Positions 1 to 64,000 of a stretch of DNA of 64,000 nt are shown here, piece by piece. The DNA lies in contig OZ023273.1 in assembly GCA_964007475.1 (NCBI GenBank), positions 68,466,445 through 68,530,444 of the forward strand. Reading direction: 5' to 3'. The translations under genes were made by a program, and so were the position numbers. Positions within the stretch are counted from its first letter, which is position 1; each line of letters starts with the position of its first letter. This DNA comes from Hybos culiciformis (Eukaryota > Arthropoda > Insecta > Diptera > Hybotidae). Under the pieces are notes generated by a model that saw nothing but the letters and a program-made list of their open reading frames with translations, was not told where the DNA came from and did not search any database.

Positions 1-97
1 TGCCATGTCTGATAGTGATGTGTCTTCAACTAAAACATTTTTTCCGCTAACAATGTTTAATAATTCGGAAAACTGCACTGACAGTTTTTAAATCCTA

Positions 98-461
98 AAG
101 AGGTATCGGTACAAGTTTGGATTTTTTGTCCCAAAATTTTTTTGAAAATCCGTTTTAGATTAGTTTAAAGTTTGATTTAGAAAAAACATTTCATTCACAA
201 CCTCCGGACTGTTTTATACTTTAAAATGGTATGAAACTTTTTACAATCGGTTAAGGCTAAGTGCTCGAATCTCTTCAAAACTATTTTTTTGTGTCACAAA
301 ATGGTTTTGAAGATATTTCAAGCACTTAGCCTTAACCGATTCTAAAAAGTTTTATACCATTTTAAAGTATTTTTAAAGTAAATTAAACTTTAAAATAAAT
401 CTAAAACGAATTTTCAATCAAATTTTGGGACGAAAAATCCAAACTGGTACCAAGTCCTCTT
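98..461. repeat. Foldback element (near-perfect inverted repeat), copy 1
   Basis: Left arm 98-293 and right arm 295-461 are inverted copies with small indels, centred on T294 inside TTTTGTGTCACAAAA. The outer ends read AAGAGGTATCGGTACAAG and, inverted, AAGAGGACTTGGTACCAG. They are bordered by TA, as in Tc1/mariner-type MITEs. It lies between the transposase 3' end and the DUF4806 start. It could be an inserted MITE, or two abutting transposon ends. Confidence 0.85.
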
Positions 462-607
462 AATATTTATTTTCTTTTTTTTATTACTCTATTTTAAATT
501 TCATGTTTTTAAAACATTTTTGCAAATTTTTTATCGACTTAATTTTTTTAATTACTGATATTGATTTATTTAAACATAAAAGTAATTATTTTACATAACA
601 ATATTTT

Positions 608-2063
608 ATGGATAGCAGTATGAAGAAACATGCCCCTCTGAAACGTAAAAATAATTATGCTGTTGTAGAATTTCCTTCTGAAAGTGGCACAGAGAAAGTT
701 GTTGAGGTAGTAAGAATTGACTGGCTTATGGAAGACTGCAAAACAGTTTTGTGTCCAGAACTAAAGAATTGGAATATAGAGCTTAAATCTATTGGTGATC
801 CCGCCCCAGATTGGAAAAAATATAATTGTCGTATTTTGAAAACAGGGTTTGGTGAGTTACAGAGTTTATTATTTTATTCCTTTTTAATTGAATTAGCTTT
901 CTTTTAACATAGATACTTTGAAAACAGCAAATTTAGAATGCCAAAAAAGAATGAACAGTCTAACTTCAACGTATTCAGATTCTTCAGAAAATGATGAAAA
1001 TAAGTTAAATTATTGCACAGGAACCACAAATTATGATGCAGAATTCAATTATTTGTCAAAAACCATTGACGATTTTGATATTCAAATTATAAATAATAAT
1101 GATAATCTGGATTTAATAGATGAAGAAGCATCAATTTGCATTAGAAGCTCCTAATGGTAGCACGGAAAAGGCAACTAATTCAAACATTGATTTAACTCCT
1201 GTATCACAACCCACTGAGGCTATTGTTATAGAGCAAGCTGAGTATTCCAATTCTTACAAAAGCATTAGTGCACAATCTTCATCAAATATATCTATTAAGG
1301 ATAATGTTGATTCAATTCAAAATAGTTTAGTTTCTTTGGATTTGCTGAGTGTTAAAAATAATATAGTTAAAATGACCGATATGCTAAATACTGTTATAGC
1401 TCAGAACAAAATCCTAATAAATATGGTTGCAGAATCCGGTAGAAGAACTGTAAGAAAACCGCTAGTTGAAGTTTTTCAAGGCATCAATAATAAAAAATTG
1501 TTAAATGAATTCGAAGCCAAATTAAATGCTGTGGATTTTCTAAACGACATGGTAAATATTGGTAGCCGTTAGCATATACCTAATTAAATTATGTATACTT
1601 ATGTAGTATTGTATATGATTTAAATATGTGTAACTAAATCATTTTATTTTTTTTAACGCCAATTTGATATATTTTTAGGTATTTGAGTACACATAGTTCG
1701 CCTATAAAGGTGATGCAAAAAAAGAAGTTAATGGATTTGTTAAATCAATATTGATGAAACTGTTCGATGAAAAATTTGTCATACAAATAAAATGGGATAG
1801 ACTTATCAAAAAAGGATTGGATACTGAAAATGATGGTAAGTTTGAAACACAATTTAATTAATCGATTATTAAAATTCAAATAAATTCTTTACGTTTTTTT
1901 AGATACAATTTTCTTCAAGCGTTATACGAAATTATTGCAGTTCATAACAGATGTTTGTAATAAAGCAAAAAAGGATAAAAGTTCATATTATAATTACGAG
2001 TACGACAATATTTCCCATGCAGCTCAAGATTTTTTTAAAAGAAACGCTTCAAAAAAGGTTTAA
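608..2063 (+). pseudogene. DUF4806-domain protein gene, copy 1 (broken)
   Basis: This resembles insect DUF4806 proteins of unknown function, which are often found in transposon-rich DNA. Exon 1 (608-851) encodes an N-terminal module with AVVEF, DWLMEDC and PDWKKYNCRIL. Its donor is GTGAGT at 852 and the acceptor AG ends at 912. Exon 2 (913-1559) runs through an acidic linker. A one-base shift near 1115-1125 moves reading from the frame ending at 1154 to the frame 1120-1559, which holds the start of the DUF4806 helix region. A GTAAAT donor at 1560 leads to an acceptor near 1679. The next exon has an in-frame TAG near 1696 and continues to a GTAAG donor near 1835. The last exon ends with TAA at 2061-2063. 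The frameshift and the stop are shared with copy 2. Exon edges are my inference from splice motifs. Confidence 0.7.
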
Positions 2064-2325
2064 TTTTAACTTTTCAACTTTTTATTCGATAATTTGAACA
2101 TTAATTATAAAACTCTTTGGTTTTTGAAAAGATGCTTTAATTTTTATTTGAAAATTTATATTAATTTCTTTTTTGTGCAATTTTTATTATTTTATGTTAA
2201 ATAATTATCATATGAAGTACATAAGAAATGTATTTATATATATATCAATTACATATCTATATTATGAACTACATAAGAAATGTATGCTCTAAATAAAAAT
2301 TTGGTTCGATAATTTGAACATTAAT

Positions 2326-3601
2326 AGTACGTTCAGTAAGTACAGATTGTCCTTAGCTAGTGACAAAATCCTACGTTGCAGACAATCTGAAGTTTGTGAA
2401 AGACAAAATCTGACAGCTAAAGTCCTTAAATACAGACAATTTCTACAAAAAATCGTTCAGTAATGCAATCCTACCTCAAAACTTCTGCAAAGGGAAATTT
2501 TATAATTTCCCATAATAGTCCGTATTCTGGGAGTACTTTTTAGTTGGCCTTAGCTAAGGACATTGATAATTTTGATTAAAAACAAACAAAAAAAAGTTAA
2601 TTTTAACAAAATTTTTTGTTTTCCTAAATAAAATTTTAAATTTTATATTTTTATTTTAATAAAATACAAAATTTTAAATAAAAATATAAATTGTTTAATA
2701 AAAATATAAAATTTTTAATTTTATTTACATATTTTATCAAATTTAGTTCAACCCATATACTTCAAAAAGGTTTATACCGAGTTCTTGTTTACATTTCACT
2801 ACAAGCTATCCTTCCTTTATGATGATTTTTTTTCAATCAATTATGCAAATTAAATAAAAATTTTAGATATCTTCCTTAGTTTTCGAGATATCAAACATTT
2901 TATCTTTTAAATAAAAATTCGCTACAACAAGAAAATATTAAGAAACTTCGTAAAGAAGGGAGAACGGCAACATACATTATCATAATGTTAATAAGGCATC
3001 AGGTCAGGTGCTTTGTATTTTTAATATTTGTTCAACAATAGCATGACACTAGTTTTAGAAATAGAAATACTTTTTCATCGGTGAACCACTAGTGAATAGG
3101 AAGTAATAATTCATGTTGAAGTGAGGCAAGCTATTTAAAAAGTAAATTGTTCGTACCTTTTTGCTCTATTAAAGAACTTGCAAGCCATATTCAGCTTGAT
3201 TCAATACAGAGTAGGAAACATAAATATATTTAAAAAAACACATTCACTCAATTTTTGTTCATGCATTTTACTAGACAATTTGTATTAAGTAAGTTTTATT
3301 AGGTATGTGTTAGCTTAAAAACATTTAAAAAAAAGGCAGAATTTTTGAAATTTCATTAAATTTGTATTCCCTTAAACAATATACATGCATATTATTAATA
3401 AATGTTACAAATGATTCTTTAAAATCTGAAATACAACAAATGACACATTTCATATGCGCATATAAAATTTTTTAATGTATATGATTTTAAAATGAAATGT
3501 CACAGCTTTCCTTATCGTAGGGGTTTGCAGAAGTTATTTGCAGGATTTTGCAGAAAAGGGAATTCCTTAGCTACGGACAATCGGTACTTACTGAACGCAC
3601 T
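2326..3601. mobile_element. Non-autonomous DNA transposon, 1.28 kb, copy 1
   Basis: The left end reads AGTACGTTCAGTAAGTAC and the right end, inverted, AGTGCGTTCAGTAAGTAC. The match continues as GATTGTCC(T/G)TAGCTA, giving terminal inverted repeats of about 33 bp. The interior is AT-rich and has no open frame of note. It lies between the last DUF4806 exon and the transposase exons. A diverged relative occurs at 51616-52663. I could not fix the target duplication; ATT on both sides is one possibility. Confidence 0.75.
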
Positions 3602-3989
3602 ATTATTATACTTTTTGATTTTTGTTTATTTTTTTTTAGAATCTACTGCTGGACTCCAGTTAATTTAATTTGTTATTCAATTTATTCAGTTCAGGATTGG
3701 TGGCTGTAGTTAGTTTTCATTTGTTCTTCATACAGTTAGAATGTAACCAATCTCATTCTTGAATACATATTTGAATTTATTATTTTTTTTAGAAAATATT
3801 GCCGGAAACAACATCCAATAAAGCAATTTTTTTTTAAATATTAGTAATTTGGCCCGGTTTTTTAAATTTAAAAGATCAATTTTTTAGAAATCATGAAATT
3901 TAAAATGAGTTATTCCCTTATACACTGTTCTAAAACAAGAAGAAAATGTATTAATAATTTAAAATATAAGTTCAGACATCAAGATAAAA

Positions 3990-6371
3990 AAAAATTGAAA
4001 TCCCAATTTGTACGGAAAATTCGAATGCAATATATCTTGATCCAATAAATTCATTTAGTTCTTTTCTAAAAGCATCTGAAGATAATGAATGCTTTCAGCA
4101 TGTGCAACCTCAAATTAGAGAAATGATAAATTCTAACATTTCTAGCCCTGATGAATCTTTATCAATTCAAGTGTTTGACTTACATGCTTTTGTGCAGCAG
4201 TGGTCAGTTAAGCATAATATTAAGAAAAACGCAATTTCTGAACTTTTGAAGTTTTTAAAATTGAAAAATCCTGATCTCCCTGCAGATTTTAGGAGTCTTT
4301 TACAAACTCCTCGAAAAGTATACAAAATACTTTTATGTGGCGGAGAATACATACATATTGGTTTAACCAATAACTTAAGACGTATTATTTCAGTCATTGA
4401 TTTAGATCCTCAAATTTTGTATATTGATGTTAATGTAGATGGATTGCCTATATTCCATGATAACACGGAACCAGGGGTGTCATACCTCCCGCAATTGGCG
4501 GGAATCTCCCGCTTACACTACATTATTCCCGCTTCCCGCTTATGCTTGTAAATTCCCGCCAGCACTTAATTCGATAATTTTTATCTTTATATTAATGACA
4601 AAAAACCAGACAAGAGGGTTCTCGATCAACTTTCGGTACGCATAATTTAATTTACTATTTTAATTACCACTTCAAAAAAAATTAAGTAAGTTTGGTAATC
4701 TTTAAATTGAATTGGTTCTCAATGACATTAATTTAACTATTATTTTTTGTTTCACCCTCAAATTAATAGAAAATGTTAAACATTTAATCAAGTTCTTCGG
4801 GAAGCCACCAACACCAGTAAAAAAATCTAAACATTTGGTTTCTTATAAGAACCAGTGGAAGGCACACATTTTGAGTAACGAAAATTTTATTTTACTTTAG
4901 CTTCTTAATATTTTTTTTCCCGCTGAATCACTTTTCAAGTATGACATCCCTGCACGGAACACTAATTTTGGTTGATCTTGGGTCGACTTTTAAATACAAC
5001 AAAAAATTCAGTTTTTGTTATAGGGATATATCATGGCCATAAAAAACCACAAGACTTTTCCGAATTTTTAAATCCGTTTATTACTGAAATGAAACAAATT
5101 CAAAATGAACTAGAAATTAATAAAACTAAGTACTCCATTAATATCCGAGCCATAATATGTGATGCACCAGCAAGAGCATGTATGTGTGGTACAAAACATT
5201 ATAACGCGTATATAAGTTGTCCTAAATGTACTATTAGAGTTACAATGACCAGAAAGCTTCTTTGCGAACGGATAGTAGTTTTTTGTTTAGAGAAGACGCG
5301 GAATTTCATGTATTTGATTCTCCCATAGAACAATTAAATGTTGGAATGGTTTCTCAAATTGCATTGGATTATTTACATATAGTCCTTTTGGGAGTTATAA
5401 AAAAACTCCTTAAAATTTGGTTTGGTAAAAAACCATTGTTTGTAAACCAAGTCAAAAATTTAGTTTCTTTTAAAATGCTTTATTTAAACCAATTCAAACC
5501 TAACAACTTTCAAAGACAAATTCGGTCGTTAGACCACTTTGCGGTGTACAAAGGAACAGAGCTTAGGACCTTTTTATTGTATTATGGTCCATTCGTTCTT
5601 AAATACTTACCCAGTCATTTGAACAAATACTATGATCATTTCTTAATTTTACATGTTGCTATAAAAATACTTTACAATCCAGAAATGTGTTTCAAATACA
5701 ATTCGCTTTCTGCAGATTTATTAAAGGACTTTGTTAAGCAATATGCAATTTTGTACGGTTCACATAGTGTGAATCATAACGTTCATATGCTAATTCATCT
5801 GCCTAAAGAGGTATTGAATTTTAAAGCGTCATTGGATTCTTTTTCAGCTTTTTGTTTTGAACCCCTTTAAAAAGTTATTAGCAGGTCATAAAAGCCCTTT
5901 AGTCGAATTTTCAAACAGATTGCATGAGATTAACAACTCTTTATCTGTCAGTGAAACAAATGATAAAACTTATTCAAATATCAAATTATATAGTAAAATT
6001 AAGGACACAGAAAATGCTTTTTCAAAATGTGTTTTCATGGTTATAAATTAAACAATGACGATAAAAATAAATATGTCTTAACTAAGGATTATCGAATATT
6101 TGAGATTCTATATTTTATTAAAGAAAATGAAGTATTATATTTGATATGCAAACAATATTTTGAACAAACTGATTTTTATACATATCCTCTTCAATCTTCA
6201 AAAATTAATATATATCAAACAACGAACTTATCATCTAATATGCAAAAATTGAAGATTTCAGAATTTTACTGTAAGCTTTTTGCCATGTCTGATAGTGATG
6301 TGTCTTCAACTAAAACATTTTTTCCGCTAACAATGTTTAATAATTCGGAAAACTGCACTGACAGTTTTTAA
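3990..6371 (+). pseudogene. CACTA/EnSpm-like transposase, copy 1 (broken, hAT-interrupted)
   Basis: The protein is of the type seen in animal CACTA-like elements, often annotated as DUF4806-neighbouring or Transposase_21-like. Landmarks in order: a helical N-terminal piece with WSVKHNIKKNAISELLK (4102-4460), GGEYIHIGL and VDGLPIFHD. The hAT insertion interrupts here. Then come SVFVIGIYHGHKKPQDF, AIICDAPARA with C-x2-C cysteines, and DYLHIVLLGVIKKLLKIW followed by SLDSFSAFCFE and NPFKKLLAGHKSPL. At least three one-base frameshifts separate these blocks, near 5240, 5860 and 6030. The upstream frame is open without ATG from about 3990. All lesions are shared with copy 2. The family is judged from remembered patterns, so the superfamily name is tentative. 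Confidence 0.65.
4464..4960. mobile_element. Small hAT element with 8-bp target duplication
   Basis: The element runs 4472-4952 (481 bp). Its left end is CAGGGGTGTCATAC and its right end, inverted, CAGGGATGTCATAC. It is flanked by perfect 8-bp direct repeats, CACGGAAC, at 4464-4471 and 4953-4960. An 8-bp duplication and CAGGG termini are hallmarks of hAT. It interrupts the transposase just after the VDGLPIFHD codons. A 62-codon frame at 4712-4900 may be a remnant of its own transposase but is too short to assign. Confidence 0.92.
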
Positions 6372-6377
6372 ATCCTA

Positions 6378-6741
6378 AAGAGGTATCGGTACAAGTTTGG
6401 ATTTTTTGTCCCAAAATTTTTTTGAAAATCCGTTTTAGATTAGTTTAAAGTTTGATTTAGAAAAAACATTTCATTCACAACCTCCGGACTGTTTTATACT
6501 TTAAAATGGTATGAAACTTTTTACAATCGGTTAAGGCTAAGTGCTCGAATCTCTTCAAAACTATTTTTTTGTGTCACAAAATGGTTTTGAAGATATTTCA
6601 AGCACTTAGCCTTAACCGATTCTAAAAAGTTTTATACCATTTTAAAGTATTTTTAAAGTAAATTAAACTTTAAAATAAATCTAAAACGAATTTTCAATCA
6701 AATTTTGGGACGAAAAATCCAAACTGGTACCAAGTCCTCTT
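6378..6741. repeat. Foldback element, copy 2
   Basis: Same inverted repeat as at 98-461, at offset 6280, with no difference seen. It marks the same place between the transposase end of copy 1 and the DUF4806 start of copy 2. Confidence 0.85.
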
Positions 6742-6887
6742 AATATTTATTTTCTTTTTTTTATTACTCTATTTTAAATTTCATGTTTTTAAAACATTTT
6801 TGCAAATTTTTTATCGACTTAATTTTTTTAATTACTGATATTGATTTATTTAAACATAAAAGTAATTATTTTACATAACAATATTTT

Positions 6888-8343
6888 ATGGATAGCAGTA
6901 TGAAGAAACATGCCCCTCTGAAACGTAAAAATAATTATGCTGTTGTAGAATTTCCTTCTGAAAGTGGCACAGAGAAAGTTGTTGAGGTAGTAAGAATTGA
7001 CTGGCTTATGGAAGACTGCAAAACAGTTTTGTGTCCAGAACTAAAGAATTGGAATATAGAGCTTAAATCTATTGGTGATCCCGCCCCAGATTGGAAAAAA
7101 TATAATTGTCGTATTTTGAAAACAGGGTTTGGTGAGTTACAGAGTTTATTATTTTATTCCTTTTTAATTGAATTAGCTTTCTTTTAACATAGATACTTTG
7201 AAAACAGCAAATTTAGAATGCCAAAAAAGAATGAACAGTCTAACTTCAACGTATTCAGATTCTTCAGAAAATGATGAAAATAAGTTAAATTATTGCACAG
7301 GAACCACAAATTATGATGCAGAATTCAATTATTTGTCAAAAACCATTGACGATTTTGATATTCAAATTATAAATAATAATGATAATCTGGATTTAATAGA
7401 TGAAGAAGCATCAATTTGCATTAGAAGCTCCTAATGGTAGCACGGAAAAGGCAACTAATTCAAACATTGATTTAACTCCTGTATCACAACCCACTGAGGC
7501 TATTGTTATAGAGCAAGCTGAGTATTCCAATTCTTACAAAAGCATTAGTGCACAATCTTCATCAAATATATCTATTAAGGATAATGTTGATTCAATTCAA
7601 AATAGTTTAGTTTCTTTGGATTTGCTGAGTGTTAAAAATAATATAGTTAAAATGACCGATATGCTAAATACTGTTATAGCTCAGAACAAAATCCTAATAA
7701 ATATGGTTGCAGAATCCGGTAGACGAACTGTAAGAAAACCGCTAGTTGAAGTTTTTCAAGGCATCAATAATAAAAAATTGTTAAATGAATTCGAAGCCAA
7801 ATTAAATGCTGTGGATTTTCTAAACGACATGGTAAATATTGGTAGCCGTTAGCATATACCTAATTAAATTATGTATACTTATGTAGTATTGTATATGATT
7901 TAAATATGTGTAACTAAATCATTTTATTTTTTTTAACGCCAATTTGATATATTTTTAGGTATTTGAGTACACATAGTTCGCCTATAAAGGTGATGCAAAA
8001 AAAGAAGTTAATGGATTTGTTAAATCAATATTGATGAAACTGTTCGATGAAAAATTTGTCATACAAATAAAATGGGATAGACTTATCAAAAAAGGATTGG
8101 ATACTGAAAATGATGGTAAGTTTGAAACACAATTTAATTAATCGATTATTAAAATTCAAATAAATTCTTTACGTTTTTTTAGATACAATTTTCTTCAAGC
8201 GTTATACGAAATTATTGCAGTTCATAACAGATGTTTGTAATAAAGCAAAAAAGGATAAAAGTTCATATTATAATTACGAGTACGACAATATTTCCCATGC
8301 AGCTCAAGATTTTTTTAAAAGAAACGCTTCAAAAAAGGTTTAA
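6888..8343 (+). pseudogene. DUF4806-domain protein gene, copy 2 (broken)
   Basis: Exon for exon the same as copy 1 at offset 6280, with the same frameshift near 7400 and the same TAG near 7976. One substitution (7724, A to C) was seen in the DUF4806-proximal exon. The shared lesions show it was duplicated after inactivation. Confidence 0.7.
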
Positions 8344-8605
8344 TTTTAACTTTTCAACTTTTTATTCGATAATTTGAACATTAATTATAAAACTCTTTGG
8401 TTTTTGAAAAGATGCTTTAATTTTTATTTGAAAATTTATATTAATTTCTTTTTTGTGCAATTTTTATTATTTTATGTTAAATAATTATCATATGAAGTAC
8501 ATAAGAAATGTATTTATATATATATCAATTACATATCTATATTATGAACTACATAAGAAATGTATGCTCTAAATAAAAATTTGGTTCGATAATTTGAACA
8601 TTAAT

Positions 8606-9881
8606 AGTACGTTCAGTAAGTACAGATTGTCCTTAGCTAGTGACAAAATCCTACGTTGCAGACAATCTGAAGTTTGTGAAAGACAAAATCTGACAGCTAA
8701 AGTCCTTAAATACAGACAATTTCTACAAAAAATCGTTCAGTAATGCAATCCTACCTCAAAACTTCTGCAAAGGGAAATTTTATAATTTCCCATAATAGTC
8801 CGTATTCTGGGAGTACTTTTTAGTTGGCCTTAGCTAAGGACATTGATAATTTTGATTAAAAACAAACAAAAAAAAGTTAATTTTAACAAAATTTTTTGTT
8901 TTCCTAAATAAAATTTTAAATTTTATATTTTTATTTTAATAAAATACAAAATTTTAAATAAAAATATAAATTGTTTAATAAAAATATAAAATTTTTAATT
9001 TTATTTACATATTTTATCAAATTTAGTTCAACCCATATACTTCAAAAAGGTTTATACCGAGTTCTTGTTTACATTTCACTACAAGCTATCCTTCCTTTAT
9101 GATGATTTTTTTTCAATCAATTATGCAAATTAAATAAAAATTTTAGATATCTTCCTTAGTTTTCGAGATATCAAACATTTTATCTTTTAAATAAAAATTC
9201 GCTACAACAAGAAAATATTAAGAAACTTCGTAAAGAAGGGAGAACGGCAACATACATTATCATAATGTTAATAAGGCATCAGGTCAGGTGCTTTGTATTT
9301 TTAATATTTGTTCAACAATAGCATGACACTAGTTTTAGAAATAGAAATACTTTTTCATCGGTGAACCACTAGTGAATAGGAAGTAATAATTCATGTTGAA
9401 GTGAGGCAAGCTATTTAAAAAGTAAATTGTTCGTACCTTTTTGCTCTATTAAAGAACTTGCAAGCCATATTCAGCTTGATTCAATACAGAGTAGGAAACA
9501 TAAATATATGTAAAAAAACACATTCACTCAATTTTTGTTCATGCATTTTACTAGACAATTTGTATTAAGTAAGTTTTATTAGGTATGTGTTAGCTTAAAA
9601 ACATTTAAAAAAAAGGCAGAATTTTTGAAATTTCATTAAATTTGTATTCCCTTAAACAATATACATGCATATTATTAATAAATGTTACAAATGATTCTTT
9701 AAAATCTGAAATACAACAAATGACACATTTCATATGCGCATATAAAATTTTTTAATGTATATGATTTTAAAATGAAATGTCACAGCTTTCCTTATCGTAG
9801 GGGTTTGCAGAAGTTATTTGCAGGATTTTGCAGAAAAGGGAATTCCTTAGCTACGGACAATCGGTACTTACTGAACGCACT
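8606..9881. mobile_element. Non-autonomous DNA transposon, 1.28 kb, copy 2
   Basis: Identical in layout to 2326-3601 at offset 6280; one substitution seen (T to G at 9510). It was duplicated as part of the 6.28-kb unit. Confidence 0.75.
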
Positions 9882-10061
9882 ATTATTATACTTTTTGATT
9901 TTTGTTTATTTTTTTTTAGAATCTACTGCTGGACTCCAGTTAATTTAATTTGTTATTCAATTTATTCAGTTCAGGATTGGTGGCTGTAGTTAGTTTTCAT
10001 TTGTTCTTCATACAGTTAGAATGTAACCAATCTCATTCTTGAATACATATTTGAATTTATT

Positions 10062-10384
10062 ACGCATAATTTAATTTACTATTTTAATTACCACTTCAAA
10101 AAAAATTAAGTAAGTTTGGTAATCTTTAAATTGAATTGGTTCTCAATGACATTAATTTAACTATTATTTTTTGTTTCACCCTCAAATTAATAGAAAATGT
10201 TAAACATTTAATCAAGTTCTTCGGGAAGCCACCAACACCAGTAAAAAAATCTAAACATTTGGTTTCTTATAAGAACCAGTGGAAGGCACACATTTTGAGT
10301 TACGAAAATTTTATTTTACTTTAGCTTCTTAATATTTTTTTTCCCGCTGAATCACTTTTCAAGTATGACATCCCTGCACGGAAC
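10062..10384. mobile_element. Right half of the same hAT element, left end deleted
   Basis: Only the right end (to 10376) and the downstream CACGGAAC (10377-10384) remain. The left terminus and left duplication were removed by the deletion that joins 10060 to 10061. Confidence 0.88.
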
Positions 10385-11795
10385 ACTAATTTTGGTTGAT
10401 CTTGGGTCGACTTTTAAATACAACAAAAAATTCAGTTTTTGTTATAGGGATATATCATGGCCATAAAAAACCACAAGACTTTTCCGAATTTTTAAATCCG
10501 TTTATTACTGAAATGAAACAAATTCAAAATGAACTAGAAATTAATAAAACTAAGTACTCCATTAATATCCGAGCCATAATATGTGATGCACCAGCAAGAG
10601 CATGTATGTGTGGTACAAAACATTATAACGCGTATATAAGTTGTCCTAAATGTACTATTAGAGTTACAATGACCAGAAAGCTTCTTTGCGAACGGATAGT
10701 AGTTTTTTGTTTAGAGAAGACGCGGAATTTCATGTATTTGATTCTCCCATAGAACAATTAAATGTTGGAATGGTTTCTCAAATTGCATTGGATTATTTAC
10801 ATATAGTCCTTTTGGGAGTTATAAAAAAACTCCTTAAAATTTGGTTTGGTAAAAAACCATTGTTTGTAAACCAAGTCAAAAATTTAGTTTCTTTTAAAAT
10901 GCTTTATTTAAACCAATTCAAACCTAACAACTTTCAAAGACAAATTCGGTCGTTAGACCACTTTGCGGTGTACAAAGGAACAGAGCTTAGGACCTTTTTA
11001 TTGTATTATGGTCCATTCGTTCTTAAATACTTACCCAGTCATTTGAACAAATACTATGATCATTTCTTAATTTTACATGTTGCTATAAAAATACTTTACA
11101 ATCCAGAAATGTGTTTCAAATACAATTCGCTTTCTGCAGATTTATTGAAGGACTTTGTTAAGCAATATGCAATTTTGTACGGTTCACATAGTGTGAATCA
11201 TAACGTTCATATGCTAATTCATCTGCCTAAAGAGGTATTGAATTTTAAAGCGTCATTGGATTCTTTTTCAGCTTTTTGTTTTGAACCCCTTTAAAAAGTT
11301 ATTAGCAGGTCATAAAAGCCCTTTAGTCGAATTTTCAAACAGATTGCATGAGATTAACAACTCTTTATCTGTCAGTGAAACAAATGATAAAACTTATTCA
11401 AATATCAAATTATATAGTAAAATTAAGGACACAGAAAATGCTTTTTCAAAATGTGTTTTCATGGTTATAAATTAAACAATGACGATAAAAATAAATATGT
11501 CTTAACTAAGGATTATCGAATATTTGAGATTCTATATTTTATTAAAGAAAATGAAGTATTATATTTGATATGCAAACAATATTTTGAACAAACTGATTTT
11601 TATACATATCCTCTTCAATCTTCAAAAATTAATATATATCAAACAACGAACTTATCATCTAATATGCAAAAATTGAAGATTTCAGAATTTTACTGTAAGC
11701 TTTTTGCCATGTCTGATAGTGATGTGTCTTCAACTAAAACATTTTTTCCGCTAACAATGTTTAATAATTCGGAAAACTGCACTGACAGTTTTTAA
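10377..11795 (+). pseudogene. CACTA/EnSpm-like transposase, copy 2 (5' truncated)
   Basis: This keeps the part from VIGIYHGHKKPQDF to the C terminus, with the same three frameshifts as copy 1. The 856-bp deletion at 10060/10061 removed the N-terminal exon region and the left half of the hAT insertion. One substitution was seen (11148, G for A). It cannot encode an active enzyme. Confidence 0.7.
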
Positions 11796-11801
11796 ATCCT
11801 A

Positions 11802-12165
11802 AAGAGGTATCGGTACAAGTTTGGATTTTTTGTCCCAAAATTTTTTTGAAAATCCGTTTTAGATTAGTTTAAAGTTTGATTTAGAAAAAACATTTCATTC
11901 ACAACCTCCGGACTGTTTTATACTTTAAAATGGTATGAAACTTTTTACAATCGGTTAAGGCTAAGTGCTCGAATCTCTTCAAAACTATTTTTTTGTGTCA
12001 CAAAATGGTTTTGAAGATATTTCAAGCACTTAGTCTTAACCGATTCTAAAAAGTTTTATACCATTTTAAAGTATTTTTAAAGTAAATTAAACTTTAAAAT
12101 AAATCTAAAACGAATTTTCAATCAAATTTTGGGACGAAAAATCCAAACTGGTACCAAGTCCTCTT
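11802..12165. repeat. Foldback element, copy 3
   Basis: Third copy of the inverted repeat. The right arm differs near 12034 (tagtctt for tagcctt), which breaks one base pair of the otherwise matching arms. Confidence 0.85.
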
Positions 12166-12311
12166 AATATTTATTTTCTTTTTTTTATTACTCTATTTTA
12201 AATTTCATGTTTTTAAAACATTTTTGCAAATTTTTTATCGATTTAATTTTTTTAATTACTGATATTGATTTATTTAAACATAAAAGTAATTATTTTACAT
12301 AACAATATTTT

Positions 12312-12826
12312 ATGGATAGCAGTATGAAGAAACATGCCCCTCTGAAACGTAAAAATAATTATGCTGTTGTAGAATTTCCTGCTGAAAGTGGCAAAGAGAA
12401 AGTTGTTGAGGTAGTAAGAATTGACTGGCTTATGGAAGACTGCAAAACAGTTTTGTGTCCAGAACTAAAGAATTGGAATATAGAGCTTAAATCTATTGGT
12501 GATCCCGCCCCAGATTGGAAAAAATATAATTGTCGTATTTTGAAAACAGGGTTTGGTGAGTTACAGAGTTTGTTATTTTATTCCTTTTTAATTGAATTAG
12601 CTTTCTTTTAACATAGATACTCTGAAAACAGCAAATTTAGAATGCCAAAAAAGAATGAACAGTCTAACTTCAACGTATTCAGATTCTTCAGAAAATGATG
12701 AAAATAAGTTAAATTATTGCACAGGAACCACAAATTATGATGCAGAATTCAATTATTTGTCAAAATACGACGATTTTGATATTCAAATTATAAATAATAA
12801 TGATAATCTGGATTTAATAGATGAAG
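12312..12826 (+). pseudogene. DUF4806-domain protein gene, copy 3 (5' part, cut by gap)
   Basis: Exon 1 (12312-12555) and the first part of exon 2 are present before the run of Ns at 12827. Compared with copies 1 and 2 it has S-to-A and T-to-K changes in the first module and lacks one codon in exon 2 (K-Y-D-D for K-T-I-D-D). It is the most diverged copy, so it is probably the oldest split or lies at the edge of the array. Confidence 0.7.
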
Positions 12827-13026
12827 NNNNNNNNNNNNNNNNNNNNNNNNNNNNNNNNNNNNNNNNNNNNNNNNNNNNNNNNNNNNNNNNNNNNNNNNNN
12901 NNNNNNNNNNNNNNNNNNNNNNNNNNNNNNNNNNNNNNNNNNNNNNNNNNNNNNNNNNNNNNNNNNNNNNNNNNNNNNNNNNNNNNNNNNNNNNNNNNNN
13001 NNNNNNNNNNNNNNNNNNNNNNNNNN
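12827..13026. other. Assembly gap (200 N)
   Basis: A run of exactly 200 Ns, probably a fixed-size placeholder. It cuts copy 3 of the array on the left and a Harbinger transposase on the right, so the true distance is unknown. Confidence 0.98.
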
Positions 13027-13208
13027 AAGTGCTTTCGAATCCTGCTGCAATTTTATAAAAAATTTCTGCAGTAAGCTCAGGAAAAACTTTCGATTTCAAA
13101 TTTTTCCAAATTTCGTTCGTTGTTTCTTTTATTATTTGATGAACCGCACTCGCCGAGCATAAGTACTGGTACATCATACTCTTTTGTGAGTCTCCTGAAG
13201 CCAGAAAA
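13027..13208 (-). pseudogene. PIF/Harbinger transposase, internal exon (cut by gap)
   Basis: On the minus strand an acceptor TTTATAG precedes an exon encoding FLASGDSQKSMMYQYL, SASAVHQIIKE and then a helical stretch ending in IAAGF. This is the region just before the first catalytic aspartate in HARBI1-type transposases (usually followed by WNFPNCxGAIDGKH). The catalytic part is lost in the gap. The missing upstream exon is at 33784-34108, some 20 kb away across nested insertions. The intron phase agrees (CG joined to T gives Arg), so the two pieces belong to one gene. Confidence 0.85.
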
Positions 13209-13252
13209 CTATAAATATAAAGAAAAATTATTTATGTACATTTACATATATA

Positions 13253-13953
13253 CAGGCCCGGTCCTAGCTGATTCGGCGCCCTGTGCCGATTTTGAAAATT
13301 GCGCCCATAAACATAGTATAAGTCATTTTCACGTCACCATTGAGGTAGACCAGGCCTGGGCAACCCAAAACATAAGCGAGCCAATTTTAAGAAATATCAA
13401 AAATTAAAGAGCCGCAAATTTTTGTAATAATTATAAATGTATATAAGAAAATCAATATATTTAATTTTTGATTTATATACCGTTTTAAAATATTAAAAAT
13501 TAAATAAAACAATAATTTTGATTTATAATTATGAATTTTATATATTGTTCAAAATATATAATTCTTCAAAATTAATTGTAAGTTTAATGATGACACCCTT
13601 AATTGATTTGTTCAATTCTCGTCAGTCATTGAAACTCGATGTTTATTTTTACAAAATAATAAAAATTCTTTATTTGTAGTTTACAGTGGAAAAAAAAATC
13701 TTGATTTGTAATTTAGGGTGCAAGAAAATTCTTTATTTGTAGTTTAGAATGAAAAAAGTTTAGGCCGGGTGAAAAAAAAAATTTGTCAGAATTGTTCTTC
13801 GAGCCGAATGCAGTGTAAAAAAATGATTTCCGGAGCCGCATAAATTTATGTTAAGAGCAGCAGTTTGAAGTATGAAGTAGACTATACTAAAGCGCTTTTT
13901 TTAACGAGGTATTACCAGTAGGTCTAGTGCTAGTCCTCAAATAAATATACATA
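13253..13953. other. Left part of the hAT element, non-coding
   Basis: AT-rich with no credible gene. A second hAT-like terminus, CAGGCCTGGGCAACC, starts near 13351, and GAGCCGCA motifs occur near 13410 and 13832, suggesting an older hAT fragment without a recognisable right end. Around 13660-13760 a short motif ending in CTTTATTTGTAGTTTA is repeated directly. Confidence 0.5.
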
Positions 13954-14605
13954 CACTATGTAGAAAAAGTCTGCGTACCGGCTCGTTTTCTTATTTTTTG
14001 TTCCACATGTTCCCAGTTTTTGATGTCATTTAAAAGGACTCTGTAAAAAAATTTTTTTTATCAAAATTTAAATTTTGAGAAATATCAATTTTTCGAAAAG
14101 TCTGCGTACAGCCGGTTTTAATGCCGCGTCTCAAAAATTAACTAATAATGCCATTTGAAAGGCAATTGAATGTAGATAATTTTGCGCCATATAATTTTAT
14201 CCCTACGATAAGTGAAAGTGTCAAAAATCGCCTTTGAAAATCATAAAAAGAAGTGGTTCTAACCTATTTTCCAGCAGTTCTAAGCTATTCCTATGACTTT
14301 CAAAGACAATTTTTGACACTTTCCCTTATCGTACAGATAAAATTATATGGCGCAAAATTATCTACATTCAATTGCCTTTCAAATGAGATTGCTAGTTAAT
14401 TTCTGAGACGCGGCATTGAAACAGGCTGTACTCAGACAGTTCAAAAAATTGATATTATTTCTCAAAATTGAAATTTTGAAAAAAAAAAAAAATGTTTTCA
14501 CAAAAAAACTTTTTTCATAGAGTACTTTTAAATGACATCAAAAACTAGGAACATGTTGAACAAAAAATAAGAAACGAGCCCGTACGCAGACTTTTCTACC
14601 TAGTG
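13954..14605. repeat. Tc1/mariner-type foldback MITE, 652 bp
   Basis: The ends read CACTATGTAGAAAAAGTCTG and, inverted, CACTAGGTAGAAAAGTCTG, followed by CGTAC(C/G)GGCTCGTTT. The inverted repeats run nearly to the centre near 14275. TA lies on both sides (13952-13953 and 14606-14607). It sits inside the hAT element. Confidence 0.88.
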
Positions 14606-14636
14606 TATACCAAAAAAAAATTTTTACATAAATACT

Positions 14637-15120
14637 AGTGCTTCACCCTTAAAAAATTTAAAAATTTCAAATTCTGAATTTCAAATTCCTAATGTATTTT
14701 GTTAGTGTAATTTAATGTCAAAAAAAAGTTTTCGGGTGAACACTTTTTTTCACTTTTTTTCATAAATTTCAAATATTAATAACAAAGCTGCCAGAGTAGG
14801 ATTTTCTTTCCCTAAATTTAGAGGATTTTATTATATCTGGAAAAAATTATGAACAAAAAATTATTGTACAAGAAAAATCTCAGGAAATTTGCGGAATTTT
14901 TTTCATCTGGCATGTTTTTTTTTTGGATTTGACAATTAGAATGACAGAACTTGAATTTAAAATTTTTTTTTGTTGTTGTGAATTTCAAATACACGCTCTG
15001 AGGCGTGTATTTGAAATTCACAACAACAAAAAAAAACTTGAAATTTTACACTAACAAAATACATTAGGAATTTGAAATTCAGAATTTGAAATTTTTAAAT
15101 TTTTTTAAGGGTGAAGCACT
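14637..15120. repeat. Nested foldback with a 25-bp perfect inner palindrome
   Basis: The outer arms start AGTGCTTCACCCTTAAAAAA and, inverted, AGTGCTTCACCCTTAAAAAA, and match for about 75 bp. Inside, 14972-14996 and 15003-15027 are perfect inverted 25-mers around the 6-nt loop TCTGAG. A 3-bp ACT may be the target duplication. No coding capacity is seen. The stretch from 15121 to the LTR holds only short hairpins and hAT sequence. Confidence 0.8.
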
Positions 15121-15695
15121 ACTATGTTGATTTTATTCTATGCTGAATTCTCATTTGCACATTATACAATGTGCAATTTGATCACGGTATACAAAAAAAA
15201 TTGTATACTGTGTTGATTTTTTTCTGGGTAGAGTTTTTTTGTGAACAGTAGCACAGTAGTCAATTTCGAATGGATTTGCATGTTCTTGACTACAAATCGA
15301 TTGGCGCCCTATTCGTTAGGCGCCTGTTACGGTGAAATGATCTAATAAAAATTTGGTATTATGCATACCCAAAATATAGAACATTATTTAACTAGTTATA
15401 TAAAAAAAAAAAAATAATATAACTGCATTTTTTTTAACTCAAAAATTTTTTTTATTTGGAATAGGTCAAGAATACGTAAAAAGCATGATTTACAGAATAA
15501 TACATCTGATGTAATATTTTGTAAATTTTGCATAATTACCTTTTTTTTTGTTTTTATATGAAATTGTTTTGATTAAAAATCATATAAAAGAATTGAATTT
15601 TTTTACAACAATTTCATATTATGTTTTACCTCAAAACAAAAAAAAAGGTAAATATAAATGTTCTTTTTTTTTCCCTTTTTATCTTTAGGTGCTAG

Positions 15696-16107
15696 AACTT
15701 GCCATCTTAAGTTTTGCGGGATTAATCCCTCTAGCTTGAGATGACAAGTTCAGCGGTGTTTTACTGGAAAGTGAGCCAAACAATGCCACTTCCAGTGTAA
15801 ACCCAAAAGCCCGATCTTGGTGGAGGATTCTTGGGTCTATCCAAGAATCCAAAGCCAAGGCATGCCAATCACACCACATGGAAACTCCACTAGGAGGATC
15901 CATACTACGTTGTGGTGATACATCTGACTTCGCTGCCATCTCCAGGAATTCATTATCACTGAGAGATCATGATTTTGGATTCATGGAGGTGATAGTGAAG
16001 ACAGATGTAGTATAGAGGAACATTTCTGGTCGTTCCTGATCTCAACCAAATCGAGCGGTACCCGGTTGAGATCGGATCGAAGCATAATGACCAGAAATGT
16101 CACCTCT
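15696..16107 (+). other. Island of six consecutive hairpins inside the LTR
   Basis: Six stems lie side by side in a visibly GC-richer segment. H1: 15696-15711 with 15735-15750, with the palindrome GGGATTAATCCC in its loop. H2: 15758-15773 with 15787-15802. H3: 15825-15834 with 15841-15850, perfect 10 bp (GGATTCTTGG). H4: 15868-15878 with 15911-15919. H5: 15949-15959 with 15989-15999. H6: 16020-16031 with 16089-16100, perfect 12 bp, enclosing a perfect 10-bp stem 16038-16047 with 16064-16073, and extended outward by AGAGG/CCTCT. The 84-codon minus-strand frame here (15685-15939) is more likely a by-product. Repeated at 28837-29248. Confidence 0.8.
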
Positions 16108-16317
16108 GATTGGCTCCTCCAACTAACTTTCATTTTTTTACTAAAATCAAAGAATCAACCTAACAAGCCATACAAAATAGGAACTACAAAAAAATATAAC
16201 GTTCGGCATCGAAAAATAATTTTTTCTATATTTAATCATATATGTGAAACCCTTTTAAATTTCACGCAAAGAATTTCTTTAATTCAATTTTTTTTTTAAT
16301 TCATTTTAATAAAAAGT

Positions 16318-16494
16318 GAATATACTGCAAATTTCACTGATTATAATTGCAGCGATAAACAACGTAAAAATAATTTTAATTTTAGTAAATTTGATGAAAT
16401 ATCTGTGGATATACCAAAGGATGATGCCTTTTTTGCTTTTTACTATCGTGCCAATAGAGAAGATAATAAATTAACAGTGAATAAAATAATATAA
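16318..16494 (+). pseudogene. Coding-like fragment in the LTR, unidentified
   Basis: The plus-strand frame reads YTANFTDYNCSDKQRK and then DEISVDIPKDDAFFAFYYRA before a TAA at 16492-16494. Its composition looks like real protein rather than the lysine/phenylalanine-rich noise around it. I do not recognise it. In the 3' LTR (29459-29635) the same frame is linked to an upstream ATG at 29207 by a homopolymer difference, which I regard as chance. Confidence 0.35.
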
Positions 16495-16824
16495 ATTTTA
16501 TTCCTAACTAAGAATCTGTTATCTTATTTGTTATTTTAGAATTCAATACTCCCTATTTCATTATTGAAAATTTTCACATGTTCTAAAATAGTACTAAAAG
16601 AATATGTAATATCTGAAATTAATATTATAATTCATTATTAAACTATGAAAATTCACAAAGTTCTCATTTTCGTTGAGAGCAAAAAACTCTATTCTCAACT
16701 GAACAATTTTATTTTGTATCAATGAACAACCTGTCAGTAGAACCAAAGTATTAAGTACCTAATTTATTAAATTAAAACTACATATTATTTAAATATAAAT
16801 TTATTTTATTTTAACCAAATTTTT

Positions 16825-17001
16825 TTAGTATAAATAATCAGTTGCTTCTTTATTTAAATGATCATATTTGGATGATTGTTTTGTCCGAGGATCGTAAAAT
16901 CGTTCACCTCCCAAATCATTGCATTCGGTAATCAAACTTAAATTATCAATGCCTTCAACTTTAACCGGCTGCAATTGATCTTTATTGTACTGAGCAAATG
17001 C
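16825..17001 (-). pseudogene. Captured host terminal exon in the LTR, unidentified gene
   Basis: On the minus strand a CTAG acceptor is followed by 58 codons and TAA (16825-16827). The codons include [36 protein letters not shown] and [11 protein letters not shown]. There are no stops, the composition is ordinary protein, and the frame starts exactly at the acceptor, so it looks like the last exon of a cellular gene carried by the LTR. I cannot name the family. Copy at 29966-30142. Confidence 0.5.
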
Positions 17002-17459
17002 CTAGCTAGCTCCTTCTTTTTGTCATTTTTTTTAGCAATTTTCTAATACCTAAAAATATATAAAATAAACATTTTAAAAAAATAAAAACAAAATGTTTTC
17101 AAATTTTCAAAAAAATTTTCAAAAAAAAAAATATATATACATATATGTATATACGATATAAACTAATCATATGTTGTTTTGATAATTTATTTCTTTAGTG
17201 GTTACTAAAACTATCATAGTGTTCACATTTAAATCCTCACTTTAATTTTTTTATCAGTATAATTAATATTGGATATGAAATCAGTTTCTATTGATAAAAT
17301 AGCTGATGCGTTTAAGCGATGTTCTTTTATAGTATATTATAATACATTTTCAAACTTCTTAACAACGAAAAACTTCATTCCGCAGAAAAGTAATTAAAAA
17401 TGAACACAAAAATATTCTTAAAATTATATTTATGTTTGGAAATAACGTTTCCATACATA

Positions 17460-17847
17460 TCTGTGGCCACAGGACATAACCACTTAAGTCGAATTAGGCA
17501 GTTATGATTTTATAATTCCAAACTGTTGGTCATATGATACTACGTATACTTACAAATTTTTACGTTCCTAGCTTTACAATTAAACTTTTTGCAACCTAAA
17601 ACATAATAGCCTAAGTTTTTTTTAATCTCTTATGATTTTGGAATAACAGCTTAACTCTGATAATTTTTCAAAAAACAAATTTTTATCTTAACGTAATAAG
17701 TCTTTATTCCAATCATTCCCTTTTAATACTTAAACTTTTTCCTAACTTAACAATAGCCAATTTGAAACTTTAAAGATTTGAAACTTTAAACTGCTCTCCT
17801 GAAAAGTAGCAAAATCAAGTTAAGCGATTATGACTTGTGGCCACTGA
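17460..17847. repeat. Foldback MITE within the LTR
   Basis: The ends read TCTGTGGCCACAGGACATAA and, inverted, TCAGTGGCCACAAGTCATAA, with TA outside both. This is the pattern of a Tc1/mariner-derived MITE. The interior is AT-rich. Its presence in both LTRs (copy at 30601-30988) means it was acquired before this copy transposed. Confidence 0.75.
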
Positions 17848-19401
17848 TATACTTTAATAATTTTAGCTAATATTTTTATTCATTTCCATTGAAATTTTTG
17901 TTTTTTTGATTAAACTTTTACATAAAAGATATTTTAAATGAAAAGTTTTTGTTTTCACTGTTTCATTTTTAAAAAAAAAAAAATTCAAATTATTTTGAAA
18001 ATTCTGAAACATAAAACATCAGCGCCAAATTACGTAAAAAAAAAAAAAAAAAATTATCAAAAAAAAAAATTTCTCGAATAACTTTTCTCGCTTCCAAAAT
18101 CTTTTACAACCACTTGGCAAGCCTAAATTGGGTGCCAGTTTTGACGATCGGTGGTATCCCGACAGGTTTTCTTTTGTTGCTTTAGATACAAATACAATAA
18201 ACAACACATTTTTTTAGTTTCAAATCTTGATATATTGGTTTAGACTAGGCTAACCAGATAAAAATTTCTAAAAAAAAAAAAAAAAAAAAACAACGTACCC
18301 AAAAATTCCTTTTAGTGCAAAAACAAAAAAGGAAACAAAATATAAGGTACAAACAAAATATAAGGTACATGGTACAAAATTCAATTCCATTTTACAAAAA
18401 TTTTGATTAAATATAGCACCATTGCAAAATTTTCATTGAAATACGACAGAAATTTTTTTTATCTTCAAATTTCTATTTTCTTACTTACCTTTATTTTATT
18501 AATTATTATTTGATTAAATTAATAAAATGGAAAAATTTCATAAAAAAGGAATTTCCATTTAAGCCACGTAAATAAATCATTATATTTTTTTATGACATTC
18601 TAAAATGTCAGAAAAAAAAAAAAAATTAACGTAAACAAAAATAAGCCGCAAACTTCCAGCCGCAAACCGGCAGCCACAAACTTTAAGCCGCGAAATGTCA
18701 AAAATAGACTACGAACTAGACCGTTTTAAAATAACTTAATTTTTTTAGACTTTAAAAACTTAATAAAAATTAAAATTTTATAAATTTTTTTATAAAAATA
18801 TAATAAAATGAAAAATAATTTATAGTAATGGAATAAATTTTCAAAACTAGAAATTTTATTCATAAAATAAATTAAGTTTTCTCTCAAGTAAAATTACTAT
18901 TCACACCATGATTTTTTAACCAGATTTAATTTTGTTACTTTCTATTTATATAATTTGTTAAAAATGTTTGTTTAAATAAATAAAATTTAATCAAAAATAA
19001 TTCTATAAAGGAATTAATTAAAATCAAAACTCAATAAAAATCTACATTTTAATTTTATGTTTTTAGGTACATGCCCAACCACAATAGTTTTACGTAATCA
19101 GAACATTCATTTAATCTAAATAAACAATACTGGTTTTACCAGGTAAACCTGATCTATCTCATATTTAACTCAACTTTAAAACAAGTAAATTTTTTTTTGA
19201 TTTAACTCACTTTTAATTCAACAACTATTAATAAACAGTTGCAAAACCTTTCAACCATATCAAAATAGCCAATGGAAAAATTCCATAACGGCGCACCAAA
19301 CTTACTAACTAACTAATTTTAAGATAGTTTTTAAAAAGAAATGGCTTGTTAGGTAGATTTTAACTATAAGTTTATTTTAATAACTAACTTTAAATTTTTT
19401 T

Positions 19402-19571
19402 TTTCATATTATGTTTTACCACAAAACAAAAAAAAAAAAGGGCAACATAATGCAATAACCCGCCTCAGTTTCATATTATGTTTTACCTCAAAACAAAAAA
19501 AAAGGGCAACATAATGCAATAACGCGCCTCAATTTCATATTATGTTTTACCTCAAAACAAAAAAAAAAGGA
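19402..19571 (+). repeat. Three copies of a 64-bp LTR repeat
   Basis: Each unit starts TTTCATATTATGTTTTACC, then CAAAACA and a run of A's, then GGCAACATAATGCAATAAC. Copies begin near 19404, 19468 and 19532. A further partial unit lies at 15613-15650, with an imperfect inverted counterpart near 15538-15575. Downstream (19572-19735) a segment ends in a TAAATAAATAAA run, like the tail of a SINE or LINE. Confidence 0.7.
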
Positions 19572-20577
19572 ACCCATACAGAAAATACTGTGAAGGTACC
19601 AACCTAATGTTTCCACCTACACGGAAGAGCAACATTAGATGACAACAGATCACGAATCTGCATAAAGAAATTCAAGACCTCCTAAAAGTAGGCATCAAAA
19701 AAAAAATAAATAAATAAATAAATAAATTAAAGCAATTGTTTATATATATATCATCATTATGATATAAGAAAAACAAAAGAAACAAAAAAAAAAAAAGAAA
19801 CAAAAGAACAAAAATTTGTATTCTTTATAAACGGTTATCAAAGAAAAATATAACCAAAGTTATATGTAAATAACTTTTAAAAAAACAAAAATTTTTTATG
19901 TACAACAAAAAAAAAAAATAAATGAAAATTTTCCAGTTTTCAAAAATTTTTATAATATATATGTATGAAATCATATTGTTCTCCAATCAACAATATTTAA
20001 TGTAATTTTTTTAAATTAAGTTTATAATAATTTTTTAATTTTTTTATTTTACGTTTGTTAAATAAAGTATCTAAAAGAATAACTATGTGTTATTGCTAAA
20101 AGAATCCCACAGGTCCTTATAGGTACCATAAGAAATGCTGATGTAAGGTCCAGCTCTAGATGGCCATAGCCATAAGCTGAAGAATGACTTCTTAGTCATT
20201 TAGATTTAAGTTTTTATTTTATATTTTGAATTGGTTGGGGTTTCTCAAATATCCTTTTTTTTGAGATCTCCTTTTTATCATCTTTTAAACGAAAGACATC
20301 CTATTAATATTGTTATGGACCCCCTTGGTGTTCACTGTCCTTACCCACCCACCGACGAGCTTAGACCCAGCCTTAGAACACGGATGTCCTTAGACAGTAG
20401 ACTCAACACCAGGCTAATTATTGAAAGTAGAGCACTTTCTCTTGCCTCTACTTTCACATGTTTCCCTTTTTATCATAACTTCCTTTATGATAAAATCCTT
20501 TTTGTTTGAGTTCATTTGAACTCAGATTGTTCGTAGTTTAACTAACTACTAAAATTTATAATTTTTAACATAACAAA

Positions 20578-20592
20578 TGGCGCCCAACGTGG
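20578..20592 (+). promoter_or_regulatory. Primer-binding site of the giant gypsy element
   Basis: TGGCGCCCAACGTGG starts two bases after the LTR end. It would pair with a tRNA ending in GGCGCCA. I do not assign the tRNA. Confidence 0.85.
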
Positions 20593-20675
20593 TAAGAGCA
20601 TGAGTCCTACCTGCCCAACGTGGGAAGAGCATGAGTCCTACCTACCCAACGTGGTAAGACTATGAGTCCTACCCT
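20583..20675 (+). repeat. 31-bp tandem repeat extending from the primer-binding site
   Basis: CCCAACGTGGTAAGAGCATG and the bases that follow repeat three times with a 31-bp period (20583, 20614, 20645). Only the first copy has the full TGGCGCC needed to pair with the tRNA 3' end. Confidence 0.85.
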
Positions 20676-20893
20676 TCTCAAAGAGGCGGAAGATTTACGA
20701 GTCTCTGCCCTTTGAATAAGTAAAAGGCAAATCGCCTAGTACAAGATTTTTTTTTTGAAATTATAATGTTTTAAAAAAAAAAAAAAAATATATATAAAGA
20801 AACAATTTTTTTTTATATATACACAATTAAAGACGTTAAAATACATATTTAAGAAACCCCAATTCAAATAGCTCTATTAAATAATTTCTTCAT

Positions 20894-21367
20894 AATATTG
20901 GAAGAAACTTTTCACCTTGCAGTGCGAGTTCAGTATAAAATGTGGGCACAGTTCACACTGAACGTGCTGGGGTAAAATTTTTCCGAACAATATTACAATT
21001 CTAATTCTATACAACTATACTTTATTTCCAATTCTAACACTAAACAAACAGTTATCCTGTTACCTATTCTTGCAGTGTGAGTTCAGTATAAAATGTGGGC
21101 ACAGTCCACACTGTACATGCTGGGAATAGATAACAGGAGATACTATAAAAATCTTTTTCTTCAATAACAAAAAAAAAAAAATCAACATCGTACAGTGCGA
21201 GTTCAGTATAAAATGTGGGCACGGTCCACACTGAACGTGCTGCGATTTGATTTTCAGTACTTGTAAACAAGTACAGTGTTTCTTTTCGACGAGTTACCTT
21301 GCAGTGTGAGTTCAGTATAAAATGTGGGCACAGTCCACACTGTACATGCTGGGGTAACCAGTCGAAA
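20894..21367 (+). ncRNA. Four-module structured RNA in the gypsy leader
   Basis: Four 50-nt cores lie at 20920-20969, 21073-21122, 21193-21242 and 21302-21351. Each starts CAGTG(C/T)GAGTTCAGT, has TATAAAATGTGGGCAC in the middle and ends in AC(G/A)TGCTG. Within the core, CAG pairs with CTG, and GTTCAG with CTGAAC in modules 1 and 3. Where the 5' side has C the 3' side has G (1 and 3); where it has T the partner is A (2 and 4). Outside the core the flanks differ between modules but stay complementary. Module 2: CCTGTTACCTATTC with GAATAGATAACAGG. Module 3: AAAATCAACATCG with CGATTTGATTTT. Module 4: TTTCGAC and GTTACC with GGTAAC and GTCGAAA. Module 1: AATATTG with CAATATT plus an inner A/T helix. 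A small perfect hairpin (GTACTTG loop TAAA) lies at 21257-21274. Function is unknown; packaging, dimerisation or translation control are candidates. Confidence 0.8.
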
Positions 21368-21719
21368 TTAAATCAAAAAAAACCACTTTTTAAATTTCAA
21401 TCTATACTTTTTTAAATAGAGCTAACTATAAATTCTCCTTTTTCCTATAAAAATTTTTTTTTACTCTACTAAACAACTACATTAAGCATTTCTTATACCT
21501 AAAAAGGACCTAAATTAATGAAAAATATTAAGAAAAATTATATACAAAATATTATTAGAAAAAAAAAAGAAATAATAAAGAAAATAAAAAAAAAAAAAAA
21601 AAAAATAGATAATTATATTCATACATATAATAAAATAATTATAGAAATATATATATAAACAAAGAAAAGAAAATATCTGAATAAAAAAAAAAAAAAAAAA
21701 AAAACAAAAGAAATCTAAA

Positions 21720-23945
21720 ATGGAAACTCAAAATTTATATATAAATCCTGAATTATTAGGAATAGAAGAGTTAGAATATGAATATTTGAGAAATCAGATT
21801 TCCTATTCAGATCCCGAAGCGATGAACATATTAAAAGAACACCTTTTGAGGGAAACAGACAAGCCTCAAACTCGAATAAGACTAGCCACAAGTGGTATCA
21901 GGGGCGCGAAAGACCCACTGCAATTCCTTGAGAGAGGATCAGTAATAAGGGATGCTAAAGAAGTAGCCAGATTAACCCAAGAATCAATAGAAAACCCTAG
22001 TTTAGAAAAATTTGTAACTTTACATAGTAGACTAACGCATCATAAGTTCAAATTGCTTGATTTCTTGGAAATAGATTTAGATGCAGATAACCATATAAAA
22101 AACCTGATAGACGTGATAAAAACCTGCTTAAAAGAAGTAAAAGAACAAATAAGTAAACTATCATTAAAGGAAGCTGAAGCTGATAATATAGGAAATGGAA
22201 AATCTTCAGAAAAACAAACAGTGCCAACTTATACCTTTTTAGAAAAAGGGGGAGATTTGAACCAATCAAAAGGAGCAATAAACAAAGATAGACCAAAAAA
22301 AATAACTGAGACTCCAAGCAAATCACAACGGAAAATATATTACTCAGAAATAGGCACGGACTCAGCAACTCAAGATGAAGGTGGGGCATTTGGACCAATA
22401 ATATATGCAAAAACAGGATATAATGGCGATGAGTGGACAAAAACAGGTTATAATGGCGAAAATTGGACAAAATGGAGAGAGACCAGACCTGGACCAAAAT
22501 TTATGCCACAAATACAAATAAATAGAAAATTAGATTTCCCACAAATACCAAGACAAGAGTTAATAGCAGAACTATCAAATAAAGTTGGAAACATAAATTT
22601 TCAAGAAAAAAATAGAGAACAAATACAAGATAAAAAGAAAGAAATCAAAAGCGGTACAGAAAAGAAAAGCATAGAAGAAAAAGATCATAAAATATCAAAA
22701 CTAATGGAACTTATAAAAAGCCTTAGCGAGGAAATGAAGCCAATAATTATGGATTTTAAGGCAAAACAAGAGACCCCGATAACACGAAATAATAGATCCA
22801 GTAGCCCTGACTCAAGATCATCTACGCCGGTAATGCACCAATATAAACAAAATGCAAGACCCCCCTCAATTCATTCTAATAATTCACAAAATTATCAAGA
22901 AGTAAATCAACGAAGAGTAATATCCAGTACAGGAGAAAGAGATTACAGGTCACCTCAAAGGAGAGAAACAAGACCTGGGAATAACAGAGCAAGAAATAAC
23001 GAAGAACCAAGACAACAACTAGAATCCAGATACTCAAAAGAGCTAGACCTAAAGAAAAGGTTTGGATTATTTTTCAATGGAGACGAAGTAGAAAACTTCG
23101 TAAAAGACGTCAATAATCAAAGGATAGATCACAACATCTCAGATCGTGTCCTAATTAACCATTTGCACCAACTGCTTGACCCAACTGTAAAAAAATGGTA
23201 CTTTTTATACTTTAGAACCCACGACAAACAAGAAACATCCTGGAGAACATTTAGCTCAGCCCTCATTAATGAATATGCAGAGGCATTAGACGAAGATATA
23301 AAAATTACCGAGCTAATTAATAGAAAACAAAAAATAGGCGAAACTTGGCGCGAATTCATACAAGCTATGAACGCATTAAACCAAAAGCTAGACGAACCAT
23401 TAAATGAACGTCGATTAGCAAATAGAATTAAGCTTAACGTAAGAAGAGAGTATAAAGAACCTCTTCAAGCAGTTGAAGTTGAAAATCTAACAGCTCTAAG
23501 GAACAAGTTCAGATTGATTGACGCCGGTAAAGACCAAAAAACTTTCTACCGAGCAAATCAGGACGAACAAGGATATGCCAGGGCAAGCAACGACCGAAAT
23601 AAGTACAAGGTACAGGAAATACAGTACGAAGACGATTACCCGTACGAAGATAGTTATAATGATTACTACGAAGTAGAATCAATACAAAATGTACCAAAAC
23701 ATCAACAAAATAACTTGAGCAACAACAAGAAAAAATTTGATGAACAACCAAAACCAAAACAGCAATCCCGACCAGAAACCCCAGAAAATAAGTTGAGATG
23801 CTGGAACTGTGAAGGACCTGGACACGCTTTTATGGATTGTCCAGCAAACTATCGGCGGATATTTTGCTACAGGTGCGGAATGATAAACGAAGTAGCACCA
23901 ACATGCCGAAACTGCCACAAAACAGTTCGCTTTCAGGGAAACTGA
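21720..23945 (+). CDS. gag: Gag polyprotein of the giant gypsy element
   Basis: 741 codons, starting at ATG after a run of A's. The N-terminal third is charged, with a short internal duplication (TGYNGDEWTK, TGYNGENWTK). A Ser/Pro/Arg-rich linker follows. The capsid-like Retrotrans_gag region lies at about residues 440-605 (RFGLFFNGDEVENFV, WRTFSSALINEYAEA). Near the C terminus is one good zinc knuckle, C-x2-C-x4-H-x4-C, at residues 694-707, and then a second Cys-rich segment (CYRCGMINEVAPTCRNC) that lacks the histidine. It is expected to form the RNA-packaging particle. The stop TGA (23943-23945) directly follows the slippery heptamer. Open throughout. Confidence 0.93.
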   Translation: METQNLYINPELLGIEELEYEYLRNQISYSDPEAMNILKEHLLRETDKPQTRIRLATSGIRGAKDPLQFLERGSVIRDAKEVARLTQESIENPSLEKFVTLHSRLTHHKFKLLDFLEIDLDADNHIKNLIDVIKTCLKEVKEQISKLSLKEAEADNIGNGKSSEKQTVPTYTFLEKGGDLNQSKGAINKDRPKKITETPSKSQRKIYYSEIGTDSATQDEGGAFGPIIYAKTGYNGDEWTKTGYNGENWTKWRETRPGPKFMPQIQINRKLDFPQIPRQELIAELSNKVGNINFQEKNREQIQDKKKEIKSGTEKKSIEEKDHKISKLMELIKSLSEEMKPIIMDFKAKQETPITRNNRSSSPDSRSSTPVMHQYKQNARPPSIHSNNSQNYQEVNQRRVISSTGERDYRSPQRRETRPGNNRARNNEEPRQQLESRYSKELDLKKRFGLFFNGDEVENFVKDVNNQRIDHNISDRVLINHLHQLLDPTVKKWYFLYFRTHDKQETSWRTFSSALINEYAEALDEDIKITELINRKQKIGETWREFIQAMNALNQKLDEPLNERRLANRIKLNVRREYKEPLQAVEVENLTALRNKFRLIDAGKDQKTFYRANQDEQGYARASNDRNKYKVQEIQYEDDYPYEDSYNDYYEVESIQNVPKHQQNNLSNNKKKFDEQPKPKQQSRPETPENKLRCWNCEGPGHAFMDCPANYRRIFCYRCGMINEVAPTCRNCHKTVRFQGN

Positions 23946-26900
23946 TTTCCCAATCTGTAGAAAGGCCGTCTACAGATTTTAACTTAGGCCAAAACTTGAT
24001 TCAAACCAGAAAAAACGAATTAATTAAAAATGAAAATGAAATAATTGAAAAAGAAAAACAAAATGAAAAAATTGAAAAAGAAAAACCTGAAAAACAACAT
24101 GAGATAATAGAAAAAGAAAATAAAGAAAAAGAAAATACAGATAATAAAAATATGGAAAAACAAAAAGAAATAAAAAAAAAAGAAATTACAGAAAAAGAAA
24201 ATATTGAAAAAGAGAAACTTGAAAGACAAGAAATTATTGAAAACGAAAAACAAGAAATAAATGAAAATAAAAACATGAAAGTAATAGGAATTCTAAAGAG
24301 AACAAAAACCGAAGAAAGGATAACAAAGGAAAGAAAACAATGGCCTCCTTATCATATAAGAAAACAACGTTACGATAAGAAAAGGGCTGAAATAGTTACT
24401 TTCAATAATAGTGAAATAAGACTAAATACAAAAAGAGAAATGAAATCGAAGAAAAAAACAAAGAAATCAGCAAGGAAAAACAAATATTATATAAAAGCAA
24501 AAGATGACAAGAAAAGGATTCTTTCAGCAGTAATAAAAATGCCTCAAGATAATAGACCATATGCAAGAATCCAAATAGGAAAGGAAATCTTAACAGGACT
24601 ATTGGATTCCGGTGCTTCTATCTCATGTTTAGGAAAAGATTCAAAATGGTTAAAAGAAAATACAAATTACAAATTACATAAAATAAGAGATACCCTATTA
24701 ACTGCAGCCGGTAATAAAACCGAAATAATAGGCTATATTTTAGCACAAATAACTTTTAATAATGTCACAAAAACTTTAAAAATCCATGTGGTACCAAAGT
24801 TATCACAAGAATTATATCTTGGTGTTAACTTCTGGACCGAATTTAATTTAGCACCTCAAATTTTTAAACAAATAGAAGAAATACAAGAAATAGACACAAA
24901 TATTCACTATTTAGATTTAAACGACCAATTAGAGTTAGAAGCGATAAAAAGGATGTTTCCGTCCTACGCGGTCGAAGGGTTAGGGTGCACAGATTTGGAA
25001 GAACATGTGATTGACACCCAGGAAAACGAACCGGTCAAACAAAAACATTACCCAATTTCGCCAGCAATACAAAAACTTATGTACGCTGAAGTAGATAGAA
25101 TGTTAGAAATGGGGGTAATAGAGGAAAGTAATAGTGCGTGGACGTCACCTGTAGTGCTAGTAAGGAAACCTGGTAAAAACCGCCTATGTCTAGATTCGCG
25201 AAAAGTGAATGATTTGACGAAAAAGGACGCATATCCTTTACCAAATATTCAAGGCCTATTAGCACGAATAGACAAAACTAAATACATAAGTAGTATCGAT
25301 TTAAAAGACGCTTTTTGGCAGATTCCGTTAGAAAAACAGTCTCGTGAAAAAACTACTTTTGCAATCCCAGGTAGACCCCTCTATCAATACACGCGTATGC
25401 CTTTCGGACTTTGTAACGCAGCCCAACGCATGTGTCGGCTCATGGATAAAGTGATTCCTCAGCATTTAAAGGAGGAGGTAAAGGTTTACTTAGACGATTT
25501 AATGGTGGCAACAGATACAAAAGAACGCCATTTTCAACTTCTAAAGGAAGTAGCAATCGCTCTAAGGAAAGCCAACCTCACAATAAATGTTGAGAAATCG
25601 AAATTTTTCATGAAAGAGATTAAATATCTAGGATATTTAATCGGCGCGAACGGTACAAAACCCGACCCAGGAAAAATATCCGCGATATCGGAATATCCTG
25701 AACCAAAGTCCTTAAAACAAACTAGACGGTTCCTTGGTATGACAGGATGGTTCCAAAGACTAATTAAGGACTATTCCTTAATAGTAGCCCCAATAACAGA
25801 CTGTTTAAAATTAAAAAATAGTGAAAATAAATTCAAATTTACAAAAGAAGCTAGAGAGGCCTTTAGTAAAATTAAAGAAATCCTAGTTTCCGAGCCTATA
25901 CTGATCCCCCCCGACTATTCTAAAGAATTCTTCATACAAACTGACGCCAGCCAATCAGGCATAGGGGCAGTCGTATTTCAATATGACGAAGAAAACAACG
26001 AACACCCTGTAGCCTACATGTCAAAAAAATTCAATGATACACAATCTAGGTGGGCAGCTACAGAACAGGAATGTTTTGCAGTTGTCGAAGCCATAAAAAA
26101 GTTTAGAATGTACGTAGAAGGTACTAAATTTACCGTAATAACAGATTGTGCAGCATTGAAATGGTTAATGACATGCAAGGATCATCACGGAAAACTTTTC
26201 CGGTGGTCATTGAAGCTACAGGCGTTCGAATTTGACATTCTACATCGAGCAGGAAAGAAAAATGTAGTAGCAGACACCCTGTCAAGATCCTTCGGAATAG
26301 AAGAAATAACAACAAGATGTCCCGATTTAGATCTAGACTCAGAAGCTTTTGAGTCTATCAACTATAAAGAATTACGAGAAACAATCGAGGACAACAAAAA
26401 TAGCTTACCGGATTTACAAATAATTGAAAACAAAATTTTCAAAAGAACAGAATTCAGAAAAAATCAAGAAGAATCTGAGCTGAGTTTATGGAGACTATGG
26501 GTCCCGGAAGAACTAGTGGGCAAAGTAATAGAAAACAATCATGATCCCCCACACTCAGCTCATGGAGGGCTAAGAAAAACGCTGTTCAAAATAAGGACAA
26601 AATATTATTGGCCACGAATGTATTCCGATATAAAAAAATACATACAAAATTGTGCAGTTTGTAAAGAAACGAAACCAACAAATCAGATACTAAGACCACC
26701 TATGGGAGAAAAACAAATCCCGTCAAGACCTTTTCAACACCTATATATAGACTTCTTAGGCCCCTACCCAAGATCAAGATCTGGCAACACGTGCATATTC
26801 ATAATACTAGACTCCTTCTCAAAATATGTAATAATAAAACCATTACGAAAAGCAACTACAGCTAACGCAATTAAAGTGTTAGACGAAGCTTTTAGTCTGT

Positions 26901-27568
26901 TCGGATGTCCGGAAAGTGTCTTAAGTGACAATGGAACCCCACTCGTCTCAAAAGAGTTCGATTCTTACCTACAAAACTACGGTATAGAGCACAAATTAAC
27001 CGCCTTCTATGCACCACAAGCTAACGCTAGTGAAAGGGTAAACGGATCAATTTTAAACGCAATAAGAGCCTACGTAGACGACGAACAACACAACTGGGAC
27101 GGAGATCTAGATAGCATAAGCACAGCTCTTCGCTCCAGTGTGCACGAAGCCACGGGTATGTCACCTTATTACATTTTATTCGGACAACACATGATAACGC
27201 ATGGTAGCTCTTTTAAACTACTAAGAAAACTAAATATGATAGAAGGAGAGGATACAGAAATATTACCCCCTCCAGGATCCTTCCAAATCATAAAAGATAT
27301 AGTTAAACGAAACTTAGAAAAGGCAAAAGAGAAAGGGAGAAAGTTGTACAACCGGAAATGTAAAAACATAAAGTACAAAGTAGGACAGACATTGTATAGA
27401 AGGAATTTCGCTCAAAGTGATTTTAGTAAACATTTCAACGCGAAATTAGGAAAGAAATTCGTGCCGTGTTTAGTTTTAAGGATAATAGGAAATAGTATAT
27501 ATGAAGTCAAAGACCTAGTAGGTAGAAATGCTATAGGGAGATATCATGCGAAAGACTTAAAAATTTAA
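23837..27568 (+). CDS. pol: Pol polyprotein of the giant gypsy element
   Basis: The open frame begins at 23837, but translation should enter by -1 frameshift at 23936. Residue numbers are from 23837. About 40-160 is a Lys/Glu-rich repetitive, coiled-coil-like stretch, unusual for a gypsy pol. The aspartic protease has LLDSGAS (Asp257). The reverse transcriptase has YLDD (551-554), a variant of YxDD. RNase H has TDASQSG (Asp703). Integrase has an HHCC zinc domain at about 902-943 (H-x3-H ... C-x2-C) and catalytic Asp972, Asp1031 and Glu1066. The C terminus carries a short basic tail. No stop or frameshift is present, so the enzyme set looks intact. No envelope follows. Confidence 0.95.
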   Translation: MSSKLSADILLQVRNDKRSSTNMPKLPQNSSLSGKLISQSVERPSTDFNLGQNLIQTRKNELIKNENEIIEKEKQNEKIEKEKPEKQHEIIEKENKEKENTDNKNMEKQKEIKKKEITEKENIEKEKLERQEIIENEKQEINENKNMKVIGILKRTKTEERITKERKQWPPYHIRKQRYDKKRAEIVTFNNSEIRLNTKREMKSKKKTKKSARKNKYYIKAKDDKKRILSAVIKMPQDNRPYARIQIGKEILTGLLDSGASISCLGKDSKWLKENTNYKLHKIRDTLLTAAGNKTEIIGYILAQITFNNVTKTLKIHVVPKLSQELYLGVNFWTEFNLAPQIFKQIEEIQEIDTNIHYLDLNDQLELEAIKRMFPSYAVEGLGCTDLEEHVIDTQENEPVKQKHYPISPAIQKLMYAEVDRMLEMGVIEESNSAWTSPVVLVRKPGKNRLCLDSRKVNDLTKKDAYPLPNIQGLLARIDKTKYISSIDLKDAFWQIPLEKQSREKTTFAIPGRPLYQYTRMPFGLCNAAQRMCRLMDKVIPQHLKEEVKVYLDDLMVATDTKERHFQLLKEVAIALRKANLTINVEKSKFFMKEIKYLGYLIGANGTKPDPGKISAISEYPEPKSLKQTRRFLGMTGWFQRLIKDYSLIVAPITDCLKLKNSENKFKFTKEAREAFSKIKEILVSEPILIPPDYSKEFFIQTDASQSGIGAVVFQYDEENNEHPVAYMSKKFNDTQSRWAATEQECFAVVEAIKKFRMYVEGTKFTVITDCAALKWLMTCKDHHGKLFRWSLKLQAFEFDILHRAGKKNVVADTLSRSFGIEEITTRCPDLDLDSEAFESINYKELRETIEDNKNSLPDLQIIENKIFKRTEFRKNQEESELSLWRLWVPEELVGKVIENNHDPPHSAHGGLRKTLFKIRTKYYWPRMYSDIKKYIQNCAVCKETKPTNQILRPPMGEKQIPSRPFQHLYIDFLGPYPRSRSGNTCIFIILDSFSKYVIIKPLRKATTANAIKVLDEAFSLFGCPESVLSDNGTPLVSKEFDSYLQNYGIEHKLTAFYAPQANASERVNGSILNAIRAYVDDEQHNWDGDLDSISTALRSSVHEATGMSPYYILFGQHMITHGSSFKLLRKLNMIEGEDTEILPPPGSFQIIKDIVKRNLEKAKEKGRKLYNRKCKNIKYKVGQTLYRRNFAQSDFSKHFNAKLGKKFVPCLVLRIIGNSIYEVKDLVGRNAIGRYHAKDLKI
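23936..23990 (+). promoter_or_regulatory. Programmed -1 frameshift signal between gag and pol
   Basis: The slippery heptamer G GGA AAC (23936-23942) is in the gag frame and abuts the gag TGA. Pol is in the -1 frame. Nine bases downstream is a perfect 10-bp stem, AATCTGTAGA (23952-23961) with TCTACAGATT (23969-23978). Its loop contains GGCC (23964-23967), which can pair with GGCC at 23987-23990 as an H-type pseudoknot. GGGAAAC is a known retroviral frameshift heptamer. Confidence 0.85.
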
Positions 27569-27945
27569 GGATCTTAGGAAATCTGATAAAAATTAAAAAA
27601 AAAATAAATAAAAAAATAAAATAAAATTTTCGGTACAACATTTAAGATTTCTTCAATGATAAATTTTTCTTTTGAAAAAAAAAAATGAATAATAAATCCT
27701 TATTCTAATAATTTTATTTTTTTCTAGAAAACCAAAATATGATAACGTATATGTATGAATAGAAAATTGATTAAAATTGATCTTCAACAAAATTGAGAAA
27801 CATTTGTTTCTAGAAAATTATAAATAGATATAGACAAATAGATAAAAAAAAAAAAAATAACAAAAATTTGTATAGAATAAGAGAATTTCATTTTTACAAT
27901 AAAAAAAAAAAAAAAAACAAAAAAAAAAATAAATAATAATAAAAA

Positions 27946-27995
<50 letters not shown>

Positions 27996-28465
27996 AAGAA
28001 AATATATTTATAAATAGTATAAGAATTTACCTGAAAAAAAAAAAAAAAAAATAAATAAATAAATAAAAAAAAAAAAAAAAAATAAAATTATAAAAAAAAA
28101 TATTTTTGATACATTTCATTCAAAAAAAAAAAAAAAATTGTAAAAAAAAAAAAAACAAAAAAAAAAAATATATATATACATAATATATATATGAATTATA
28201 GTTTTAAGAATATGAAAATTGTAAAAATTAAAAAAAAAAAATAATAATAATAATAATAATAGTACACATTACATCCTTACATATACATTATCACACAAAA
28301 ACAAAATTTGTTCTTTTTTTTTATAACAAGTAAAATAATTTTCCCGGCTAACTCACATGAGACTCTTTATCTCAGGGTCAGCTTCGAGCCCCACTTTCTT
28401 TTTCTTCATTCACCCGTTTTCTAGCTTCAATCCACCATTTTCAATGCGTGAGATTGAATCTATTT
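27569..28465 (+). other. A-rich untranslated stretch before the 3' LTR
   Basis: Poly-A runs and short AT, ATA and TAAA simple repeats with no reading frame. The last 60 bases read GCTTCAATCCACC to GAATCTATTT and contain no clear polypurine tract next to the LTR start, although one is expected there for plus-strand priming. Confidence 0.7.
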
Positions 28466-31400
28466 TGTTACGGTGAAATGATCTAATAAAAATTTGGTAT
28501 TATGCATACCCAAAATATAGAACATTATTTAACTAGTTATATAAAAAAAAAAAAATAATATAACTGCATTTTTTTTAACTCAAAAATTTTTTTTATTTGG
28601 AATAGGTCAAGAATACGTAAAAAGCATGATTTACAGAATAATACATCTGATGTAATATTTTGTAAATTTTGCATAATTACCTTTTTTTTTGTTTTTATAT
28701 GAAATTGTTTTGATTAAAAATCATATAAAAGAATTGAATTTTTTTACAACAATTTCATATTATGTTTTACCTCAAAACAAAAAAAAAGGTAAATATAAAT
28801 GTTCTTTTTTTTTCCCTTTTTATCTTTAGGTGCTAGAACTTGCCATCTTAAGTTTTGCGGGATTAATCCCTCTAGCTTGAGATGACAAGTTCAGCGGTGT
28901 TTTACTGGAAAGTGAGCCAAACAATGCCACTTCCAGTGTAAACCCAAAAGCCCGATCTTGGTGGAGGATTCTTGGGTCTATCCAAGAATCCAAAGCCAAG
29001 GCATGCCAATCACACCACATGGAAACTCCACTAGGAGGATCCATACTACGTTGTGGTGATACATCTGACTTCGCTGCCATCTCCAGGAATTCATTATCAC
29101 TGAGAGATCATGATTTTGGATTCATGGAGGTGATAGTGAAGACAGATGTAGTATAGAGGAACATTTCTGGTCGTTCCTGATCTCAACCAAATCGAGCGGT
29201 ACCCGGTTGAGATCGGATCGAAGCATAATGACCAGAAATGTCACCTCTGATTGGCTCCTCCAACTAACTTTCATTTTTTTACTAAAATCAAAGAATCAAC
29301 CTAACAAGCCATACAAAATAGGAACTACAAAAAAATATAACGTTCGGCATCGAAAAATAATTTTTTCTATATTTAATCATATATGTGAAACCCTTTTAAA
29401 TTTCACGCAAAGAATTTCTTTAATTCAATTTTTTTTTAAATTCATTTTAATAAAAAGTGAATATACTGCAAATTTCACTGATTATAATTGCAGCGATAAA
29501 CAACGTAAAAATAATTTTAATTTTAGTAAATTTGATGAAATATCTGTGGATATACCAAAGGATGATGCCTTTTTTGCTTTTTACTATCGTGCCAATAGAG
29601 AAGATAATAAATTAACAGTGAATAAAATAATATAAATTTTATTCCTAACTAAGAATCTGTTATCTTATTTGTTATTTTAGAATTCAATACTCCCTATTTC
29701 ATTATTGAAAATTTTCACATGTTCTAAAATAGTACTAAAAGAATATGTAATATCTGAAATTAATATTATAATTCATTATTAAACTATGAAAATTCACAAA
29801 GTTCTCATTTTCGTTGAGAGCAAAAAACTCTATTCTCAACTGAACAATTTTATTTTGTATCAATGAACAACCTGTCAGTAGAACCAAAGTATTAAGTACC
29901 TAATTTATTAAATTAAAACTACATATTATTTAAATATAAATTTATTTTATTTTAACCAAATTTTTTTAGTATAAATAATCAGTTGCTTCTTTATTTAAAT
30001 GATCATATTTGGATGATTGTTTTGTCCGAGGATCGTAAAATCGTTCACCTCCCAAATCATTGCATTCGGTAATCAAACTTAAATTATCAATGCCTTCAAC
30101 TTTAACCGGCTGCAATTGATCTTTATTGTACTGAGCAAATGCCTAGCTAGCTCCTTCTTTTTGTCATTTTTTTTAGCAATTTTCTAATACCTAAAAATAT
30201 ATAAAATAAACATTTTAAAAAAATAAAAACAAAATGTTTTCAAATTTTCAAAAAAATTTTCAAAAAAAAAAATATATATACATATATGTATATACGATAT
30301 AAACTAATCATATGTTGTTTTGATAATTTATTTCTTTAGTGGTTACTAAAACTATCATAGTGTTCACATTTAAATCCTCACTTTAATTTTTTTATCAGTA
30401 TAATTAATATTGGATATGAAATCAGTTTCTATTGATAAAATAGCTGATGCGTTTAAGCGATGTTCTTTTATAGTATATTATAATACATTTTCAAACTTCT
30501 TAACAACGAAAAACTTCATTCCGCAGAAAAGTAATTAAAAATGAACACAAAAATATTCTTAAAATTATATTTATGTTTGGAAATAACGTTTCCATACATA
30601 TCTGTGGCCACAGGACATAACCACTTAAGTCGAATTAGGCAGTTATGATTTTATAATTCCAAACTGTTGGTCATATGATACTACGTATACTTACAAATTT
30701 TTACGTTCCTAGCTTTACAATTAAACTTTTTGCAACCTAAAACATAATAGCCTAAGTTTTTTTTAATCTCTTATGATTTTGGAATAACAGCTTAACTCTG
30801 ATAATTTTTCAAAAAACAAATTTTTATCTTAACGTAATAAGTCTTTATTCCAATCATTCCCTTTTAATACTTAAACTTTTTCCTAACTTAACAATAGCCA
30901 ATTTGAAACTTTAAAGATTTGAAACTTTAAACTGCTCTCCTGAAAAGTAGCAAAATCAAGTTAAGCGATTATGACTTGTGGCCACTGATATACTTTAATA
31001 ATTTTAGCTAATATTTTTATTCATTTCCATTGAAATTTTTGTTTTTTTGATTAAACTTTTACATAAAAGATATTTTAAATGAAAAGTTTTTGTTTTCACT
31101 GTTTCATTTTTAAAAAAAAAAAAATTCAAATTATTTTGAAAATTCTGAAACATAAAACATCAGCGCCAAATTACGTAAAAAAAAAAAAAAAAAATTATCA
31201 AAAAAAAAAATTTCTCGAATAACTTTTCTCGCTTCCAAAATCTTTTACAACCACTTGGCAAGCCTAAATTGGGTGCCAGTTTTGACGATCGGTGGTATCC
31301 CGACAGGTTTTCTTTTGTTGCTTTAGATACAAATACAATAAACAACACATTTTTTTAGTTTCAAATCTTGATATATTGGTTTAGACTAGGCTAACCAGAT

Positions 31401-33715
31401 AAAAATTTCTAAAAAAAAAAAAAAAAAAAAACAACGTACCCAAAAATTCCTTTTAGTGCAAAAACAAAAAAGGAAACAAAATATAAGGTACAAACAAAAT
31501 ATAAGGTACATGGTACAAAATTCAATTCCATTTTACAAAAATTTTGATTAAATATAGCACCATTGCAAAATTTTCATTGAAATACGACAGAAATTTTTTT
31601 TATCTTCAAATTTCTATTTTCTTACTTACCTTTATTTTATTAATTATTATTTGATTAAATTAATAAAATGGAAAAATTTCATAAAAAAGGAATTTCCATT
31701 TAAGCCACGTAAATAAATCATTATATTTTTTTATGACATTCTAAAATGTCAGAAAAAAAAAAAAAATTAACGTAAACAAAAATAAGCCGCAAACTTCCAG
31801 CCGCAAACCGGCAGCCACAAACTTTAAGCCGCGAAATGTCAAAAATAGACTACGAACTAGACCGTTTTAAAATAACTTAATTTTTTTAGACTTTAAAAAC
31901 TTAATAAAAATTAAAATTTTATAAATTTTTTTATAAAAATATAATAAAATGAAAAATAATTTATAGTAATGGAATAAATTTTCAAAACTAGAAATTTTAT
32001 TCATAAAATAAATTAAGTTTTCTCTCAAGTAAAATTACTATTCACACCATGATTTTTTAACCAGATTTAATTTTGTTACTTTCTATTTATATAATTTGTT
32101 AAAAATGTTTGTTTAAATAAATAAAATTTAATCAAAAATAATTCTATAAAGGAATTAATTAAAATCAAAACTCAATAAAAATCTACATTTTAATTTTATG
32201 TTTTTAGGTACATGCCCAACCACAATAGTTTTACGTAATCAGAACATTCATTTAATCTAAATAAACAATACTGGTTTTACCAGGTAAACCTGATCTATCT
32301 CATATTTAACTCAACTTTAAAACAAGTAAATTTTTTTTTGATTTAACTCACTTTTAATTCAACAACTATTAATAAACAGTTGCAAAACCTTTCAACCATA
32401 TCAAAATAGCCAATGGAAAAATTCCATAACGGCGCACCAAACTTACTAACTAACTAATTTTAAGATAGTTTTTAAAAAGAAATGGCTTGTTAGGTAGATT
32501 TTAACTATAAGTTTATTTTAATAACTAACTTTAAATTTTTTTTTTCATATTATGTTTTACCACAAAACAAAAAAAAAAAAAGGCAACATAATGCAATAAC
32601 CCGCCTCAGTTTCATATTATGTTTTACCTCAAAACAAAAAAAAAGGGCAACATAATGCAATAACGCGCCTCAATTTCATATTATGTTTTACCTCAAAACA
32701 AAAAAAAAAGGAACCCATACAGAAAATACTGTGAAGGTACCAACCTAATGTTTCCACCTACACGGAAGAGCAACATTAGATGACAACAGATCACGAATCT
32801 GCATAAAGAAATTCAAGACCTCCTAAAAGTAGGCATCAAAAAAAAAATAAATAAATAAATAAATAAATTAAAGCAATTGTTTATATATATATCATCATTA
32901 TGATATAAGAAAAACAAAAGAAAAAAAAAAAAAAAAGAAACAAAAGAACAAAAATTTGTATTCTTTATAAACGGTTATCAAAGAAAAATATAACCAAAGT
33001 TATATGTAAATAACTTTTAAAAAAACAAAAATTTTTTATGTACAACAAAAAAAAAAAATAAATGAAAATTTTCCAGTTTTCAAAAATTTTTATAATATAT
33101 ATGTATGAAATCATATTGTTCTCCAATCAACAATATTTAATGTAATTTTTTTAAATTAAGTTTATAATAATTTTTTAATTTTTTTATTTTACGTTTGTTA
33201 AATAAAGTATCTAAAAGAATAACTATGTGTTATTGCTAAAAGAATCCCACAGGTCCTTATAGGTACCATAAGAAATGCTGATGTAAGGTCCAGCTCTAGA
33301 TGGCCATAGCCATAAGCTGAAGAATGACTTCTTAGTCATTTAGATTTAAGTTTTTATTTTATATTTTGAATTGGTTGGGGTTTCTCAAATATCCTTTTTT
33401 TTGAGATCTCCTTTTTATCATCTTTTAAACGAAAGACATCCTATTAATATTGTTATGGACCCCCTTGGTGTTCACTGTCCTTACCCACCCACCGACGAGC
33501 TTAGACCCAGCCTTAGAACACGGATGTCCTTAGACAGTAGACTCAACACCAGGCTAATTATTGAAAGTAGAGCACTTTCTCTTGCCTCTACTTTCACATG
33601 TTTCCCTTTTTATCATAACTTCCTTTATGATAAAATCCTTTTTGTTTGAGTTCATTTGAACTCAGATTGTTCGTAGTTTAACTAACTACTAAAATTTATA
33701 ATTTTTAACATAACA
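28466..33715 (+). repeat. 3' LTR of the giant gypsy element (5250 bp)
   Basis: Matches the 5' LTR at offset 13141, falling to 13140 after a one-base indel in the A-rich stretch near 32580. A one-base shift in position of a T/A run near 29437 opens a 142-codon frame that is closed in the 5' LTR. It carries the same hairpin island (28837-29248), exon-like pieces and MITE (30601-30988). Confidence 0.95.
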
Positions 33716-33783
33716 CGCCCTGTGCCAGTGCACATCATGCACATATAGCAGGACCGGCCCTGCATATATAATTTCATAAGTAC

Positions 33784-34108
33784 CGAATGGTTAAGGCCAA
33801 TCTATCTCGTTCTGAAATTGGTGTTCTTATATAATTTTGTTTTTTTATCGATGGACCAACAATTGCTAGCAGGTCTTCAAACTGGCTAGGAGACATTCGC
33901 ATATAATTTCTAAATAGGATATGGTCTTCTGATTGGAGATGTCTTATCAAAGTCCCTCCGGCTCCAAAAATTTCTCTTTTTAGGAACAACTTTCTTGACC
34001 ACATTTTTTTTTTCTATTATTATTAATATTTTCGTATTCCGAATCCGATTCTGAATCTAAAAGAAAATATAAGCTCGTTAGCTCATTAAAATTTAGAGTT
34101 GTAGCCAT
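33784..34108 (-). pseudogene. PIF/Harbinger transposase, first exon
   Basis: The minus-strand ATG at 34108 begins an acidic Ser/Asp-rich leader. A run of 10 A's (34004-34013) is one base short of keeping frame with the next part. That part encodes FRNYMRMSPSQFEDLL, then GPSIKK and ISERDRLALTIR, the conserved N-terminal helical domain of PIF/Harbinger transposases. A GTACTT donor after 33784 starts the intron that holds the 20.5-kb nested insertion. The missing base could be a real frameshift or a homopolymer assembly error. Confidence 0.8.
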
Positions 34109-34690
34109 TTATGTTAAATTTGATTTTAAGGTAAATTTTTTTTTTTTTTCAAAAATTCAATACCGTTTTCAAATTCAAAACAATATTTATCAAACCATAA
34201 AATTTTGTTTGTTTTCATTTTGCTATAAATTCATTTCACATTTTTTGACGTAAAAATTTTGCTGGCTCTACAGCAAATTTTTTTTGCTCGAATAAAGCTT
34301 AATAGTTTCAAAATTTATATTTTATTTCAGTGAAAACAAAAAAATTGTTTCTTTAATCAATTTGACTTTTATTAATTTTGAACTTAAACTCACTCTAGAA
34401 AGTTTTTGATGTAAAATTACCACGATTATCGATGGTAATAAATTGCCATCGATAATCGTGGTAAATTTAATCTGCATGTGTAACACAAAATATTTACGCA
34501 TTTTGGTGTAACGTAAAATTACTCTAGAACAGAATAATTTTACATCAAAGTTTACGCGAAATTAACGCAAAATTACTTCCAATAGAGAAAATTTAAACAT
34601 AAAGTCGTAATATTAAACAAAAAATTACGCCAACCAAAAGGTTGTAATTTAAATTTACACCAAAAAGACGTAAAAAAATTTTAAATTTTA

Positions 34691-34771
34691 ATACCGTGGC
34701 TGAGCGGTAGCGTTGGGGGATTACAATGCTAAGGACGCAGGTTCGAATCCCAAAAGGGCATAAGAAAAATG
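34691..34771 (+). repeat. tRNA-like SINE unit, plus strand
   Basis: Box A-like TGGCTGAGCGGTAGCG and box B GGTTCGAATCC are spaced as in a tRNA. The 3' side (AAAAGGGCAT) no longer pairs well with the 5' ATACCGT, so it is a degenerate copy. A poly-T-rich spacer (34780-34940) separates it from its inverted partner. Confidence 0.65.
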
Positions 34772-34942
34772 AAATAAAATTTTTTTTGGATTTTTTTTTT
34801 TATTTTCTTCTTTTATTGAATTTTTTTTTTTTGGAATTTTTTTTTGAATTTTTTTTTTTTTTCAATTTTTTTTTTGAATTTTTTTTTTTGAATTTTTTTA
34901 TTATTATTTTTCTTTTTAATTTCTTCTTATTGAATTTTTCTT

Positions 34943-35016
34943 ATGCCGTCTCTTCGGGATTCGAACCTGCGTCCTTAGCATTGCAATCAGCCAACACTAC
35001 CACTAGACCACGGTAT
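34943..35016 (-). repeat. tRNA-like SINE unit, minus strand
   Basis: On the minus strand it reads ATACCGTGGTCTAGTGGTAG and continues through AATGCTAAGGACGC and GGTTCGAATCC to ACGGCAT. The 5' ATACCGT and 3' ACGGCAT can form a 7-bp acceptor-like stem with one mismatch. The T arm does not fold convincingly, so I call it a SINE head, not a working tRNA. It is inverted relative to 34691-34771. Confidence 0.65.
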
Positions 35017-35104
35017 TGAAATTTAAAAACCATATAAAATAGAAAATATAAATTTGGTATACACATTTTCTGTGTGGTGTGTTGGCGATTTCTAATGTGC
35101 TTAC

Positions 35105-35590
35105 AACTTACAACTCTGATGTACTTTTTTAAATCCCAGAGTTTAAATTTACACCTGGAGTGAACACATTAAACCACAGAGTTTAAGTTTACACTGGAGG
35201 GTCTATACATTAAACCATAAAATGTAAGTTTACAGCATAGAGTACAACAGTATTAAACTACACAGTTTAAGTTTACACTAGAGAGTTTACATTATTCAAC
35301 CACAGGTGTAAATTTAGACTAAGAGTGTACAACGTTAAGCAACAAAGCGTATGCTTACAAAACGGCTTGTATATTTTTAAACCATATAATGTAAATTTAT
35401 ATCAGAGAACATATTATTACGCCACAGGATGTAAGTTAACAAGGGAGTTCAGATAATTAAACCAAGGAGTGTAAGCTTACACCAAGGAGCTTATATTTTT
35501 AAGTCAAAAATTTTAAGTTTAAACCAAGCAGCAAGTGTAAATTTATACAAAAAGAGTAAATTTTTAAACAACGACGAATAAATTTACCCT
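35105..35590 (+). repeat. Degenerate minisatellite, about 45-bp unit
   Basis: About ten diverged units of the type ACATTAAACCACAGAGT, TTAAGTTTACAC, GGAGAGT. Unit spacing is near 45 bp. Together with the tRNA-like pair it fills the loop of the long foldback. No gene is seen from 35887 to 36960, only AT-rich DNA. Confidence 0.75.
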
Positions 35591-36961
35591 TATTTTTAAT
35601 GTAAAAAATACACAACTTGTACAATTTTACTATTTTTTGTGATTTTTATTTTTTTTACGCCTTTATCAGTTGAATCGTTATTTAAGATTATTACATCAAA
35701 AAATAAACCGAAGTTTTAATTCAATGAATTTCAATCAGATCTAAATTTTCAAATTGTGAAACACAAATAGATGCAAAAATAGAATCCATCTTTAGTTTAA
35801 GTTCAAAATTAATAAAAGTCAAATTAATTAAAGAAACTATTTTTTTTGTTTTCACTGAAATAAAATATAAATTTTGAAAGTATTAGTTAAAAATTTTTCA
35901 GTGTTTGCATCTAAATTTTTTATTTACTAATTTAAATTTTATAATTTTTCTAGATTTTTTTTTGTGGAAATGTAATTTAATTTTTTTTCCTTATCTCAAA
36001 CTTTGATTGGGAACTTATATTAATGTTATTTAAAATTTAAAGTTTTTAGTAAAAAAAAAAATTATTGTGTTTTTTTTTTTTCAATTTCAATTTGACTTTA
36101 ATTTTGAAATAAAGATAGAAGAATTCACACTCGAGTTCACATTTTTAATTTAAAATACCCATGAGTGTACATTTTTAAGTAAAGTGAAATAATTAAAGTA
36201 TTTATTAAAAAATTTCTAAGATTTTTGTTCTTTAATTTTTTTTTAATTTAGTATTTTATCTAGATTCGGTTTAAGAAATATTTATTGATATTAAAAATAA
36301 TTCTCGAAGTTTTTAGGTTAAAACTTTTCATGTTTCACTTAATTTCAATTTCGGTTTTTTTTAAGGAAATTCTAACTTTAATATGCCTTGAAACCTATGG
36401 GCATTTTTCTAGAACACTTTAATAGAATTTCGATTTTTATTTTATCGCATATTTTAATTATAAAATTCAAGAAAATGGTTTCAATCATGTAAAATTATTA
36501 TTGATATTAGAAATAATTAACAGAAGTAAATTTTGTTGAAATATCTAGTTGCAATGAATTCTATATCTATCAAGAACAATTTATCAAATTTTCATATGTC
36601 AAGTGCCTAATGAAACAGTAAAGGAAAATAATATTATCACACTTAAATTTTTTTTTATTTATAAAAATTTTAATTTTTTTTTATTGAAGGTATTGATAAT
36701 ATACTTAAGTATGGATTTTTTTCGTAATATAAGAAATGTTCTGTATTTAAAAATCTGTAAATTCAATTTAATTAAAATATAGAAGTTTTGTATAAAACAT
36801 TTTATTTTTCGAAATAACAATTTAACATAAAAACACAATTATTCTAACAAAATGGATGGAATTAAATAAAAATTTCTTATAAATAAAAAAAAGGCATTGG
36901 TCCTTAAAAAATCAAATTCAAAATAACGAAGTTACAAAAATTAATAACTAAGAAAAAAAAA

Positions 36962-39828
36962 CTAACGAAGTGTTTGAACTTTCTTACCGGATAATTGGTT
37001 TTCTTTCACAGATTTAGCATTTTTATTCCTTGCATAAATGTCAGTTCGGTCTCTACAAAAATTTTTGAGGATAACATTGCATAATGGTGACCAGAGATAA
37101 CGTAAAAGATCCAAAGAAGACTTTCCGCACTCACACTTGTCAGTGAAATTTACACAAGTCATTTCTCTTTGGATGCTTTTAAGTGCCAGTTCACTCAATA
37201 TAACAATCTTATCAGACGACTGAAAAAATTTATTTTTGACCAAGGGAATTGAAATAATTTTTTGGAAAACCGCACATAGATGGTAAAACAGGCGGATAAC
37301 GATTTCTGTGGGCAAAATTAGCCCACCTCTTTGTAAAAAATCAAAGTAACGTTGGCTTTTTTGTAATCCTTTCGATTCGACGAAAAAATCTTTACAAATT
37401 TTGCAGCTAATTTTTTGCCTTAATTTATTGGCAGCATAGCCACATGCCAAGCATTATCTTCATCTATTTTACCATCTATGAGATATTCAGATTCAAAAAT
37501 AAAATTATATTCATCTAAACTGGATTTTGGCTCTTCAAGAAGTTCTAAACAAAAATTAATTTTTTCAATATTATTTTTCATTACTTTTCTGATTCTCATT
37601 GCAACTTCCGATTCAAAAATATTTATCAATGAAATGTTGTAATTGCAACCTGACATACGGCGATATTTCCCAAATTTTTTTTCCAAATTATCGCTTTGAA
37701 ATTTTCCCAATAAAATATATTTGATGTCATTTTTGAATTCTGCAAAGCAATAATCAACTAATTGAATTATTGCTCTGGTACTATCAAAGAGTGCTGAAAA
37801 AGTAGGTTTTAATAACAGATCTGTTGTTCCTTTCTTGCTTTTTTCTTCCCATTGTTCTAACCACTTTAAGAATTTTTTCAAAAAAATAATAGGCAAGTCA
37901 TCAACATTGTAAATGGCTTCACAGAGCGGCAGTCTTTTTCTTTGACCCTTAAAATTACTTTTTGTGTTCAAAGTATTCCACCAATTCCTGATTATTGCAA
38001 GAAAATCAGCGGTTTGAGGATCTCTTGTACTGAGAGCAGCAATCGTGCTTTCGTGAAAAACATTATCTACGTATTTAACGTTTTGTTTTTCCAACGAAAC
38101 TCTGTTTTACAACGAAACTCTGTTTAATTTAAAAGCAGATTTATTAGGAAGGTTTAATTGTTCATTATAAAGTACTCTTAAATTTTGAAAAACAGCACAT
38201 TTTAATTGTGAATGATTTTCGAAATCGGGATATTTTAAATCATTTATCTTCATCCAACTGTTTCTTATATTTTTGAATAAATGCACGGGATCAGATATTA
38301 AAAAAAATTTTTTTGTCGAATGACAGGGATTTTTCATGAAAACGTAATATTTATTATTTCTAAACATATTAAAAACTTTTCTATAAGTTGTGTAATTGTC
38401 TGTGGAAATAGCTATAACTTCAAACCCTAATTTGTCAACCATTTTTAGAACTTCTTCGGTATAATTTTTTAATTCTTGAGCCCAACAATTTTTAACTGGT
38501 ATGAGTTTAACAATTTCCTTAAATTTCCCAAAAGCTGAACTAATCATGAACGATTGAACTGTCCTAGCCATTTCATCTGCACTATTTTCAGCGAAACCGT
38601 AAACCTTACCATTTTTTAAATTTAGTCCGGGTTTTATATAAACTTCATCTATTATTAAAATTACTTTTTTTTCGAGTGATGTTAAATTTAGTGAAATATT
38701 AGAAAGAAAATTAGTATTTGAGGAATCAGTATTCGGTGAGATATGATATGAGCCTTGAATCTTACGAAGATGACTGGAATGAAGCAGGATTACAAAATCG
38801 CGTAATTGACTATAAGCAGATGATGAAAGAGTCCAAATTAAAAAACTACTTGTAATAGTATTCGTAGTGTATTTGTTACGTACATTCATCATAAGCTGAA
38901 CTTGATTATTGACAAACTGCAATTCATTGTAATATTTAAATGAATCGTCCCAACTATTTTTTGCTTCCTGTAGATAACATAAAGCTTTGTTCAAAAAATA
39001 AAGAGGACTTTCCTCTTCCAGTTGTTTTGAATCCTGATTTTTGAGCCAACTTAATAAATTTATGACCTGTGACCATAATGCCAGTTTCATTGTTTGACAA
39101 GGAAATAAAAATTTTAAATTTTCATAAGAAATTTTTCGGTCATGTACAAAAACATGAACTGAAAGATCTTTATCTATTACTAAACAAAATTTGATTCTTA
39201 AACCTAAATCACAATCGTTTTCAATCTGCTATATTTTGAAACTATTAGAATTTTGCATACATTGAAAATCAATGAAGCTGATTTTTATTTTAACTTTCTC
39301 GAGAAATTTTGAATATGGTCCAATCACGTCATCATTTTCAAAGAACATATTCATATTTTTTATATAGTTTTCATGTTCAGTGCGACGAAGTTCTGGATCG
39401 CGTCTGAGAGCAGTAGAATCTGATCGTTGGCTAATAGTTGGAAATACACCTTCATTTAGTTTAACCCGCTTCGGGAACGGCAAATCAGCATCAGGAGGAT
39501 AATTTTGAATTTCCGAAGGATGGAAGTGCTTAGCACAAACAGCAGTGTAATTTCCTTTTAAATTCAAATCAGGACGTTTTATAAATGCAAGCCATTTATT
39601 TCGCAATTCGTCATTTTTTGGAATACTGAAAGTTGGAACAGTCTCAATACTTTCTTTCACAAACTGGGCAGAATTACTGTTACAACCTTCTACACAGCAA
39701 ATCCTTTCGCTTACTCTTTTTTGCGCTATAATAAAATAAATATTAAAAAGTTGAAACAAAAAAGTTTTTGATTTTATTTTTTTAAAATAGGGCGAAAATC
39801 CCATGACAGAAATAAATAAATAATTCAA
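36962..39828 (-). pseudogene. THAP/P-element-like transposase (broken)
   Basis: Reading leftward. A THAP zinc finger lies within 39229-39720: C-x4-C (CCVEGC), a conserved W (RNKWLAF), then C-x2-H (CAKHF). An acceptor TATAG near 39728 suggests an intron before it. The same frame continues through a single TAG (39229-39231) into the RNase H-like core at 38107-39090: IIDEVYIK, AISTDN and DPVHLFKNIRNSW, typical of P-element/THAP9 transposases. A TAA (38107-38109) then interrupts, again with the same frame continuing to 37420 (LGKFQSDNLEKKFG, SGCNYNISLINIFESE). A one-base loss near 37440 shifts into the frame 36962-37450, with GYAANKLRQKISCKIC. So there are two stops and one frameshift in an otherwise full-length protein. 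A TIR-like CAGTGACGGACAAAATTTG (inverted) lies near 39880-39905, but I found no left partner. Confidence 0.88.
38092..38127 (-). repeat. 18-bp in-frame tandem duplication carrying a stop codon
   Basis: On the minus strand AACAGAGTTTCGTTGTAA is followed at once by AACAGAGTTTCGTTGGAA. The first copy ends in TAA, the second in GAA. The frame is kept on both sides, so the stop depends on one base of the duplicated codon. Confidence 0.9.
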
Positions 39829-39986
39829 ATAATAATAATAATAATTTAAAAACTAAAAGTACCTTGAATTTTAGTTCCGCCTGTTCAAATTTTGTCCGTC
39901 ACTGTAAAAAAAAAAAAAAATTGTGTAGGAGTATCTTTGTAAAAACTTTTTTTTATCCTTCTAGGTTGTTTTTTTTTTAAATCCAT

Positions 39987-41878
39987 TGTTCCGGTTTATG
40001 CTATTAAAAATCAAAAAGATTGAAATCCCTAAATTTCGAATTCAGCTGTTTTGTTTTTACCACAATTACTTCAGTATATGTTATTTTGCAAATGTATTTC
40101 GTTTATCTTCAACCATCACCAACACTAAGATTTATCAGCCGTGTAGTTGAAATGTAAACAAAACTTTTCGTAGGGATAATAAATAAAAAATTCCCACTAG
40201 TTTTCAAATTTTTGTTCGCTTTGTTGGTCGGCAGTAATTTTTTTTGCCATTTTTAGTTTAGTTTTTTAAATTTAAAAAAAATTTAAATGGAATAATATTG
40301 AAGATAAATTAATAAAAAATCAATATTTTATTAGTTTAGTAAAAAAAATAATTTTTAACATCCAAAATAAAATAAAAATCCTTCATTGGACAATTTTTTT
40401 TTCTTAACTACAGGTGGATTTTCACTCGTTTTTTTTTTTTGTTATAAAAATCAAATGAAAATATTTGTATAAAATTAAATAAGATTTAAATTTATTTTCA
40501 AAAATAATTAATAAATAAAAAAATTTAATATCAAATAATAATACGAAAAAAACTTTTTTGTGGGTAGGTAGAAGGTAGATGCATACCTATATAAGTAGAT
40601 GGGTACCTACCCAGGTAGATGAACGTAAGTGCAGTTGACGTACACAAGACCGATTTGGACGAAACTTGGTGAGAAAGTAAAACCGCCTAGATTTATATCC
40701 CAGAAAGTTTCTACCAATAAGCTCTCGTTTCAGAGAAATGCATCCGCAAAGTTTTCAAATGCTAGGTAGGTATCTACTTGTATTGTAGTAACCAAATTCT
40801 TCGTTTTTCATAATATGTAGTTTTTTTAAATAAAAATTTGTTGTTCTGAATGGAAGACGACAGCCGCCTCTTCCAACCCCCTTAAGAAACTTTAGTTTCC
40901 CGATTCGGATATCGTTATTGAAAATTTTTAATGTGCCTGACGTAGTATGTATACATGTCCCTGATATATAAAAACTTTGGAGGGTCATTTCTCTGAAATG
41001 GGAGCATGTCGGTAAAACATGTCTTGGATTTGAATGTTTGGTTACTGCCTCTACTCTTTCAACAAGTTTCAGAGAAATCGGGATTGTGTGTAAGCTGAAC
41101 TTTATCCAAAACGTCTAATAAGAGCTAGGTACGACACGAGTTATGTTTTTACTTTATAGAAACTTTAATTAAATTAATTTGAATTTTTTTAAAATTCATT
41201 TAAAATTAAAGATAAATTATTTATATTTGGTATACCTAGAGCCTAGAAATTATAACAAAAAAAAATTCAATTTACTTTACCAATTACCAGGATGAAAAAA
41301 AATTTATGGATTGAATTTGCTCGATTTATGGAAACTTTCATTTAAACAAATACGGTTTTTTTTCTTAAAAATTAATATTAATCCTGTAATAAATCACATT
41401 TAATAATTAAATTATATTTTTTTGCTTTTATTCGCATTTTACAGATTAATCTTTAGTTTTTGTGTAGGAAATCTCATAGGGTTTCATACATTTGTTATGA
41501 TTTTTATGCCTACGAGATGCTGTCTATGTATTGTTTTTTTTTTTAATAGGGGGCTTTTAATTTATGTTGGTATTGCTTCAACACAATTAATCTCAACATA
41601 CTCAACAACTTGTAATTTTTCTATTTTCGAAAACATTTACACACACATATGTATATATTAGTTTTTATTGTATTCTACTCAACTTTTTCTAAATAAATTA
41701 TTATTATTCAAATCGTTGAGCGAACAAATGCTTTTTTTGTTGACCTAACCTAAAAAGAATAAATTAGGAAATTTCAACCCAAGCCAGCCTGGACGAATAT
41801 TGGGAAAACCACACAATCCACGCCAGACTGAACCATCCGGTGCCATATTATACAGTCCACATCATCCGGATCCAAACA
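39987..41878 (+). repeat. 5' LTR of the BEL/Pao element, enlarged by an insertion
   Basis: 39987-40113 and 41583-41878 match the 3' LTR (47709-48131). The extra 1469 bp between them is described separately. Confidence 0.93.
40114..41582. mobile_element. Unclassified 1.47-kb insertion in the BEL 5' LTR
   Basis: Absent from the 3' LTR. CTTCAAC occurs on both sides (40107-40113 and 41576-41582), a likely 7-bp target duplication. The ends read CATCACCAACACTAAGATTT and, inverted, CAATACCAACATAAATT, so they are imperfectly inverted. Inside are GTAGATG/TACCTA repeats (about 40563-40625) and a segment (about 40980-41110, TTGGATTTGAATGTTTGG) related to 59440-59590. No gene. Confidence 0.75.
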
Positions 41879-42456
41879 TTGGTCCAATCGAGCCGGAGTT
41901 AATCCAGTTAATATTAATTGTAGATTGTAGTTATCATCCAACTAATTAATATTGTGAATCCAGTTAATCCAGTTAATTAATTTGCAGTTAATCTAGTTAA
42001 TTAATTGGCTAATTAATTTGGTGCATCCAGTTAATTTTGTAATTAGCATCCAGCTAATTAATTTCAGGTTTTTTAGATCCACGTGCTGTAATTAGTATTT
42101 TAACTAATTAATTGAATTTGATCCAATTGAAATTGTTGAACAGCTAGCTAAGGGATCAAGATTGCTTTAGTTAAATAATTAATTATTGCAATTAGCTAGT
42201 TAGTTAATCCAGATTGCAATAGATCATCATTGTCCAAATTGCATTGTAATAAATTATCGTCATCCATCATCGTTATTATACCCAGTCAACACTATTATTA
42301 AAAAATTTATTTGTGAATAATTGAAGATAGGTTGTATTGGGTGGAGATAAACGAAAGTTAAGTAATTTCAAATCAAAAAAAAAAAAATAATTTATAGTAG
42401 ATATTCAGTCGGGTTCATAAGTACGATTAAAAACAGTTTCTTTTGGAATTTTAATT
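41879..42456 (+). promoter_or_regulatory. BEL/Pao leader with primer-binding site
   Basis: TGGTCCAATCGAGCCGG begins at 41881, two bases after the LTR, and could pair with a tRNA 3' end. The rest (41895-42240) is a degenerate array of CAGTTAAT and TTAATTAA motifs with no frame. Confidence 0.7.
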
Positions 42457-45400
42457 ATGCCTCCAAAAAAAGAGATTATTGTAATTGACAAAGCGTATGT
42501 CATTAAAAAATTACGAACTTTACTAACTAGAATTAAAGTGCTTGAAAGCTATGCAGATAAAGTTGTCGATGCTGATCCCCCGCCAAAATCCCCTGAAACT
42601 CGAATCAATACCATCAAAAATTTGTACGTTGAATATGAGGAGGTGTTAGAAAAAGGTCTCTCATTAGAAGAAGATTTAGATGAAGATAACCAATCCATGA
42701 CTGAATTAATCGAGTCCATTGAAGCCATTTATTCCGAAACCTTAAGTAAGTTATCTGCTCTGCCCTTGTACCAAAATTAGTCGCGAATTCTGATTCCAAT
42801 GAGCACAAACCTCAAACCATAAAGTTACCTGACGTAATTATTCCTGTATTTGATGGTAAACCAACAGAGTGGTCAACGTTTAAAGAAACGTTCACAGCTG
42901 TTATACATATGAACAATAAACTTAGTGATGTAATTAAATTTACTTATCTGTTAGATAAATTAAAGGGTGAGGCCAAAGAAACAATAGGCCACATCTCTTT
43001 ATCGGACATTGGTTACAACAAGGCCTGGAAGGATCTTAACGAAAGATATGACAATAAACGACTACTAATCGAGATCCACATTAATGGAATTTTAAGTTTA
43101 GCTCCTGTTTCCAAAGATAATAGTTCAGAACTGCAAAAATTATTAAATCAATGTAACTCATGTATCTCATCCTTAGAATCACTGGATTTAAAGCTCGACA
43201 GTTTAAGTGAAATGTTTATTATTAGTTCCATTGTTAAAAAAATAGATGCCACGTTGAAAAAAGATTGGGAAGCTGAACTAAATTCCGGCGAATTACCCAC
43301 TTGGGTACAATTACAAAACTTTTTGAGCAAAAAATGTAGAATCTTTGAATCTATTGAACCTGCTAAGAAACCGATCTCAAAACCCAGTACGTCGTTTGGT
43401 AGCAAACATTCTAGCCCAAAACTCAGCCAATCCACATTTGTAGCTTCAGAATCTCCGGTGCCCAATTCTTGTAATGAGTCGAAATCAGTTAGCCAGTGTC
43501 GTGTGTGCCAATTACCATTTCATCCATTTTATTTATGCGCTGAATTTAAAGGTCTGAGTATTCCGGATAGGTTTAAAAAGATTAAGACTCTTAAGTTATG
43601 CTATAATTGTTTTAGTTCCAGACATAACGTCAAAGATTACCCCAAGGGACCCTGTAAAATATGTAACAAAAAACACAACACTCTTTTGCATTTCGATGCT
43701 GCAGTAAAGACACATCCAATTGAAGATATTCCAATTGATAACGCGATTAAGACCACATTAATTTCCCAACAAGTCATACAACGTAAAAGTTTGTTTCCCA
43801 CTGCGTTAATTCTGATCCAGGATGGCACTGGAAAATGGCGACAATGCAGAGCGTTACTGGATTCGGCCAGTGATGCTAATTTTATGTCCAAAGAGTTTTT
43901 CAAAAAATATTTATTTCAAAAAAGTTCCAACAAATCCACAGTTACTAGCTTAAATAATCAGAGAACGGTCTTACAAGACATAATTAATGCAGACATCATG
44001 TCATTTGCTAGGGATTTTAAGCGAAATATCAATTGTTCTGTAATTGAAACCATTGTCGATTTTTTGCCAAACACGAGTCTTGACATTTCAAGATGGCAAT
44101 TGCCATCAAAGGCGAAATTAGCTGATCCAAATTTTAATTTTCCACAAAAAATAGACCTTTTAATAGGCAATGAGCTATTCTTTGAGATTATCAAACCCAA
44201 ACAGCTACAATTAAACCAAAAAACTCCATTATTACAAGAATCAGTATTTGGTTGGTTAATTGTAGGACCATACCAGAATCCAAGCCATATCTCTCTCGTA
44301 AATTCCGTGGACATAAAAAACGAAACCACTACTTTAAATGAAAACTTGACCAAATTTTGGGAAATGGAATCATTTCCAGAAAAACAATTTTTATCGGAGT
44401 CCGAAAAATTATGCGAAGACCATTTTCTTAAATCACATTGTAGAGACAAATCAGGGAGATACGTTGTATCTATTCCTTTGACCAATCAAGTGAACTCACT
44501 AGGAGATTCGAAAGTCCAAGCACTAAATAGATTCTACAGTTTAGAAAAAAGACTTAATTCAGATTTTGTATTAAAAGAACAATATTCCAAATTTATGACC
44601 GAATACATCTCATTGAATCACATGAAAAAGATAAGTGAACCAGTTAGTAGCGACATATCTAACTTTTATTTGCCACACCACGGAGTCTTAAAACCAACTA
44701 GCTCCACGACCAAGCTACGTGTCGTATTTGACGCGTCAGCAAAATCATCCTCAGATATATCTTTAAACGATGTTATGCTTATAGGTCCAAATGTCCAACA
44801 AAATCTTTTTAATATCGTCCTAAGATTTCGTAAATATCCATTAGTAATGACGGCGGACATAATTAAGATGTATCGGCAAATAAAAATTGAGCCCAATCAA
44901 ACTAAGTTTCAACGCAATGTTTGGCGTTTTAGTAATAGTGATCCCATAGAAACATATGACTGTAACCTACGGTACGGCGTCGGCACCTTATTTAGCGACT
45001 CGTGTATTAAAACAACTAGCTGACGATGAAAAAAACAAATATCCTCGTGCGTCGAAAATCTTGCGCAACGACTTTTATGTAGACGACGTGCTCACGGGAG
45101 CAAACTCAATTGAAGAAGCAATTAGTCTTCGAAATGACCTGTTGCAACTGCTCCACAAAGGTGGATTTAGTTTACACAAATGGTGCTCTAATTCTGATGA
45201 ATTACTACAAGATATACCTGTTCACGATAGAGAAACATTACAAAAAATGACATTAGCTCACACGAATCCATAAAAACCTTGGGACTTTTGTGGAAACCAA
45301 AACCAGATCTGTTTTACTTTAATATCCATCATATAGATAATACAACAGTAACAACAAAAAGGTCGATTTTATCAGACATAGCAAAAATGTATGATCCCTT

Positions 45401-47645
45401 AGGGTTGCTATCTCCTGTAACAATAACCGCGAAAATTATAATCCAAAAGTTGTGGAAAGATAAACTCGATTGGGACGTCGCTGTACCACCTGAAATCGCG
45501 TCAATGTGGAACGAATGTAAATCACAATTACCCAACCTACAAACAATCAACATTAATCGTTGCATCATGCCAAACAAACCAACTCACATCGAACTACACG
45601 GGTTCGCTGACGCTTCGGAGAAAGCTTACGGCGCCTGTATCTATTTAAAATGTACAGACATCAATGAAACAATTAATATCAATTTAGTATGTAGCAAAAC
45701 TCGAGTAGCACCCCTAAAAATCGTATCAATTCCGCGACTCGAGCTTTGCGCTGCATTGCTACTTTCTAGACTCGTAGCTACGGTAATCAAATCACTAGAT
45801 ACAAACATTGACAGAATCATGTTATGGTCTGACTCAACAATCACTTTGCAATGGATAAAACTTCCACCTCATAAATTGAAAACCTTTGTCGCCAATCGTG
45901 TAAACGAAATTCAAGATGCCACTGCAAACTATGAATGGAAACATGTGGGTTCTGATGACAATGCAGCAGACGTAATCTCACGTGGGATATTTCCTAAGGA
46001 CTTATTGAATTTAGAAAACTGGTGGCACGGTCCAAAATTCTTAAACCAAAATTTATCAATAGATTCGCCAGAAATCCCTTTCGATACAAACATAGATGAC
46101 CCAATTCTCGAACTCAAGCACAACGAAATTCATGCACTTGTTTCAAAATTTGACGACTTTAAATTATTCGAAAGATATAGCTCATTAGAAAGGTTACTTC
46201 GGGTTACAGCATTATGTATACGATTTTGTTATAACGCCCGAAACAAAGCCAATAAAAAGCGAGGTCAATTGTCATCATCTGAAGTTGAGAATGCTCGTAG
46301 CAAATTAGTTAGAATAGTTCAAAAAACAGATTTCGTTCAAGAAATAAATGCTATTGCATCTGGTAAACCAGTCCCTAATAATAGCAAAATTAAGGATCTT
46401 AACCCATTTTTAGATAAGGAAGGTTTATTACGCGTAGGAGGTAGACTATCCAACTCCGATTATGAATATGACGTCAAGAATCAGTTGTTGCTTCCATATG
46501 ACCATCCATTCACAGTGTTAACTTTCCGTTCTGAACACATAAAAAATTTCCATGCTGGGGCACAACTTCTGTTATCTTTAATAAGACAACGATTTTGGCC
46601 AATTAAGGGAAAGATTCTAGCGAAGAAAATTATTAGAAAATGTATCCGCTGTTTTAAAATAAAACCAAAATTGTGCCAACAAATAATGGGCAACTTACCG
46701 GCAGAACGAATCAACCCAACCAAACCCTTTACCACGACAGGTGTAGATCTGTGCGGACCTTTCTTTCTTAAAAACAAACAGCACCGAAATGGACCTACAT
46801 TCAAGGTGTATGTTGCTTCTTTCATATGCTTCATAACCAAGGCTATTCACTTAGAACTCGTAAGTGATTTGTCCTCCGAATCGTTTGTAGCTAGCCTGAA
46901 GCGGTTTTTGTATCGACGAGGTGTTTGCACTACCATTTGGTCTGAGAACGCTACTAACTTTGTAGGTTGCAATAAAGAATTGAAAACACAAAAGTTATTT
47001 TTATCAGAAAATTACATTGATCAAAAAATTCTACATTATTGTGCCTTAAATCATGTCCAATGGAAATTCATTCCTCCAAATGCTCCTAATTTCGGTGGGT
47101 TATGGGAGGCATCTATTAAATCTTTAAAGTTTCATTTGAAACGAGTTACAAACCAGACAATTTTTTCATATGAAGAACTGAACACATTGATCATTCAGAT
47201 TGAAGGAATATTAAATTCGCGCCCGTTATATAACATGTCTTCCGATCCATCAGATCCCGAACCCTTAACTCCAGCTCACTTTCTGACTGGAGGTCCAATT
47301 GTGGCTCCCCCAGAAAGATTATATGACGATATCCCAATATCTCGATTAACCAATTTAAAAAAAATAGAGCAGTTGCTGCAATCATTTTGGAAAAGATATT
47401 CCACAGAATATCTTCATACGCTACAACAACGTAAAAAATGGAAATCAGAAACCCCAGATTTGAAAATTGATGATATTGTTCTTATATCCAATGATTCCTT
47501 ACAACCCACGCATTGGTTAATGGGTAGAATTATAACGGCAATAAGCGGTAAAGATGGTAAATCCAGAGTGTTCGACGTACAAACGCGAAACGGGATCTTC
47601 AGACGCCCAATTTCCAAGCTTTCGAAATTACCAATAGAAACCTAA
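42457..47645 (+). pseudogene. BEL/Pao gag-pol (three frameshifts)
   Basis: The ATG at 42457 opens a coiled-coil gag head. The frame shifts near 42760, then 42909-45023 covers the DUF1759-type capsid region, zinc motifs (CRVCQLPFHPFYLC; the second has Tyr where Cys is expected, KDYPKGPCKIC), a protease with LLDSASD and the front of the reverse transcriptase. The frame shifts again near 44950, then YVDD (NDFYVDDVL) follows. A shift near 45255 opens 45279-47645: the Peptidase_A17/RNase H region (HGFADASEKAYG), the integrase zinc domain (HAGAQLL ... CIRC) and the core. In the core the usual SDN motif reads SEN (WSENATNF), a catalytic Asp-to-Glu change, while GLWEAS keeps its Glu. BEL elements normally have one frame, so this copy is dead or carries sequence errors. 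Confidence 0.92.
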
Positions 47646-47708
47646 GTAAAGTTCGTAATCTAAATTAAATATTATATGTTGAAAGGTACTCTTTCAACGG
47701 GGCCGGCA

Positions 47709-48131
47709 TGTTCCGGTTTATGCTATTAAAAATCAAAAAGATTGAAATCCCTAAATTTCGAATTCAGCTGTTTTGTTTTTACCACAATTACTTCAGTATA
47801 TGTTATTTTGCAAATGTATTTCGTTTATCTTCAACACAATTAATCTCAACATACTCAACAACTTGTAATTTTTCTATTTTCGAAAACATTTACACACACA
47901 TATGTATATATTAGTTTTTATTGTATTCTACTCAACTTTTTCTAAATAAATTATTATTATTCAAATCGTTGAGCGAACAAATGCTTTTTTTGTGGACCTA
48001 ACCTAAAAAGAATAAATTAGGAAATTTCAACCCAAGCCAGCCTGAACGAATATTGGGAAAACCACACAATCCACGCCAGACTGAACCATCCGTTGCCATA
48101 TTATACAGTCCACATCATCCGGATCCAAACA
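47709..48131 (+). repeat. 3' LTR of the BEL/Pao element (423 bp)
   Basis: Begins TGTTCCGGTTTATGC right after the purine-rich GGGGCCGGCA, and ends GGATCCAAACA. A small perfect hairpin (GTTGAAAG, CTTTCAAC) precedes it near 47678-47698. Confidence 0.93.
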
Positions 48132-48637
48132 TCCATTAAAAACCATTAATTTCCTGGAAAGAAAATTAAATAAAGATTCGAAAAACTTACCTGAATTAGT
48201 TCAAAATTAATTTTAAATGTATTTTTTTAACACAAAACTTCAAAAAAATATTATTTTTACTTTGACTTTCATATAAAAATTTGAAAATCTCATTAGACAA
48301 ACATACATAGACAATTTGATAGATTGTTCTTGATAGATATAGAATTCATTGCTAGTTGATTTAATTTTTAATTTATTTAATATTAAATATTAAGTAAGCT
48401 GTGGTCCTGTCAACATGCATTTTTTTCTCTGCTGATAATTTTTTTTATTATTATTTTTTTTATTTAATTTAATTTTATTAAATTAAGTAAAATTATAAAA
48501 TTATTAAAATTGGATAATTATATTTTGACAACTATTAATTTAATTTCATAAATTAATGGTAAATTGTTTGAAATTTTCTGTTGGCATACATTTCAATACG
48601 ATTCAATATATTTCAATACATTTCAATACGACACATA

Positions 48638-49495
48638 ATGGTTAGAAAAAGTGAAACCTGTTCCGGTAACATAACCAAAAAAATGCCCGGTGTTTGTTGC
48701 GTCCAATGCAATGGTGTTTTTCATCAAGGGTGTGGCCAAATTACCAACGAGATTTTTGAGAAAATTAAATCAAATGATATTTCTTGGAATTGTGTTAAAT
48801 GCAAACCGAATCCAAATTTAAATTCAACTATTGTGACTGGAGATGAAGAAGATTTAGATGAAGGTAATGTCGATGCTCTAGACACCATAATGGCAGAACT
48901 CTCTAAAATGCAGTCCGATAATCAAAAACTTTCAGCTGCTTTTACTTCTATCAAAGAAAGTCAATCTAAATTCAATAACTCATTAACTTTGATTTCCAAT
49001 CAAATTAACGAGCTTAAAAAACTGAAAGCAAACGTAATCGCTAATTCTTCAGATATTTCTCATCTAAACAAAGAAAATGTTGATTTAAAAAAAGAAATTC
49101 TTGGTGTCACAAAGCGACTTCATTTGGTTGACCAACAGGCGGTTCGTAATATTATGATTATTTCAAATGTTCCAATTATTTCTTCTGAGTCGCCTGATAT
49201 TCTTAAACAATTTGTTTTGGATCTCGCACATCACCTAAATAAGCTGCCATTAACATCTGCCGACATAACATCTGTTCGTAGACCCACAGCTAAATCTGAT
49301 GGGGGCAATAATTTTCTTGTTGTTAGTTTTTGTAATGAATTAGTATGTAATAGAGTGATTAATGCCTATGAACCTAGAAAAACTGAACTTAAATTGATTT
49401 CTTTTACTTTTAATTTTATTGTTACTAATGAAAATTCTATTAGATTAAGTAAATCTTTAACTTCCTCAGATCGAATGTTGTACAAAAAGCTATGA
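48638..49495 (+). CDS. LINE ORF1: PHD-type zinc finger plus coiled coil
   Basis: The ATG at 48638 gives 285 residues; the frame is open upstream to 48581 without a better start. Residues about 6-58 have a PHD-like Cys/His pattern (GVCCVQCNGVFHQGC, WNCVKC). A long coiled coil follows (about 85-170), then an RRM-like/Transposase_22-like fold (NIMIISNVP, SVRRPTAK). This is the nucleic-acid-binding ORF1 of Jockey/CR1-type LINEs in insects. It ends 337 bases before the endonuclease frame. Confidence 0.8.
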   Translation: MVRKSETCSGNITKKMPGVCCVQCNGVFHQGCGQITNEIFEKIKSNDISWNCVKCKPNPNLNSTIVTGDEEDLDEGNVDALDTIMAELSKMQSDNQKLSAAFTSIKESQSKFNNSLTLISNQINELKKLKANVIANSSDISHLNKENVDLKKEILGVTKRLHLVDQQAVRNIMIISNVPIISSESPDILKQFVLDLAHHLNKLPLTSADITSVRRPTAKSDGGNNFLVVSFCNELVCNRVINAYEPRKTELKLISFTFNFIVTNENSIRLSKSLTSSDRMLYKKL

Positions 49496-49831
49496 AATTC
49501 AAAGAAGATAATAAATTTAAATTTTTGTGGATTAAAATTCTAAAATATTTTTACGTGAACGGGAAGATTCAAAAATTTTTAATATTCGTCTAGAATCGGA
49601 TCTAGACAAAATAATATCTCCTACTCTTGATCAATTCTCTTGATTTTTTGTTTCAAGTTATATTTTACGGTGCATTAAAGTTAATTCTTTTATTTTATTT
49701 ATTTTATTTTTTTTTATCTTCTGTCTTTTATTAGAGTACATATTAAGTTAATAATTTTTTGGTTTGTTATTTTCTATATATATTTTTTCTCACTCATTTT
49801 TATAATTATTATTTTTCATTTCTTTTTAGGT

Positions 49832-51323
49832 ATGTTTCTTAATATTTATTATCAGAACATCAATGGAATTAGATCTAAGACTACTGAATTAAAGTTGAAC
49901 ATAAGTAGCTCTGATTATGATATAATCTGTCTAACAGAAACTAACCTTAATGATTCTATAATGAATAATGAATTCATCGATAACAGATACGAAGTATTTC
50001 GAAAAGACCGCAATCTTGATCTCTCAAACAAACCCAGTGGTGGTGGCTGCCTAGTAGCAGTGAAGAAACACTACGTGAGTAATCGATTATTAAATTTTGA
50101 AACTGCACATGAGGAAATTTGGATTTCTTTGAAACTTCACAATAATGCTTCTATATACTTATGTTGTGTTTATTTACCTCCTGATTCTAGCAGTGATACG
50201 TACGAAGTAGTGTTCAATAATTTGGCCATTGTGTCACATAATATTTCCCCATCATCCAACTTGCTGTATGTAGGTGATTTTAATATTCCCTCTATAAATT
50301 GGCAACTGAATATTTCATCCAACTATATAGTAGCCCATTCCTTCTCTGGAATCCCAGCTGAAACTTTATTATTAAATACTTCGATTGCCAATTTACAACA
50401 ATTTAATGGAGTTAGCAATTTCTTGAATAGATTCTCGGATTTAGTTTGGTCGGATTTGCCGTCTAACAATATTAAGGTCATTGAAAGTCCTAATCCTCTT
50501 TCACGTATCGATAGACGGTGGATGGTTAGAAATTGCTCTTGAAAAAAAAGCTGTGAGGTACCTTGGTGAGCGTGATAACAAAAAGCTCAATTATCATAAA
50601 GCTAATTATAATATTATAAATTCAAAGTTAGAGTCCACTATTTTTGATTTCAGTAGTTGTAATAATATTACTTCTGCCTTTGATAAATTTTACTTAAATA
50701 TAAATTTAATAATTAAAGATCATGTGCCCATTTCTAAATCTAAAAGTGCAAATTATCCCAATTGGCATTCTCATCGTCTTATTAACATCTTAAAAGAAAA
50801 ATCAAGGGTCCATAACAGGCTGAAGAGACAGAATCTTTCGCAAGATATAGCAACTTTTAAATACCTTAGGTCATTAGCAAATAGTGAGATGAATCTTTGT
50901 TATAATAACTATATTTCTTCTGTTGAAAATAACGTTAAATCAAATGTAAAATACTTATTTTTCAAATTTGGTTTGGTGGACGACGGGTAGAGAGTCAGAC
51001 TTCATACTCTAAACATGATGTCACTTTCCCAAAGAAGACTTCTTCTAGATGAAATCTATCTAATTAAAATTTTATCTTATTCCAATTCTGTCCCTGTACT
51101 CCGCCAAAACCTTAATTTTCACACTCCTTCTAGGCCTACTAGACTAAATTTAACTTTTTCTATTCCACAACAGAGGACCAACTTATTATTTAAAAGCCCA
51201 CTCGTAAGAATTCAATCGAATCATAACGAATTTTTTAATTCCATTGATGTTTTTGATCAAAATATCTTTAAACTTAAAAGATTAATTATTCGCACCGTTT
51301 CTCAACTCCCCGTTCATGTGTGA
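49832..51323 (+). pseudogene. LINE ORF2: endonuclease kept, reverse-transcriptase core deleted
   Basis: The ATG at 49832 starts an apurinic-type endonuclease: YYQNINGIRSK, LTETNLN, VYLPPDSS, VGDFNIPSINW. A frameshift near 50510 falls at the last catalytic region. The frame 50481-50990 then covers the linker before the reverse transcriptase (WHSHRLINILKEKSRVHNRLK). At about 50970-51015 the sequence jumps to the C-terminal tail (RRLLLDEIYLIKIL to VFDQNIF), ending at 51323. The whole catalytic core is missing, probably several hundred codons. Confidence 0.8.
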
Positions 51324-51415
51324 TTAAAAATCCAATTAATCACCCTTTCTTTTTTTTGTTTTTTTTTTGAATTTCATGGCTTAGGTTTGGTTTTTAGTTT
51401 CTTTTTTAATTTTCA

Positions 51416-51615
51416 NNNNNNNNNNNNNNNNNNNNNNNNNNNNNNNNNNNNNNNNNNNNNNNNNNNNNNNNNNNNNNNNNNNNNNNNNNNNNNNNNNNNN
51501 NNNNNNNNNNNNNNNNNNNNNNNNNNNNNNNNNNNNNNNNNNNNNNNNNNNNNNNNNNNNNNNNNNNNNNNNNNNNNNNNNNNNNNNNNNNNNNNNNNNN
51601 NNNNNNNNNNNNNNN
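51416..51615. other. Assembly gap (200 N)
   Basis: Exactly 200 Ns between the LINE 3' end and a diverged copy of the 1.28-kb DNA element. Confidence 0.98.
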
Positions 51616-52930
51616 AGTACTTTTTAGTTGGCCTTAGCTAAGGACAATGAATATTTTGATTAAAAACAAATAAAAAAAAATGAATTTTAACAAAAATTTA
51701 TGTTTTCCTAAATAAAATTCGAAATTTTATATTTTTATTTTAATAAAATATAAAATTTTAAATAAACATATAAAATTTTTAATAAAAATATAAAATTTTT
51801 AATTTTATTTACATATTTTATCAAATTTAGTTCAACCCATATACTTTAAAAAGGTTTATACCGAGTTCTTGTTTACATTTTATGACACTTTATGATGATT
51901 GTTTTCAAATTTTTATGCAAATTAAATAAAAATTTTCGATGTCTTCTTTATTTTTCGAGATATCAAACATTTTAACTTTTAAATAAAAATTGGCTACAAC
52001 AAGAAAAAATTAAGAAACTTCGTAAAGAAGGCATAATGTTAATAAGACATCAGGTGCTTTGTACTTTTAATATTTGTTCAAATGGCATGACACTAGTTTC
52101 AGAAATAGAAATACTTTTTCATCGGTGAATCACTAGTGAATTGGAAGTAATAATTCATGTTGAAGTGAGACAAGATTTATTTAAAAAGTAAATTGTTCGT
52201 ACTTTTTTGCTCTATTAAAGAACTTGCAAGCGATATTCAGCATGATTCAATACAGAGTAGGAAACAGAAATAAATATATGTAAAAATAAAAAACACATTC
52301 ACTCAATTTTTGGTCATGCATTTCACTAAACAATTTGTATTAGTTTTTATTTTTCATAAATTTTATGTGTTAGCTTAAAAACATTTAAGAAAATGCAGAA
52401 TTTTTGAAATTTCATTAAATTTGTATTTGCTTAAACAAAATATAAGCATATTATTAATAAATGTTACAAATTATTCTTTAAAATTTGAAAAACAACAAAT
52501 GACACATTTTAATATGCCCATATAAATTTTTTTAATGTATATGATTTTAAAATGAAATGTCACAGCTGTCCTTATCGTAGGGGTTTGCAGAAGTTATTTG
52601 CAGGATTTTGCAGAAAAGGGAATTCCTCAGCTACGGACAATCTGTACTTACTGAACGTACTATAATTATAAAACTCTTTGGTTTTTGAAAAGATGCTTTA
52701 ATTTTTATTTGAAAATTTATATTAATTTCTTTTTTTTGCAATTTTTATTATTTTTTATGTTTAATAATTATCATATGAAGTACATAAGAAATGTATTTTG
52801 TGAAAAATAGATTCATTCGATAATTTTAATATTAATTACTAAAATCTTTCGTTTTTGAAAATTTATGTTTTAATTTTTATAAGAGAATTTATGTTAATTT
52901 GTTTGTTTTTATTATTTTTATATTAAATAA
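51616..52930 (+). mobile_element. Diverged fragment of the array's 1.28-kb DNA element and its flank
   Basis: 51616-52663 aligns with 2532-3601, ending in the terminal repeat GTACTTACTGAACGTACT. 52664-52930 then resembles 2100-2250 (AAACTCTTTGGTTTTTGAAA, CATATGAAGTACATAAGAAA). The order differs from that in the array, so this is an older, rearranged relative. The front is lost in the gap. Confidence 0.8.
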
Positions 52931-53045
52931 TAAATAGTATTTCAACATTAACTGTATCTGATTCTTATTTTTGCCATTTTGGTTACAACAGTTTTTTTTT
53001 ACTTTAGCAAAGTTACCATTAAATGAGCTGACCATTTTGTTAATT

Positions 53046-53281
53046 GATGTTAATGTTAATTGTAAAATAAACTTTAATGTATGCTCACCATTTTTGTCCT
53101 CCTAAAAGGAGGGCCTATTCAGAATATTTTTAGTTTTTCGCAAATATCTCGAAAACATGAATGGGTAAAAAACGCACCGTTTTCGAGATATTTTCGAAAA
53201 ACTAAAAATATTCTGAATAGGTCCTCCTTAGGAGGACAAAAATGGTCAGCTTACATTAAAGTATGTTTTACAATTAACATC
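53046..53281. repeat. Foldback element, 236 bp
   Basis: Arms of about 100 bp start GATGTTAATGTTAATTGTAA and, inverted, GATGTTAATTGTAAAACATA, and meet around 53150-53185. Matching inner blocks include TTTTTGTCCTCCTAA and CAGAATATTTTTAGTTTTTC. The 89-codon frame across it is a by-product. Confidence 0.88.
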
Positions 53282-53770
53282 GACGGCAGTCATAGAATTG
53301 TCCTTCGATGTGCGTCATATAAGCGACATTTAAGTAAGATTTACAACTAGCTTAGTAGTCAGCCTGATAACTGATCCTGGAGACAGTTTTAATTCTGACT
53401 TATATGTCAATTTCATAACTAACGGCTACGTCATCTATATTCTTTACCTTAATGTTTGTCGTATACCTAACGTTCAGTCGTAATTTACGGTTACAAATAA
53501 CCAGCTCGAAGGCACTTGATGTATGGGCAATGTCAGTTATTTGTCACCTATATACGATCCATGTCGTACTTTTTATATATCCTTGTGGCTAACGTGTTCA
53601 TATCATTAGTATACTAAGTTAGTTAACAAATGATGTTTTTTATTTCCGATGAACTAGACAAATAACTGACTCGTGGTATGCACATAAAAAGTTTATTTGA
53701 CCGAATAAAAAAAAATATTGAATTAAAATTTCATAAAAAAAGTTAAGGATAAATAAAACATAATATATAA

Positions 53771-54026
53771 CGTCTGCTGAGAAATGAAACAACGTATGAC
53801 ATTTATACGTCATTATTTGACAATAGCACCATTCGATTCCTCATACTCGATTTTATAAGTACAACTACTTTGCAATATTCTGAATGTTGATTAAATTGTG
53901 TTTTTTAGATGAAAATTGTACGCTACTTGATATTTTTTCATACGTTTTTTTTAATTTTCAATCTTTAAATTCAAATTACTCGAAACTATACTTTTCATTA
54001 TACGTTGTTTCATTTCTGAGCAGGCG
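53771..54026. repeat. Foldback/MITE-like element, 256 bp
   Basis: Ends CGTCTGCTGAGAAATGAAAC and, inverted, CGCCTGCTCAGAAATGAAAC, followed by AACGTAT in both. The interior is not self-complementary. The stretch 53282-53770 has no gene; GTCAGTTATTTGTC near 53530 and its inverse near 53655 hint at another small inverted-repeat element. Confidence 0.75.
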
Positions 54027-54260
54027 ATAACATGTACTCCAAACAAAAAAAAAATTAGTTGGAAGTTAATAAAACTGATACTTAAATACATAATACATTT
54101 TTAAATAGTGAGTACTTAAGTAAGAATTTCAAAATTCTAAATTCAATACTACTTACCAATTTTATGTCAATCATTTTAATCATATTTTTTGCTTAATATA
54201 ATATGTAAATTATATTTTAAGAATTCTAGAAGTGTAATTATATAAAAATACAAGTTACAT

Positions 54261-54450
54261 CCATTGATAAAGATAATGAACAGATTATCAGTTTCAAACA
54301 ACTTTTTTTTTGTATTTTGAAGGTGTTAGCAAAATAAAATAAAATACATGAAAAGTATTTTATTTCCTAAACCTTCAAATAAAAATACAAAAAAAAGCTG
54401 AGCAATCGATGTTTGAAACTGATAAATTATTTTGTATTCTTAATCAATGG
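54261..54450. repeat. Foldback element, 190 bp
   Basis: Ends CCATTGATAAAGA and, inverted, CCATTGATTAAGA, with shared TTATCAGTTTCAAACA and TTTTTTTTGTATTTT blocks on both arms. No gene is seen from 54451 to 55995; the sequence is AT-rich and unassigned. Confidence 0.75.
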
Positions 54451-55995
54451 TATGTCCAAAAAGAAAATTTTATACTGTATGTAAAAATACAAATAACTTC
54501 ATTTAATAAAAAGAAATTAGCCCAAGGGTCTTAAAACATAAAAAAAAAAGAAAATTTGTGCTTGGTTTCACAAATTGAAAGTTAAAGAAACATTTTTTTA
54601 TGTATTCTTGTACAATATTGAACTGTGAAATTTGAGATTCTATTTGTTAAGAGAAAAATAATTTTATAGCTGGGGTGTTCAAATTTTTCAATTTTGGTTC
54701 TTATTTCTGAACGGTTTAGCTAAAACTATAAAATTTTCTAGTTTTAATTTTAGGTTTGAACATGATATATAATGGTCAAACGTTATTACAGGCAAATGTA
54801 TACTGCCCTACAACTCATCGGATGGATTAAAAAGTTGTATTTAGTGCTTGTTCTGTTTCTTACGAGGGTAGACGTTAAATAAATTTAATTATAGATACTC
54901 ACTTAACTTAAAATCGAGATCATCCCAGAAGTATTATTATAGAATAAGACAATAAATAGTACAAAAAAGAGATGGTCTTAACACATCATATTAAAAGATA
55001 ATAAAGAATTAGGTCCAAAATCTGAAAAGGGACATTAATAGGTACATGTATTTCGTTAAAAAAAGAAAACTTTTATAAAACATTTTTTTGTTTTTTGATA
55101 TATAATTAATAATTTTATTCATTTTTTTAAACTGTTGTTAATAAACCATTTAAAAAATAGAAAACGTTTCTTCATATTTAGAGAATTGCACAAAAATTAC
55201 ATAATTTCTAATTTTATCTTTAAAAAAAATCCGGACACGTGTCGGAAGAATGTTTTAATTTTTAATGTTGTTTATAAAATTGAAATAACACAAAATATTC
55301 AAGCGGCAATTACCACATATGTATATAAAATAAAAATATATAATTGAAAATTTTAGAAATTTATATTAAACTACTTAACATATAAAATATAACTTTGTTT
55401 GTTTTAACTTTTAATTTTAAAATTTCATAGAAAAAAGAAAAAAATTATTTTAAATTAATTTAAGGTTTGCAAAATTACTTCGTCATGAAGAAATAAAAAT
55501 TTTATAAAATAAAATTCTAGCTTAAATAATGGTTATGAAATGAATTTCAATAATACAATTGATAAGTAATCAATTGAAATTTTGAACGATTTTATATATA
55601 TGGCATGACTTAAGACTTGATTACTATGGAGATTCTAGTCATTCTAAATCAACAACAAATTTATTTGCCGGCCGATCAACAATCTGTAATGTGCGGTGGG
55701 TCGAAAATCAATGTGAACAAAATTTCAACACACAAAATTTGAAATCGAATTTAAAAATTATTAATGCTTTTTCTATTTATTTTTATTTTTTGTCAGAAAA
55801 TCAAAAAACATCGTGAATTGCTTACAAGGAGCTAAAAAGTAAAATGATTATGGATGACGTATAATATATTTGAATGCATATGTTTTCAATACAAAAAATA
55901 TATTTTGCTTCGAAAACGCTTAAAATGCATCCAACATTAAACAGTAGTGGAAATAATCAAATGAAACTCAAAATGGAAATGGAAATGAGAGAGCA

Positions 55996-56185
55996 ATGTT
56001 GCCATTAGAAAATAGTTCATCAGCATCGTATCTATTACGTCCACAATCATTGATTGCGCCTGAAAGAGAACCGGTTAATTTTACAATTAACATCTTAGGC
56101 GCACCTCTAGAAGCAGTACAACTTGTTGAACATATCAAATCAGTAGCTGAACAATTTTTATATCATTGCAAAACTTTTTCAATTG
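55996..56185 (+). CDS. Exon-like frame of an unidentified host gene
   Basis: The ATG at 55996 is followed by SYLLRPQSLIAPEREPVN, INILGAPLEAVQLVEHIK and AEQFLYHCKTF, and then a GTAATT donor at 56186. The composition is ordinary protein and stands out from the AT-rich surroundings. It looks like a 5' coding exon (or a duplicated one). I do not recognise the family, and no following exon is visible before 57400. Confidence 0.5.
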
Positions 56186-57406
56186 GTAATTCAATTTAAT
56201 AATACCTATTTAATTATTTTAACAGTTTATAACTTATTATAATTCTAATATTCTTTATATAAATTTTAGAGTTTAGCCTATTTATTTTTTTTCCTCTAAG
56301 GTATTTAAATTTACGTAAATTCAAAATGCTAAAGTTATCTACATCCATTGGTTTTCGAATGATATTATTGGAAAAATTCTACGATACGTCAATAAAAAGC
56401 TAAAAATGTAGTTAAAGAAAAAACTTAATTATGAACTTCCAAAGATATTAAATCATACCTACATAAATGATAAAAAAAATTTTATATTAAAAGATCAAGT
56501 AGTCCTCGAGCATATTAAAATAATTATAAACATTTCTATAAACGTTACAAAATTTAGAATTTTTTTTTTGTCAGACATGGTTTTTTTAGTTTCATTAAGT
56601 AGTACCTAGATGATACATGATACATGAAGAATTTAGAAAATATCCTCATAATAATTGTAAAAACCATTTTGTTCATATTAATGGTTTAAAAATGTAACGC
56701 CGTTTCAAAATAAAATACTTTTTATAAAATTGAAATCAAATTTTAACTTTTAGTGCCTATTTCCATTTTTCGATGGGGTTTGTAGCACATTTTTTTAAAC
56801 TCTGAAAAGGAAAATTTTAATGTTTCCATCAATTTCAATTTGAACCGGGAATGGATGAAAAAAATGTTTTTTCTTAATTAAAATTAAAAATCAATGAAAA
56901 TTATGCGAACAAAAAAAATTATATAATTTTATTTTAGAAGAACACTTTTTCACTTTTTGAGTTCTCTTAATTTCGGAACAGGCTCTAGAAGCCTTCTTGA
57001 TTAATTAATAATAATAAAATCTAAAAATAAAAAAAATCTTGTTTCTTGTTTTATAATTTTTTATAATTTTTTATTTATTAATGATTACTAACAAATTTTG
57101 TATTATTTCTGATTCATTTTTATTAGCGTTCTTCAAAATAAAAACAAAAGTCAAAATTAAAAAAAAAATTTTAAACATATTTTATTGTATTTTTAGTTAC
57201 AAATTTCCGAATGAAATCTCAATGATTTAAAATGGGTTTTAAACAAAAAAAAAAAATTCAACCTTGATAAAATATGTAAAATTGTTAGTGCAACAAAACT
57301 CCTCTGTCGGAAAATTTTTTCGCCAGATTTCACAAATAAATAAAAAAAATGTTCACAGTAAGAATAAATTTTACATACTTTTTAAATAAACAATCGTCTT
57401 TCTCAC

Positions 57407-57584
57407 CTCTTCGTTATAAAGTTTATCAGGCTCACGTCGTCCAAGTTGTATTAATTGAATTTGTCAGGCGGTAAAACCGACTAGCAATAGAGCTCCATCA
57501 GAATTAGCATTTGTAAAATTTAAATCATGGCAACTGGGATTTGTTCCTTTATATAATTTTTTATCTATATTGGCTTTCAGAACC
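57407..57584 (-). pseudogene. WDR20-like WD-repeat exon with a premature stop
   Basis: On the minus strand an acceptor TTTTTTTAG and a donor GTGAGA bound 178 nt encoding KANIDKKLYKGTNPSCHDLN, then ALLLVGFTA, a TGA (57464-57466), QIQLI and DKLYNEE. This matches the conserved region of WDR20, a USP12/USP46 deubiquitinase cofactor, where Gly is expected at the stop (GGA to TGA). Intact splice motifs argue for a segmental copy rather than a retrocopy. No neighbouring WDR20 exon is visible. Confidence 0.75.
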
Positions 57585-57910
57585 CTAAAAAAAAACAAAA
57601 TATTTTAATTTATAAAAACAATAAGTAAATTATTCTTTTAAGATTAGGTACAAAAAAAGAAATTAATTTTGAATTATATTTGATTTGATTGTTAATAAAA
57701 ACAAAAATGGGTACTCTTCCGTTTTCACAATTTTTCGCGCCGTACATTTGCGCCGGCTGAAGATTAGGATCAAATTCAATCTATGACGAGGAATGATCGA
57801 CCAAATCAGTGTTAAATGTGTAATTAGAAAATTTTATTAAAAATTTGAAATAAATTTAATTTTAAATCGAGATAAAAAAAAAAATATCAAAAAAAAAAAA
57901 TAATAAAACT

Positions 57911-58728
57911 ATGGCTCAACAGTTTTTCAATCGTATTGGTCAATTAGGCCTAGGTGTTGCAGTACTTGGTGGTGTTGTAAACTCATCACTTTATAATGTT
58001 GATGGTGGTCATCGAGCAGTTATTTTTTATCGTTTTACGGGTGTTAAACAGGATATTGTTGGAGAAAGTACTCATTTTTTTATTCCTTGGGTTTAAAGGC
58101 CAATTATTTATTACATACGTGCCCAACCAAGAAACGTTCCAGTTTTAACCGGTAGTAAAGATTTACAAAACGTAATATAACATTACGTATTTTGTATCGA
58201 CCAATACCAGATCAGTTGCCAAAAATTTATACTATTTTGGGTCAGGATTATTATGAAAAAGTTTTGCCATCTATCACAACTGAAGTTTTGAAAGCAGTTG
58301 TTGCACAATTTAATGCTGGTGAATTGATCACTCAAAGAGAGATGGTATCGCAAAGAGTTTCTACTGACTTTACTGAACGTGCATCACAATTCTGATTTAT
58401 TCTAGACGATATATCAATTACACATTTGACATTTGGTCGTGAATTTACTTCAGCTGTAGAAATGAAACAAGTAGCACAGCAAGAAGTTCAAAAAGCACTT
58501 TTCGTAGTAGAAAAAGCTGAGCAACAGAAGAAGGCAGCTGAAGGTGATGCTCAAGCCGCTGAATTATTAGCAAAATCTATGGCACAAGCAGGTGATGGTT
58601 TAGTTGAGTTACGTAGAATTGAAGCGGCAGAAGATATAACATATCAGCTTTCGAGATCACGTGGAGTTGCATATCTCCCTGGTGGACAGAATTTCTTGTT
58701 GAGTCTTCCAACTAGTGTTACTCAATAA
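57911..58728 (+). pseudogene. Prohibitin-1 retropseudogene
   Basis: Prohibitin forms ring complexes in the mitochondrial inner membrane. The sequence runs from [20 protein letters not shown] to SLPTSVTQ without introns. Lesions: TAA at the codon after HFFIPWV (near 58095), a one-base frameshift near 58170, TGA after ERASQF (about 58393-58395), and an in-frame loss of about four codons in the KKAA-EGDAQ region. Lack of introns points to a retrocopy, although no poly-A tail or target duplication is clear. Confidence 0.9.
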
Positions 58729-58967
58729 ATTTTTTAATCAGCATTTAGCAATTGAACTTTATTTTTGCAAGGAAATTTTTATTCGTTATAATTTGTTTAA
58801 AAATATATAAGAATCAATTTTTTGAAAATATCATACTTTTTTTTTTTTTTTTGCGTTATAATTTCTTAATTCAGTCAATCAAAGATAATTAATATAAATA
58901 TTAAGAACAAAATAGATGTTAAATTTTCTAAATTAAATTTGAATAAAAAACGAAAAAAAAAAAAATG

Positions 58968-59156
58968 TTATCGCAAAACAAATCTTAAAATTATTTTCTG
59001 AATAGATTCAATTCTTTCCACATGATTCATATAAAAAGGAGACCAAACTTGTGGAGAATATACCCAATTAGGTCGTACCAAAAAGGTAAGCAATGATTTC
59101 AGAACATAGGAGTCCTCAAATTCTTTAGACGAGCGTTTAACAAAACCACCTAGCAT
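58968..59156 (-). pseudogene. LINE reverse-transcriptase C-terminal fragment
   Basis: Minus strand: GGFVKRSSKEFED, VRPNWVYSPQVWSPFY, VERIESIQKIILRFVLR. This is the conserved stretch just C-terminal to the reverse-transcriptase core of Jockey/CR1-type LINEs. It may come from a relative of the LINE at 48638. Confidence 0.8.
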
Positions 59157-59731
59157 TGATTTAGTTTATTTATGATGTTGTTGAAATGAATTTTTGTAGG
59201 AATTGCCCATTTCGCCCATTTCGTAGGGTAGGGACCAAAATATTTTTTTTTTTTTCAGTTTTTCTGACTAACGAGGGACGGCATCCGCCTCCTCTCACCC
59301 GCTTCGTGCACCACTAATTCGAAATTTTCATTCAAAAGAAAATGCATTTAGAAGTAGCTGATTATAAATTTTCCAAAAAAACGTTTTGGATTTGACATCT
59401 GGGACTCTGGGAGGCCACCTGTAACCAAACAAATTGAGGCTAAAAAATTAACATATCAAAACTTTGGTAGGCTGTATCTTCGAAACGAGGCCTTTCTCCC
59501 AAAAATGCTTTGGATTTGGAGGTTTGGGCATCGGCTGTACCCTTTCACCAAATTTTAATCAAAGCAAAACTGTAGGCATAAACTGCAACCAAAAATCGTT
59601 TTGGAAGGAAAAAAAACTGACCTCCCAAAATTATTTTTGTTTAAAAGAAAAAATATTTAAGTACCTATATACCTGATAATTTTCCGAGCAGATTTGGCTG
59701 TTTTCCTCGCTGGATGAAGAAAATCTGGAAA
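59157..59731. other. Repetitive non-coding stretch
   Basis: No gene. 59440-59590 (TTTGGATTTGGAGGTTTGG and following) is related to part of the insertion at 40114-41582, so this is probably a remnant of the same repeat family. Confidence 0.5.
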
Positions 59732-60842
59732 GATTTTTAAAATCAATATTTATATCTTGCTGCTTAATATGCTCGTAAGATTGGTTAAATAATACGTTTT
59801 GACAATTCAGATTAATTTTTATTTTTTGTTCTCGAAAAAAAACTAAAATTTTAAATTTTAATAATTCCAAAATTTTTAGGTCCATAAGATTGCTTTGCTT
59901 TATTGACCGGAAATGACACGTTTTATTAATTTGATTTTGGAGCTTACAAACCATGGAGATCTAAAGGCATAGAATAATTAGTATAAAAAAAGGCTATTAA
60001 TGGTGTGGTAAGAAGTAAGTGTTGAAAATCAAAAATGTACCCCCCCCCCCCTAGAACTAAAATTAGTTTCCGATTTCAATATTCGCCTTTTGTTAAAACT
60101 TTTTTCGTATAAACGGAAAACTATGATATGGTTTTTTCGTGGTGAAAACTTGGGGGGGTACATTTTGACAGTTAAACAACAACAGCTGTGTCTAAAAGCG
60201 GCAGTCCCTGATATTTTGTGTTACACAAAATTGCTCAGCTAATAGTTTAAAATTCACTGTTTTCACAGTCCTGGCCATTCTGTAAACGTGGAAAATGAAA
60301 TTAGCCCTCCAAAAATTTTGTTTTTGTTTTCCAGGAAAAAGGAAATTAGCCCTCCAAAAATTTTGTTTTTGTTTTCCAGGAAAAATGAAATTAGCCCTCC
60401 AAAAATTTTGTTTTTGTCGCAACAAAAAATCCGCGCGGCCTTATTTCCATCCCCCTTTGAATTTGTATGAAAAAAGTAAAGTGAATGTAAATAAAACTTT
60501 AATAATGCTATCGCACGTTTACAAAATGGCCAGGACTGTGAAAACAGTAAATTTTAAACTATCAGCTGAGCAATTTTGTGGAACACAAAATATCAGGGGC
60601 TGGCGCCTTTAGATCTCCATGGTTTGTAAGCTCCAAAATCAAATTAATAAAACGTGTCATTTCCGGTCAATAAAGCAAAGCAAGCTTATGGACGTAAAAA
60701 TTTTGAAATTATTAAAATTTAAAATTTTAGTTTTTTTTCGAGAACAAAAAATAAAAATTAATCTGAATTGTCAAAACGTATTATTTAATCAATCTTACGA
60801 GCATATTAAGCAGTAAGATATAAATATTGATTTTAAAAATAG
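59732..60842. repeat. Large foldback with a triplicated centre
   Basis: Outer arms 59732-59968 and 60606-60842 are inverted copies. A second inner pair (about 60215-60291 and 60513-60600) shares GGCCA, GGACTGTGAAAACAGT and GCTGAGCAATTTTGTG. Between them a 44-bp unit (AAATTAGCCCTCCAAAAATT and CAGGAAAA) is repeated three times at 60296-60420. A run of about 12 C's lies near 60040. Confidence 0.85.
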
Positions 60843-61926
60843 TAGATAGTTTAGGAGAGTTCCGGACCAATGGGTGGAGCCATTTATGTGGAGCCTTGTG
60901 GAGCCGCGTATTATATGAGAGTTCTAGACCAATTTAAGTGGAGCCGCGTATTATATGAGAGTTCTAGACCAATTTAAGTGGAGCCGCGTATTATATGAGT
61001 TCTAGACCAATTTAACTGGAGCTGTGTATTATATGAGAGTTCTAGACCAATTTAAGTGGAGCCGCGTATTATATGAAAGTTCTAGACCAATTTAAGTGGA
61101 GCCGCGTATTATACGAGAATTCTAGACCATAATTAAGTGGAGCCGCGTATTTTATGAAAGTAAGTTATTTAATTGGATTACTTTAAGTGGTGCCGCGTAT
61201 TATATAAAAGTTTTAAGTGAATTTTTAAGTGGAGCTGTGCATTATATGAAAAATTCTAAATTTAAGTAAATCTCCATGGTTTGTAAGCTCCAAAATCAAA
61301 TTAATAAAACGTGTCATTTCCGGTCAATAAAGCAAAGCAAGCTTATGGACGTAAAAATTTTGAAATTATTAAAATTTAAAATTTTAGTTTTTTTTCGAGA
61401 ACAAAAAATAAAAATTAATCTGAATTGTCAAAACGTATTATTTAATCAATCTTACGAGCATATTAAGCAGTAAGATATAAATATTGATTTTAAAAATAGT
61501 AGATAGTTTAGGAGAGTTCCGGACCAATGGGTGGAGCCATTTATGTGGAGCCTTGTGGAGCCGCGTATTATATGAGAGTTCTAGACCAATTTAAGTGGAG
61601 CCGCGTATTATATGAGAGTTCTAGACCAATTTAAGTGGAGCCGCGTATTATATGAGTTCTAGACCAATTTAAGTGGAGCTGTGGCTTATATGAGAGTTCT
61701 AGACCAATTTAAGTGGAGCCGCGTATTATATGAAAGTTCTAGACCAATTTAAGTGGAGCCGCGTATTATACGAGAATTCTAGACCATAATTAAGTGGAGC
61801 CGCGTATTTTATGAAAGTAAGTTATTTAATTGGATTACTTTAAGTGGTGCCGCGTATTATATAAAAGTTTTAAGTGAATTTTTAAGTGGAGCTGTGCATT
61901 ATATGAAAAATTCTAAATTTAAGTAA
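60613..61926 (+). repeat. 657-bp tandem duplication (foldback arm plus minisatellite)
   Basis: 60613-61269 and 61270-61926 match almost throughout. Each holds the 230-bp foldback arm followed by a minisatellite. Confidence 0.92.
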
Positions 61927-62035
61927 ATTATTTAAGTGGAGAAAAGTTCTAAGAAAATTATTATAAGTGGAGCCGCATACGAGAGTACGATAGTTCTGAA
62001 TCAAATTTAAGTGGAGCCATATTTAATATGTATGT
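60850..62035 (+). repeat. 40-bp minisatellite
   Basis: Unit TTCTAGACCAATTTAAGTGG then AGCCGCGTATTATATGAGAG, about nine copies in each 657-bp block (60850-61265 and 61507-61922), then a degenerate tail to about 62035. From 62036 to 62541 there is AT-rich DNA with the motif GTAATTTGAGATTCG repeated three to four times (62230-62385). Confidence 0.85.
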
Positions 62036-62541
62036 ATACATAATTATGTATTTTCAAATAATTGTGAAATTATAATTGAGGCGAAAAATGCTGATAAATG
62101 TAATTTAAGTTCGAATTGATTTTTATATTAAAATATTTATAGAGGTAAAAATATAAAAACTTGTTGAAACATGTTGGATTTAAAATGAATTGAAAATTCG
62201 AAAAATTCTGAGTCTAATATATTTTCCGCACCTGAAAATTGTAATTTGAGATTCGACCGGATATATGCACCTGGTGATTGTAATTTGAGATTCATTGATT
62301 TTATTAAATTAATAAAATTATTTTTTCAAAAACATGTTCTAACTTGATTTCGATTTGGTTTTTAGATTCTAATAATTGTAATTTGAGATTCGAATTTTTT
62401 ATATATCAAAAACCGAGTTAAGAAAAAATAAATTCAATTGTGTGTGTGTGTGATAATTTGGGTATAAAAGAATTTAGATTTCAATTTTAATTTTAATTAT
62501 AATTTCAACTCTCTTACGTATTACAAACAATATTATTCAAA

Positions 62542-62921
62542 ATGGTTAGTTTTTTAAATTTTACGATACTTATTATTTAACTAATTTTTTTCCTTTTCAA
62601 CAGAGTTTCTTCGAACACATTAAGGCCGTTGCAAGTGGAAAAACATCTTATAAAAATATTGATGATTTGATTGTGGATCATCCATACACTGTTAATGATT
62701 TCACACATTAAGTGACGAGATATGGTACTCATTTGGTAGCTAACCTCCAAGATGGTGAATCAGGATTTGCAGTATTTTTACCGGAAAGATTGGGGAAATG
62801 TGTGACTACTAAGAAACAATTGGAAAAACTCAACATCAACAGTGAAAAAGTTAGCCTAGTTTTCAAAGGTCGAGATAATACTCGAAAAGATATGGCAATT
62901 ATAGAATTTGTTAATCAATAA
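62542..62921 (+). pseudogene. Small two-exon gene, unknown family, one in-frame stop
   Basis: Exon 1 is only the ATG (62542-62544). A 59-bp intron follows, from GTTAGT to the CAG at 62601-62603. Exon 2 begins SFFEHIKAVASGKTSYKN and reads on to a TAA at 62709-62711. The same frame then runs RYGTHLVANL, FAVFLPERLGKC, LVFKGRDNT to TAA at 62919-62921. Without the stop it would be about 106 residues. The layout recalls small insect repeat-family proteins with a VxLPxR motif, but I cannot name it. An AT-rich 3' flank leads directly to an LTR at 62952. Confidence 0.6.
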
Positions 62922-62951
62922 AAAAATAAATAAATAAAAACTAAATATATT

Positions 62952-63158
62952 TGTGATACCTAGATCCTTGAAATAAAAAGAATAAAAAGATTTTTATTTC
63001 TTTAATTATTTAAATTTCTTTATTCTTCTTTTTTATTTTACACTCCTTTCCATCTAGCTTTTTACCCAACTCTAAAAACAGTGTTTCCGTATATATCAAT
63101 ATTCTGGTGATGTTGCTGTGATGCAAGCAGCCATCTACAGCACCCTCAGGCTGCCACA
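62952..63158 (-). repeat. 3' LTR of a second gypsy-type element (207 bp)
   Basis: On the minus strand a polypurine tract GAAAGAAAAGGAGA (63159-63172) precedes TGTGGCAGCCTGAGGG. The LTR would end GGTATCACA at 62952, giving TGTG...CACA ends. The 5' LTR lies outside the window, so the boundary is inferred. Confidence 0.65.
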
Positions 63159-63187
63159 TCTCCTTTTCTTTCGAAAATAAAAATTTA

Positions 63188-64000
63188 TTAATTGTGAAGG
63201 ATGAAATCTATGAACTTGGATGGAGGTCTTCTTAATCGTTTTGTCTCTTTAGAGAACAACCCTTGCTGATGTGTTGATGGTAATGTTGAGTCTGACTGAC
63301 ATTCTGATGTTCGTGACACTTGATCAATGAGATGTTGTGTTGATTTATGTTCCGCTTGATTGAAATTTCTATGAATGGCTGTCGGAGGCAAAGTATCGAT
63401 GTTTGTTTGTTTATTATGTTGATTTAAATCATTTGAAAAGATATCAGGTATTTTTTTACATGGGCAACATTTCTTTTATATATTCGACCATTCTCTTCGT
63501 TTATGATTATCAATTCGGATCCAGATTTTTTTGAAACCAAATATTTTTCCTTAGCAAACGTTGGTGTCAATTTATTATCTTTTGAATGATTTTTAATAAA
63601 AACTGCATCTCCTATTTTTATCTCATTTTCCTTTGCTTTCCTTTTCCTGTCCTCTACATCTTTCCCTTTCTTTTTCATCTCGGCATCTCTGTCTCTCATT
63701 TCTTCATCTCCCATCTTCGTTTTGTATTTTTCTTCGATAGACGGAATTTTGTCTCTTATTGTTTTACCAAACATTGCTTCACTAGGAGTTTTCCCGGTGG
63801 TAGAGTGTGGTGTTTTATAATACATCGTCAGGTATTCTAAGAGGTCCTTTTCCCAATCTCTGTCATAAATCTGACTGATTCTTAATCTCTTGAGAATTGA
63901 ACGGTTTTGTCGTTCTACCTCTCCATTCTGTTGCGGCCAATATGGAGTTGTCACATTTAGAGAAATGTTTTTATCTTTGCAATAGTTAACAAATTCTTCA
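63188..64000 (-). pseudogene. Gypsy-type pol, integrase C-terminal part (runs off the window)
   Basis: The minus-strand frame is open from the window end to 63424. It contains TTPYWPQQNGEVERQNRS, with the catalytic Glu of integrase in GEVERQN, then HSTTGKTPSEAMFG, a charged Lys/Glu stretch and a basic tail domain. It is of the K02A2.6-like gypsy type. A frameshift lies near 63400, and the last part (RPPSKFIDFI) is read in another frame, ending at 63188, 15 bases before the polypurine tract. Confidence 0.85.

Follow-up and report, generated by a model that had tools for sequence, protein, structure and literature searches.

We found that the leader of a giant Ty3/gypsy element in the fly Hybos culiciformis carries four 67-nt hairpin modules between its primer-binding site (PBS) and gag, at positions 20911-21359 of the window, by which we mean the whole 64,000-nt stretch of DNA that was analysed. 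Covariation over related copies, with all module sequences coming from this one genome, supports a selected RNA fold for the module, the signal being weak in a strict all-pairs test. We tentatively read the modules as a multivalent signal that acts in cis in the genomic RNA, most likely for recognition and packaging by Gag.

The host element and the fold of its modules

The element that hosts the modules was assigned to Ty3/gypsy by its pol domains (Pfam) and occupies window 15325-33715 (18.4 kb), flanked by a 4-bp target duplication, CGCC. All of its features described here lie on the forward strand. Self-BLAST identified the 5' LTR (15325-20575, 5251 bp) and the 3' LTR (28466-33715), which are 99.94% identical, begin with TG and end with CA, and contain no ORF of at least 150 aa; at 5.25 kb they are very long for a Ty3/gypsy element. 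The PBS, TGGCGCCCAACGTGG (20578-20592), is complementary to the 3' end of tRNA-Lys(CUU), and a tRNA 3' end matching it occurs at two places in the genome, at one of which ARAGORN calls tRNA-Lys(ctt). The gag ORF (21720-23945) encodes 741 aa with Ty3_capsid and Retrotrans_gag matches below the curated Pfam cut-offs and, by motif scan, one CCHC knuckle at residue 694. The pol ORF (23837-27568) encodes protease, reverse transcriptase, RNase H and integrase (Pfam), and no ORF of at least 60 aa was found between pol and the 3' LTR. A search with pol returned 784 matches, and among the 120 matches listed the identities reached 53% and the two that carried a name were flies; a search with Gag found none among 7995 scored candidates at E 0.001.

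Several other features of this region were recorded. The PBS or its 3' part stands in tandem in the window, where a repeat search found three 31-nt units at 20582-20674, each opening with a PBS-like [GA]CCCAACGTGG. Elsewhere, locus L019 has eight PBS-like copies (oriented locus 739-998), and L009 (908-1012) and L035 (880-1022) have units of 71-73 nt, each made of LTR-end-like sequence plus a PBS. Window 1-12826 holds a large, near-identical tandem duplication whose copies are offset by 6.3 and 5.4 kb and share 99.0-99.9% identity. A BEL/Pao element lies at 42909-47645 (DUF1759, Pao peptidase, DUF5641), and the covariance model found no module in it.

The modules begin about 330 nt and end about 780 nt downstream of the PBS. 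Module 1 lies at 20911-20977 (87.6 bits with the covariance model), module 2 at 21064-21130 (90.8 bits), module 3 at 21184-21250 (86.6 bits) and module 4 at 21293-21359 (90.1 bits). A preliminary description, made from the letters of the window, had claimed four near-identical cores in this leader, each enclosed by a self-complementary outer helix of different sequence. The cores are indeed there, starting at 20926, 21079, 21199 and 21308, and a pattern written from them had no match in 100 shuffles. All four outer helices are also present and paired in the predicted folds, namely AATATTG/CAATATT for module 1 (20893-20995 with its outer helix), CCTGTTA/TAACAGG for module 2 (21056-21137), AAAATCAA/TTGATTTT for module 3 (21178-21254) and TTTCGAC/GTCGAAA for module 4 (21284-21367). 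An exchange of C-G in modules 1 and 3 for T-A in modules 2 and 4 proved real (columns 15-54 of the 67-column alignment). The broader claim that pairing is retained in every module held for these helices and this exchange but failed at columns 20-51 of the same alignment, where modules 2 and 4 have a U.U mismatch and are thus incompletely compensated. These two modules each join the 5' half of one type to the 3' half of another, and the junction with its mismatch looks as if partial gene conversion had taken place between modules.

Folding, one of the checks proposed in that description, showed each sense-strand module to be better than its dinucleotide shuffles (z of -3.4, -4.7, -4.4 and -4.0 for modules 1-4). 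The reverse strand folded comparably (z of -5.2, -4.7, -2.4 and -3.1), so that single-sequence folding leaves the strand unfixed.

The consensus structure, derived from an alignment of 25 modules, has 26 base pairs. In order, the module consists of a 7-pair outer helix, a U-N bulge, 6 pairs, a GA bulge, 7 pairs, an A-rich bulge that includes AAAA and measures about 7 nt, 6 pairs and a non-palindromic apical loop of 3 nt. All three bulges are on the 5' strand, and the 3' strand is continuous save for one extra G in 32 of the 115 distinct modules. Several of the module's best-conserved letters are unpaired and lie in the bulges. RNAalifold independently recovered 25 of the 26 pairs, omitting only columns 3-64, a pair that is unpaired in 10 of 24 rows. 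Beyond column 1 the outer helix extends for a variable distance, with internal loops.

Likenesses to described RNAs were also considered. Rfam gave no match in the window, and the described families were rejected, since none reached its gathering threshold (the best sub-threshold score in 20200-21760 was 19.7 bits against a threshold of 38). An iron-responsive element was rejected because in 37 of 115 modules a C replaces the U of the CAGUG in the 5' arm. The idea that the primer tRNA pairs through its anticodon loop with the A-rich bulge was dropped, as the loop of tRNA-Lys(ctt) would match it poorly.

Evidence for selected pairing and for position-specific outer helices

We compared the 25-module alignment with column shuffles using five measures. 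Over the 26 pairs, 96.2% of the cells were paired as against 84.6% in the shuffles, doubly changed cells numbered 77 as against 26, and the covariation score was 0.323 as against 0.117; none of 500 shuffles reached the observed value on any of these three. The other two measures were unconvincing, with 15 of 500 shuffles reaching the observed number of pairs with a double change and 256 of 500 the number of further pair types. An alignment of 49 distinct rows, which was fitted to the model and is biased toward structure by construction, gave 96.3% paired cells as against 85.2%; of its two weak measures, the number of doubly changed pairs was reached by 104 of 500 shuffles and that of further pair types by 472 of 500.

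We also aligned 115 distinct modules by fixed anchors, excluding the 5 of 254 modules that had at least four mismatches to the anchor pattern. Standard pairs filled 2811 of the 2990 cells (94%) in the sense orientation, whereas the antisense would pair 2405, and G.U occurred in 454 cells as against 48 for A.C. Because G.U is commoner than A.C and sense pairs outnumber antisense pairs, the folded molecule is the sense RNA. Individual pairs of the 69-column alignment illustrate the exchanges: pair 35-45 is G-C in 60 modules and A-U in 54, pair 20-53 is G.U in 85 and U-A in 18, pair 15-56 is U-A in 91 and C-G in 15, and pair 37-43 is G.U in 88, A-U in 14 and U.G in 7.

An R-scape-like test of all column pairs returned 2 of 2145 at E<0.05, both of them structural. 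After this weak result we devised a branch test, in which the substitutions on the module tree were compared with 500 replicates that placed the same substitutions on random columns. Internal branches carried 13 double compensations against a null of 0.75 (maximum 5 in 500), an excess of about 17-fold, and 28 broken pairs against a null of 59 (minimum 47), or half of the null. Breaks on terminal branches numbered 78 against a null of 70. The compensatory changes affect both arms of the hairpin. Internal branches represent lineages that transposed further, while terminal branches are mostly insertions decaying in place, and such a contrast between them is expected if pairing is selected while elements transpose and decays neutrally afterwards. 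The selected RNA fold that had been suggested from four modules is thus supported by covariation over related copies and by the excess on these branches.

The outer helices differ from the cores in how they vary. In six leaders, modules at different positions within one leader had cores that were 92% identical and outer helices that were 44% identical, whereas modules at the same array position in different families had cores 88% and outer helices 82% identical. This same-position similarity between families indicates that the outer helices are position-specific and older than the families, while the cores are kept alike. The mean pairing energy of an outer flank was -16.3 kcal/mol with its own partner, -7.4 with partners from other module classes and -6.8 with shuffled partners. 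Partner swaps were at least as good as the own partner in 903 of 16048 comparisons, and in 32 of 136 cases no swap equalled the own partner. The preliminary description had named free variation of the outer flanks as a finding that would speak against a selected fold; the difference between -16.3 and -7.4 kcal/mol contradicts such variation.

No core pairs with a neighbour in the folded leader of the window. When pairing outside the cores was forbidden, cross-module pairs appeared, most of them between modules 1 and 3 (2.4 expected pairs, as against 15 within a module). The outer helix may act as a private clamp that keeps neighbouring cores, near-identical as they are, apart in the fold, the effect of forbidding the outer pairs being modest.

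Module arrays across the genome and in carriers without detectable gag or pol

In a search of the 342-Mb genome for the core, as had been proposed, a 30-position pattern allowing two mismatches matched 528 times and a somewhat looser one allowing three matched 575 times; neither reversed pattern had a match. We read 63 loci, made up of the window, 39 loci found by a DNA search (which scored 40 of 187 candidates and matched 40 places, the window itself among them, 46 times in all), 20 from the pattern list and three with a single match in that list. The pattern-chosen loci all lie on contig C1 among the matches listed, four multi-match clusters were left out, and the set is not a whole-genome sample.

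All 63 loci (the window, L009-L067 and L071-L073) have leader arrays of at least three modules. The pattern scan counted 254 modules in 60 loci, with 3-7 per leader and 4 in 44 leaders; the remaining three loci, L071-L073, were read with the covariance model. A recognisable PBS lies upstream of the array in 58 of the 63, and a gag match lies downstream of the leader in 47 of 59 loci, the other 12 having none in the stretch examined. The position between PBS and gag claimed for the window thus recurs in most leaders. Independent insertions of MITEs, the other objection raised in the preliminary description, are made unlikely by the presence of arrays at every locus read and of the PBS upstream in 58, and the outer helices correspond by position between families.

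Local matches of Gag to that of the window ranged from 33 to 100% protein identity over the 47 loci, with 33-45% in the most diverged families and 33% in L047. For six loci (L023, L024, L034, L046, L051 and L056) the cores were 85-95% identical to those of the window and the linkers 59-72%, while Gag was about 40-50% identical (local matches); in L013, which is near-identical to the window, cores were 98% and linkers 95% identical. By these comparisons the module appears clearly to outlast its surroundings, with the proviso that nucleotide and protein identity are not on one scale. L009 and the window have module regions that are identical over 501 bp, post-PBS sequences that differ and LTR ends that are 97% identical, which suggests recombination near the PBS.

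Searches beyond this genome gave no further examples. The core patterns had no match in viral_contigs or GTDB genomes, neither of which is a collection of animal genomes, and pol-based peptide patterns in viral_contigs and DNA in phages had none in collections that are likewise not animal and are little informative. A literature search found no description of such a hairpin array.

For three of the 12 loci that had no gag match, L026, L065 and L030, we examined 6 kb of downstream sequence (as L070, L068 and L069, respectively). Those 6 kb held no gag or pol match at E<0.01, and the longest frames were 106, 107 and 84 aa in sense and 152, 136 and 100 aa in antisense. A stretch of 1003 bp in L070 is 99.7% identical to the end of the L026 LTR, and one of 387 bp in L068, which runs to the limit of the examined sequence, is 95.9% identical to part of what is presumed to be the LTR of L065. 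The 6589 bp that separate L026 from L027 correspond to roughly one unit, suggesting that the two stand in tandem and have an LTR in common. L030, L031 and L032, which lie far from one another, are 98.3-98.6% identical copies; no 3' LTR was found for them, and L030 is thus only tentatively a gene-less carrier. With L020, L022, L028, L031, L032 and L059 left out of the count, at least two module carriers (L026/L027 and L065) are without detectable gag or pol and may have moved in trans. A tRNA-Lys-like stretch on the reverse strand of L069 (about 3510-3440), in non-coding sequence downstream of the L030 leader, is perhaps a SINE.

We also asked how well the fold is kept in these carriers, grouping L026 and L065 with L027, the unit adjoining L026, and with L058 and L066, relatives of L065 that were seen for 2.2-2.4 kb past the modules. 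The 21 distinct modules of these five loci keep a mean of 24.1 of the 26 pairs. Pair-breaking changes made up 2 of 12 on internal branches, some of which may predate gene loss, and 22 of 26 on terminal branches. In such carriers a device for translating gag would hardly be retained, whereas one required in cis for packaging, export or reverse transcription would be.

Candidate functions and comparison with known systems

We rank packaging by Gag first, as a possible rather than an established function, because of the position of the array, the number of repeats, its persistence without detectable gag and the knuckle of the nucleocapsid (NC). In the simplest reading, the conserved bulges on the helix would form a protein-binding surface that is offered 3-7 times per RNA, with each core set on its own position-specific outer helix as a putative private clamp between near-identical cores. 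The likeliest reader would be the element's own Gag through its zinc knuckle; binding would mark the full-length RNA for packaging, and elements without gag would use the signal in trans. Against Gag as the partner, the core is conserved and Gag strongly diverged, so that a host partner fits as well or better, and export, stability and reverse transcription are also functions in cis that would be equally kept without gag.

Such a host partner is the basis of the next candidate, a nuclear-export or RNA-stability element bound by a conserved host protein and akin to the constitutive transport elements (CTEs) of simple retroviruses, which we rank below packaging by Gag and consider rather unlikely. 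The modules show no mirror-related internal loops like those of the MPMV element, and with no ORF of at least 60 aa downstream of pol there is no apparent spliced product that would require special export. In its favour, it would account for cores with 85-95% nucleotide identity where Gag has 33-50% in many families and for retention in elements without detectable gag, and passages of a review call the export signal of Drosophila gypsy, like its packaging signal, unknown (PMC4276936). Control of gag translation by an IRES, a shunt or a Gag-operated switch seems improbable. The leader would suit it, with 1142 nt from the PBS to the gag ATG and 11 upstream ATGs, several of them within modules, and passages of two papers report two IRESs for gypsy (PMC4276936) and cap-independent translation for Idefix (PMC3735527). 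However, the array stands before a gag ORF in the window element but not in carriers without detectable gag, which have no gag or pol match and no sense frame longer than 107 aa in the 6 kb downstream, and the AUG within the module varies (among 115 modules, the final base of the bulge is T in 93, A in 21 and G in one).

A role in reverse transcription or RNA dimerisation near the primer site is very unlikely in our estimation: the modules lie within several hundred nucleotides of the PBS and each copy would require such a function in cis, but a 3-fold to 7-fold repeat is not obviously required for priming, and loop-loop dimerisation was rejected because the loop has 3 nt and is non-palindromic. 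Among the three roles that the preliminary description had listed for this region, dimerisation through the loop is accordingly improbable and gag translation is disfavoured by the gag-less carriers, while packaging is the one we retain. Hairpin precursors of small RNAs are a fainter prospect still; module and outer helix do make a long hairpin, but several unpaired bulge letters are highly conserved, compensation occurs in both arms and the large one-sided bulge breaks the stem. We give the least credence to a DNA-level element (an insulator or enhancer repeat) or to repeats that have no function. A DNA site requires neither compensating changes nor G.U, and repeats of no function should show as many broken pairs on internal branches as the null does. 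An insulator of the Su(Hw) type was rejected, since none of the 13 matches to its motif (18.4 matches expected by chance in the window) falls in the leader at 20578-21719. The precedent for a DNA-level role is that passages of a review place 12 Su(Hw)-binding repeats in the 5' UTR region of Drosophila gypsy (PMC4276936).

Returning to packaging by Gag, the kind of signal is known: the modules would be structured, cis-acting leader RNA of a retroelement, with retroviral psi proper as a candidate class only. Psi is structured RNA between PBS and gag that is recognised in cis, is bound by Gag/NC as a requirement for encapsidation and consists of a few unlike stem-loops. The modules share with it a leader RNA structure in that position that appears to be kept by selection (58 of 63 with a PBS upstream), and they differ in that one hairpin is repeated 3-7 times, each copy with its own outer helix, and in that binding by Gag is putative. 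The CTE of simple retroviruses is likewise a cis-acting RNA hairpin with conserved unpaired patches. Its place is close to the 3' end, it contains two internal loops that mirror each other, and it recruits NXF1 for the export of unspliced RNA; the modules are near the 5' end and, in place of any two-sided internal loop, have three bulges on one strand. A compact motif with hundreds of natural variants, intact and broken, in one genome makes the packaging question directly testable, with one candidate partner (the NC of Gag) and clear rivals. Setting like cores on outer helices that differ by position may also be a general answer to the problem of folding repeated hairpins.

Among insect elements, the Su(Hw) insulator of Drosophila gypsy is likewise a set of repeats in the 5' UTR region, as described in passages of the review cited above (PMC4276936); it acts as DNA, whereas in our leaders its motif is absent and base pairing is conserved. 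The translation control exerted by the 5' UTRs of Idefix and gypsy is also a case of regulatory leader RNA in insect gypsy elements, but the passages concerned (PMC3735527, PMC4276936) do not mention a hairpin array, and the arrays described here persist without detectable gag. For yeast Ty RNA, part of another review states that the sequences relevant to packaging are not precisely defined (PMC4974528). Comparable to the gene-less carriers is BARE2, described in a passage of PMC3735527 as an LTR element that makes no Gag, retains packaging signals and is packaged in trans; it is a plant element with another type of signal, and packaging in trans is putative for the carriers studied here. Set beside these systems, the modules could, more tentatively still, represent a packaging signal of an animal Ty3/gypsy lineage that is built from like hairpins on private, compensating clamps and exploited by gag-less parasites, a principle that is apparently undescribed.
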